Shown one piece after another: positions 1 to 64,000 of a stretch of 64,000 nucleotides of DNA (positions are counted from its first letter, which is position 1; every line of letters begins with the position of its first letter). A program made the position numbers and the translations under genes. Below the pieces are notes generated by a model. It ran no database searches and had not been told where the DNA came from. It saw nothing but the letters and a program-made list of their open reading frames with translations. Origin of the DNA: Lytechinus variegatus (taxonomy: Eukaryota > Echinodermata > Echinoidea > Temnopleuroida > Toxopneustidae); NCBI RefSeq assembly GCF_018143015.1, contig NC_054754.1:26004330-26068329 (forward strand), in the 5' to 3' direction.

Positions 1-890
1 ATCTTTAAGCTGCCGATCGAGGAAAATGTGGCTGAAAAAAATATTGCCCCCCCCCCTATTTGACGAAAGTTGGATCCGCCGGGAGGGAGGCAGGGGGCAC
101 TTGCACCCCCAAAATGAAATAAAAAAACAGGGAAATGAATATTTTCCAAAATGGGAAAGTTCCTTTTTCAAAAATAAATATGCGGTTTTTCGTGTTTTTT
201 CAAAATAAAATACTCTTTTTAAAGTATACAAGTTAAGTTTTCAGGCTGGAATATTGCAAATTTTCAGCTTGCGCTTCGCACTCTCATTCGATTGGTGAAA
301 TATGCATCCTAAAGAGGTCACTAAATGCTTTCTTTAACAGGTTCCTTTTCTGGTCAGTATGTTTAAGCTGCGTTTTGCGCTCGTGTTAATTTTTTAGTTA
401 GATGCACATCTTTTTAATGACAGCAGAAATCTGCTCGGATTTTTAAAAACTTATTTTCATTTTTTATTGAAATACCCTAAAGTTTTAGCTTGTGATTCAC
501 GCTTGCAACACCTCGCAATTATGCCATTTTAAGAATAATTGACCCCCAAAAACGTTTTACAACTTCACCTTTGAATTTATTTTACCAAGCCGCTCGCTCA
601 TTACACTCTCTCCCGAAAAATAAAGCCTAAATATACGTTTTGCCATAATAAGAAATCACTTCAAAAAAGGTTTTTCTCTACTTAATCACTATCAAACACA
701 ATGACTTCAAGCAGATGATAATCTTAAGGGAAAATATCACCAAAGTGTCCATTTTGACGTATGAGTTTCATTTTTTGGCTTTACCCCCAAACGAAAATTC
801 GTTCGGCCGCCCTTGCCTTCCCATCCTCATAACAATTGAACGGCAACAGTGTCCCCCGCCCCCTCCCCTTGCCTCTGCTTTCCCGGTTTT
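1..890. other. Transposon-derived sequence, no coding exon seen
   Basis: This is presumed intron of the AK5-like gene. A C-rich and G-rich stretch at 45-110 includes GGATCCGCCG, like the ends of other elements here. Decayed copies of a motif resembling GCTCGCGCTTCGC occur near 265, 360 and 490. The short open frames have repeat-like content. Confidence 0.5.
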
Positions 891-895
891 CATTT

Positions 896-1375
896 TTCGG
901 ATTAACGAACCTTATTTTGTTTTCGGATTAACGAACCTTATTTCGTTTTCGGATTAACGAACCTTATTTCGTTTTCGGATTAACGAACCTTATTTCGTTT
1001 TCGGATTAACGAACCTTCGGAAAAACAAACCTTATTTTGTTTTCGGATTAACGAACCTTCGGAACAACGAACCTTATTTCGTTTTCGGATTAACGAACCT
1101 TCGGAACAACGAACCTTATTTCGTTTTCGGATTAACGAACCTTCGGAACAACGAACCTTATTTCGTTTTCGGATTATCGAACCTTCGGAACAACGAACCT
1201 TATTTCATTTTCGGATTATCGAACCTTCGGAATAACGAACCGTCGGAATAACGCCACAAATGTTCGGATTAACGAACCCTTTTTCTTTTTCAGATTAACG
1301 AACATCGAGGTATAGGCAATTTACATGTTTCGGAAATACGAACCTTCGGAATTACGAAGCTTCGGAATTACGAAG
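896..1375. repeat. Minisatellite with higher-order structure
   Basis: The basic unit is about 26 bp and contains CGGATTAACGAACCTTATTT. From about 1000 the array changes to a longer unit of about 41 bp in which a second half-unit, CGGAACAACGAACC, is added. After 1250 the copies decay into shorter CGGAATTACGAAG forms. It lies left of exon 4 of the AK5-like gene, inside the next intron. Confidence 0.85.
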
Positions 1376-1667
1376 TGTAACCTAACATAACTGGCACCTG
1401 CCTATCATTCTACATAGATACATAGATCCCAATTTACTTCTCAAATATTGAACATTCATTGCAAGAGTATGATCAAAAGTGCTTGTACAAGGCCTCTAGG
1501 CTTTATTTATGCAGTTCCCACTTTCAAGATTCATTTTCATTTTTACATTTAGTTGTTAATATAGTGTCTCATGTTTTTTATTGTAAATGAGAATGGAATA
1601 AATGCAAATTGACTTGAATTGAAAATTGAATAAAAATCTTGAGAAAATTTGGAGGATTCTGACTCAC

Positions 1668-4600
1668 ATCTTTGACAAGGCCTCCCGTCTTGAGGAGATC
1701 AGCTACACTTTTCCACGAATCGTCTTCCATAAACTTGGCAACCTTCCTCCTCAGCGCCGTCCCTAGCGATAGATGGATGTAACCTTGGTAACGCTCAGTG
1801 ATCTTGGCGCATTGAGTGCCCTTCCCACTCCCAGGGCCACCTGATGTAAGAAAAGTGGATTGAATTATAATTAAATAAGCAATCAAAACGATCACATTAC
1901 AGAACAAGTATTGGTCTATGTTCATGTGAACACTGCATGCAGCTACTGTATGTACATAGTCTAGTTTATATCAAGTGTCTTTAAGGCCTGTATTCTGCAG
2001 TTATTTTAACTATACAGTTGTGGTTTAAAGATGGATAGCAGATTGAGACTATATTATAAACATAAAAGTTCTATTTATCAGCTCATTTGATACACAGGTT
2101 ATTTATAACTGTCAGGAAAATTATTTTTTTACCATTAAAATTAAGCGAAGGAAAAGAACAAAGTTATAACATGAGAAACAAATAATGTAAATATAATCTA
2201 ACCTTCCCATAAAAAATGTTAAAACAGATTTCAGAATATAGGCCTAAGTGTCTTTGCATCTACATGTATAAAGAATTTAAGTGGCTGCACAGGCATATTT
2301 CAGAAAGGATTGAATCATTTATTGGATTAGCAATTATGATGATTAAAATGCACTTGCACAATTGCATGATTACACTGCATGTACTAGAATTAATTTGTGT
2401 ATGTACACCGTATATGCCTGGCGTAATGTCTTGCTTTATATAAATTTTTGTGACAATATTTGTGCATATTGACAGGGGTAAGAATGCATACCATACAAAT
2501 ACAAGGAGGATAAATTGTAATTTGTAAAAAGTACCTCTGCCCAATGTCATTATCATAAATTTGCAGAAGGAAATTGATTGTTTTAATAGAAGACAATTAC
2601 AATTTAGATAATGGAAGCAAATGTCACTATTTTTATTTCAAATACCTTCATTACATAAAAAGAAAGTCCCTCATACAAAATATTGTATTAATAACCTAAA
2701 ATAAGAATGCTTTTTATCATTATCAAGAATTTGAAAAACAACAAAATGGAAATTTTGATGAAATTTCTATTTCTTTTGGATAGACAGCAAAACAGAAATA
2801 CTGTATGTATTGTGAAATAATTTCACATTTTTTTAACTGCAAGTGTCTTCCGTTATTTGAAACACTCTTTTATAGGTCTACATCAATACAGTTTGAGTTG
2901 GGGAATAGATCGAGGAGGTGAGGGGAGGGTGTGTGCCTGCGTGTGAAAACTGACGACTGCAATTATCAATTTGCAACATGTTTTTAAAGGTCAGATGTTC
3001 CTATTATTGAAGTTTTGTTAAGACTTAAAATCCACCTGGAGCTTGTGTGAAACAAAGGTGCTGAACAATGTGGATATATGCATGTGTGCATTTTCACATG
3101 TACCCATTGCCCTAATGAATTACTGTATTCCTTATTTTTTGGTGAATAACCTTTTTCTTTCTTTTTTATATATAGCCTTTTTTCTTTTTCATTTAAGATT
3201 AAATAAAGATTAAAGAGGGAGCAAGGTCAATTATTTAATCAAACAGATCCACTCTACCAATAAAGTTAATTGAATTGAGGAGTATTCATCAATGAATTTA
3301 AAAGAATCTCAAAGTGTCCTAGACTGTTTGCAATTATGCAAACAAATAATAGCTTGCTTTACATTTTAGTTTATATGCTATTTGAGATTAGGCAAAAAAA
3401 GAAACAGTAGGGCAAAATATGAAACGATATTCAAATTTGGTTATGTTACTAAAAATGTGGTTTTATTGTTTTAAGGCAGCATGTTACCACCCCCCCCCCC
3501 TTAGAACATTTTAAATGCACAACGATCAAAGTGAATAATCACTGCAGGCCAAATTGTCAGTTTCTTTTTAAAAAATACAAAACTAAACTTCTATAAAAGA
3601 AGACCTTCATGTACATGTTGTCACATATGTATTTTGTAAGGAGATCAATGTAGTATACGCTGTACCGCTGCCTTTGAATATTTGATTGAGTATTATTGCT
3701 TAGCAACCGCACAGTGAAGCGCACAATACAGTTCCAATTATTGCTGAAATGTCACCAGTGAATTACATACATGTATGAGCAGTGAATTTAGCTATTACAC
3801 ATGATGATCAGTATAACAGTAGGAAGGTTGTTCCATAAATGTGGAATTTTCTTACTATCAAATTAAATACATATGATACATGCATCTCCCTTGTACAGTA
3901 ATTCTCATAAAATTTTCTCATTGAAGAATATCAACTATTCACATTATTGAACATGAAGAGTAAGAGAATAGTATGCTTTAAGTTTTGGTACCTGTACAAG
4001 TCCATTTTGAAAGCTTGAATTCATTGCAAGATGAAATTGATATTGAAATAAAAATCTAAAACAGTACACTCTAAATGCAAAAGAGGTAATCAAGGGCCCG
4101 TTTCATAAAGGACTTACAACTGTTGTAACTTTGTCATAATGGCAACTACCATGGTAACAGGACTCAGCAGCCAATCATAATCTAGGTTACCATGGTAGTC
4201 GCCATAATGAAAAAGTTACAACAGTTGCGAGTCCTTTATGAAACGGGGCCCCTGGGCCCTAATTGCACTCCTCTCAAAGGAAGACACAAGACCAGTCATT
4301 TTAGAATGGGATTTACAACTTTTGAGAGTGCATATATACAAATGTAGCTCTCTGGAGTGAACAGTGTAAAGTTTAAGACATTTTCACTCCAAAAAAAAAG
4401 GTAAATCCACTCTCAAAAGAAATTCCACTCCAAACAACCAGTCTCTCGTCTCACTCTGAGAGGAATGCAATTAGGGACCAGATAAAGTCTTTTACATAAT
4501 AGAGTGTAGGTACTGTACATATTATGTACTTTACTTCATTTGACAAAATTACTGAATGAATAACATGAAAAGGAAAATAGATAACTTACCAATGACAAGA

Positions 4601-7600
4601 ATAATGCGTACATGGGATAGATTTGGTTTGGGAGAAATTGGAGGCAGTGGACTTAATCGCTTCATATCAGCAAGACTTGGTTCTAAAACCGAGAGAGAAA
4701 AAACAAAATGGAATACTTTCAGTTAAATCTAAATAAGATTAAGAACTGTATTTTACTCTTAGGTGACCAAGAATTTCATTGAATTGAATTTATTTTCATA
4801 CTTCACAAGATAGCAAAATAATAACATACATGTAATACAAGAAATACATTTGATTACATACAAAATACAAAAGATTATGGCGGTAAATTAAGTGAAATAT
4901 GAATGAACCTGCATAAAAAGCAGTTTGTAATGTCTGCAGGTTCCTTGAAGCTGATAACTGCTATCTTAGACTGCTATAGAGAGGCAATTAAACTCCCTTT
5001 GATAATGCACTTGTGTTTTAAGTACAGCTGTACAAAATATATTCCAAGAAAAAATACAGTACCCACAACCGAACACACAGGCACCACCGTCTTCTTGATG
5101 GGTAACAAGAAAATAGTGTCTGAATAAAAAAAAGTAATGTTATAATTTTCAAGTAAAGAATCAGAGTACACTCAACATACAGTACATCTGAAAGATTGAA
5201 GCTCCATGCTGTATGCCATGTCCACTATTGAACTGAAAAGTACATGTGAAGACAACTATATTTTTGAGCTGGTTTTTCATTAAAGAGAATAAAAAACTCA
5301 CAATATGGGTGTTTTGAGCATGTATGATCCATACAGATAATATCATGGGCCATACATATGTAGATTAACAGGAGAATTTACATCTAGAGATCTTGAATTA
5401 TGGCTATCACTTGAACAAATAATTGAACCAAAAATTTTTGAACCAACTATATTTTTGAGCTGGTTTTTCATTAAAGAGAATAAAAAACTCACAATATGGA
5501 TGTTTTGAGCATGTATGATCCATACAGATAATATCATGGGCCATACATATGTAGATTAACAGGAGAATTTACATCTAGAGATCTTGAATTATGGCTATCA
5601 CTTGAACAAATAATTGAACCAAAATTTTTTTTCTCTAATTGTTGAATCATGGTACACCCTCCTCCTAAATCACTCCTTATCCTTTTCTGCTCTTTTTATT
5701 GTTTTCTTTTCTCTTCCTCCTTCTTCTTTCATTCATTCTTTTTTTTTCTTTCCTCCTCCTCCTCTTCCTCTCTCCTCTTCTTTATCCTCTTCTTCTTCTC
5801 CTCCTTCTTCTCCTTCTTCTTCCTTTCCTTCTTCTTCTTCTCCTTCTTTCTCTTCATCGTCTTCTTCCCCCTCTTCTTCTTTCTCCTCCTCTTCTTCATC
5901 TTCTCCCCCATCTTCCTCCTCCTCTTCCTTCTCCTCTTCCTCTTTCTCTTCTTCTTCTTCCTCCTCTTCTTCTTCCTCTTCTTCTTCCTCTTATTCCTTT
6001 TCTTCCTCTTCTTCATTGTCTTCTTCTTCCTCCTCTTCTTCTTCCTCCTCTTCTTCATCTTCTCCCCCTCTTCCTCCCCCTCTTCCTCCTCTTCTTCTTC
6101 TGCTCCCTCTTCTTCTTCTTCTTCTTCATGGTCTTCTTCTTCTTCTTTCTCTTCTTCTCCTTCTTCCTCTTCTTTCTCTATTTCAACCCTCCTGTTTGTT
6201 TTCTTTTTGAATGCCTCTTCATCTTGCTTCTGCATTTTCTTGCTTGTTCTCATTCTACTCGTTCTCAGTATCCTTTTCAGACTTGTTCTCACTCCTTTTG
6301 TATCTTCTCCTTCACTTTGTTTTCACTTTTCATCTATTTGTAATGATCTAAACAAATATTGTGCACTAATTCATCAACTTAAATCAGCTATATATATGTA
6401 CTATCCACTATCCACACTTGTTAAAAGTAGCAATCAAAGTGTTTTATCTCTTTATGAATTGGCCACTCCTGCACATTTCACAAAGAGGGAGTTTTCTTTT
6501 CACCTTTGGGAGAAGTAATCAATAATATTGATTGTGGCTTCATTGAATTAAAGACCATTTAATACACATGTACATTAGGTCCTTATAAACAAACAGGGCG
6601 AGTTTAGTTGAACAAGGTGACAGATAAAAAAGAAAGTCCAGCCGAAAGCAAGTTATGGCCCGATAGTTGAAATGTTTCTTTTCTTTTGATTTTTGCCAGT
6701 ATTTCCTAACGGGCATGGTCCATATTGCACAAATAAAACTCAGGAGGATGACATACAGTCTAAAAAGCATACACTATGTACAGACAGTACAGTATGCCCT
6801 CATGATACATGTAGTACATTTGAAAATGCGAGTTGGAAAACATGGTGGCTCAGTAATAAAGCACCCATCGATTCGATCCCTGGCCAGTTAAGTCACACAT
6901 ACATGCACTGAAGACTAATGAAAATGAGACCATCTACCATCTAGCCAAGTGCTTGGCATATAAGAAAGGAGGGGGTAATAATAAACTTTTAAAAGTAGCT
7001 ACTTACCTCCCCTGGGTAAATATAAGCTATTAATCAGGCACTTTCATGTGGCCACAATGACACTTTCAAACAATTCAACTGATATGACTACAGCTTCTTA
7101 AGAAAATAAGATGCAAGTGTACATGTATTTGAAATAGCAAATAAAGGTTGGTTCCCAAATATGTTATATTGTAGGCTGTTGAGAATACAAGAAGCTTATA
7201 ATTTATTTTTTCATTTTGAATGCAGTAAACCATGATTTCACTTTTTGTGGGTACAAGAATATTAAGGAACAATTCTCACCTGTGGTGAAGGTGGGCTGCC
7301 TTTCCCCATTGTCAGGCTGGATAGGAGGTAGAGGACTGGTCCGCTTGACATTTTCAACGAACGTGTTCCATTTGACCGAGTTGGTCTTATCTGGCTCGCC
7401 TTGTACCTTCTTAAGACAGTTCAACATGTACTCAACATGGTTCTCGGGTTTGTGGTACATCAGCCCTGTCATCAGACTCTGTAAGAATGAAGGAGAGCAA
7501 AGATCATTATGACCACCATCTGTACATGTACATGAATCAGGTATCAGCAACTAAGTTCTATACTCTTTATACCCATGTATTAAAAAGATTGGATCATGCT

Positions 7601-10600
7601 TTACAGTCTGCTGTACATATGCACTTTGTCAAGAAACAAAAAGTTTGAACTTGAATTGCAATTCAACTCGAGAAAATTATTTTTTTAACATTAAAGGGGA
7701 AGTTCACCCTGACAAAAAGTTTATTATAAAAATAGCAGAAAAAAATAATAAAACATTGCTGAAGGTTTGAGAAAATTCATCAAATAATTAAAAAGTTATT
7801 AGAATTTCAATTATTGGATTTGTGATGTCATCTGTGAGCAGCATTCCTACATAGCGAATGGTAAAAAATCAATGAAATGTCATTTTCTCAGAAAATTGAA
7901 AATGGTTTTCACTGTACCTGTTGTATATAAATAGAACAATCATTTCACACCCGATCATGAATAGAAAACAAAATAAAGTCATCTGGAACCATACAAAATT
8001 TGAAATTCATGCGTTTTATATTACATAACCCTGCATAACATGGGGCTCTGCTCATTTATGACGTCACAAATCCAAAACTTTGAACTCTAATAACTTTCTT
8101 ACTCTTTAACGGATTTTCCTCAAACCTTCACCAATATTTTTTACTATTTTTTGTGCTATTTTTATAACAAAGTTTTCTTTAGGGTGAACTTCCCCTTTAA
8201 AGGCTAATGCAAGGATCTCCTCTGTAAATATACATGTAGGCCTACTGTAAGGCCTGCTGAAGAGTTTATTACCATCTGAAAAAAACGACTAACATCCTGC
8301 AATCTCCATCCCTCTATCTTTCTCTCTTGATCCCTTCTGAAAGACATTTCACATATAGGCCTACTGTATATCAGTCTAAAGACTTCTCTTCAACTTTTAG
8401 ACCATGATGGCTTTCAAATTCAATTTGAACAAGGTCGCTCACTACATGTATATATTCAAAATCATAAGTGACAGTTTCTGTCCATCTATTATGCAAAATT
8501 GGAAATAAATCTGGCAACATCAAAATCATTTCCCCTAAATAATGAGGCAATCGATTGGACAGAATGTCTTCCAAGTGGAACACCTGCATGTCCATGTATG
8601 CAAATATAGCAGCAGTGCTGACTTTGAAAGAAACCAAGATGAATAATAGTTCACAACAAAATTAAAATGTTTTGCTAATAAGATACTAAGTTTCACTGAC
8701 CTCCAATGACCTTTGACCTTCACCTAATGACCTGAAATTCCATACATTTGACCAATACCTGATAATACTCACAATATGCCAAAGGATATATAGACCATAC
8801 TTTCAATATTATTTTGAAAATTCAAAATCATAACCAGAAGTTTTAGATATGGTCACAGTGACAATGACCCTAAAAAATGACCTTTGACTTTGTTTTGTGA
8901 CCTGAAACTCATACAAAATGATCAGTGATATCGCCCTTAATATGTCAACTCAGTCATATGAAAAGAGGAAGAGGAAACAAAAAAAGCAAGAAGAAAAAGA
9001 AAAAGGATGAGAAGAGGATTGAGGGGGAACTAAAAAGGAGAACATGAAAAAGATTAAAGTGTCACTGTCTGTCAGGAAATACGTAACAATAGTTCAAAGA
9101 CAGATCAAGCAAGTCATTCACTTATTCAGTCACTGACATTGTCAAAAACAGAGTAGAATGCCCAAATATTGGACGAAAACGACTTCCAACCCCCTTTCCA
9201 CAACTATAGGGACCTGCACTGGCGAAAGACTTGCATGCATGTGATACAAGATACAAAGTAGACCCAAGTTGCTGCTCAAAAAAATTATTCCAGTGGTAAA
9301 ATCCACAAGTTTGACTTCCAAAGATTCTTATGACCCTCACTAAGCTTGGACTCCAAAAGATTGATGACCCCAAAAAAAACTCTCGCAAGGGGAAGTGCTT
9401 GTAGCCAAAATATCGCCGCCGAGAATGCATGTTCGATCTATCGCAAAAAAATCTGTAATGGCCGCCACAGGGTTTCCCCATGGCAGGAAATTCGACACCC
9501 TTCCAAATATGGCACTTTCCCAAATATTGTACATCTCACTTCTCAGCTGATTGAGTTGGAAATGTGTGCTGTAAACGTGCACGCGCTCGGTTTTCAGAAT
9601 GGAGGCACACGTATGCAAAGCTGAGTGAAGACGCCTGATTTTTTTTTAGCTGAAAGAGGTCTGTTTGCTAAGCAAATAACTATTAATATTATTTACCAAT
9701 TTGGCAAGACTTCCATATATGGCCCCTCCACTATAATTGCAAAAAAAATATGGAGAAGGTTTATCAAGAGTTATCTAACATCTAAGAGATTTAGGAAGGA
9801 AAAGTTGAATACATACCAAAATATGGCTTTATTCTGTAAATCAAAATTTCTATATCAAAATTATTGATGGTATCTATAATCAAAATCGTCCTTTGCGCTA
9901 CTGAAATAAGTTGTTTTCTCAAAAATCAAGCAATTATTTTGGGGATTAGAGCGTGACTTAAATCATCAAAATCTATCGCAGCACACAAACTCAGAGTTCA
10001 GAGGCCGATATTTGGCAAAAACAAGCTCCTGGTTATCTTAGCTTAGTAAGGAAATAATTACCATAATAGATCTACCATATTTTTTTCAATTCTTTTTTTT
10101 AACATCAATATATTCAACATTTATAGAAGTCTACAGAAATACTACACCAAAAGCTTTGGTCTCTCTTAATGTTGGTTATTCCGCTGAACTCTGTTGGCTC
10201 CACTCACCAAAATTACAAAGTCCGAAGTTCTAGCTCGATCTGTACAGGGGACTCAGTGGCCATATGTTTATGTATTAATGGGGATGCCAGTTGGAACTGA
10301 TTAGAGGGCCTGAAAATCACCTAGAATACAATATTTTGTACACAAAAATGCTATAACTATGGCCTGAAAATAAATTGCCAGAGCCTGAATTTGCCTGAAA
10401 ACTGGCATCCCTGTATTAAGTTCAGATAAAACAGGGAAGTAAAGTTGCACGACAGCCAAAGTAAGTCACTGTTTTTCCCCCTTTTAACTTTATTTTTCCC
10501 CATTTTGGTGCATTTCAGGCCAAAAGGGAATAATAATCTTTATTCTGGTACAGTTCTTTTTATATATTTTTATGAAATAAAAACAAAAATTAATGAGCCC

Positions 10601-13309
10601 CGTTGGGGAGATTTTGCATTGTTAACCCCCTAATGATGGCTGCACGATAGCGAGCCGTCTGTGTACGAGGAGAAATTTTCAAACAATTAAAAATGTTTAA
10701 AACTCCTCGAAACAGATATACATGTATGTATTTCTAGTTCAGTGGTTGAAGCGGGACATTTTAGCACTTTCTAATCTAGCAGTAGCACCGCTCATGATTT
10801 TGCCGCCCTCTATACGCGTCACGTAACTAGGTAGACAGCTGGCAGCCGTCTGTTTCGAGGAGTTTTTTAAACAATTTTTTTATTTCTCCTCGTACACAGA
10901 CGGCTCGCTATCGTGCAGCCACCATTAGGGGACTTGCAATGCAAAATCCCCCTGTCGGGGCTTTTCAATTTTTGTCTTTAATGAATAAAAATTTCAAAAA
11001 TTATAGTGACCAGAGTGCAAATTCATATTCCCTCTTGGCATCAATTGCCAAAAAACGGAGAAAAATGAAGTTAAAAGGAACAAAAACAGTGACTTACCTC
11101 GGCTGTCGCGCAAATTCACTTCCCCGTTTTATCCGATCTTAAGTACATAAACATATGGCCATTGAGTCCCCTGTACAGATCGCGCTAGAACTTCGGTCTC
11201 TGTATTTGGTGAGTGAAGCCAACGAAGTTCAGCTGAACAACCAACAAAACAGAGTCCGAAGCTTTTGGTCTAGTAACTAGGTTGCATTAACGAAGAATCA
11301 TATATAATATTTAATTTCCCTATTTGTATTAAAATGTTTATTCCTCAAAAATGTTTAATGTGATAGGACCTACTACTAGTAATATAATCGGTGGATGGGT
11401 GACTAATCTATATTAATACGTCACATAATCGTCACCAATGGTTTGACATCGTGTGGATATCCTTTGCCAACGACGTCCTACTTACGAAAGCAACTGGCGC
11501 GTATAATCTGGAGAGATTGAAGAGTGCCATCATATTCAACAACAACATTAACAAAGGCTCAAAGATGGCAATGACAACAAATGTGAGTAAACTCTTTTCT
11601 ACTATCACTCACACAACATGCGAGGTTAGTAATACTAACCTCGCACAACGCATGTGGTTTCATAGTGGACTTTGACGTTTTCATTCATCACACGAATGTG
11701 AGGGAATGAAAAGCGCCAAACATTTGAGTATTTCTCCACTAATGGAAATTTGTTTTTATGATTTAAATTTTTTTTCAATGAATTGGAAATTATTTATAAA
11801 AGTGTTTTTATCGCTTACCTCCAAGTCTCAACCAGGATACTCTGTTCGATCCGTCCTTAATACTGCGGTGGAAAGTACGCAAACAACAATCGAAAAGCAA
11901 TTTTTCGTATCGAACATTCTCAATTCAAGTCGTCAGCGCATAATAGGAAATTGTACCAAAAATCAACAGGTTGCATCTCATGTATATACTTATTGGTAAA
12001 GTACGCCATCTTTTGACAAGATGATGATGAAAGTGGATTGAACGAGCAAGAAAATAATGTTGATCGCCTAGAATGCAGCTAGCTTGCAACGCCGTAAACA
12101 AAGGTACGGTAGGCACTTAAGAACCAAGTTTGAAAGGACACTCGTAAAATTACGTCACTCTCGCAATGAATAATCATTAGATCGTGGTCGTGCGTGTTCA
12201 ATAAAAACTCTCTGCATGCATGCACTCAGTGTGTATTGAACACGCACGACCACGATCTAATGAATATTCATCGGCGAGAGTGACATAATTTTACGAGTAT
12301 CCTTTCAAACTTGGTTCTTAAGTGCCTACCGACTTTGAAATAATATCGCGCGCCCTCTTTAGGCAAAAGTTGATATCAACGCTGATCAAGAGGCATCTAC
12401 GTGAAGATCACGAAAAATGCTCTTATTTTATTAAAAACAACACCAAACAGAATTCAACAAACATATGGTACGGTAGTGTCATAGAATAAATATGATGCTT
12501 AGCTACGATGTAAAGTCATAGTTATTTTAGTAAAAAGGGTGTGAAAGATTCGCGTGCACCAGGTGCATATGAATCCTTCACACACGAGACGATTTGAAAC
12601 CATGAGTGTTCTACTATTATCTTTTTATTGCATTTTTTAATATTTTGTAACCATAACTATCCATTTTTTGCCAAACATTTCCAACCTATATTTTTACCCA
12701 ATGATGTACAGAAGTGTTAACCTCAGATTCTTAACATAACTAGCAGTTTGGCGCAATTTTATAGTTGCCTTTTCCCTTGGTGTGTGGAAGCCTATATATT
12801 CAACCTCGTTCGTAGGATGAGTGCGCCAGGCGTCAGTGGGGAGTAACCCGGCTACGTAGAGTAGCCTAGTCCCCAGACGCCTCCAGGCTCGTCTGAAGTG
12901 AAGGCGAAGGCCGAAGCCAGGCCCAGGACAAAAAAAAATATAGAGATCTATGACTATAAATCTACTCATCACTCAACCAGACAAAAGGGTACACATGACA
13001 AACATGTAAGTGAATTCTCAAAATTTCAAAGGGTCAATCAAGAGCATGATCATGAACAAGACCGAAGGCCGATACCTCTCGTTTCACTGCAGCAGCTGCA
13101 CGGTCGCGGAGCTGAGCTGAGGCTTTAAAGCAATCATCTCAACTGCAATTCCTATACGTGGGACTAAAGACTCGCTAAACTGCAAATTCCTAAATTGTAA
13201 ATCGAAATTCAAATGTATCAAACAATAAAACTACACGAACACTCACCTCAAAAAGTTGAGGTATCTCATTCCTGGACAGGTACGATTTGGTATCTTCTCT
13301 CGATGTCAT
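1668..13309 (-). CDS. AK5: Adenylate kinase 5-like, first four coding exons (3' part runs off the left edge)
   Basis: Adenylate kinase isoenzyme 5 family: a cytosolic nucleoside monophosphate kinase that transfers a phosphate from ATP to AMP. Exons on the minus strand, with GT-AG borders and agreeing phases: 13309-13247, 7478-7280, 4682-4590 and 1840-1668, coding 176 residues. The start MTSREDTKSYLSRNEIPQLF closely resembles the vertebrate AK5 N-terminus as I recall it (NEIPQLFE against REIPQLFE). A linker rich in PLPPI follows, then the first kinase domain with the P-loop GGPGSGKGT at about residues 119-127; the codon for its first Gly is split by the third intron. Exon 4 ends after GGLVKD, before the lid and the second kinase domain, which would lie left of the window. 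The introns are 2.6-5.8 kb and full of repeats. No TATA box is evident upstream of 13309. The family call is firm; orthology to AK5 rather than another multi-domain AK rests on the N-terminus. Confidence 0.9.
4094..4253. mobile_element. MITE-like inverted repeat, about 160 bp
   Basis: The ends are inverted copies of each other: GGGCCCGTTTCATAAAGGAC on the left, and its complement ending GTCCTTTATGAAACGGGGCC on the right. The middle holds a second inverted pair around CTACCATGGTAAC. It lies in intron 3 of the AK5-like gene. Related sequence with GTTTCATAAA ends is at 32835-32981. Confidence 0.8.
4254..4481. mobile_element. Second inverted-repeat element abutting the first, about 230 bp
   Basis: Left end GGGCCCTAATTGCACTCCTC; right end GAGGAATGCAATTAGGGACC is its imperfect complement. 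Internal motifs such as CACTCCAAA and ACTCTCAAAAG are also in inverted arrangement. It is directly joined to the element at 4094-4253 and ends about 110 bp from exon 3 of the AK5-like gene. Confidence 0.7.
4773..4885 (-). repeat. LINE 3'-tail-like fragment
   Basis: Starts with the ATTGAATTGAATTTATTTTC type of sequence also seen at 17505-17640 and, less clearly, 26345-26530. The shared A/T-rich text with CAATTCAA-type ends suggests the 3' end of a non-LTR element read on the minus strand. No coding part remains. Confidence 0.4.
5254..5625. repeat. 191-bp tandem duplication, two nearly identical copies
   Basis: The segment starting AACTATATTTTTGAGCTGG at 5254 starts again at 5445 and runs to about 5625. 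Differences are very few (for example GGGTG against GGATG), so the duplication is recent. It lies in intron 2 of the AK5-like gene, next to the polypyrimidine tract. Confidence 0.9.
5690..6330. repeat. Long polypyrimidine (CTT/CCT) tract
   Basis: About 500-600 bases of almost pure C and T on the plus strand, built from TTC, TCC and CTT units. All six frames give low-complexity products (Ser/Phe/Leu, or Lys/Glu/Arg on the other strand), so these are not genes. Confidence 0.95.
6838..6990 (+). repeat. tRNA-derived SINE-like sequence
   Basis: Starts with a degenerate A box (GTGGCTCAGTAATAAAGC), followed by a B-box-like GATTCGATCCCTGG after a deletion of the anticodon arm. A body with CCAAGTGCTTGGCATATAAG follows, and a short TAATAATAA tail. 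It lies in intron 2 of the AK5-like gene. Confidence 0.5.
7691..8200. mobile_element. Inverted-repeat DNA element, 510 bp, with GGGGAAGTTCACCCT ends
   Basis: Perfect terminal inverted repeats TTAAAGGGGAAGTTCACCCT and AGGGTGAACTTCCCCTTTAA. The two halves are broadly palindromic: TTTGTGATGTCATC on the left, and GACGTCACAAATCC on the right. No coding capacity. Partial relatives occur at 27451-27640 and 30057-30255. Confidence 0.88.
8690..8960. repeat. Single unit of the TGACCTTTGACC repeat family
   Basis: Contains TGACCTCCAATGACCTTTG and a second TGACCTTTGACTTTG segment about 180 bp later, with the linking text ACCTGAAA and CTCATACAAAATGATCAGTG. It matches the tandem array at 46920-47600. Confidence 0.7.
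10146..11272. mobile_element. Large foldback (imperfect palindrome), about 1.13 kb
   Basis: The left arm from ACCAAAAGCTTTGG to about 10680 is the inverted partner of the right arm from about 10880 to CCGAAGCTTTTGGTC. Matching inner blocks are TCTGTACAGGGGACTCA with TGAGTCCCCTGTACAGA, and GACGGCTCGC with GCGAGCCGTC. The single-copy centre is about 200 bp. It is non-coding and sits in intron 1 of the AK5-like gene. Confidence 0.88.
12107..12331. mobile_element. Palindromic MITE, 225 bp
   Basis: The ends CGGTAGGCACTTAAGAACC and GGTTCTTAAGTGCCTACCG are exact complements. The arms are about 95-100 bp and end in GAACACGCACGACCACG and its complement around a short centre with GCATGCATGC. The transcript would fold into one long hairpin. 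Confidence 0.88.
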
Positions 13310-14177
13310 TTTCGTTTCAAGATATTACAAATTTTACAGAAAAATAGCAGCCACTTCACCGTGGCCGTATCGCCTTGATGACAATCAACGAGCGCGTTTC
13401 CATGGAGTGCGCTCATGAATTATTCATGTCGAAGTCGTGGGCTGGCCTGGCAGCGTGTCGTAGTCTTTTATTTTAGTCATATGTAATTCTCTCTCAAAAT
13501 TGCAAAGAACAAAATCTCGATTTTACGAAATGCTCTGATTACTCTGTGTTTTCAACCAACATATATCAAACATTTTTGTATACTGTTATTGACCTAATCA
13601 AAACTGAAACGTGTTCTTATTTTTTTACTCACTTTTTGTGTAAAAATACAAAGTAGGGTCTGTGTTACAAGACTCAAAGTAAGCACAACTTTTTGAGGAT
13701 GAGAAAGAGTTTGAACCAGTCAAAATTAGTGGATAATTATTATGCTGAAAGCCAGGTGACATATGATACTGGGCAACGCTGTGCAATGCGCTCTCAAAAG
13801 TCTCGCCAGTTGTGAAACGAGCTAAGATTTTGAGGGTGCACAACATGAAATATGTGAGATAAATTAATATATTGGCCATTTTTTAATGAAAATCTGATTT
13901 TGTGATATCTGCTCGTGTCCCAATATACCAATATATATTTGATGACAAAATAATAATGACTATTTTTGCTCCGTGGAATCGTGAGCAAACAAAAGTTGAG
14001 TTTTTGCGGTATGTGACATAATGATTGAAAATTTGAAAATCACGAAATGAGTTTGGTTACTACCACTGTTCTTTTTTTCCCGCACGTAGAATCTTCCACA
14101 GCACTGTACATACTCCTCGATAATTCTACAAATATGATGAAGCACCCAACCTGAACCTGATTGTACTTTCACGGATG
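13310..14177. other. 5' flank of the AK5-like gene and intergenic DNA
   Basis: Contains the putative promoter of the AK5-like gene, but I see no TATA box or initiator I can defend. The minus-strand open frames at 13625-14172 have no recognisable content or splice support. Confidence 0.4.
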
Positions 14178-14253
14178 AAGATGATCATGATGATGATCAT
14201 GATGGTGATCATGATTGATGGTGATCATGATTGATGGTGATCATGGTTGATGG
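14178..14253. repeat. GATGGTGATCATGATT minisatellite, left part
   Basis: About 15-bp units of TTGATGGTGATCATG. The same array resumes at 16648-16712, so it has been split by the element at 14254-16647. Confidence 0.85.
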
Positions 14254-16647
14254 CAGTGTTGTAGTCAAGGCTCAAACCTCCAAGACCAAGGCTTCCATAC
14301 CCAAGGCTGAGGCCAAGGCATGGAAACCCAAGGCCAAGGCCAAGGTCAAGGCATTTCAATTATACAATATATGGAACAATTAGACAACAATGCTTAGGCG
14401 GCAGACACGACACACAGGACCAAATGTATAAAAGGTGTGAGCGAGCAAAATTTTTGACCCTTGTACATTGAAAACGAAAATTTCATGATAGATCATTTAG
14501 ATTTAGACATAATATTAAAATATTACCTTTGTGCATTTAATTATTTTTCTAGGCGATTCACATTGCAATAATTATTATTACCAATGTGATCTGATCCTGG
14601 CATACCCATTCTCAACATATGTCTTTCTCCTCTCCCCGGGACAGGGGAGGCAGAATGTATTTTTTTTTTGGGGGGGGGAGGTCAAAGCCAAAAATGCACT
14701 TACAGTATAAGTCAAAATGAGAATTTTGGTGCAAACAGATATTTTCAAAATGAGATTATCAACTGTGAGAAGAAGTTGTGTGTTTTGTGGAAATTAAGTT
14801 CAGCAAAGCTTTTTTAAGTGATTTCTAATTGATAAGATAGATATTTTGATTTAGGCTTTAATTTTCCGCTATATAGAAAGCATAGCAAGCAAGCGGTTTT
14901 GAAAAAAAAAATCAATTTTGAAGTTGTAAAACTTGATTTGGGTCAATTATGGTGCTAATCAATCTTAAAAGGGCATCCTTGCGAGATGTTGTAATAAGAA
15001 ATGAAATTTTAATATTTCGAGCTGTTTTTGTAATCATGAAAAAGGTGTGCATCATACTAAACAAATTAACACGAGCACAAAACACGAGCTGAAATTTTTA
15101 CTGACCAGAAAAGGAAGCTGTTCTGGACTGCATTTAGTGACTCATAAATAGGATACATAACTGAATAATGCGAGCGCAACGCGCGAGCTCAAAAATTTGT
15201 AATATTCCGACCTGAAAACTGGACATTCTAAGCATTTTTTTTGTAAATTGAATGCGAACCTTACTTAACAATAATTTATGCGAGCACAATCCAAAATTTG
15301 TTGATTTTGGAACCTAAAATTTTGCTCTGTATGCCATGCTTGACCCCTCAGAATTTTTGGCTCATCATGCCATTGATGCCATCTTTTTTTAGCCCATTTG
15401 GAAATGACAAAATTGAAGTTTGTGTTCAAGTTTACCGAATCTTTTCAGAATATCATTAAGACTTAAAACATTCTTGTTGGTCAAAGAAAATAATACAAGG
15501 AAAACCTAATGGAATAGAAATCAAAATCAAAATTTTTGTTATTCAGATCAGAAAACAGAAAAAGGGACATTGTAAGGACTCATTCTCAGAACTGATGGAG
15601 AGCAGACATATTTCACCAATCCACTACTGCGAACGTAAGCACGGACAGGAAATGTTTTATATTAAGATGTTTTATATTCCCTACCCAGGCTACCTGGTTG
15701 GGTGAGAAAAGGTCTAAACACTATTTGTATTTTTGTAATATTTGTCAATCTTGCATTGTACATGTTTTCTTTTCGATTAAGTGCCGAATAAAATAATAAT
15801 AATAATAATAATAATGACAATCACTTAAAGTATTCATGAAAAAGAAGCATACTATTGTACATGTAAAACAATAACTCGAAGTGCGAGGAAATGTATTTGG
15901 TAGTTTGGTGTATATTGACTTGAAAACGGGAGGTTTTAGTATAACAGGATTATATATCTTGGTAAACAGACAACGGGAGCACCAGGAACAATGAAGACAT
16001 AAGACCTGAGCAAATTATGTTTCATTTATATGAAAAAAAATGTTTCTTATGTAATGTTACATAACATAATTATAACATTATAATGAACAATAATGTCTTC
16101 TTTCCCACTACGTTTCTTTTCCTTTCTCCCTCTTTTTCTCTTTTTTTGTCAGCCGATTGGGGGGAGGCACATGCCCCCATGCCCCCCCCTGTAGTTACGC
16201 CACTGACTATAATCCTAATCATAATTATTATCATTATTATTGATATTGTCATTATCCTTATTAGTCATGATTACATCATAATACCAATAAATAATATTAA
16301 TTTTCATCACTTCTCTTTGTTACATATTTATGTGATGATAATTGCAATTGATGGCACTGCTAAGTACTGCTGCTGCTGCTGCTACTGCTGACTGGTGTAG
16401 TATTTAGTGTCATTAGATATACAGAACAACTGAAACATTTATAATTACTTATATAAACCAAATGAAAGTACAAAATAAAAAATGCCTTGAAAAAGCTTTG
16501 AAAATGCCTTGAAATTTCAAGGCTCAAAATCCTCAAGGCCAAGGCCCTCTCAAGGCCAAGGCTTGAATGTTCAAGGCCAAGGCTTTGAAAAATTAGGCCT
16601 TAAGGCGCCTTAAGGCCAAGGCCGAGCATCAAGGCACTACAACACTG
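14254..16647. mobile_element. hAT-like non-autonomous DNA transposon, 2394 bp
   Basis: Terminal inverted repeats CAGTGTTGTAGT and ACTACAACACTG are flanked on both sides by the 8-bp repeat GTTGATGG, the target-site length of the hAT superfamily. Both ends carry many CCAAGGC or GGCCTTGG subterminal repeats, a usual hAT feature. The interior is a patchwork: GCGAGC-type repeats at 14880-15310, a LINE-like tail with (AAT)n at about 15800, and a second element's end near 16160-16206. No transposase frame was found. The host sequence is itself a tandem repeat, so the 8-bp match is somewhat less decisive than in unique DNA. Confidence 0.8.
15560..15817 (+). repeat. LINE 3' end with (AAT)n tail
   Basis: The text ending TTAAGTGCCGAATAA followed by (AAT)n has the look of the 3' end of a CR1/L2-type non-LTR element. 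The left border is not clear. It sits inside the hAT-like element. Confidence 0.45.
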
Positions 16648-17674
16648 GTTGATGGTGATCATGGTTGATGGTGATCATGATTGATGATGATGATTATGAT
16701 AATGATGATGATGATATAGAAAGAGAAAAAAATATTGAAAAAAAGTCAGTGAGAGTGAGAGAAGCGAGCAAGCAAAAAAATTGACCTTTCCTCATTTAGG
16801 TATCATATTTCACCTCTTTCAATTCCATTTTTTGTGTTGTGAAAAGAGTTCATGGCCCCAGGGGTCCCCACTACGCCAGTGACCAGGGGACTTTTACCCA
16901 CCTCCCTCAAATACACACTCTTCAAAATCAAGTCAGAAAATTTTGTTCATTTAAAAATGCATTCGAAGTGCTGAAATTTGCCTAATTTTTCATCCTAAAA
17001 ACGAAAAATTTCTCACGCGGTCGCTCCCATTACGCGCTCATAATTACAAGCCCTGACCGCGAAAAATCCTGCCTTTGGCTTCATTGCAAAGGTTTAATTC
17101 CGCTCCATCACGAGATAAACATTTTGATACACTGGTGTAAATGGGGGACATATTGTGGAAGCCTTGGGTTGGAAGCAGGGAATAATTTGTTCTTTTCCAT
17201 ATTTTGCCTTTCCCATATTCCAATTTAGGCCTACAGTGATTTACTGATTACATTGTCAAACCAATGCCGTTTTTAAAACAGCAATGATTTTCCATATTTT
17301 TTAGGAGATATAAAATTGCATCATTAGAGTAAAAATGTAATAAATAATTCAAATGTGAAAAAGTTTTCCCAGAAACCGACCACCCCGGGCCCCAGACGTC
17401 TCATGGATAACCCTAAAGAGGGCAGCAAACAAGAGCAGAAATAAAAAGTCATTGATATGCCATCATTCCTCGTAGCAATTTCGCTAGAAATCTGCAGGCA
17501 CGTATCAATTCAATTTCAATTCAATTCTTTTATTTCATTTCCATTCAAAACATAATACAAAGTAATATAAAACAATACAAATCAAATACAATTTTACAGA
17601 AGGGCATTCTTACTTCGTAAAAAAAAAACAGTATAATATAGAGCATAAATCGATTCTGTAAAATATGGGCATCA
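16648..17674. other. Intergenic: right half of the GATGGTGATCATG minisatellite, then unannotated DNA
   Basis: The minisatellite continues to about 16712. A fragment with CACTACGCCAGTGACC near 16870 resembles the end of an inverted-repeat element. A LINE-tail-like A/T-rich fragment starts near 17505. I see no exon. Confidence 0.45.
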
Positions 17675-17873
17675 ATGGCGGATCCAGGACGGGGGGGGGC
17701 AAAGCCGGCCCGTGCCCCCCCCCCCTTGAGAGGCACAATTAAAATTTGTAATGTAAAAATGCCGTTAAACAGAAGTGTGTCCCCCTTTGAAAGTTAAGAC
17801 CTTTTTCTTTGCTTGTCAAAATTTTCCTCTGGAAAATGTGCCCCCCCTTTGGAAAATCTTGGATCCGCCCCTG
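17675..17873. mobile_element. Short inverted-repeat element with a 10-bp target duplication
   Basis: Flanked by the direct repeat ATGGGCATCA (17665-17674 and 17874-17883). The ends ATGGCGGATCCAGGA and TTGGATCCGCCCCTG are imperfect inverted repeats. The interior holds long C and G runs. A 9-10-bp target duplication points to the Mutator-like group. Confidence 0.75.
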
Positions 17874-17904
17874 ATGGGCATCACAATCCTGATAAAAAAA
17901 ATCT

Positions 17905-18742
17905 ATAGGGGAAGGCGGGGTAAGTTGAGCATAGGGGCAAGTTGAGCCATCAGCCCCAGGCTAATAATGAATGAGTCAGACATTGTGGTGGTGTCATGTA
18001 TTGATGACCCATAGCACAACCCCTAACCCCACCACATTGTTTTCCATTTTGAAACAAAAAGTAGTTTAGAGGGAAAAGTATGAATTTCAGCCAAAAAAGT
18101 AAAAAAAGAGTGTGAAATAGATAAGTGCTTTATACACACACACGTCTTTGAATATAGTAAAGACATGATAACATTGTTAGTCCAGGTATGGATCTTCATT
18201 CTTATTATAGTCTTTTATATGATGGATGCATAATAAATGTGTGGATACAAAATTATCGCACTAAATTCGGACTGGGGTAAGTTGAGCCAAACAGCATGGG
18301 GCAAGTTGAGCCATGGTAATTCTTATGGTAATGTATCTTAAAAAACAAACAAACCATAAAAATCGATTGAAATGCAGGCTGAAAGGAGCAAATTTACATG
18401 ACTGCTCTTTTCCTTTTAAAGGACATTAGTATTTATAGAGAAGTAGCAAGTGAAAAGACTTTAAACAAAAAAATGACATGCTGGTTCTCCCCCCATACAT
18501 TTTGTACGTAGTTTTTGTGGCACAACTTACCCCATTTATGGGGCAAGTTGAGCCATTTGACATCGGTTTTTTCAAAGGTCACTATGACTTTCAGTGTGGG
18601 GTTAGAAAGTTATATGTAGGTGAAAAACATTTCCCAAGAATCAAATTTAAAGGCAAGGTACTTATTTCTACAATAGTACTAGTCATATCAATTCTAACAT
18701 GCAAAATGCAAAAAGTGTCACAACTTACCCCGCCTTCCCATA
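17905..18742. mobile_element. Inverted-repeat element with internal GGGGCAAGTTGAGCC repeats, 838 bp
   Basis: Ends GGGAAGGCGGGGTAAGTTG and CAACTTACCCCGCCTTCCC are perfect inverted repeats, flanked by TA. Inside, GGGGCAAGTTGAGCCA or a close variant recurs (about 17935, 18298 and 18540). No coding frame. Confidence 0.85.
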
Positions 18743-19945
18743 CTAGCTGGTTGACGTCAGCCGACTTGTATTTGTTGTAGGCCTGTTACCCGGAAGATAA
18801 CCCGAAGATTTGAGAGTCAAGTTTTGTGCCCCCCTCCCAAACCAAACGCACACACACTCACACCCAGACGCGTATATTACATACTTTTTTTAAATCATTT
18901 CAAGGCATGTCACACGGTTGATCCCCAGACGCGGCAGTTTATAATTCATCTTATCTTTAAAAATTAATTTGAACATGAATAATCGTCGATGACGACAATT
19001 CTATCATACATTGAAAGTGACCCGAAATTAAGTGTGATTAATTATAAACAGCGTCATGCGGTCGCTGCATTATCTTATTGAATAGTTTCTTTCAGAAAGG
19101 GTGTGCACTCGTCTTATTCTCATACTCCGACATAAGAAGCGGAAAAGTTCCACTCTGAAACATCCTTTTGAACGATGAATAGGGGGCGTTAATAGAAAAG
19201 GGAAAAACGAAGACATTTTAAGGGGGTAATTAAAGAACAGGAAATTGAGGGAGATGCCGATTTATAATGGTCAAGTCCACCAAAAGAAAATAAAAGGATT
19301 TGAGAACAAATAAACATTGCAGATTTGAAAATATATAGCCTCGTTTGAATAAACGATGATTAATTTGAATTTATTCAAATCAATTTGCTTAGGGTGGACC
19401 TGTCCTTTATAAATCCAGCATGACCGATGACCCTTCCTCCCCTTCCTGAGCAACAAGCTTGTGATTCATTAGGGTTCAAGAGAAAAAAAATCGAATTTGA
19501 TGGAATCTTACTTAAGCTCAGGAAAGGTGCGTGCAGGGCTGCTAGTAAGTGTAACGAAAAAAAAAGTAAATCTCAGCTTCACGTGATCACTATCATTCTT
19601 TACATTTGATTCAAGAAACTTGCGATCAACTGTCATATCCAAGAAAAAGGGGCAAATTATTTGAATTCATTGTCGGCTAAATATCTTGCAACGCCCAATG
19701 GGATCAAGGATAGATGATAGGATTTGTAATTGAACATAACAAGCTTCTTGAAACACAGCACAATGGCTTTACACTATACAAATCATTCAAGAAATAATCA
19801 TAACTCTTGGTTTTGCAATATAGAAATGAGTTTTATTTCTGCCATTTGAATACAGAATGAAAATACGTTTATTTAAATCATATTGGGATCATGAATGTAC
19901 TTAATTATACAGGTGTACAGTCCTGTAGTATGTTGTCAGGTCGGG
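18743..19945. other. 3' flank of the FAS1 gene
   Basis: Holds a small inverted-repeat element (19266-19412) and otherwise unassigned DNA. Two minus-strand AATAAA signals, at 19832-19837 and 19868-19873, lie 70-115 bp beyond the FAS1 stop codon and are the likely poly(A) signals. Confidence 0.5.
19266..19412. mobile_element. Short relative of the GGACAAGTCCACCC element
   Basis: Left end GGTCAAGTCCACC and right end AGGGTGGACCTGTCCTTTA are inverted copies of the family seen at 51167-51775, but only about 147 bp apart. Confidence 0.65.
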
Positions 19946-22900
19946 TTAAACGAGAATGAAGTGTCTTTGAGGCGGGAGAAGGACTTGGTCGACAACATGG
20001 ATGACTCCGTTGGTGGTGGGGATATCACGCTCGATCACTTTTGCCGTTTTGGACAGATCAGCCAGTGTGTTCAGGAAAATTTGATCTAAAAAAATTGCAA
20101 GAGTGAAAGGAGAATGATGAAACTATTTACGCAATTACGCTTGTACCGCGGAAAACAGAAATAGACATGATAGAGAAAATGAAAAATTCAAATTTAAAGA
20201 GAAAGTGATAATGGGTTTACTCATATCATGTGCATGACCATTCTCCCAGTGGCCTGGTCCATCGAAGAGCAAATTCAAAGAAAAATGACATATCGCCTAT
20301 TTTCGATAGCTTCGTGACATTTTGTCACATGATCTATATGAAAGGGGGAGGGTGCTGAAACACCCCTAAGATTTACCCGGGTTGAGCTTTTTTTTTTTTA
20401 ATTTTATTCATTTCATTATTTCCACAAATCCGTTATGTTACAAAACTTTAGGTCAAGTTAACCTCAGAAAAATGTTGAAATCAATAGAGAAAAATCAGAC
20501 AAGCACAATGCTGAAAATTTCAAAATCGGATGTAAAATAAGGACATTTCAAATTTTCGCTTATTTTTAACAAAATAGTTCTATGAACGAGCAAGTTATAT
20601 CCAAATGAGAGAGTCGATGATGTCACTCACTCACTATTTCTTGTTTTTGTTTGAATTATACAATATTTTAATTTTTACGAATTTGACGGTTCGCACCTCC
20701 TGGCCTGAAGCACAAAATGTTAAAATAAAGGGAGGAATAAAACTTCATTTCACATGACGAGAAAATAAAAATATTTCATATAATAAAACACAAAATAGTG
20801 AGTGACGTCATCAGTTCCTCATTTGCATACCGACCGAGATGTGCATAAAATGCCATAACTTTCTTATTTTACATAAATCAATTTTCTGTTTGGGTGGACT
20901 TGTCCTTTAACCTACATAACTAAAACAATTAACCATTACACACGTAGAGTATAAAGTATAAATAGCAAGCATTCTTAAATACATATCAATAGATGTTTAA
21001 GTACATAAAAAACGGAAAAGTGTAGGAAACCTTATAGCACCCCTAATAAAAATTGTGATGTACTAAAGTCCTTTCACCTTTAGTTAAAATGTCAATTTTC
21101 CCATCCGATTGATAAAAGTTTAAGTCTTATGCGAACTAAAATAAAATTTCTTGATTCAAACATTTGAGATTGCCGGCCTATTATAATAAGGGTAAATTTT
21201 CGATTTCGAGAACAAAAATGGGGGTCGATTGAAAATATCCTACCATCATTGTCGCGGGTGATGAAAACATCCTGTCCATTTGAAGCTTGGATGCGTTGTC
21301 CAGACGACAAGGAGGCAGAATATCTGACGTCAGAGATCACGTGGTATCTGAGCACGTTGCGAAGTTTTTCGCTATCGCGATCGAGGTCGTTGACTACATC
21401 CATTGGGAGCTCCATGAAGGCGTCAATGGTTGGTACAAGAACTGTGATGGGGTCCGATTCTGGAGGAGGATACCACAAAAATTATGTAAGGCTAGTTAGA
21501 GCAACGAAATGCACGAAATGCACATGAAGTGAAGAGGTGATTGGTCGAGGTCTGGGGGCGTTTCATTTTTGTCTGACAAGTTGACATCTTTCCTTGATTC
21601 TGATTGGCTAGAGGCACTGTTACTATAGTAACTGTCGGATAAAATGGGACTTGGCGGATAAAACGTCCGACAAGTCCTTTCATGAAACGCTCCCCTGATA
21701 TTACCAACACAATGTGTAATAATATAGAGTCTGTGCTAAATCATGCTAATCATGATGAGACTCTTACGAACAGATCTTTTGGTTGTAAAAAAAATAGTCA
21801 GGAAAATTCTCTTCTGCAATACTAAAATCTCATTCTGCAAAACAGTGAATATCACGAAAATCGGATGTTGGTGATACTATACGAGCTAGATGCACGTCAC
21901 GACACCTAATGTAATAAATTAATGCTAAATTACAATAGGATTCATTGGCAAATGAAATCCCAATTTACTTGGAGAAAAAATTTACAATCATTTAAGAAAA
22001 CCTACGCCTCTTTTGTATTTGTGCTCACTGTGTCACATAGAAAGAAAAAACAAAATTAACATTGACCCGATATTTGTGACTAATCTTACCGAGTTCATTT
22101 ACGAGGTCGGCTTGGCGCACGAAATTGATGAAGACGGAGAAGACGAAGTTATCTCCCAAGGTCTCGATGACGTCACCAAACGGAAGTGGATATATAACCT
22201 TGTCGACTACCTGGATTAGTCCTTTGGCGAATGTTACATCGGCGTCAACAATGGGAGCACCATTAACAGTAAGCACCTGAAAGTAAATCGTTAGTAAAAT
22301 GGATATATAGGAATGGTTTATTCTTTGCAATATACAATAACAGTGATTTCTCTTCATCTATGTGAATTCTTGTACTTGCAAGAAAATCCGCTTATTACTA
22401 TTTATGTTAAATGATTTCATACACACTAAAGTATGGAAAGTGTAGATTTTCATTAAGGAATTTTAAATGAAATGTTTCTTCAATTATCTTCTATATGCAA
22501 AAACGAAATAAAATAGTGTGCAATTTGAATACATATGGTTTAAGATTTGATCATAAGGTCAAAATGGACGATTTCATGCATTCAGAATTACCTTCTTGAC
22601 GTCATCACGGTAGATGTTGAATCTCAGCTTGGCGCCATTCAAGCTCTGAACCTTCTGGTTGTCTCTGATCTCCGTTGATCCGATCCTTTCGGAAATAATC
22701 CAAGCCTTGACCAGGTTCTTCAAAGACTCCTCCTTGTCCGGTCTCAGGCTTTCGGGGAGTTCCTGCCTCCACTTCTGGACAGCCTTGTCACTGGGCATGC
22801 ACAGAGTGACGGATGCTAAAAAGGAAAATATTTTATGAAATTCAGTGAAAATGGTATAAAAGTGAGCTCTGTAACTGGTTGAAAAGCAAATAATCAGATC

Positions 22901-23591
22901 GTTAAATCGCAGCGGAAAATATTGTATTTACAGGCATTGGCGGCGGAAGCCAATAAATTTAGGGGGTGTCCACCTGAAATTTTTGGATGGACACATGTAA
23001 AAAATAGGACAAGCGACCCAAAAATTCTTGAGAAGCAAAAAAAAAAAAAAAAGGTCAACCTAAATTTTAGGGGGAGACAACACACGTGTCAAGGGGGTCC
23101 ACGTGAATTTAGGGGGGACGCAGGAAAAAAATTGACAAGCAAAAAAAAAACAAAACAAAAAAAAAAGGTTATCAAAACAAAATTTAGGGGGGGACCGTCC
23201 CCCCACCTAAAATTTAGGGGGGACACGTCCCCCCCGCTTCCGCCGCCTATGTTTACAGGCACACAAAAGAATTAACCAACATTATTGTAACGCGTCTCTT
23301 GTTGAAATACTAGGGAAACTTACAAACATCGCTGTCTCTAATGATCGACCTCAGATCGACCTGCAGGGCGATGGCCGCTGCCTTACGAAGTCCCATGTCG
23401 TTAAGCTTCTCGACGATGTCCTGGCTCTCTTTTCCGACAAAAGCAACGTCAGAGCCCTGAAAGACTCGTTTCAGGTATTCCTTGGACGAGATTTCCCTGT
23501 TCTGTTGCTTCAGGTCGTCGGACGTGACAACCATCGGGTTGGCGAGAGCAGTCCCGACGAGGACGGTCAAGAATACGACGAAAGACTGCAT
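19946..23591 (-). CDS. Secreted two-domain FAS1 (fasciclin) protein, complete, 344 aa
   Basis: FAS1 domains are extracellular adhesion modules, as in TGFBI and periostin. Five exons on the minus strand, all GT-AG and in phase: 23591-23324, 22815-22592, 22276-22090, 21459-21244, 20085-19946; 1035 coding bases ending in TAA. Residues 1-18 (MQSFVVFLTVLVGTALAN) form a signal peptide. Domain 1, about residues 58-195, has the TLCMPSDKAV strand and ends VVDKVIYP. Domain 2, about 199-337, has TVLVPTIDAF, the conserved RYH of the H2 region, and ends NGVIHVVDQVLLP. There is no transmembrane segment or obvious lipid-anchor signal, so it is probably a free extracellular-matrix protein. The start is the second in-frame ATG of the open frame; it gives a clean signal peptide and lies about 75-100 bases after a TATA box. 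Family call firm; exact orthologue unknown. Confidence 0.92.
20450..20910. mobile_element. Copy of the GGACAAGTCCACCC inverted-repeat family, left end worn
   Basis: The right end GGGTGGACTTGTCCTTTAA is intact; the left end is degenerate (GGTCAAGTTAACCTC). Internal text such as AAAATCGGATGTAAAATAAG and GTGAGTGACGTCATC is shared with the copy at 51167-51775. It lies in the last intron of the FAS1 gene. Confidence 0.75.
21554..21695. mobile_element. MITE, GGGGCGTTTCAT family
   Basis: Ends GGGGGCGTTTCAT and ATGAAACGCTCCCC are inverted. The core shared with 33101-33259 and 53863-54110 includes CTGTCGGATAAAATGGGACT and a TGATTGGCT block. It lies in intron 3 of the FAS1 gene. Confidence 0.8.
22937..23251. 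mobile_element. Inverted-repeat element with a 10-bp target duplication, in FAS1 intron 1
   Basis: Direct repeat TTTACAGGCA at 22927-22936 and 23252-23261. Ends TTGGCGGCGGAAGCC and GCTTCCGCCGCCTATG are imperfect inverted repeats. The inside repeats AATTTAGGGGGG and long A runs. Like 17675-17873, the long target duplication suggests a Mutator-like element. Confidence 0.8.
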
Positions 23592-23691
23592 TTTGAAGCT
23601 GTTCGATGCTTGATGGTACAGACCGAGAGACAGAGAGACCTGTGGCAAGGAAGCAGTGACAAGGTGTACCGAAATAGGGAAAGACACTTGT

Positions 23692-23698
23692 ATTTATA
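23692..23698 (-). promoter_or_regulatory. TATA box of the FAS1 gene
   Basis: TATAAAT on the minus strand, about 100 bp upstream of the FAS1 start codon. Start of transcription expected near 23665, giving a 5' UTR of about 75 bases. Confidence 0.7.
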
Positions 23699-23699
23699 C

Positions 23700-24363
23700 C
23701 CTTAAACTATAAATTCTCTGCTAAAATGTGATGCTGTTTGAATAGGCCTATAAGATTCTTCAGCGGTATTAGTGCATGTTTAAAATATTCAAGCTACTTC
23801 AACCGAAAATGGACAATTTTAACTAAACAGTTGCCTGAAGCCTATTCATTTTCTTTGTGCTAATGCCATGAATGCAGAATCAATAGCTGTTGCTAGGCAA
23901 GGGATGGCGGCTACAGGGGTACCGCTCCCTATAATTGTTGCGTTAAAAAAGGGGAGATAGACGAGAAGAAAAAAAATGAGAAGAAAGTGAAAGATATAGG
24001 TCGTGTAAATCTTAACCAGGCTCTTAATTCTGTTATTTAACTGAGAAAAAATGAGATCACAATTAGTTTATCTTTTCCCCCATTAAAATACCCTGGCGCC
24101 GTCCCATGTTGCTATGCTCATAATGATCTCTTGAATTACTACCATGCATGGATTCGACCTCTTCAATAGACCGGTTTACTAACATTCAAATTTTATGCAT
24201 ACCAGTTTAACAAAGGTTTCCCCTAACAACTGGACAGCTTGTCCGAGGTTTGCCCGACATAGCAACAACTAATGTATGCAAAGTGGATTCCAAGTATGGA
24301 AATATCATTGTTACAGGTTAATAGAATAACTCCTTACTAGGCCCCGAGGGAAGAAACATCCTT
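23700..24363. other. Upstream intergenic DNA of the FAS1 gene
   Basis: No exon seen. AGACCGGTTTACTAA near 24168 and its complement TTAGTAAACCGGTCT near 24536 flank the element at 24365-24519, as if that element sits inside an older inverted repeat. Confidence 0.4.
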
Positions 24364-24364
24364 A

Positions 24365-24519
24365 AACAGGGGCCGCGGAACGGTTTTCAAAGTGGGGGGG
24401 GGGGCTGACCTTGCAAAAGATCACAATCACATGGTCATTTTTACGTTTTTGTACACGGTTTTAGAAAAAAGTGGGGGTCTGAACCCGCCCCCTCCCCACC
24501 CCGCGCTTCCGCGGCCCCT
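24365..24519. mobile_element. Short inverted-repeat element, CAGGGGCCGCGGAA ends
   Basis: Left end CAGGGGCCGCGGAACGG; right end CGCTTCCGCGGCCCCTG is its imperfect complement. The inside holds G and C runs and no coding sequence. Confidence 0.75.
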
Positions 24520-24809
24520 GATAAATTTGACTACATTAGTAAACCGGTCTATTACATCAGTAGGTTCATTTCATGCATACCATCTGCATAAAAGTTTTCT
24601 TAACAACTTGAAGACTTGCCAGATGCTTGTCAGATACACTGGATTCCATTTTACTTCATCCATTATTATCAGGCTGAATAAATTCAGGGGCGGTGTCAAG
24701 TGCGCCTCTGGGATTTTTCAAGAAGTAGAAACGGGAGAAAGAAGAAGGAAGAAATAAAAGGAAGAAAAATGAAGCAAGAATAAGCGGATTGCATAGAGAC
24801 ATATTTTTT

Positions 24810-24955
24810 ATATCCTAAAGTGCATATAAACATACTTATATTAGTAGGCTGATATGCGCTACATAAAAATATTATTATCATCATTATCATTATGATTATT
24901 ACTATCTTTATCATCATTATTGTTATTATTATCATCATTATCTAGGTCTTTGCAA
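24810..24955 (+). repeat. LINE tail-like sequence with (ATT/ATC)n
   Basis: GATATGCGCTACATAAAAAT followed by a long ATTATTATCATC tail looks like the 3' end of a non-LTR element. Confidence 0.45.
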
Positions 24956-26905
24956 CCCGTCAGGCGCGTATCCAGCATCTGACTCTACAAATTTAAGCAT
25001 TTAATTCATGGGCCCAATAATAATTGTCTGGGGACAATAATGACTCTGTTATGCTTGTGCAGGGGCCCTTACATTTATTTGTTATTGCTGATGCTGGATA
25101 CACTAGTGCTATAGCCAGTTCGTCGTTCCTTTCTGCGCATGATCAGAAGAAGGTCATTTGCACTAAAGTGACATGGTGCTTTAAAATCTAATGAGATAAG
25201 CACCAACTTTGATGTCTTGATTATTCATATATTCTTTTGAATTGTCGTTTTCATTTACATCCACAAAAAACAACAATGCTTCCACGAACGACTAGTATTT
25301 CACAGTTTGTCAAGTACATTGTGCAACATGCTAAGATATGCATTCAAAGTAGGAATGCAACAAATACCTTCATTAAGCGTTCATTGGTGTGCTATTCTGG
25401 TCACCTGGTCTATTCAATTCCTTCATCCTGCTATGTAAGGCAAGCTTACGTAATATCTTGCTTTGAAATCTGCCTATCATGATGAAAGAAATGAAAGGTC
25501 ATTTGACCAAAATTGCCCATGAAGTAATTACGAACTGGTCTATTCCATAAAATATGTACGTCCGACCCCCTATATTTGGGACCTTCATGAAATTTTCTGT
25601 CTCTGATTTTGGGGTTCTTTTTCACAGTCTGTAATGCTGTCAAATGACCATGACTTGGTCAGTTTATTAAGTGAAGTAAGACTTTGGAACAATGGGGTCG
25701 GATGTACAAAAGATTGATCATTTCATGGAATTGCCCTCCTGTTAACTAATTGAAAGAAGAAAAGAAATGTATTTAGGTCGTATTGCCCCTATATCAGATT
25801 AATCCGATGCTGCCTCAGAATGGGTCCATATGCCTCGTCACTGGGTTCCAAGAAAAGACGCGCCATCACGGCCTCATAGCAAACAAATTGAAACAACAAT
25901 TCTCATACTTTGTTACAGGCCAAGTGACGGATCCAGGTCGGGGCGAATCTGCCCCCCCCCCCTCCTCTGAAAGCCATGACAACACTTAACAATTTTGTGA
26001 ACATATACCCCCACCTTGGAGAATACCGGATCTGCCCCTGGTTACCATGGAAATCTTGGTAGGTAATTAGTGGCCGGTTCTCGTGGTGGCGATACACGGG
26101 ACGGACAAATAGTTTTCGCCTATATGGTTCAAATGATGCAGGCCCGATGCAGGAGAAGGAAGGAAAGTAATAAGAACCACAGAGAGTGGAACAGAGAAAA
26201 ATTTGAAGCCTACATAAAGGATTAGAGTTGACCGTTACTATCTATACTCGTATGAAAATTAATAACTTAAACATGTTAAATTTCGTTCACTTTGTCCCTT
26301 ATTAAAACACGGTAAACACCATACACGCCCCTGTGGTTCTTTCTAGATTTAGATTTATTCATTTTCCGTTCACAAATCACAACAAAAACAAACAGTACAT
26401 AGTCAAATTTAAAGTACAACATCCATCGGAATAAGGTATAACAATGAGAACAAATGCAAACTAAAGTAACTTTGAATATAACTATAATAAAACAGAACGG
26501 AGGGGCTTGCCAAGAAAAGCGAAGCTTGTATGGGAGGCAAGCCCCCGTAACTTAGTTTCAATACGTATATTACAAAACTATAGTATAAAGGAATTCTACT
26601 AAAGGAATCCTGGGTACCGGTTTTTAAATTAATTGTACACTCTAGCCATTGCAATCAATCGTTGTAAAAAAGAACGTTAAACGATAATTGCTTAGCTTAC
26701 ATGTTACGATGCCCAAGGACGCCGTCACACAATAGTTTACAATCAATCGCGGAGTGGCAATGATTAATCAAATCAATTTTACATCCTCATTTTTTCTCAA
26801 AACACTAACCAGAAACTAATCAGATTTCTCTCCTTTTTTAATTATTTTAAGTATCCGTCGCAAAACGTGTTACGGGGGCCAGGCGGGGTCATAGTAGAAT
26901 CCAGG
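24956..26905. other. Intergenic DNA without a supported gene
   Basis: Contains a short C-rich element near 25925-26041 (ACGGATCCAGG and CCGGATCTGCCCCTG as worn inverted ends) and an A/T-rich LINE-tail-like stretch near 26345-26530. The open frames here are short and lack splice or motif support. Confidence 0.45.
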
Positions 26906-27070
26906 TGGGCGTTTCATAAAGCTGTTCGTAAGATACGAATAACTTTATACACGACTGGTAACCGTTTCTCATGCCAAGTGATATATCTCTATTATATGTT
27001 AGGACCTAAGAACATGTTCCAGTCGTGCGTAAAGTTGTGCGTAGCTTTACGAGCAGCTTTATGAAACACT
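26906..27070. mobile_element. MITE, GGGCGTTTCATAAAGC family
   Basis: Ends GGGCGTTTCATAAAGCTG and CAGCTTTATGAAACACTC are inverted; the next inner blocks, ACACGACTGG and CCAGTCGTGCG, are also inverted. Confidence 0.85.
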
Positions 27071-27450
27071 CATGAGTTCTTGAAATGCAGCAATCGATCA
27101 CAATATATTCATGGAAAAACAAACATAATACATGGTGAATTCAAAGAATATTTAGAATTTTCGACATAGCAAAGTCCTAAACCAATTCGTAGTTACTTCA
27201 TTACGATTGGCATATTATATAAGCATGCCTGACATAGCAGGGAGCATTATTGCATAGATCGGGTGACTGGAATGGCACATCAATGAACACTTTAGGAAGG
27301 TATTGCATTTCTACTCTGAATACATCGGCATGTTGCTATTGACATACTTGGCCAACTGTAAGATACCAGCCGCTAATGGACTGTAGGTTTTCAGTGGAAC
27401 TAATGAAAGCACAATTCAAAATAATGTACGAATAAAGAAGACATCAAAGT

Positions 27451-27640
27451 ATTAAAGGGGAAGTTCACCCTGAAGAAAAAAAATTGTTGTGAAAATATCA
27501 AATAAAATTAAAATAAACATTGGTGAAGGTTTGTGAAAAATCCGTTAAAGATTAAAAAAGTTATTAGAATTTTAAACTTCGGATTTGTGACGTCATATAC
27601 GAGCAGCTATCCCATATATTTTGTTATGGTGGTGATTTTT
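27451..27640. mobile_element. Left half of a GGGGAAGTTCACCCT element
   Basis: Starts TTAAAGGGGAAGTTCACCCT and shares GGTGAAGGTTTG and GGATTTGTGACGTCATAT with the whole copy at 7691-8200, then stops where the SINE begins. Confidence 0.75.
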
Positions 27641-28893
27641 TTTTACCTGATTGCTAAGAAAGCATGAATGCTTGTAAGCAAGCAACCACAGGACCGACGG
27701 CTTCGGAAGGACCTGGTACTGAGGATTAATGCCTTACCATAGGGCACTAGCCAGGGGCGGATCCAGCTTTCGCCAATAGGGGGAGGGGGGGCGAAAAAAT
27801 ATTTTCAACATTTTTATCGATTGGCCGCTATAATCTGTTTTTTGTTTTTGTTTTGTTTTTCAGGGGGTAGTCCTAACTAAAAACTGAAGTTTAAGTATAT
27901 GTTAGTTTTTATTGCCATGAACAATATAAGGTATCTCATGTGGTCCTAATATATAATGTGAGCGCGAAGCGCGAGCTAAAAATCTTTGATTTTTATGTCC
28001 TTGGAACTGAAGATTCAGAGCAGTTTTTATAATCATGAACAAAGATAAGTATCCAACTAAACAATGCGAGCGCGAAGCGCGAGCCGAAATTTTATCATAT
28101 TAACGTGAAAATTAGGACCCTTTTTAGTGACTAATGAAAAAGATACAAATATCACCAATTGAATAATGAGAGTGCGAAGCGCGAGCTCAAAATTTAAGAT
28201 ATTCCGACCTGAAAAATGGATAGTCTAAGCGCGTTTTTATTCAGATAAAGAACAAGCTGTGTGTCTCAAAGAATTAAATACGAGCGCCAAGCATGAGCTT
28301 AATTTTTTGATATACGGACATGATAAAGGAATATTTTGACAAACTTTGGTAAGAATTTCTAAGAGGATAGGTATCTCACAAATCAAAAAATGCGAGCGCG
28401 CAGCGCGAGCTGAAAATTTTGATATACATTAACAATTTGTGTAAATCAAACAAAATAATGAAAGCTTGATGTGCGAGCTAAAACATTGTGTGCAAATTGA
28501 TATCAAAACTGGATATATTAAGTGTCATTTAACCCACTTGAATGGGATTCATTACACAGGCGATGCGAGCGCGAGAGAAAATTTGTATATAAAGTCTATT
28601 TTCCAATTCTTCCCCTCACCTTTTTCTAGTTTCCTTTCGGGGTCGGGCCGGTCTTTACGAGGCTATAAATTACACATCATGGGTATAATATCTCTTTCTC
28701 ACTTTTCTTTCTGTTTTCGTAGTTTCTGTGAAGGCAAAGAGTACACCTTTTTATGCAGGTTGTCAAAAAATAGGGGGGCCGGGGCCGACTCGGCCCCCTC
28801 CTGGATCTGCGCCTGCTAGCGCACCAAGTGGGAATCGAACCTGGGTCACCGGAAAACGGATCCCCGCTCTGCCGACTGAGCTATCGCGCCTCC
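27641..28893 (-). repeat. tRNA-derived SINE split by a 1064-bp insertion
   Basis: Read on the minus strand: the tRNA-like head is 28893-28816, with A box TAGCTCAGTCGG and B box GGTTCGATTCC. The body resumes at 27751 and runs to a poly(A) tail at about 27641. The two parts join at GGGCACTAGCGCACC once the insertion at 27752-28815 is taken out. Confidence 0.85.
27752..28815. mobile_element. DNA element with CAGGGGCGGATCCAG ends, inserted in a SINE
   Basis: Ends CAGGGGCGGATCCAG and CTGGATCTGCGCCTG are imperfect inverted repeats, flanked by CTAGC on both sides (27747-27751 and 28816-28820). The inside is a decayed tandem array of roughly 100-bp units, each holding TGCGAGCGCGAAGCGCGAGC or a variant (about 27957, 28066, 28168, 28281 and 28391). 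No transposase frame. Confidence 0.82.
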
Positions 28894-29063
28894 TTTTGTT
28901 AAATGAATAAATTTAGAATCTTTAATGGTTCGCGATGACTTTTTTTTCTTTTTAGGAAAAGATGTGAGCGCGTCCCCAAAAAATGTCCCTCTGATATGCG
29001 GCTAAATAACTTCCAAAAATAAAATTATTCTCAATGAAATGTATGGATATAGGAAGCCCATCT

Positions 29064-29935
29064 CTTGTTCTAACTTCTATAAAAATTGCATTGGTCTCGC
29101 TTCAGTGGTTTTGAATACACAGCCTATTATGTAACAGTGGTGCTTTTCAGCCCATTCCAAGTTTGCATGCATGCAGCACTGCTCTGTGTTCTGCATTTTC
29201 TTGCATATCAACCCCCTTTGACCATTCTGACCAAGGAGATATTAACTCTATCTCCTTGTTCTGACCAAGGAATTCCCTGATCTGACCAGGGAATCTCCAT
29301 GATCTAACCAAGCTCGTCAAATCACAACCTGGAGCATGTTCAGAAGGGCGAAAACAGTATTTGACAGTGCATTTCATGTTTGATAAACGGGAGATGCACA
29401 AGGATTGAGACAACAGGTCATGTCTGTTTCATGCATAATTCCAACAATACTGTATCTTTGTTTTAATTTATTTTTTTTGTTAGTAAGCAACTGAGGTCAA
29501 GTTTAATAATTCAATGTAACTTTTAAAAGAAAAAGTCAAAATTTTCTATGGAAAAAATCCTTTGCGCAAAGGGTGATTAACTTGTGGATTCCCCCTTCTT
29601 TCAGCTTATTTTACCCATCCATCATTCACATTTTCTTTAAAATTGGTGCACTGATTCGCCTTATCAATCATCAAACAAACTTAATTCTTATGTTTCTTGT
29701 CCTTCTGAACATGCTCAAGTTTATGATTTAATGAGCCTGGATATGATTAGGGAAATATCCCTGCTAAGATCCTGGATGTAAGAATGGGGGTTAACATGCC
29801 ATAGACAAATGAAGAAATGCATCAATACTGCAAACTTGGAATGGGCTAAAATGCACCAATGTTACGAAACAGAGTGTGTATTCAAAACCGCTGAAGCGCG
29901 ACCAATGAAATTTTCATAGAAGTTAGATCATGAAA
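29064..29935. mobile_element. Long-arm inverted-repeat element, about 870 bp
   Basis: The left arm (about 29064-29170) with TTCAGTGGTTTTGAATACAC and CCCATTCCAAGTTTGCA is matched by the inverted right arm (about 29832-29935) with TGCAAACTTGGAATGGG and GTGTATTCAAAACCGCTGAA. The centre is non-coding. Confidence 0.8.
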
Positions 29936-30056
29936 TGAGCTTTCTACTCATGCACATTTATTTGAGAATCCTTCCATATTTTAGAATTAATCCAGTCCTA
30001 TGACAGAGGGACATTTTTTTTTGGACGGGCTGTATATGGATATACAGAAGGTATAC

Positions 30057-30255
30057 ACAAAACCCATTTTCAATTTTCTGAGAAAATGACATTTCATTGA
30101 TTTTTTTACTATACGATTTAGCGAAGCTGCTCGCATATGACGTCACAGAGCAAATAATTAAATTCTAATAACTTTTTTTTTCTTTCATGGATTTTCCTCA
30201 AATTTTAGGCAATATTCGGCAATATATGACGTCACAAATTAAATAATTAATATTC
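30057..30255. mobile_element. Fragment of a GGGGAAGTTCACCCT-type element
   Basis: Shares TTTTCTGAGAAAATGACATT and ATGACGTCACA with the element at 7691-8200, but both ends are lost. Confidence 0.5.
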
Positions 30256-32086
30256 TAATATTTTTTTTCTTCAAAAGGGAGGCACGGCGGGCCGACTGGG
30301 CCCCTGGACCCGCTAGAGGTAGAAACAGAAAGAGGCGGAACGGGAGAGAGGGAGAAATGAAAAGCTGAAGAATAAAGATTTAATGCGAATGAGAGGGACG
30401 GGAAAAGTGGAGATGAAACAAGAAAGAGAGAGGGGGAGAGAGAGAGTAAGAGATAGAGGGGGAGAGTAGAGCAAAGAGGCTGAAATGCATGTCGAATTTC
30501 AGGAGAGGAGCTCATTGCACATTGCATTCACCCCCCCCCCCCTCCTTACACAGTAAAAAAATAGCACGTTGTTTAAGCCTGTCACTCTAACAACAGGTTG
30601 TTTAAAAAGTCTAAACATTTGTTTGAAAAATTTTAATAGTTACTGTAGTTGTTAGAGTGTATCTCCCCCTTCTCTCCTCTCTCTCTCTGCATGCTCCATC
30701 CCTCATATTTCTAACCGTACTCCTTCTCCCTCCCCTCCTCCCTTTTTCACCTTCTTCCCCCCCCCCCTCTTTCTTAATGAGATGCCGAAATATTTTACCT
30801 TACGTTGGCGACTTCGACCTATCAACGATGTGCGTTGGCATGGCAAAATCATGTCACTTTTTCGTTCAATACACCCTTCTTAACAAATGAATATTCCATT
30901 TGGGGAACATGTAAATGAAGTGTTTCTTGGGAGCATGAATTGCTTAGCTGTTTGTTAGATTTTCTTTCCGATTTTTTCCCCCTGTTCCCTGTCCGATCTG
31001 TCCATTTCATTCATTTTCTTAACCCAATCACCCCTCCTTCCTTCCTTCACTCTCTGGAGTATATGACAATCAACGAGAGGGGAGATCGTGGAAAATCAGT
31101 TGCAGTATTTATGTCATTCACATTCACTTGTACATTTCTTTTTTAATACAAAATACATCATCAATTTAGACAAAAAGGAGAATAACAACATCAAAATAGA
31201 AAGGAACAACCCACCTTATGAGTTTGGTGTCATTAAAAATCGAAGGGAGAATACCCTCTTTACTCCATACCTTATAAATAAGTGTACTTTTCACCTTTTA
31301 TCATCTAAGGGAGGTGATGGTTTATTTATAGCACAATCAATGAAAAAAAATAAAAGAAAGCATTGACCTGTCTCATTAAAAAAAGTAATTCATCTACATA
31401 ATTTAACATGCTTCCTACAGCCTGCTTTAACAACATGCACGGATTAGGTAATGTGTAATTTTCAAACAAAATGTTACAAAATAGACAGCAATGTATTCTT
31501 TTTAGTATTGATTTTCCTGGTTAAAAATGAACATAATTGATGTTATAATTTTCAAAACATTTGATTAAAGTCTTTTCAACCTCTAAAAGAAAAACACACA
31601 CGAAAGTTCACATAGTAATCCAGCTTGTATAGAAATTGTATCATTATGATGGGTTTCCATGGTAACTAGTTTATCGAATCTTTGTCAACACATTCTGTGG
31701 AATGAGAGGAATGTTTTATATTCCTTTTCATATTTTTCAATATAGAATTCTAACTCATTATAATCAACTGATCGATGTTATCTTCAAATTATCCGTTTCT
31801 TCTTTTTTCATTTCAACATTTTCATGCAACGAGCATCCGAGATATATATTAACAAATGATCTGAGCCTCAATGCTATGAATATCAACCATTGAAGGGCTT
31901 CTATTTCACACAGGCGAGCTACACATGGAGAAGGTGCCGTTATTATTTTCCAATGAAACCAAAAGATGCAGGTCTGGAAATAATCTACGACCCATTCCTC
32001 TCTTCTAATACTCTACCTAGCTTCTTACCCTTTTCTCGTTCCCCCATGATTTCATTTTATACCTATAACTCCCACTGTCGCTTATC
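30256..32086. other. Intergenic DNA beyond the 3' end of the first MIF gene
   Basis: Includes a GA-rich tract (30310-30480), short CT-rich tracts and A/T-rich DNA. I see no coding exon. I did not find a convincing poly(A) signal for the MIF-like gene that ends at 32402. Confidence 0.4.
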
Positions 32087-32244
32087 CCTCGGTCACATTT
32101 GCTCTACGGCGGCCTTATGGCGAGTCGAAAACAGCCGTTTTAACATTTTTTGTGCCAGCTACATATAGGTGGTTTGAATAAAAATGAATAAAACGGCTGT
32201 TTTCGAAACGCTGTAAGGCCACCGAAGAGCAAATGTGACCGAGG
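32087..32244. mobile_element. Palindromic MITE, about 158 bp
   Basis: Ends CCTCGGTCACATTTGCTCT and AGAGCAAATGTGACCGAGG are exact inverted repeats; the inner pair AAAACAGCCGTTTTA and TAAAACGGCTGTTTT extends the hairpin. Confidence 0.85.
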
Positions 32245-32401
32245 TATTAAAATCAAATCGCGATCAGCAACGAAGGGTTATAGTTGTGGCGTTTGTTACG
32301 GATCACATGACAGTCGGATCGAGGTATTACATTATTGCTTGAAAAAAAAAGATGCCCCCCCCTCCCTTTCCTTGCGGCGCCGCCTCTTGTCAATTCAGGA
32401 G

Positions 32402-35400
32402 CTATGATCGCATGTTATCGAAGAGCTCGATATGTGTGTAGTTCTTGAAGTGGGGTTTATCAGCACACAACTTGTTGTCACCTAGTCCAATGTGCTTCGG
32501 GTCATTGTTATGCATCATGAAAAAGCAACTGCAGAAGAAAATGGAAGAGAGGGATGGGGGAGAGATGGAGAGAACGGAAAGGGGAAAATAATTATACAAA
32601 AAAACACGTACTATAAGCCTAATTCATTTAAATTTGTGATAAAAAATGAAACAACAAATAATACATTTTGATATTAACCAACAAAAACAAAAAAATGACA
32701 AAGAGTCAAGCGACATGATGACCATTAATAAAGGCATGACAGAGTAAACAGACGTCCCGATTCGAAAAAAAAACGCACACAAAAGAAACATCAAGATAGT
32801 ATCAACACAAATATTAAAGGCTTAATCAGGTGATCGTTTCATAAAGAGTTCCGATTCGATTGCAATTATGGCATCGCGACCAAGGGAACCTTGAAAGTGA
32901 TTGGCTGCTGAGCAGTGGCCCGCGGGTAGTTGTCATAAACACAAAGTTACAAACGTTGTAAGATGTTTATGAAAAGGGCCCTGGTTTCTTTGGGGGAATT
33001 TCTACAATCAGTCGCCTTCTACAACGCACCAATACCTTGGAAAATGAAAGTCAAATCACAATGTACAGCTGAGAGGTTTTTGTCGAAAAAGGTTGGACCT
33101 GGGGAGCGTTTCATCAATATTTTCATCCGACAAGTTGTCAGATCTGACATATTTCCATGATTTTGATTGGCTGAAAGGCACTGTTCCTATGGTAACTGTC
33201 GGATAAAATGGGACTTGTCGGATAAAACGTCCGACAAGTCCTTTCATGAAACGCCCCCCGGGACAGCAGACAAAAAAATGCAAATATATGGTTTTCACAT
33301 ATAGTCTAGGACGTCACTGCCGTTTTGATTTACCGATTTGTAATTGGCACGTTTTTGACAATAGATTCTCTGCGTTGTAGAACGTGTCTGCGTCGTAATT
33401 GCGAAAATTCCCAATCATGATATAATTTTATTCAGAACACCACTTTCAACTGCATTACTTGAATCCTTGTAGTATACCCATTTGGGTGATGCGACAGTCA
33501 CACAGGCGAGATAGACTCCACTTAGGGCCCCGTCTTTCATATAATTGATCTGATCAATCGCAAGTATTATGGAAACCCATCAATGTCATAATTTTTTTCT
33601 TTAGGAAATTTGCCTAATGTCCTTTGAAAACAAAGAAAAGCATACTTATTTGTCAATAAAACGTTGAATGTATGTATATAAAAGTCATCATTTTTTGTAG
33701 AAAATATTTCGAACAAACAAGTATTTTAGATTTTTGACGTTGCTGGCTTTCCACTGAATACGCTATTTTTAATAGACATGATAGAGGTCTCTTGTAGTTC
33801 AGTTTTGTTGATGTGACTTCAACTTTACTACTTAATCCCACCGCTGCCACCAGAAAGTTTAAAACGTGAAATATAGTTAACTAATGACCGCATTCCACCT
33901 GTATGCTGTGGGTGTCTGACATAGTTTTCTCCTGACCTCACCCAATGGACGAAAATCCCAGGGGGACGCATCCCCCTAACAGTTGGAAAGGGGGGCATTA
34001 TATTAAATGTCCCCCAACTATTTGTGGTCTTTTAATGAGAAAAAATACATCATTAAAAAATGAAGAAATGACCTTACATTTTGGGTGATAATCTTTTTTT
34101 CTCTCTTTTTTTTTCTTTTTGCTTGTCAAATTTATTTTGGACAAAAAGAAGTTTGGTTGTTTACCTTTTCTTGTTTGCTTGTCAAATTTTCCGGGGGAAT
34201 CCTGGATCCGCCCCTGGTCCCTCTACCTTTGGGGAGAGGTTTCCGCCATGCCTCATTCCCCCCCCCCCTCCCTCCCTATGTTCTCTCTCATATAAAAATA
34301 AAAACGAATTTCTATGAATCACAATTTCGCGAAACATAGCATAAAGTAAACCTAATAATGCAACATTTCGTAATCACCTACTGGCAGGCAGATTGGGGGC
34401 TTTCGGACCATGGATCCCCGATTTTTTTACGGCTACGAAAAAAGGGAGGAAGAAAGAGTAAGAAGGGAAAGGGGAAACATAGGACTATATTATTTTCTGG
34501 ATATTATGTCAAAATCTATCACAAAATTTATTTAGATTTCGTATTGAAAAGGTAAAAAATTTATGCTCTCTCGCAGCTTTTTTTTTTCCTTATTTATTTA
34601 TTTATTTATTTTTAGAAATGTTGCCCCATACGTCACATCTGCCCCCTCTTTTTTTTTCGGGGGGGGTCATTACGCTAATGATCTCACCTTGTCTGAGGTA
34701 ACCCTATCTCGGTCTCGCAGAACGTCAAGAGCTTGCCCGCGCGCTCCCGGTTTAGGTCTGGATCTCCAGAAACACCAATGGCATGGAGCTCGAAGAACCC
34801 CCAGTCTGCTTCTGGTTGAGCCGCCCTGCACATGTTCTTGCCCGTACGGAGCTCGACGGTGATGGACTGAAAGAAGCAGTAATGAAAGGAAATTTAGAGG
34901 AATAATTACAACATTTCTCACTGGGAATTAAAGAAATAATAACCTTGATTAAAAAAATAATAATAATAATAACATTGATTACTGATTGATGCGAGAGATA
35001 GGCGGCACCACGGGGGGGGGGGCAGGGGTGGCCACCAAGTGCTAATGAGAAAACAAGAAGAAAAATATGTGGAGAGAGAGGGAGAAAGAAGAAAGATGCA
35101 TATAGGCCTATAAAAGGAAGAGGTTTAGCGACCGTTTCATTAAAGTTGGCATTATTGAAAAATCGTAATTCTCCTTCAAGTTACCATACTAAAGTCATTG
35201 TCACACCGCCCGAGCGTTGTTGGAGCGGTCGTGGAGCGGTAGGGAGAAGGGGTCGAATTTCGCTCACTAAATTGGCGAAAAAATAAAAAACAAAAATCGA
35301 AAACAAAATAACAACAATCGAAATAAAAAATGGTGAACGGGAGCGAGCGGTGATGATTTTTTTCCCTCCTCTCCACGACCGCTCCAACAACGCTCGGGCG

Positions 35401-35964
35401 GTGTGACCATGCCTTAAAGCCTGGTCACACCGCCCGAGTGTTGTTGGAGCGGTCGTGGAGCGGTAGGGAGAGGGGGTCGAATTTCGCTCACAAAATTTGG
35501 GAAAAAATTCGAAAAACAAAAATCGAAAACAAAATAAAAACAATCGAAAATGGTGAACGGAAGCGAGCGGTAATGATTTTTTTTTCTCTCCGCTCCGACA
35601 ACGATCGGGCGGTGTGACCAGACCTTAACAGTCAAAGGCCAGTGCTTAGTCAATTAAAACCAAGCACTTCACTATGTCAATACTGACAATCTATTCAATT
35701 CTAAAAACTTTTACGAAACACACCCCACCCCCGCCCCTCCTCCCCAACACTCAATATTCTGCACAAAACACAATACTATTTTCATCATTTTATTAAGGAT
35801 AGATCCCCCTCAACCGAAACAACAACAAAAATTACAATGGTACGAGTTCGACTTACCGCTTCGTTTGACCCCGTCAACTCCGAAATGATCTTTGACAGCT
35901 TTGAATGAATCTCATCATTGATGCGATCAGAAGAAATGTTGGTATGGAAGATGCAGAGAGGCAT
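32402..35964 (-). CDS. MIF / D-dopachrome tautomerase family protein, complete, 137 aa (MIF-like A)
   Basis: Macrophage migration inhibitory factor family: small trimeric cytokine-like proteins with keto-enol tautomerase activity carried by an N-terminal proline. Exons on the minus strand: 35964-35857 (108 nt), 34866-34688 (179 nt), 32528-32402 (127 nt with TAG); borders GT-AG, phases agree. The start MPLCIFHTN keeps the catalytic Pro that becomes residue 1 once Met is removed. Exon 2 holds the family core ADWGFFELHAIG (compare LHSIG of MIF). The Cys-x-x-Cys redox motif of vertebrate MIF is absent, and the active-site Lys of the TGK segment reads TGS. After the C-terminal strand (CFFMMHNNDPKHIG) there are about 20 residues beyond the usual MIF length of about 115. 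Leaderless, as is normal in the family. A second family member lies divergently at 38755. Family call firm, subtype not. Confidence 0.9.
32835..32981. mobile_element. Worn MITE of the GTTTCATAAAG family, in MIF-like A intron 2
   Basis: Left CGTTTCATAAAGAG and right TGTTTATGAAAAGGGCCC are inverted; GATTGGCTGCTGAG and AAGTTACAAACGTTG match the 4094-4253 copy in type. Confidence 0.6.
33101..33259. mobile_element. MITE, GGGGCGTTTCAT family, in MIF-like A intron 2
   Basis: Ends GGGGAGCGTTTCAT and ATGAAACGCCCCCC are inverted. The core CTGTCGGATAAAATGGGACT is identical to the copy at 21554-21695. Confidence 0.85.
35190..35416. mobile_element. Inverted-repeat element, first of a tandem pair
   Basis: Ends GTCACACCGCCCGAGCGTTG and CAACGCTCGGGCGGTGTGAC are exact inverted repeats. 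GGAGCGGTCGTGGAGCGGTA follows the left end. It lies in intron 1 of MIF-like A, directly before a second copy. Confidence 0.88.
35412..35628. mobile_element. Inverted-repeat element, second of a tandem pair
   Basis: Same family and orientation as the copy at 35190-35416, ends CCTGGTCACACCGCCCGA and GGGCGGTGTGACCAGACC. The two copies share the junction CCTTAAAGCC and differ by a modest number of bases. Confidence 0.88.
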
Positions 35965-36995
35965 GTTGTTCAGGAATCTTTACTTGGCGCCAAAAACAAG
36001 GGAAGTTCGGTGTTTAATGTGGGTCAATTATTCAAGCTGAAGAGCGGACTAGACCGGTCAAGAATATCAGAATAGAATGAATGATGAATTTCAAATACCT
36101 TGCGTCAAATACGAGGGGTAGAATTTTAACATAAGACCAAAAACAAAATGAATGGTAAACTAGTAAAGTGGAAGCTCAAGAGTAAACTACAGAAGAATAT
36201 ATCAGCTAGGATACAAAATGAAAATGTTTACTGGTGCAATTTAATGATTATCGAGATAAGCAAAGGCAGGGCTGTCAGGACGAAAATAAGATGGTCGGCA
36301 TGGTAGGAATATCCGGGGGCACAGAAAATTCTCATGATCGGTATACCAGCATGTTAGCCGATCCTCACACAATGGAACAGGGGCGATGCCACACGGGGCG
36401 GGGGTCGAACGCCCCCATGATGTTCAAGAAATTAACAATATTTCTACATGAAGAGAGGAAAACGGGCAAAGAAGAAGAAAGGTTGTCAGCGAAGATGAGA
36501 AAGGTCTTGTAAAGGACTTGATCACGATCGTGAAATTCGAAAACAAAATCCCCATTTTTATTTTTCTCCTCTTGGGGTCATTTGCCCCCCCCCCCCCCTC
36601 TTAACATTAAAACACACTGCCTACCTCTGAATTGTAATAGTACCAGTATTATTTTTTGTGGGGTTTGCGTGCCATGACAGGGGATTCTAAATTTTTATTG
36701 TCATATGATGAATAGGAAGTACGTTCCAGATATAAACTTTCTACTGGTAGTATTTCAAAGATGTAGTTACAAAACACTTCATTACATATACTGTGAAAAA
36801 TAAGCGAAGGTTGGTGATGGTGTACGTTGGTTAACCCGTGTTGATTTCACACCACTAAGTTGCAAAGGAAATTCAACCAAATGTACAACAGGTGGATCAA
36901 ACAATATTTGTTGCTAGATAATTTTTTTTAAACAAGTGCACACCTAGTTACCAGTAATGCATATAGCATTTCCATTTATCTGAAAGCAGGATAAA
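35965..36995. other. Shared upstream region of the divergent MIF genes, proximal part
   Basis: Between the two MIF starts (35964 minus, 38755 plus) lie 2.8 kb. This part has no clear TATA box, and a small C-rich repeat at 36375-36415. The open frame at 36234-36512 has repeat-like content and no splice support. Confidence 0.4.
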
Positions 36996-37120
36996 AGAGC
37001 ATTGTAGATTAAATGCCTTGCTCACGGGCATAGGTGCCGCGGCCGGGGATCGAACCCCGGGCTTTTCATGTATAGCCACGGCGCCTTAGACCACTCGGCC
37101 ACGGCACCTGCTAGATAATT
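36996..37120 (-). repeat. tRNA-derived SINE head (Ser/Leu type)
   Basis: Read on the minus strand from about 37110: GGTGCCGTGGCCGAGTGG (A box), then the B box GGTTCGATCCC and the matching end CGGCACC. The anticodon arm does not fold and the T arm is displaced, so it is not a tRNA gene. Beyond it comes GTGAGCAAGGCATTTAATC, a phrase typical of SINE bodies. Confidence 0.75.
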
Positions 37121-38754
37121 ATGACTGTCGGCCCGATTTTGGGTGTACACATGATGTTTTATTCAGTCAACAGTTACTGAGAGCGCGTAGCGCGAGCGAA
37201 ATTTTGAATTTTATAAAGACCTGAGAGATTTATGTTGACATAATGTTGTTGGGAGCTAACAGTGAGTGGATGAGAAAATTTTCAAAATTTAAAGAACGAA
37301 AATTAGTTTTGGAGCACTTTGCAGATTTATTAGGATGCTTATGACAACAATAATTACACATCTTTTTTTTTCCAGAATTTTGGGTGGGGGGAGCAAGTGG
37401 GGGCCAATTCATTGGGACAAAGGCCCCCGTGCCTCCCTCTTGGTGACGTCACTGGTCTGAAGCGGAGCCCCCGGAACCTCGTGATATTTTAAACACTGCA
37501 GATGGCCACTTAATTATCTAACCGCGGGAACATACACAACACATAACTTTAAAGCAGTTGCGGATAATAAATGAAATATTTTGAGGCAGCACAACATAGC
37601 AATTGTGGTAAAATTTGTAAAAGAAAAAAAAATCGCCAGGGAGCGAAGCAAGTCAGAAAATTTTGACTTTTATAAAAAGATTTTGAAATTAAATTCTAAT
37701 TATGTGATAACAACTTTGAAAATTTAACCAAAGTAAACATTGAGAGGTTTGTACGGTAAATTTAACAGGCGTAAAACTTTACTTATAGGTTATGATCGAC
37801 CTAGGGGGTATATAACTAGCCCTTGGCTAAGGATCTTTTTGTAATGATTGAGACCGTTATTGCAATAAAAAAATTAGCAAGCTTGTAATATATGCCATCC
37901 ACCTTTTTATCCGTTCTTTCTATTTTTAAATCCTCGGCAGCTCGCTCGTGTTATTGTGTTCTTTTTTTTCTTGTCCCTTTCTTCATATTCTGATTTTCAA
38001 TTTAGCTTTTGACTCTACCTTCATTTCCCTTTCTCTTTGCCTCTTTCTCCCATTTTCCCGCCATTCTTGCCTGTGCCATTGAGTCATATTTTTAATTAGG
38101 TTTTCTGGAACTACTCAGTAACACTGTCAGTAAATCTTTAAAATTGTATACAAGCTAGTTGACTATATGATTCTTACAGAGTTCCATGAACAGTTTAAAC
38201 AACCTTACAGTTTGTTGTTTAAGAATTAAAACGCATTGTTTAAGCCGTTTAAACGACACTACTGCAAAGATCTTTAGTCGAGGAGGAGAAGGAGAGACAG
38301 AAATAAAAGAAAACACAATTTTATAGAATAGGAATAATAAGAATACGATGAAGAACAAAAACTATATTATGAAGAAATAGATCAATTATTATTGTGATCC
38401 ATAAACCCTAACGACGTATGCATACCCCCCCCCCCCATTTGCATAAATTTGCGTTCTCTCGGTTCACTATTTCTAAACTACTAGGCCTATACTTTTGATG
38501 GTACCCGCATTGATAAGCCTATTCCTCTCTCAAAAGTGAATTATCTTTCACTTTGTAAGGACAGAATTTTCCAAGTCTCCATTTCGAAATCCTATCGCTG
38601 CCAGGGCAAGATTCCTGAAAATTAATTCCCTTCGAAATAAGGACAAGCGGCTGGAAAACTCGAAAGAAGAACAAGTTTGAAATTCATCAGTCCATATCAA
38701 TATCATCTGGGTTTTTTTGCCTGGTTTCGGTTGCCATATTGGTGCTTATTCAAG
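37121..38754. other. Upstream region of MIF-like B
   Basis: Contains a fragment with GAGCGCGTAGCGCGAGCGAA (37180) of the GCGCGAAGCGCGAGC repeat type, a G/C-rich element end near 37380-37450, and a C run near 38430. No exon or firm promoter motif seen. Confidence 0.4.
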
Positions 38755-41700
38755 ATGATGCGTTGTGTGGTACATGTGAACACGCCAGTCAACAAACTAA
38801 GCGATGGTTTCAGGAATCAGCTGACGACTATGCTTTCAAAACGATACAATCTTGAAAAAGGGGTGAGTTTTGTATTTATGTATTCTCCGAAATTCACAAT
38901 AAAAAAACAAATGAACATATAAAAGCGAGATATAAAATAACAAGTAAGAAATAAACATATACAAAGAAACAAACAAACAAATATATATATATATATTATA
39001 TATATATATTTATATACATATATATATATGTATGTATACCAAGAGGCATCAGGATGGTGAAAACGGAAGGACACCCATTTCAGCCCTGGTCATAGACAGT
39101 ATACTGTTCTTCCATGGGTTCCAAGGATCAAAACACATTGTAATATAAGAAAGTCTTACAAACGTAATTATCTTAGACCTCTGGAGGGGGGGGGGGGGGT
39201 AACCAGTATCAAATTCAAAATACTTCATAGATGAGAGAGGAAGGCAATGAGCCTATATGTAAGAAGACTGTGAGACTACAAGGCCTTTAGATTTGCAGGA
39301 AGGTTAGTGGACAGAGATTAATTGAGAGTTTCATTACAATATTATTACAATGAGTATAATATTGGCTAATTCGCTTAGGTAATGGTTATTGCACCCGACT
39401 GCTTAGAAATCGCAACCAGGATGCCCGAAGTTTGAGGTTATATCAGAGGGTTTTGATAACGTTCTCTTCTCACTCCTTGCTGCATCCGTGCATCCGGACT
39501 AAAATAGGGCGTCGAAATTGTCCATTATTCTTGCGCTGAGCGAAAGTCGTGCCTTTTCAAAGCTTCAGCCGGCAATTGTCATTAAAATAACTGTGATTTT
39601 TAAGGGGCATGCGAACGATTTGCGAATGTCAAAACATGCTAAGTCAAACTGCGGATCTATAAGGGACGCCCCCCCCCCCCCTAGCGGCGCAAAAAAGGGG
39701 AAAAAAGGGAATACAAGAAAAGGATGGAAAGGAGAGGAGAAACAAAAAAAATAAGAGGAGGAAGAGGAAGGAGAGAGGAGCACTTGTAAAAAAATCATGT
39801 CACTATAAAAAAAATCGCTCGCATTTCATACATGTGTTTGCTCAATATAAGCTAAAATGGTGCTAAAAATATTCAGCCTGGAAGTCAATATACAAAACAA
39901 ATTTCAGATCGTCCATCGAGCTTTTTTTTTTGTTTGATTTACAAATCGATTATTAAAGAAGTGCTCTGTAAAAGTCTCGTTTTTTGGTCTGAATATAAAA
40001 CATTTTCAGCACGTGCTGCCCTCTCGCATTATTTGATTTTTGAAGTACCGTCGTACCTATTCTCTTCGTGTATTATATTACTTCTCAAAACATCCCTTTT
40101 CAGGTCTGAATGTCAAAACTTATCAGCTACCGCTGTGCGCTCGCATTTTGATCAGTGAGATACTTGTACTTCTATTTAAATCCTAATAAAAAATACTGTA
40201 AAAAATATTGGGTAAAATTGTAACTAGCACGAGGGTAAGTACGTATCCAACCAATGAGGGGAAGTATTGTACCCAATGCGGGAAGCATATTTTCCAGTTA
40301 GGTTAACAAAATAAAATAAGGAGCAATTACTTTAGAATGGCATAATTTTCAATGCCCAATGTTGGTTTCTTGGACACATACCTACTCTCATGGATCATTT
40401 TTACCCAATATTTTTTTAGAGTGAACTTTAGATCACCTTTTCACGAGGGTTTATCAAAAAATTTCTGCTCACGCTTATGTTAAAAATATATTAACCCATG
40501 TATCTTGTTCATAAATACAATAATGGTTGAAATGTCCAGTTTTCAGGCATAGGCTTTCTAAGATATCCTTTTCATGAAATCTTAATCCTTGAATTGCACA
40601 CTTTTCAGATCGGAATATCAGCAATTTTCAGCTCGCGCTATGGAAAAGGAATAGAAAGATAGTTACTCTTTTCATATTTATGATGACAAAATGTGATTAA
40701 AATGTCTTGTTCCTATAGGTCAAAATAATGATTAAAAAACCCATCGCGCTCGCATCACTTATTTCTTTCCAGCACAGTGCCTGACATAATGCTTACATTG
40801 ACCCTTTTCAAATCGGAATATCAAAAGTTTGCTGCTGTTGCTTTGCACTCGCCATTGATTTAGGATGATATCCTTTCCTTTCAAGATGAAAAAAAAGTGT
40901 TTAGAATGTCCAGATTCTATGTTTAAATTAAAAAAAATGATTATAATCGAAAAGCTTTCGCATCGCGCGTGCAGGATTATTGAGATACGCAGTTTGTGCT
41001 TTATAATACCTACTTACGTTATCCAGTTTCAGAGCAAAATATAATGTTCAAAGCATCGTCAAAAATAAAAAAAAAAAATCTGTTTTTACGGCCCCCTCAT
41101 CATGTATAGTGTTTTTATTCGTAATTTGTTATGAAAGCTTCGTCAAAAACGTTCGACATTTGTTCACAAAATCCCAAAACGTTCGACATTTGTTCACAAA
41201 ATCCCAAACCACATAGGATATTTTACCGAAAGTCGCGGTGTTTGCATAATAAAATGTCGTGAATATGAAGTACAAATTGCGCAAGAATGGTCAACGACCT
41301 CATTATCACAAGAAAAAATCTTCTCCAAATCGAAGGCTTTACAATTGTTTTTTTTTTTTTGGCTTTTCGCCAAACGTGTATGGCTGGAATCCTGGCTTTC
41401 CTTTCGTGGGATCGTGCCAAAACCATTCGCAAAATCAAGATTTTGAAATCCTCCTTAAACAACTTTTTGATCGGGGGCAATTTTCTTATCAGTAAAAAAA
41501 CGAAATTAAGAAGTCAAGTTTGACTCGGAATGGTGCCAGATGGTATTTGACGCTGTTTCAAGTCAAAGTGATTCGATCATTTCCTAGTTACGTCGACTCG
41601 GAACTGAATTATATTTAGCTTATGTTACAACTGGCGCCAGTCACAGACCCTTCTTTTTATAATCATTTGTTTATTCCTTCATTCAGTTTTCCCTTTTTTC

Positions 41701-43720
41701 TCTTTTTTTTTCCATACTACTTAGTAATCAAAAGGGAGGTTGAGTTCCCCCCTTCGGTTTCCAGTGGGAAAAATATTTTTGTGTGTGTCAGAATAATGGA
41801 TTAAATTTCACATGCACATGTTGCGCAAAACAATTGACCCAAATATTGTGTACGGCGTGAAAGGATATATATATTTGATTTTATGGAAGCTTCTTTAGAA
41901 ATTTCTGGGCATTTTTACTTCATGGATGCAACCGAAACTAATACACCTTCGTCGTGTTTATTGAACTAAGAATTTAAGACATTTTTGGTCGTTGTCGGTG
42001 CCCTCCCCCGATATAAATCATAAATTAATTACGAAAATTCTTAAATGCCTTTATATCTTTCAAGGTTTGCCTATCAGTGACGTTAGCACTTTAAGAAATA
42101 TATAAAATGTGAGATTTAATTTGGTCTTAATAATCAGATGGTAAACGAATTATATATGTCTGCTTATTTCTTAGAACATCGTCGTTTTACTTCGAGAAGG
42201 TCTCCGTCTTATGCGAACTGGGACCCTGGATCCATGCGGGTATATCGAGCTCTTTGGTTGTGAAGGTGTGTTTGACGACGCGGAGAAGAACAGAGAGGAT
42301 ACAACGGCTCTTATTCAGCTATTACAAAAAGATTCAGGGATACCTCAGGCAAGGTACATTCCCCCATTTACATTTTTGGAAAGAATTACATACTAAAAAC
42401 AAGTAGGGTCATAGCAGTAGCGGACCGTGACCCGGACGAGACAAAGCATTGGGGGGGGGGCACTGCATTGTCTGTGAACAATGCCGTGCCCCCCCATGCT
42501 TTGTCTCCTCCGAGTCACGGTCCGCCACTGGTCATGAGGCTATTTCTTTAAGTTATTATTATGTTTTATGAAGCCTGACAATGGACCAAAATTTCTACAA
42601 AGCTAGGAATGAGAAAAATAACACATTTAAACCTTTTTTCAATATAAACTTCTTATTTTGTGATATATTTTGACATGATATTGAGTTTGACCCTAAACAG
42701 ACTGGGCTATTTATTGCCTAAGAAGACGGGGGGGGGGGGGGGGCTGAATGATCTCGACCGTCAATCACGTCGATGACACTCCCATTACCCATGGCATAAT
42801 CTAAACAAAAATAAAATTGAAAGATCAAATTCTGTGAATAATCTCACTGCTAATTAATTATGCCAATTTATGAAAAAAATCAAAAGTTTGCTCTAATTAA
42901 TTAAATAATGCCCCTAAATGGCTTTCTAAATTTCTTATATGCATTTCTTTGTTTTTCGACTTGTCAAAGATCTCATTTTGACCATAAAAAAGGTGAAATT
43001 AATTAATTTTAATCAGTAAAAGGAAAAATAATGACACATTTATGAATTTTTGCTAAAAACACCATTTGCATTGGATTTGTAAATGAATTCACGTTTTGGG
43101 GCTACTTTTGGTCAGCATGCATGCACTTACGAAATGTTGCGTAATTTCGGAACCATGTACCCGGGGGTCGCAATTTCGGTCTCAAAAGTTGCGCGAGACT
43201 TAAAAGTTATAAGTCAGCGAGCGACACGGTAAAAAAAAATTGCGCGGCGAATTAATTGTGAAAAATGTTGAGGGGGGGGGGGCGGTCCCCAAAGTATTAT
43301 TAGGGTTAACCCTTTTTCTTATCCTTTTTTTTCTTTGTCATGAAATTGTTGTGGGTCATACCCCGAGTCCCCCCCCCCCATCCGACGCTATTGGTCCACA
43401 CATTATTTTTTAAATGCTGTTCGGTTCCTTCATAAATTCATTTCAAAATTACAGGAATATATTGATTGGCTGTAACACTGCAAAAACACTGGTGTTGATT
43501 AAACATCAGCCCGGCATCTATATCGGTCCACACCAGAGAGGGGTTGAAATAACAGTTAAAAATCCGACCAAACCGATATTGGTACCTTTTGTATATGTTT
43601 CGGTTAGCTTTATAAAATAACTCGTTATCATATCATTTCAGACTCTTCGTACTCATGAGACCTCAATGGAGTTCTAACTGGGGACAGATCGGTGGACAAA
43701 GCTTGGTCATGGATGCCTGA
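38755..43720 (+). CDS. MIF-family protein lacking the catalytic proline, complete, 121 aa (MIF-like B)
   Basis: Same family as the protein coded at 35964-32402. Exons on the plus strand: 38755-38862 (108 nt), 42175-42353 (179 nt), 43642-43720 (79 nt with TGA); all GT-AG. Exon 1 and exon 2 lengths and both intron phases (0, then 2) are the same as in MIF-like A, strong support for paralogy and for both models. The start is MMRCVVHVNT where A has MPLCIFHTNI; whichever of the two adjacent ATGs is used, residue 2 is Met or Arg, not Pro, so classical tautomerase chemistry is not expected. The core is GYIELFGCEG and the end RLFVLMRPQW...GQIGG, like VGW of MIF. A further in-frame ATG at 38677 would add 26 residues with a hydrophobic stretch; I prefer 38755 because it equals the paralogue's exon length. 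AATAAA at about 43888 is a possible poly(A) signal. Confidence 0.9.
38978..39035. repeat. (TA)n microsatellite
   Basis: An interrupted TA run with TATATATATT and ATGTATGTATAC. It lies in intron 1 of MIF-like B. Confidence 0.9.
39790..41060. repeat. Decayed tandem repeats with GCTCGCATT-type cores
   Basis: Cores such as ATCGCTCGCATTTCATAC, CCCTCTCGCATTATTTG and GTGCGCTCGCATTTTGATC recur at roughly 100-200-bp intervals with CTTTTCAGGTCTGAAT-type text between. This is a worn, inverted version of the array in 27752-28815. It fills much of intron 1 of MIF-like B. Confidence 0.6.
41148..41207. repeat. Short tandem duplication
   Basis: About 29 bp beginning ACGTTCGACATTTGTTCAC occurs twice in direct succession, identical in both copies. 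Confidence 0.9.
42415..42529. mobile_element. Short palindromic MITE, 115 bp, in MIF-like B intron 2
   Basis: Ends CAGTAGCGGACCGTGAC and GTCACGGTCCGCCACTG are inverted repeats, flanked by GTCAT-containing sequence on both sides. It starts about 60 bp after the exon 2 donor site. Confidence 0.85.
42728..42745. repeat. Poly(G) run
   Basis: About 18 consecutive G on the plus strand. Similar runs occur near 39187 and 48297. Confidence 0.9.
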
Positions 43721-45720
43721 AACCATACTCCCAGAAGATTCCTATCCAGACTTCAAGAAACACTCGTTGATTTGCTCCAGATTTCTTCTGTAAAGTTATT
43801 CTCAATAGATATACTAGATAATGTAAAAAGTTAGAAATAATTATTGCCCGCGGGAATAGGAATATCACAGAAACTTTCACAAATAATGAATAAATATGAG
43901 GACTCATACAGGGGTGATCCCGGTAGTCCCCCCCCCCTTGATCATTTTTTGGGGGTCACACCCCCTCGAATTTTAAAGTTTATAATAAACATTAAATATC
44001 TTTTTTCTCTTCACAGAATGCCCCATTTGCACCCAATATTCAAATGCCAGGCTTCTATTTTGATGGGAAAAATGAGAAATGTATATTAAGTGAATGTAAT
44101 TCAGCTACAGTTTTCTATACTGGTAATTTAAAATGGATTGAGTGGTGATCTGAACTCCCCCTCCCCTATCATGACAGCCAATGATGATCGCATACGGCTA
44201 GTTTAACAAGTCGCAGAAGTTGCGTTATAAATCTTAAGTTATTATCGTTTGTGAGATATGGCCTTATTGTTGTAATTTTCCAGATGACTCTAACTAAAAT
44301 AATACAGACCATGAAATATAGACGTGTAAATAAAATGCCCGAATGTCAAGTTATAGTGTGTAAATGAGTAGTAGGCCTAGACAATTTTGAATACTTATCT
44401 ATTTTAAATTCATAAAATGATGTAAATAATAATACAATCAAATGGGTTTTTTAATGTTTTTTTACTATTGTTTCTACTAAGTGTATTTTCATTCGTGTAA
44501 TAAATTGTAAGACCTTTTGGTTACATAAAATCTGAGCAAATTGAATTTGTTTCAATTAAGGGACTGCATGAGTACAACATAGGACATGGTGAGTTTGTGT
44601 ATGGAGAAAGAGTGGGAATCTAGATATCGGGTTTTTACTCATTTAAAAAAAAGGGAGGGGCTTCGAATAGGAAGAATGGCGAGTCACAGAGAGAGAAAAA
44701 GAAAGAGAGAAAAGGAGAGAATAAGAGAAGACAGGAAGGAGAGAGCTAGGGGAAGATAATGAAAGAAAGGGGAAGAGATAAAGAGGGAGATGGGGGAGAT
44801 CTAGAGGCATCCGGATCCATTTTCCAAAGTCAGTTCAGTCAAGCCCGATGATCAAGCCATGCGATATTGACATAAAAAGTCGTATATATTACCCCCAACG
44901 TTTGGTTAATAAGCTGCACGGGCCTATTCACAACTGGCAGGCGAAAGATATTCATTCGAGCCAACCTCAATTTTTTAATTTTACATTGCTGATTGACAAA
45001 AATGTATGAATATGACTGACAATCTAACACTGATTCTAGGGAGGGTACCTACTGAACTTACTTTTTTAAATTGGAAAGATATTTCACCACTATGGAACTA
45101 TATTTTTACTGGCAGAAGAATTAGGGTCATTTTACTCTCTCAAGTGATGAATTTAGTCCCGTCAGGTGTAGTCTTCGTAAATGCTGATTTATTTTTAAAA
45201 TGAGCCGGTCGAGGTACCCTTTTCTGGTCAGATGTGGAATGTCAGACATTTATCCTATCCACTGGTAGTAAACATTCAACCCTCGAATTTCCTCTTTATT
45301 TTCATGAATTCTTTTGAAGTGCCACTTTAACACACGAGTCTATGGGAATGAATTAAATAGGCCTGTGAGCCCTAATAGGGCATTGGAAAGAGAGAAGAAA
45401 AAAAAGATGTTTTCTACGAAAGCTTTAAAAAACCATTGACTTGAAGAAAATGGCGAGATCTGTTATCAAGTGGATGGATGAAAAGTTGATAATCTTGGCG
45501 ATCGCGAGATAAAAAATGGGGGGGGGGGGTGGTGCATGTGGCAGGTAGCAGGGGACTACTGCCCTCCCCTTAATTAGAGGAGAAAAAATAAAGGGAGAGA
45601 GGGAGGGTGGTCAGATCGGACATGTGGGATGAAATTGTTGATGAAATATGCCCACGATTATGTAACTACACGGGGTAACTAAATGACACCCCTAAAATTC
45701 AATGGAAAAAAAATAGGACA
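43721..45720. other. 3' flank of MIF-like B and intergenic DNA
   Basis: Contains a C-rich segment at 43910-43975 that resembles element ends, and a GA-rich tract at 44650-44810. No exon seen. Confidence 0.4.
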
Positions 45721-45721
45721 T

Positions 45722-46240
45722 AACCAACATCGCCTTCAGTTTAGGTCACGTTGCCCACATCCCCCCCACAAGACCTTTGGTGGGGCAGTGTCTGTCTGCA
45801 CCCCCACCCTTACCCCTCACCAACATTAGTCTACAAATGTAGACCCATATCTGCAGTGTGTACCACAGCTGATTGAAGGAGTCTGCATAGCAGACAAGGT
45901 CGCTTCGCTCGCCCTTTCAGGCTGCATGGTTCGATTCGCAAACCAGGAGCAGACCCCAACTCACGAGCCATTCAGAGTCAGCATAGCAGACTACACCAAC
46001 ATCACCTTCAGGTCATATTGCCCCACCCCCACAATCAAAATCTAGTAACACACCTGAGGTGGGGCAGTGTCTGTCTGCTGCAACCCCCCCCCCCTCCTTC
46101 CCCTGTCACCAACATCACCTTTAGGTCATATTGCCCCATGTACCCCCCACAATCAAAATCTTGCGGTGTCTTAAATTGCACCACCCCTTTTACACCTGAG
46201 GTGGGGGCAGCGATTCTCTGCCCCCATCCCTCCCCTCCTC
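45722..46240. repeat. C-rich tandem repeats, about three units
   Basis: The phrase CACCAACATCACCTTCAGG, or a close form, starts units near 45725, 45987 and 46104. Each is followed by GTCATATTGCCCCA and C-rich text ending in GTGGGGCAGTGTCTG. The open frame at 46018-46518 is a by-product. Confidence 0.7.
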
Positions 46241-46919
46241 ATGACCAAAATACCACAAGGAATAGATCAACTTTTTGTTGGGTGTGTGACCATCATTGGA
46301 ATAACCATTATATGATCAGCAAGAAAGTTAATGACAATATTAAAAATACAAAACATTCCTTGGACAGTATATATCTTTTATCACTACCTTTATTCACTCT
46401 ACATATCATGTTTCTAAATACCAAATTTATATCAACATCAGCTGCAAATTTTGGGAATGCAAATATGAATCTGATTAGGAATATTTGGAATGATTGTCAT
46501 CACAAAATAATCACTTAAAATGCATACATGAATTTCACACTATTGTCAAAAATGAAATTAGATAGCTGATTCCTTTGCCTGCACACACAATATAACTTTA
46601 TCTTGGATTACAAAGCAAGGATAAATAGCAAGACATTAACTTTAATGGGGATGTTACATAAAGTTCTGGAGTGGCCTTTATCCTCTCTTACACATAAAAT
46701 TTCATAATGTTGTTTTCTTCTCTCTGTCCCTGCTTTTTATTAACACATAAAAACATACAGGTACAGTAAGCCTAGCCTTGCTAAAACAAGTGGAATGCCT
46801 CTGGCAGTCTCACCTGCATCATGTGATTCAATATAGCACCAGTGCTGACTTTGATAACAACTATAAAATAACTTTTCACAAAAAACACCATTCATATAAT
46901 GATACAATACTACGTTAAT

Positions 46920-47600
46920 TGACATTTGACCTTGATCATGTGACCTTAAACTTGTCAGTGAAACTTGATTACCCCTATATCCACATTTTATACACTATAT
47001 CTATAAACTTTCAAAATTATGATGGTAATTAAACAAATACCCCCAACATGGCCAAAGTTCATTGACCTTAAATGACCTTTGACGTTGATTGTGTGACCTG
47101 AAACTCGCACAGGATGTGATACTTGATTACTCCTATGTCCAAGTTTCATGAATCAGATCCATATACTTTCAAAGTTATGAGGGTAATTCAACAGATACTA
47201 GTATCCCCCTACATGGCCAAAGTTCATAGACCTTTGACCTCGGTCATGTGACCTGAAATTTGCACAGGATGTTCAGTGATACTTGATCACTTTATGTCCA
47301 CGTTTTATGAACTAGACCATTAATCTATCAAAGTTATGATGGTAATTCAACAAATACCCCCAATATGGCCAAAGTTCATTGACCTTAAACGACCTTTGAC
47401 ACTGATTGTGTGACCTGAAACTCGCACAGGATGTGAAACTTGATTACTCTTGGCCAAAGTTCATTGACCCTAAATGACCTTTGACCTTGGTCATGCGACG
47501 TGAAAATCAAGCAGGACGTTCAGTAATACTTGCTTAACCTTTTGTTCAAGTTTCATGAACTAGGTCCATATATTTTTAAGTTAAGATGATATTTCTAAAA
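46920..47600. repeat. Tandem array of about 150-165-bp units with TGACCTTTGAC motifs
   Basis: GGCCAAAGTTCAT occurs at about 47050, 47215, 47367 and 47452, each followed by one or two TGACCT-type half-sites, GTGACCTGAAA and a phrase ending TACTTGATTACT. The last interval is short because its middle part is lost. A single related unit is at 8690-8960. Confidence 0.85.
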
Positions 47601-47639
47601 CTTAACCTTAGGTTAAGATTTTGTGTTGACGCCGCCGCC

Positions 47640-49774
47640 GTCGTCCCCAAGTCCATCTACCATCCAAGTTTGGTTGAAACATGGAGCTATAGCTCTATGG
47701 TTAGGCCAAGCAATGCCAATATAAGTCAGTCGAATTATTTCTGATTTTTTACACAGGTCTACTGGGATATACGTTTCTTTCACTTTATCAATCTAGAAGA
47801 AGCCAGACTTATGGTGTGATAGTAAAAATAACGAACAATTTATATTAATTTATATATGTATTCAAGCTGTATACCTGTAACTTTAGGCTGTATAACTGCA
47901 CTAGCCGATCTGCTTTTGTTAGTCTGGGTCTGGCCTCGTTTAAGACTATCCGAGTTAATTTCTTTGAAATAATTCACGAGCTTTCATTGTGGAGTGAGAA
48001 AATCCCCAAATCCGAATCCAAATAATTTTTTGCTGAGGTTGACTTTGAAATCACAAATGATCATTAAAAGTGTTACAATTATACTATTGAGATAATTCAT
48101 TATCTTAAACGATAACAGTGCATTAATCATTATTACCATTTTTTCTTTTGTATCAAGACTTTTTTTCAAGAATTTTAGTTTTACAGGTGTGACAGTGGGC
48201 GTGGCAAGTATCGGCAAATAAGTAAACAAAGAAATGCATTCCCAGTTCACAAACATGGAAATTTTCTCCCTAATGTTATGAGGAACATGTTGAGGGGGGG
48301 GGGGGGAAAGACGATTATCTCTATATACAACGCTGCATTCTCATGTTCCATTCTCTAGCTGCTTCATCATTGTAACCTGGGTTTGATAATTTGTAAAAAA
48401 AAATGTTAATTTTATTTCAGTTGTAATCCTTTTGAAATCAATTAACTTGAAACTTGTAGTATAGGTCTATGATGTTATATGCTCAATGATCTTTACAAAC
48501 AGGCAGGATATGGATATATCGGCTTCTTGAAACACAATAGGCTGTTAATTGGACAGACCTTATAGACCCGGCCAATTGTTGATTAAAGTTACAATCAAGG
48601 TCTGTGTCTGGATACCTATACTGTATAGTGGTCTTTATGATGAGCCTATCTCCATTCAAATACTCCCTCTCCATTAGAGTACCCCCCCTCCCGACAGAAA
48701 AATCTGGGTTTTTCTTAAAGGTTTATGCCGCTAAGCCAGACAAAGTCTCAGTGCAACATATCCAGAGTTTTCAGTCTAGCACTCCCCCCCCCCCTCCATC
48801 TATATATCTTCCTCCCCTAGCCCCACCCCTCACACTTTTATCCAAAGATGTTTGTAGGACTATGCCTGTTCATCGGTCCATGGGAATACACTATATTCTC
48901 CACACTATCAGTTTCAATTAGTTACATGTGGCAAGATATAAAATCCATTACTCAAAGTCGTACACAAAAGCAATATCCTTCCAGTGATTATTAAGCCGAT
49001 TCTTAAAGGAATTTAAAAAAGGTGCTGAAACCACATTTTTTGGTAGACTAATTCCAAGAACTAATAACTCAATTTAAAAAGAAGAACATACCCCCCTCTC
49101 ACACAAACACACACACTTTCAGTGGCTTATATGGGAAAGTAAATAGTAAATTGAAAAAAAAATCCAGGGCTGTATCTGCTTGTCCATACTGACTGCCTTC
49201 ATAGGGTGCACTATTCCAAGATACAGTGCCCCCCCCCTTCCCTCCTCTTTTTTCATTCCCATCTCCTACCATAAACCTCTCGTGTACTTAGTTTTCAGCG
49301 GGGTCGAGTTAGCCAGCACCAATGCATTTATGCCCTGGGCCGAGAGTTTCACTACAAAATCACTTGTTCTGTCACAATTATGAATTAATCTTTACTGAGT
49401 AAGCTTACAGATGAAATAAAGTTTTAAGAAAAATCACTATCAGTATCTTCAGAATTTATGATAAGAATTAAAGGGGTGAAATCAAATTGAAAATTCATTG
49501 CTTGATTCCATTGATAAAGCTTACAGAGCAAACATAACTGATGGATCATGCAAATTCCATGTTAGACATATCCATTAACTTTATATTCACTGACTTTCCA
49601 AAGCAGGATATTGTTAGTTTTGTACATTCATTGATCTCTGCACAATGCTTTCAGGGCCCCAAAAATCCAATGTACTTTAAACATTTATCTTGAATATCAA
49701 AGTGTTTTTCCATCATTTAGAGAAGATTCCAAGATTGCCTGAATGTCCGCATCTAGAAGTAATTTGAATTTCCC
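47640..49774. other. Intergenic DNA, no gene seen
   Basis: Mostly A/T-rich unique-looking sequence with G and C runs (48297 and 48785). Short open frames only. If the unknown minus-strand gene has further exons, they would lie here, but I found none I can support. Confidence 0.4.
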
Positions 49775-52700
49775 TTACTTGCAAGGAACTCTCTGACCAA
49801 CATGGACGCTAAATATAAATGCCTTTTGTTTGAGCACTCGCTCGGCAAAGGCTTCGAATGGAACATTGTTACGATACTGCAACAAATAACAGAAGATTTT
49901 TAAATATAAAGTTTGAATTTTCCTTTTTTTTATTACAGGAAATAATTATACATAAATAAAACAAATAATGATCTTACATAAATCTCTTGAAGTGTCCGAT
50001 GTAAAATCCCGAAGTGATGATGCTATATCCAAGTAATAATCCAAATGATAAAAATCCCAGTTGACTGGCGAAAATTCACAATGATGGCGATGATGAAACT
50101 GATGTTGAAGTCCGATGAATAATAAGAGTCACTGCAACGAGTTGAAATGTCCGTGAAGACGATGTTGATGATGATTAACAGTCAATTTCAGCAATCCATG
50201 GGTTGAAGCGTGTTCATTGAACAGGTTGATGATGTTGATGATCTCGATGAGAACTGATAATTTCTCAAAATAACTGCAAACAGTTCATTGATGCATAAAC
50301 TACTCTGATCTGATCTGGTGAAGTGATCTCATATGATGTGATGTGATCTCCTGCTCTCATATGATGTGATGGTGTGATCTAATATGATGTGATGATGATC
50401 TTGAAAAATCTGCAGCTTTATATACTAAGTTTCAACTAATCTAGAAGCTTCTAAAAAAATGTCACCACCATAGAAGGTTCTAACACCTTCTTCCAAAAGA
50501 ACATTCTCCTATAATGGAGCAGTCAAAAATCCAGAACACTCTTGAATGACCTCATTGAAATCAACAGTGTGTCAATAACATAGCTAAGCCTATTGTTCCT
50601 AATCTCTATTCAGAAATAACAATACAACTCCTTGGCCTTTTAAATAGGCAAGGCCTGCATAATAAAAAGACATTCTTGAATGTTCTTTACAATTCTTGGC
50701 TATCCTTAAAGGGAAATAACTAATAGATGAATGTAATTGCTTTTAAATTCTTCTACAATTATTCTTATATATAACAACATTGATTGTAATGATACTATTG
50801 TCACTTATACCGAATAATAAAAACAAAGACACAGGAGAGATAATCATTTCATTTGATGAATTTAATAGATTTATTTTCACAATTGGTAAAAAAATAAAAC
50901 AAAATCTATCAAACATCAGGTACAATTTTCAAATGAGTTTACATGTATCTTTACAGAATACCATGGAGTCTTGTTCTGGCAATGTATAATTCATCATCGA
51001 GTCCTCTATCACAAAATAGTACTTCATTTGTTTAATCATCGAATGATTAAATCTAACTTTTTAAATGGCTAAACATTCAAAGTAGAGAGTTGTGATCGGT
51101 AACAAATAACTGCTCTGCAATACTGTATTAACAATTATTATGTCTCACAAAAGTGAAACTGAATTTCAAAGGACAAGTCCACCCCAACAAAAAGTTAATT
51201 CGAATAAAAGGAAAAAAAATCCAACAAACATGACACTGAAAATTTCATCAAAATCGGATGTAAAATAAGAAAGTTATGACATTTCAAAGTTGTGCTTGAT
51301 TTCACAAAAAAGTTATATTCAAATTCTTGTCGATATGCAAATGAGGAGACTGATGACATCACTAACTCACTATTTCTTTTGTATTTTATTATATGAAATA
51401 TGAAATATTTCAATTTTCTCCGTTGTCGTGTGAAACAACGATTAATTCCTCCCTAAACATGTGCAATTACATGTAGCATTGTTTAATACTATATGGTTCA
51501 ATCAAGTTGGTCTTTATTGTCAAATCTGTAAAAAATGAAATATCGTATAATTCAAACTATAAAAAACCAAAAAAATAGTGAGTGACATCATCGACTGTCT
51601 CATTTGCATGTCACTGAGCTGTGCATATTACTATTTTGTGAAAAATAAACGAAACTTTAAAATGTTATAACTTTATTATTTTACATCCGATTTTGATGAA
51701 ATTTTCAGCATAATGCTTGTTTGATTTTCTCTATTTATTCAAATCAACATTTTTCTGGGGTGGACTTGTCCTTTAAGAAAAAAATAAACATGTTATTGAC
51801 CATTGAATCAGAATCATGAAATAGTCAATTCATGAAGATTAATCTATAGAAATAAGCCATTTTTAATTAAGTCATTCATTTAACAACCTATTGCATTTAT
51901 ACATTACAAACTGCTGCATCTTTGTAGTCTTGTCACAACAATTAACAAAATGATCTTTACCTGATGTAGCAACAGGCAATCATTATACACATGATCATTT
52001 TTCATGCTTCTGAAAGACTTTAATTCAACTTCATGGAAGGTGACACAAATTTTAGAATATTTTCAATACCTTCATAGAATGTGAAAACTTTTGAATGATT
52101 TTGTGATAACATAAACCTTACAGTTGATACCTGATATCGCCTTTGCAATCTATGGATTTGATCTTGGCTGAGGATAAGATCTTGCATTTAAAAAAGAACA
52201 AAACAAAGAACTTTTAGTTCTACATCTATGACAGGATACATGATAATAAATTGTTCATATTACAAACAAAAAACAAACTAGTTGAAATATTCCTCTTTTA
52301 TTTGATACTGTTCGGAATCAGTAATGAATTCATTATTAGAGAGTTTCCAAACTCTTCCTGGTCATCTATGCATAAACTATTCATATTATACAAAGACTGT
52401 AATCAATTGGCTATATTGAGTATAACTGGGAACCACAGTTTTCTTTTTTGTGGGGCACACTGTATGTAGCTAAAGAACCTTTGTGACAATACACATTATT
52501 TCTTGAGTTTGATGTTTCTTCATACAATAAAGGACATTTAGTGAATATAAAAAAACGCCTTGCCTGATCTGGCTCCACATTCATATTTGGTTTATCAAAT
52601 TTTTGTTTCTATTTTACAATTCATGCTGTATGTATATGAACATGCATTTATAAGCAATAGGTAACAAATTTAAAAAGTTGAATAAGACAAAAACAACGCC

Positions 52701-54443
52701 AAAAGAAGTCATGGACATGTTGTGTCCGTGTACATGTATTGTACAATATACTCAAATAATGATCAAATAATAAACAATTTAGAAACAAATTTCTGTCTCA
52801 CAACGAAAACAGAGAGATGAGTCGTGTGATGAATTTACGTCATAAACAGTAGGTGTTGGAAAGAGTTGAACCTGAAAACACAACAATAGCACATGTTTTG
52901 TTACAGATTGAAAACATGTCATATCAAATATTACTGGCCATAAATGAAAAACTTAATCATATATCATTTACATTCATACTCACACACAAATTCATATCTT
53001 TGAAAATTACGAGTAAGAGAAACGAACATTGAGTCACTATTCGCTGAACTACAAAAAAAAAAATCAGTATTCAAATACCAATTAATATTTTTATCAGAGG
53101 TACTAAAGGCAAGATTGGTCTTGCATTCAAGATAACATGATTTCTTGGTCGTATGCAAGTAACTTGAATAATGAAATATATGCTGTATTGCCAATTAAAA
53201 TTTGAAAATCATGATTAGGGATTTTATAACATCAGAGTCTACATGATTTATCATATTTTGTTTATATGTGTTTTGAAATTCAACATTACATGACATAGAA
53301 ATTATGAAATATCATAAGACAAAAATGACTGTCATAAAAAATCTATCGGAATGTAGTATGTCCATGATTGACAATAACTCTTTTCAAAAATTTAAAAAAA
53401 TGATTAAAAAGCACACAACCACACATTTCAATGTGTTTTTCATATGCATTACAAGGGAATCGCTATAGTAAAATGAAAGGTATAAAAGTATTTTTCAACA
53501 AATCTTTGATTATACTTGAAAATCCATTTAGATGTTCTTTTGTGCTTCAAAAATAAATGTATATTGATAACATTATCAAATCATCAATAACATTGCGTAT
53601 GAAACCATCTCTCTTCACAAACATGTATGTTCATATGAATGAGTACTGTATAAATGGAACAATTTTATGTATACTAGCTACATACCCAACCAGTACAATA
53701 CTTATCAAATTTGATCACAACATACTGATACATGTCAATATTACCACAAAATCGGACGGGTTAAACGTCAAAACATTGGCAGGATCATTCCCCTGAGCAT
53801 GCTTAGTCAAAATTGTCAAATTGCCATACAACACAAAGGCTGGATGACCTGTGGAAGAACCAGGCAGCGTTGCAACTGTATTTTTGCGACAAGTTCTCAA
53901 ATCTGACAACTTTTCTTGATTTTGATTGGCTGAGAAGCAGTAATCCTATGGTAACTGTTGGATAAAATGGGACTTGTTGAACGTTTTATCTGACAATTCC
54001 TGTTTTTATCCATAGCCATCGGGACTGTGCTTCTAAGCCAACTTAAATCAAGGAAACTTGTCTAATCAGAAAACTTGATTGAAGGACAACTTTTGATGAA
54101 GCGCTCCCCTTGGAGACCATCATGTGCCAAATTAAAGTCTAGTTTAAAGCCATGTTCTAAGTAACTCATATTGTTCAAAGTATGGAAAGCCAAAAGTGTC
54201 AATGTTATTTTACAATGTTTCTTTTGTTGATTGTGTCCTTTCCCCATCCTTTAAAGGTGAAGGAATGTTTTGAGATATTATTGAAAGACAATTATGAATG
54301 AATTGAAAGATTAATGTCACACTTGGCCATCCATAGTCAAACCATAATTTTAGACCAGAACCTAAGTTTAACCTGAGTACAGAATATAAAATTGTATTTT
54401 TCATTTAGATTGTACTCTTACCGGTGAGGTACATGGGATCCAT
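49775..54443 (-). CDS. Unrecognised small gene, spliced model of about 86 aa
   Basis: I do not recognise the product. The model joins minus-strand segments with GT-AG borders and agreeing phases: 54443-54422 (start MDPMYLT, Gly codon split), 53848-53745 (begins GHPAFVLYGNLTILTKHAQ), optionally 52871-52839 (VQLFPTPTVYD), and 49876-49778 followed by TAA (YRNNVPFEAF...VGQRVPCK). The third segment is a multiple of three, so it can be included or skipped without changing frame. The TAA of the last segment overlaps a possible donor (AA before GTAAGG), so the gene could continue. The product has no signal peptide, no membrane segment and no motif I know. It starts about 950 bp beyond the end of the amine oxidase on the same strand. 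The second and last segments look coding in composition; the rest is less sure. Confidence 0.42.
50416..50507 (-). promoter_or_regulatory. TATA-box segment with three AGAANNTTCT palindromes
   Basis: On the minus strand TATATAAAG (50424-50416) is preceded by AGAAGCTTCT (50452-50443), AGAACCTTCT (50481-50472) and AGAATGTTCT (50507-50498). AGAANNTTCT is the core of heat-shock-factor sites. What it drives is unclear: a possible donor (AT before GTAAGA, about 49975) could join it to the exon at 49876, or the whole segment could be part of an old LTR-like repeat whose borders I cannot fix. Confidence 0.45.
51167..51775. mobile_element. Inverted-repeat DNA element with GGACAAGTCCACCCC ends, 609 bp
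   Basis: Ends AAAGGACAAGTCCACCCC and GGGGTGGACTTGTCCTTT are perfect inverted repeats. The arms carry AAAATCGGATGTAAAATAAG and its complement. No coding frame. It lies in the last intron of the unknown gene model. Confidence 0.88.
53863..54110. mobile_element. Diverged MITE, GGGGCGTTTCAT family, with extra internal sequence
   Basis: Shares TTGATTTTGATTGGCTGAGA and GGATAAAATGGGACTTGT with 33101-33259, with a worn left end (GGCAGCGTTGCAAC) and right end GATGAAGCGCTCCCC. Its left border is only about 15 bp from the acceptor of the exon at 53848. Confidence 0.7.
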
Positions 54444-55128
54444 TTGTAATTCTGTCCTGTATTCTTGCAAAATGCAAAAAATCCCAATGGAAAGGTGTAT
54501 TACTAGCAATGAAAACAACCGCTGCGCACACTTAACATGCAAATACCAGTTAGCAAACCATCATTTCTGAATGCATTGACATTGCACATGAAAGAGTGAA
54601 GCAACAGTTTGCCGATCGCGCATCTTGAAATTGTGGTCAGTGTTGTGTTCCCTTTGGCATTTTTGTGCAGGGAAAATCTAAACCGCTCAAACCGGAATTA
54701 CAAGCCTGTAGAGCTTCAATTGCAATATTTTCCCTGATTCTTGGTTCTGTGTAAAAAATAAAAATATCAAGGACAAGCAACTGTCTTGGTCTTTCTAACT
54801 AACATGTTTATCTAGCAATGAAAATCTTAAAGGCTGGGGACAAATCGTGGAAATTATAGTAAACTTTGAAAGATGATTTTTCTCTAAAACAAGTATTGAC
54901 AGTTCGAATGGCCACTGACGATTGGATTACCATGTCACTGGCATATGATAGTCATGTCATTATCATGTGATTACCACATTACTATCAAGTGAACATCATG
55001 TCACCATCATGTGATTTCCAGTTGTAACTGTCATGTGATAACCCTGGCACTGTTATGCAATTACCAAGTCAGTACCATGTAATTAGCATGTCACTATCAT
55101 TACGATCTCCATCCCTAGAATGGTTTTG

Positions 55129-55380
55129 TATGGAAGCTTAAAAGTGCCACCCAGATGTTCAGATAATCATCAGATGATAAGATCTTTGATCTCATCATGT
55201 CTACATCCCATGGGAGAGATGTAGACATTACAAGATCTTAGATCTTGACATCTCATCATCTCTCCCACAAGATGTAGACATGACGAGATCTTAGATTTTG
55301 TCATCTGATCATCTCTCACACGGAAGGCAGACAATACGAGATGATTATATGAACATCTGGGTGGCACTTTTAAGCTTCCA
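55129..55380. mobile_element. Palindromic MITE in the 3' UTR of the amine oxidase gene, 252 bp
   Basis: Flanked by the 8-bp direct repeat TGGTTTTG (55121-55128 and 55381-55388). Ends TGGAAGCTTAAAAGTGCCAC and GTGGCACTTTTAAGCTTCCA are exact inverted repeats. The middle holds several copies of GATCTTAGATCTTG- and GATGTAGACAT-type sequence, themselves inverted. The 8-bp duplication suggests the hAT group. It begins 9 bases after the amine oxidase stop codon. Confidence 0.88.
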
Positions 55381-55397
55381 TGGTTTTGGAATGCAGG

Positions 55398-56733
55398 TTA
55401 AAGAACTGCCATAACTTCCTTCACAACTCTGGTGGATGCCTCTGCAGTCGACTCCATCATCCCTAACCAAACAGTTCCTGTCTCCTCGCCAGCAAAATGA
55501 ATACTGAAAAAAAAAATGATCATAAAAGCAAGAACAGTAGAGGGATTCTTACATTGTTTTGCTTCAATATATTTACATTATGACCCTCCTTAATAAAAGT
55601 CATCAAAGTCTGAAATATTGCCATGTATCCAATGACTATGGACCTCTGGCCTCTTTCAAAATCTGCTCAGCTCATTCACGCTCCAAGATGTATTCATGTT
55701 TGTCTGGAAGTTTTTAAATTGTTGCAAGAAGCCACCTTTGATCTCTGAACTTTGAAGTTGTAAGTTATCTACTAAAAACTTGGTTGCTCCTTTCAGTGGC
55801 CTAATGAGCCACACATTTTGAGCATATCGGGCAAAAATATTTCAAACCACAAGCAAGAGTGCAACAATGTTGACTATTCTACAATAAAAAAAATTGTAAT
55901 AAGAGTTTGCCATCAAATACTATTCATTTCACCCTTTTGGTCTGCATCATTTAAAAAAAAAATTTCTTGGTAATAATACTTTTGGGCTTGAGTGACCCCC
56001 CACCCGCTCCCGAACCCCCTCCCCAATATAAAAACTCTATTTTGTCAATCCAGGAATCCAACACCGTATTTCAGGAAAGTGATTAACTGGTCACCTTCTG
56101 GGAGCTGTTATTTCTGGTGCAAATGCTATGTTAATTTTAAGAACAATGGCAGAAAGAAGCTGCTGAAAACTGCTTATCTAATAAAAGAGAGCCAATGGAG
56201 TACATTAGAGAGTCAAGAGGGGCCTAAGCTTTTGATCCTAGCAGAATCTTTGTCAGAGGTAAAATGCCTGTCATGTAATTTCAAGAATTCAGTATTCAAA
56301 GACTTGATAAAGTTAATACCTACCATCCATGAGGTCTTCTCAAGGAAGCCATCACCTCCGAGGCCTTGAGACCAGCTCTCATCTTAATAGGTTCTTCTCC
56401 AGCAGCCTGTCGATTCCAAGACTACAAGAAGGAAACAAAGAACACAAGATGATTCATTTGGTTTTTACATCAATAGACATTCATTTCTGTTTCTGTTTGT
56501 GATAACTCCCAGAGGAACTCGGCAGGACAGCATTTTGCTGGTAAACGCCAAGCTAGTATGTAACCAATTACCTAGGAAACATTTTACGTCTAGGTTTATC
56601 AGTCATAGTGGCTGACGTAGACGACAGATATTACTCTTGGGTCTTTTTATCAAAGTAGAGACAATGGCAGAGTTGGGATTCAAACTCACAACCTTGCGAT
56701 TATAAGTCCAATGCTCTAACCACTAGACCACAT

Positions 56734-56783
<50 letters not shown>

Positions 56784-59700
56784 AAGTATTGGGCGATTCC
56801 AAGTACAGTGTTGAAATCCGGTGTTGTGACAACACCAACACCAGCCACAACACCATACTTGAAATGATGCTGGTGTTAGAATGGACCTCAGGAAATATGA
56901 CATATTTCCAGTAGTTCGTGTCAAGCACTAATATTGAATGTAGGGTGCCGAAACGAGCATCACAGCTGGTGTCGACGATCTACATGAATGTGTAATTTCC
57001 CCATTCACCAACACTAACCCCCGGGATTGGGAAAATCATGATTTCAAGTTCGGTGATGGTGTTGGTGATTTGAAGCCCACTAACAGGCAGCGAACAGGAT
57101 GAAACATCCCCAATAAAACTCATCTGTGTATTCAGTAATATCCCATGCTTTACCTCCCGACACACTGGCTAAGAAGTTAATGACTATTCAAAAGTAATTG
57201 CATCAATAATTATGGTGAACCTCAAGGTACCATTGTAGGTCCTCTCATAGTTGGTTGGATACTCACCTCATCTCTGTATTCAATGATGTCCCTCGCTTCA
57301 TCTCCCAACACATTGGCTAAGGTGTTAAGGGCTATGGTCTTCCTCTCATCACTCTGCATACACAAAATAATCATTTACTTTTGTGAAATGGTGAACAACA
57401 AAAAAATCATTACGCATATGATTTAAAAAAAAAGATTCCTTCTTTAATCTTACTCTCTTCATTTCTTATTAAACTTGTAATTAAAAAAAAATCACCCATG
57501 GGCCAGCTAGTAATTGTGGTCCATTTGTGTGATAAACAGAATGAAAACTTATAAAATCTCTTTCTAAAAAGATAACCCTAATATCTTATATGTACTGAGG
57601 AGACAACCCTCCCTTCAGAAAACAAACATGAATAAATGAATAAAATCTATAACTCAAATATCCTTCTTATCTTTTTTTATTATATATATTCATTGATAGG
57701 TCCTCTAATTTTTCTATTTAGCTGACAACATGCTCAGGGTAAGTGGCCCCTTTAATGCACAAGCTAACCAGCTTTTACAGTGTGAAGATTAATCTAATTT
57801 TGCTCCTCAAATTGGCAACAATCATTAATTTTCATTCATGTTCATAACATGAAGATCAAATATGGTATACCAAATCAGTCATGTATGTTAATAACAAAAT
57901 TTTAAAGAATGCAGTTTTAATCAATTATTCTGTTATTTTCAATGCATTGCCAATTCAGAGATTGTAATGACTACATGTAGCTTAGGTTGAATTTGTAATA
58001 TTTTAAGGGCACTTACAGTCATCTTGGCAAAGCATGGTGCGGAGAACAAACCCATGAGGGCCGGGTTTCCATTAGCAGAGGTGTGATCAAAGAAAGCAAT
58101 CAATGGAAATTCCTTCTCATCTTTAAAGCCTCCCAGAGTACCAGCCATGCTCAGGAACTCTCCAGCCATTTTCTGGTTTCTCCAGAAATTCTGCAAGATA
58201 GGAGGGAAAAGGTGATGTTAAGGCCACCGCACACCATACGATTGGTCCGCGACCCAAATTTGGAATAAAACATAGTAAGATTTGATCTGCATATAAAGAC
58301 ATCTTACTGTGCAAGGTTCTTAATCATTGTTCAAATCTGTGACTATGCAACCATCCTCACTAGAACAAAGTTGAATTGAATATCTAGTTGTAATGAGGTC
58401 ATAGAGGTTGAACGATTGACTTCGATTTAAAACCACTTGGACTTTACTCCACAATAAAGGCTTGGACCTGAAATAAAAAGATACTTTTCATTCACATTTT
58501 CAGAAAATAAGCAAAATATGATTTGTTTGAAATTCAGAACATGGACCACTTGTAACAGGTGTGTGGAGGCCTTGAATTTAATGATACTTGTGATCAAAGA
58601 AAGAAATCAATGGATATTCAAACTCAATTGAATATTTTTCACTTACCGGTATACTCCATATACCTTGCAGAGAACATTAGCAACATGAAAATAGAATGAT
58701 TTAAACTATAAACTACATTAAAATCCTTCCTTTTTTTTAAATTAACTCTTTGCCCGCTTTATTCAACTAGAGTCACATACAGCAGGCTGCCAAGTTTGAC
58801 TCAAGTCACATTTTATTCACAATAGACAATGAGTGCATGAAGTCTATTGTTCATACACACATACACTAAAGTGATGTGTGCTTCGAATTGTACTGTGAAC
58901 GCACAAAGCTTTTCTTCCAATTAACCAACCAAAAGCTATTATTGTGAGCTGAAGTCCATGCAGAACCACTTTTAAGGTTGAAATTAATGTGGCGCAGGAG
59001 GGCAAAGAGTCAAAAGCAGAAAAAAATCTGACGATTTACCTTCTTGTATGTAACAATAAAATGCACTCCATAATCCCAAGAAGGGAGCTCGCGGGGTACT
59101 TCAAGGGACGGGGAGAACTCCATCTTACCTGTTGGAAAGAAAGGGGGTGGGTGAGTTCAAGGAGAGAGACAATTAATTGACAAATAAATAATATAGCTAT
59201 TCAAATAAAATGAATTCAATTATTCCTGACCCTATTCAAGATATTCTGGTATTTCAGATACATATCATCTTGCATTGTGATAAGCTATTATATTCTTAAA
59301 TATCTAAACAAATAAGCTGGACAATAGCGCAGGTATTTATACCATATATAAAAGATAATACTAAATTCGTTCTGAGCCATCTGTGTTTTTACTTAGCCAG
59401 TCACATGGTAATAATAATAATATTAATAATGAAAATGATAATATTAATTGGTCCTTGTCTAGTGCTATCTATCAAGAAATAATCTATTCTGAGGCATGCA
59501 AGTATTATCATCTCAGCTGCAGCTCCAGTTGCCATTTCCAGTACTTGGTGAATTCAAGGAATATATCCTGATGGGTACCATTTACCTAAAGGCCTGGTCA
59601 CACCACCCAAACTTTGTTGGAGCGTTCCTTGAACGGTAGGGAGAGGATGTCGAAACACCAACGCTCGTCACCGTGCACAAAATGGGGGGAAAAAACAAGC

Positions 59701-62700
59701 ACAGGCGTTGCCTTAGCGGTGCCCTGCTGAAGCCAGTATTGCTTTAGAGTAGGTTTAACGGTAGCAAGTGATGATAGAGCAACGTTCTGCACATGCAGGC
59801 GTTGGCTCGGCGAGGGTTAAAAGTTGGTTTAGCAGCATACCGCTTTCGATGATGGAGCTGAACGGATCTCTTTGGTAGAAGTTCTGATAGATTCTTAATT
59901 GGCTCCTGGTCCATTTCTCCCCGTATTTATAGCCAATTGCTGGTCCCGCTCTGACACCTCCTTGCCAATGCCAAACCAAAGTTCAGCACCGCATTGGATC
60001 GCTACTTTAACGCCCGAAACCGTTCCAGCAATCCTGTGTCTCCTCGTAAAACGCTTGCAACCGCTCAACCAAAGTGTGTGCAATGTTTAATCACTGCCTG
60101 GGCACAGCTGGCGAAGCAGCGGCGGTCTAGCGTTCAAGATTTCTGCGTTGGCCTAGCGGACCCAAGCATCCACGGACTTGCATCTAGCGGTGCCAAACTT
60201 GACTGGGTGTTGTTGGAGCAGTGGTGAACTTTGCCGGAACGGAAACTTGCCCTCTCCTCACCGCTCGCAGTATTTTGTGCAGATCAAAAATTTCGGAGCG
60301 GTAGGAGGGACCATCAGCGGTGGCCGAGCGTAAACGACGTTGCATTTATAACGGGGGCCAACTTCTGTTAAACAGTGAACGGTAATGGGTGGTGATGAAT
60401 TTTTTTCACCACTCCACAAACGCTCCAGCAAAATTCTGACATTGTTTTCTAAAAAAAAAGCAAGTACCTGACATATCTTGTTGCTTTTTTACTGTTTGTT
60501 TGTTTACTGAACTTTTACTTTGTACAAATTCACGTAATTCAGCCTTTGGCTGCTAATTGAATTATCACAATAGATACCATTTATCTATCTATCTATCTAC
60601 CAAGCCTTATCCTGGGTTGAGTGCAGCATCATGTGGGTGAGTATATTGCTGAAGGAAACATGCCATGGCTGGATTCAAATCCACAACCCTCTAAATGTAA
60701 GGCAAGAGTCAGAACCACTAGACCGTGGCCTACAATGTCTACACTATTACGTAATGATGATGGTGATAATAATGATAATGATGATGATCCTAATAACAAT
60801 TCTAGCAATAATAAAAATATTCAGTTCTCAATTCTTGCACAGCGCATATCATGTACCATTTAATGTCTCCAGGCACTTTGATGAAACCATGACTTTAGCC
60901 TGGCTAATGTAATAATATGAACTTACAGATATCTCTAGATGGGATGGCCATGATGATCACCTTTGCCTCCAATGTCCGGCCTGACTTGGTCTTGACCGTG
61001 GCCTTGGTCTTGTCAGCAGTCTGCTCAATACGAGTCACCGCATCACCCATCGTGACCCTATCACTGCCGACCTTCTCATACAGCCTCTCACCAAGCTGCT
61101 GGCAACCACCCTGGAAGGAAATGATGATCATTTATTCAAATTTAATTCATTTATTCATTACAAGTATTACAGTCGGATGGTTGATTTACGATACAAAGAG
61201 GTAAAATACAGGTCACTAATCAAATCGTTTGGGACCACAAAAACATCGCATAATTTGATATAAAAAAAATTAAATAGTTAGACTTTGTGAACATTTAGAC
61301 ATATGGAAAATTAACTTAAGTTCACCTGTAGCACATCTTAATTTAAATCCATGAGAGGAATCCATTAAAATATAATAAGGTCAAGACAATGTTTAAATCA
61401 AAGTCCATGAGAGCTCTAATTTATGATACTGTAAACAAAGTTCTGTAAAAGGTCCTGTCATACGAAGCTCTCAAAGTTTATAGTCCACTTTGGTACTAGG
61501 ATGGTCAACAAAAGAACTAAGAGAAGACATGGGGGAAATTAGAGTCTCCTGTATCAAGGACTTCTTCAAGATATCCTCCCTAGTCTCCTTCAAGTCAGGA
61601 CGATTAATTAGGCTGGCAAATTGACAGTGAACCAAGGGTTAGCCATGGTGGCATCCGATGATCTGAAAATTAGACCATCTGTTATTGGACAAGTAGATAC
61701 AGATCATAGCTCTCTTGACTACCTTGAATTTAAGATCCATTCGTCCAGTTCCCTCTCCTCCAATGTGCTTCTCCCAGCTGCCACAGCTACGGATCATGCA
61801 CATGTACTGGAGTACTGAGAGTTGATTGGGGGACATCCCGCAGAATGTCCCTATCATTGTACTGGCCATGTCCTTCGCTCCTGAAAAAAAAGGGACAAAG
61901 GTTCATGAAAACTTTTTTATGGACTGTGCAATTTTTAACACCACTACCAAAAGAGCTAGAGCTATAGTGTAGAAGGTTGCAATCCAGGAGAATTGGACTC
62001 TACGTGCCAAATAAATTGAAACTCTATTGGACTGATGTGTATAAACTGGCAACAGTGGAATGTTAACATTTAACATGACGAAAATCTTGCTTTGAAGAGC
62101 AGTATACCCCAGTTTGGGCAGGTTCCTTTATCATCAAATCTCAGTACTACAAACCCTATTGCCCTCAAGCATGAAATTTAAGTATAGAAACACCTGTTTC
62201 TTGACCTCGGTCCGAAGATAATACACCCCAGCATCAACGGTCACAGCAGGGGGCCACACACGATGGATTGCAATGTGTGTAGTTCTGGTGAGTGCATGGA
62301 GTTCCATGTATACACGCGTTGATAGAAACTTTTTCTTCCTTTCTTTCTTTCTCTCTCTCTCTTCCTTCCTTCCTTTCTTTCGTTAAGACTGTATCATTGC
62401 GTGAGTGAATGGCATGCATCCCATATTTTCTTGCTGGACGGACAGAAACTATATGGGATGCATCGCGGTCCTTGCATGCTAAGCATACCGTAATTCTTAT
62501 TCCGCTTACTTTCCTTATTTCGAGGTCGATTTTCTTCGTTCGAAATTGAAAATGGACTAGTATTGGATGTCTGAATGTAATATACTTGTTGAAAACGTGA
62601 TTAATATCGAATACAATAATTTCATTCCGAAGATCCTTCTACAGGCAGACAAGTCTTACGTAATAGCACAGCTGTTGTTTATCATTTCGTCCTTGGCTCA

Positions 62701-63612
62701 ACGCTCGTTTAGCTGGCCCGTGGTGGTGAAATTGAGACAAGGGGATTACCTGGCCAAGATGGGTTTATCGGGGTTGGAAATGTTGTTTGAGATTTTCCAA
62801 ACGTAAAAAGGGGTATCCGACCGCAGTTTGCAGTCTGAAGTGCGGTCGAGAATCAAACGGGAAATTTTCGTAATGAAACACAGATGTTGTTCGCTTGGAA
62901 CTAGCATTTCAAATGACACGAGAAAGTACCCAAAAAATAAATTGGTCATAGTCTGTTAGAGACGTTAGAACTGATTTTTCAATTTCCTTGAATGTCTGGC
63001 AATACATGTATGACAACAACCTTTCTTCTGATATCCTACTTTGATTCGGAACCTCTCGTCTCCTTAATTGTACTTCAAAATATTTTGCCAATGCTTCCTG
63101 ATACATTTGCCAATTGGTAAAATAACAAAATTTCATCAAGATCTTAAAGCAAATAAAGAAGTTTATTGAATTTTAAATTTCATAAATATTTTGTTTAACA
63201 GTTAAATGTACGTTGTCATGAATATTCAATAGGTGGGCTTAAGTTATTACATCATCAATTTGCTCATTAAATATGCATGAAGACATGCATAGATCTGTTT
63301 TACCAAAATAATGCAAATATTTAAAAAAAATTGTAATTCCTTGTCTGATTTTGATCAAATTTTCACTGTTTTGTTTGTCTGATTTTTCTAAATCTATTCC
63401 AAACAATACTATTTGCAGCCAAAAGTACCATACCCCACTAATATCAAAGAAGCATAGAGAAACAGGATATGCTGTGATGGACCAGCAGCAGCCTTACCCT
63501 GAAGATATAGAAACTTTGGAATAAACTGTTCCATGGTGGTATCCTCCCATTCAGAGCAGTTCTCTGTAGCAGTTATGTCCTTGAAGTTCACCTTCTCAGC
63601 AAGCTTGTCCAT
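55398..63612 (-). CDS. Flavin-containing amine oxidase (MAO-like), last eight exons; 5' part off the right edge
   Basis: FAD-dependent oxidase family that converts amines to aldehydes, or amino acids to keto acids, with release of hydrogen peroxide. Exons, minus strand, all GT-AG and in phase: 63612-63498, 61880-61723, 61110-60927, 59128-59040, 58190-58017, 57353-57267, 56421-56324, 55503-55398 (TAA); 336 residues. Seen: CGSWEKHIGGEGTGRM then KGGCQQLGERL, which align with the GGSGQVSERI region of monoamine oxidase; RTLEAKVIIMAIPSRD (compare AKYVISAIPP); NFWRNQ (compare PFWRKK); and the C-terminal FAD motif IHFAGEETGTVWLGMMESTA. The Rossmann GxGxxG segment must lie upstream, outside the window. 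The Cys that holds FAD covalently in vertebrate MAO (SGGC) has no counterpart in the QAAGEEPIKMRAG segment, so the flavin is probably not covalently bound. There is no C-terminal membrane tail. Substrate unknown. Confidence 0.92.
56505..56733 (-). repeat. tRNA-derived SINE
   Basis: On the minus strand the head GTGGTCTAGTGGTTAGAGC (A box) and GTGAGTTTGAATCCC (B box) are followed by a body with GTAATATCTG-type text and GTAAAATGTTTCC. It lies between amine oxidase exons at 57267 and 56421. A TA microsatellite directly adjoins it. Confidence 0.7.
56736..56776. repeat. (TA)n microsatellite
   Basis: About 20 TA units, directly next to a SINE head. Confidence 0.92.
57119..57185 (-). pseudogene. Decayed duplicate of an amine oxidase exon
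   Basis: Aligns without gaps to the exon at 57353-57267 (its 3' two-thirds), with about 15 differences in 67 bases by hand count. Its translation stays open (INFLASVSGGKAWDITEYTD against LNTLANVLGDEARDIIEYRD), but the donor GTGAGT has become TTTTAT. It lies 148 bp downstream of the working exon in the same orientation. Confidence 0.8.
59587..60440. mobile_element. Larger, diverged relative of the GGTCACACCGCCC element
   Basis: Left end GGCCTGGTCACACCACCC with TTGTTGGAGCG and GAACGGTAGGGAGAGG, as in the pair at 35190-35628. Right part has GTGAACGGTAATGGGTGG and AAACGCTCCAGCAAAA. The centre is expanded with shuffled family text. It lies in an amine oxidase intron; the open frames here are by-products. 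Confidence 0.65.
60578..60733 (-). repeat. tRNA-derived SINE with (GATA)n tail
   Basis: On the minus strand the head GGCCACGGTCTAGTGG and the B-box-like GTGGATTTGAATCCAG are followed by a body with CATGTTTCCTTCAGCAA, and a GATA-repeat tail at about 60583-60600. Confidence 0.7.
61881..63497. other. Large intron of the amine oxidase gene
   Basis: Between the exons at 63612-63498 and 61880-61723. It has a CT-rich tract at 62335-62385 and the sequence CTTGTCTGATTTTGATCAAA near 63340, like the inner part of the GGACAAGTCCACCC family. The open frames at 62567-62806 and 62909-63139 lack supporting splice sites or family features. Confidence 0.45.
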
Positions 63613-63811
63613 CTGGTACCAACATTTCGAATGAAATACAGATATTCAGGAGTGGTGATGATAATGAAAATTATGACATTAACATGAGAATTCTTGGTGA
63701 AGAGGTGCCCCAATGATAGCATCATATTTATAGCCCGATCTCTGTTAACCCTAGAACTTGCAGGACCAGGCTAGTTCCATAACCAGAGAAAAGGTGTAAT
63801 CCAGCATTTAT

Positions 63812-63988
63812 GATAATACAGTGTTATGGTGTTTTGCATTTGTTGACCTAAAGAAGACCTTTCATAAAGTACCAATGGAGGATGTCAGACAAAGAATATG
63901 TAGGGAAAGGGGACTGACTAGAACAAATGTGGCACTATTCGAAGGAGCATCGGGGGGGAGGGTTCACAAAGATTTTAGTATGACTTAG
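63812..63988 (+). mobile_element. LINE reverse transcriptase fragment
   Basis: The plus-strand frame gives VLWCFAFVDLKKTFHKVPME and then DVRQRICRERGLTRTN, which matches the motif A region (FVDLEKAFD) of non-LTR reverse transcriptases. The catalytic Asp after TF is His, and the frame ends in a stop about 150 bases on. It is a dead fragment; its borders are not visible in the window. Confidence 0.75.
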
Positions 63989-64000
63989 AGTCGCACTTAA

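Follow-up and report, generated by a model that had tools for sequence, protein, structure and literature searches.

Two strongly diverged MIF-family genes in a head-to-head arrangement with the family's exon layout in Lytechinus variegatus

A head-to-head pair of MIF-family genes

We analysed a 64-kb stretch of DNA from Lytechinus variegatus (hereafter the window), in which two predicted MIF-family genes, A and B, are arranged head to head. Gene A lies on the minus strand and runs from 35964 to 32402, and gene B lies on the plus strand and runs from 38755 to 43720. The spliced proteins are 137 and 121 aa long, respectively. Both models are based on homology and splice consensus, and have the following exons.

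35964-35857, minus strand: exon 1 of gene A, coding, 108 nt, with a Met-Pro start and the donor gtaagt
34866-34688, minus strand: exon 2 of gene A, 179 nt, with the acceptor ctttcag and the donor gtgaga; tblastn match to exon 2 of B
32528-32402, minus strand: exon 3 of gene A, 127 nt, ending in TAG
38755-38862, plus strand: exon 1 of gene B, coding, 108 nt, with a Met-Met start, without proline, and the donor gtgagt
42175-42353, plus strand: exon 2 of gene B, 179 nt, with the acceptor tttcttag and the donor gtacat; tblastn match to exon 2 of A
43642-43720, plus strand: exon 3 of gene B, 79 nt, ending in TGA

The initial annotation had described two MIF-like genes in this orientation with starts 2.8 kb apart, equal first (108 nt) and second (179 nt) exons and intron phases of 0 then 2 in both genes. 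We observed exactly this arrangement, the two start codons being 2790 bp apart (35965-38754) and all four introns being of the GT-AG type. The third exons are of unequal length (127 nt in A versus 79 nt in B), a difference that is absent from that annotation. There were no frameshifts or internal stops in the three exons of A or of B, and the splice dinucleotides were intact at all eight positions. The N terminus of B could change with an upstream exon outside the model or with another start.

Next to these exons, the introns of A contain repeats. Two direct copies of ∼230 bases, 84% alike and partly palindromic, occupy 35180-35628 in intron 1, and a related stretch is found at 59585-59654. 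Intron 2 contains a dispersed repeat at 33101-33241, which is related to stretches at 21582-21695 (92%) and near 53863-54109 (75-83%).

Both proteins belong to the MIF family and are strongly diverged

When compared with the Pfam MIF profile PF01187, for which the curated cut-off is 22 bits, the spliced protein of A scored 38.8 bits (E 1.3e-9, profile positions 1-107 of 114) and that of B scored 41.4 bits (E 2.1e-10, positions 4-110 of 114). The family identity assigned earlier to both genes is therefore correct. The earlier description of the proteins as much diverged also holds, with 27% identity between A and B across 102 columns. They have motifs such as NRE and G[IL]PQ in common.

We also searched the unspliced window by tblastn with the two spliced proteins. 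The second exons matched each other, at E 0.007 with A as the query and at E 0.001 with B as the query; the first exons matched each other at E 9.2 only, and no mutual match was found in this search between the third exons. Using A and B as queries, tblastn detected no further MIF gene in the 64-kb window (next best E 0.71), a search that an equally diverged copy could escape. Among PDB sequences, the MIF chain 8vj2 was the top match to A, a weak one (E 1.3e-4), while the first 15 rows for B were all D-DT chains (best E 3e-7, among the best 60 of 97 matches). A search of viral contigs for relatives of B gave 12 pattern matches, and a search of bacterial and archaeal genomes for relatives of the A+B alignment gave five; none was confirmed in either case. 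In terms of family, A and B are ordinary and can be read as rapidly diverging representatives of an established cytokine family.

Several other features were observed elsewhere in the window. On the minus strand, open stretches at 21092-21478 and 22025-22357 contain parts of a Fasciclin domain (E 9.7e-16 and 1.6e-6, respectively), and the adjoining stretch at 23310-23687 (minus strand), which gave no Pfam match, includes by eye a signal-peptide-like stretch. The beginning of an adenylate kinase domain was recognised in an exon-like stretch at 1578-1925 on the minus strand (PF00406, E 2.7e-9). A direct repeat of ∼213 bases, 95% identical and offset by ∼195 bases, is present at 5227-5630. Long imperfect palindromes at 10412-11147 and 51168-51774, which match their own reverse complements at 74% and 72%, respectively, are probably remains of mobile elements.

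The DNA between the start codons

The two features considered in the region separating the genes are as follows.

35965-38754, no strand assigned: start-to-start gap, 2790 bp, candidate shared regulatory DNA
37033-37108, minus strand: tRNA-like element in the gap, reported by ARAGORN at a lowered threshold only

The gap had been put forward in the initial annotation as DNA that possibly regulates both genes. Its GC content is 0.384 and its CpG observed/expected ratio is 0.78, compared with 0.371 and 0.67 for the whole window, and we found no CpG-rich core within the 2790 bp. A bidirectional promoter usually means a spacing of 1 kb or less, and the gap is longer than this. Taken together, the features of the gap speak neither for nor against shared control. 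ARAGORN at its default threshold reported no tRNA in the gap, and Rfam gave no match at the gathering threshold in the window. The element at 37033-37108 is probably a tRNA-derived repeat or a dead tRNA.

The exon layout is inherited from the family

The exons of human MIF, which we take to be 108, 173 and 67 nt with the stop included, agree with the published 107/172/66 lengths, and the second human intron, presumably placed at an Arg codon, agrees with these lengths as well. They are reported as 107, 172 and 66 bp (PMC4641160), adding up to 345, or 115 codons without the stop. According to PMC4407349, the place of intron 1 is precisely preserved in human MIF, human DDT (the gene of D-DT) and three Arabidopsis genes, and that of intron 2 is common to human MIF and human DDT. 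The exons of the two human genes are described as similar in length, and the genes as linked on 22q11 (PMC5915168).

In an alignment of 13 rows (composition given below), intron 1 falls after residue 36, in one and the same column, in A, B, human MIF and human DDT. Both A and B have the three-exon layout with the intron places of human MIF and DDT, the human intron-2 codon being the presumed one mentioned above. We concluded that the layout of both genes is inherited from the family and long predates the lineage. As it is ancestral, the length of exon 1 and the intron phases are uninformative on the kinship of A and B; any two MIF paralogues could show this layout.

The equal length of the second exons was considered separately. 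Two opposite one-residue gaps were needed to align the 179-nt exons of A and B by blastp, phmmer and MAFFT alike, which places the extra residues of the two proteins at different positions. We therefore rejected the equal lengths as a shared derived mark; they are, at least partly, a coincidence. Chance as the explanation of the exon match as a whole was also rejected, since A and B are both family members with known family introns.

The initial annotation had read the exon match as the sign of an old inverted duplication. This step fails, as the same layout is published for human MIF and DDT, but a local duplication as such is still plausible in view of the phmmer scores described below. Taken alone, the common layout is no sign of shared control either. 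The lesson is that where two MIF genes agree in exon lengths and phases, the agreement stems from the antiquity of the family and not from a local event.

Kinship of A and B in scores and tree

The phmmer comparisons and the tree were made on 13 rows: besides A and B, the set comprised 11 PDB chains, several of them partial. More distant chains such as 1uiz, 2wkf and 3t5s lie outside this set, as do many MIF and D-dopachrome decarboxylase chains whose scores are almost the same as those of the human ones. We weighed two readings of how the pair arose. The first, that of the initial annotation, is that a local inverted duplication took place in this lineage and the copies then diverged rapidly, and we put it at about even chances. 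The second, to which we give a distinctly smaller but real chance, regards the pair as a relic of an ancient, vertebrate-like linkage of MIF and D-DT, in which A would be the MIF side and B the D-DT side.

Within the 13 rows, A and B are mutual best phmmer hits (34.8 and 34.7 bits), which favours a local duplication, as do their position as neighbours on opposite strands and common motifs such as NRE and G[IL]PQ. The next-best score for A is 25.4 bits; B, however, is nearly as close to human DDT (32.6 bits) as to A. The D-DT chains filling the first 15 PDB rows of B, among its best 60 of 97 matches, are in accord with an ancient linkage, and so is the linkage of the two human genes. However, A is nearer to human DDT (17.9 bits) than to human MIF (12.3 bits), which does not suit its assignment to the MIF side. 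For comparison, B scored 14.4 bits against human MIF, and human MIF scored 61 bits against human DDT; both A and B are thus distant from the remaining rows.

Some separation of the two genes was seen in their third exons. Among four targets, the D-DT tail gave the best alignment for exon 3 of B, with a score of 19 and a shuffle fraction of 0.07, and the MIF chain 9yya gave the best one for exon 3 of A, with a score of 18 and a shuffle fraction of 0.02. This is the distribution expected from an ancient linkage, but both scores are weak and each is the best of four.

For the maximum-likelihood tree, Treekit made its own alignment of the rows, of which 115 of the 140 columns were kept. None of its ten inner branches was starred, and seven of the ten were open. 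A and B sit on very long branches, with 5.7 and 8.48 changes per column, respectively, so that the placement of both is unsure. In the best tree, the partner of B is human DDT (support 61/63), and constraining A and B to a common group costs 3.27 log units (p-AU 0.232), which speaks against a local duplication without rejecting it. The costs of the other constrained groupings were 1.97 log units for A+B+DDT (p-AU 0.146), 5.80 for A+DDT (p-AU 0.071), 3.35 for A+human MIF (p-AU 0.095) and 4.43 for B+human MIF (p-AU 0.072). As p-AU exceeds 0.05 for all five, a clade of A and B is neither shown nor rejected, and the A+human MIF grouping implied by an ancient linkage is not favoured either. In a published cross-kingdom tree, a highly supported grouping of some echinoderm MIFs with chordate D-DT is reported, and most basal MIF nodes are described as unresolved (PMC6826473); the latter point weighs against tracing the pair back to an ancient linkage.

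A short match between the second introns

The best DNA match between the two loci has 27 bases, 25 of them identical (E 1.8e-5), and its copies are located as follows.

34501-34527, minus strand: copy in intron 2 of A, 161 bases past the donor, probably repeat-derived
42655-42681, plus strand: copy in intron 2 of B, 302 bases past the donor, probably repeat-derived

Both copies are in the second intron and run in the sense of their gene. A blended 27-base pattern allowing up to three mismatches occurred twice in the window, where no occurrence was expected, and when intron 2 of B was shuffled in two-base blocks, none of 200 shuffles scored as high. However, when 14 overlapping control stretches from the window were compared with the A locus, 8 gave a stronger match, mostly through longer repeats. 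With 200-base queries, the A copy matched 14428-14518 at E 0.0019 and its counterpart in B at no better than E 0.2; in the opposite direction, the B copy matched the A copy at E 0.19. The existence of a third site that scores better with the A copy than the B copy does suggests a dispersed repeat more than a remnant of duplication. When the complete second introns were compared with gaps allowed, the score was 969, which was equalled or exceeded by 20 of 60 control stretches, the scoring being too permissive to inform.

From its sequence relatives, the match is probably repeat-derived, and it could still be a duplication relic or a conserved element. In view of the third site, which favours a repeat, the match leaves the odds of a local duplication where they were. 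The ancestral exon layout and the gaps required in exon 2 also count against such a duplication. Overall, we lean slightly towards a local inverted duplication over an older linked pair.

Active site and likely function

The tautomerase residues of the family are given as Pro2, Lys32 and Ile64, and in a snail MIF with Pro2 changed, tautomerase activity is reported as undetectable (PMC2944803). Gene A starts with Met-Pro and has the catalytic N-terminal proline, while B, given its predicted start, begins with Met-Met and lacks it. In the alignment of 13 rows, the column of human Lys32 (mature position 32) has Ser in A and Leu in B, and the column of Ile64 has Ile in A and a different residue in B. 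Hence, B has none of the three residues, and A is without the lysine only.

Since B has neither the N-terminal proline nor the lysine aligned with human Lys32, it probably has no tautomerase activity and would be non-enzymatic. A, with the proline kept and the lysine at mature position 32 not, may be a weak tautomerase. Proteins of the tautomerase superfamily without the proline may act via another N-terminal group, as discussed in PMC5818174, where 346 prokaryotic sequences of this kind are described, 495 eukaryotic candidates were first set aside, and non-enzymatic roles are named as one option for such members.

We consider it highly probable that A and B are head-to-head, protein-coding paralogues of the MIF/D-DT family with an inherited layout, both strongly diverged, and that B is most likely non-enzymatic. 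Each gene would have inherited the old three-exon layout of the family and then diverged strongly. We infer that both are expressed and that their products would take the MIF fold, form trimers and have a signalling role, with activity lost to the extent that the residue changes predict. Most likely, they would be small leaderless proteins of innate immune signalling, a role taken from the family, and B, without the proline and the lysine, would most likely be a non-enzymatic D-DT-like member.

The lost active-site residues of B and the very long branches of both genes would also fit a decaying pseudogene, one or both of the two, but the open exons and the eight intact splice dinucleotides make this unlikely. 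That the two form a co-regulated pair, with A as an active MIF ligand and B, deprived of the proline, the lysine and the isoleucine, as a dedicated modulator or antagonist without enzyme activity that might act in mixed trimers, is a very improbable elaboration.

On the preferred reading of two protein-coding paralogues, the loss of the active site is mildly interesting. The pair offers a small test case of MIF proteins in which the family sequence is kept and catalytic residues are lost, and it bears on whether MIF signalling requires the enzyme site.

Comparison with known systems

Human D-DT (MIF-2) resembles B in the Pfam MIF domain and in the intron positions, and its structure 1dpt is the nearest solved relative of B (E 5.7e-7, among the best 60 of 97 matches). 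Unlike human D-DT, B has neither the proline at the N terminus nor the lysine, and the two are much further apart (32.6 bits) than human MIF and DDT are from each other (61 bits).

Human MIF has in common with A the three exons, the phases 0 and 2 and the retained Pro2. In contrast to human MIF, A has neither the lysine nor the C57/C60 pair, its C terminus is ∼20 residues longer, and the score between the two is only 12.3 bits.

The echinoderm MIF family, compared here by description only, includes sea urchin mif5 and the starfish MIFs and is, like the present locus, a multi-gene MIF set. Starfish MIFs reportedly act on larval immune cells in chemotaxis work. Sea urchin mif5 is reported to be expressed in pigment cells (PMC7455242).
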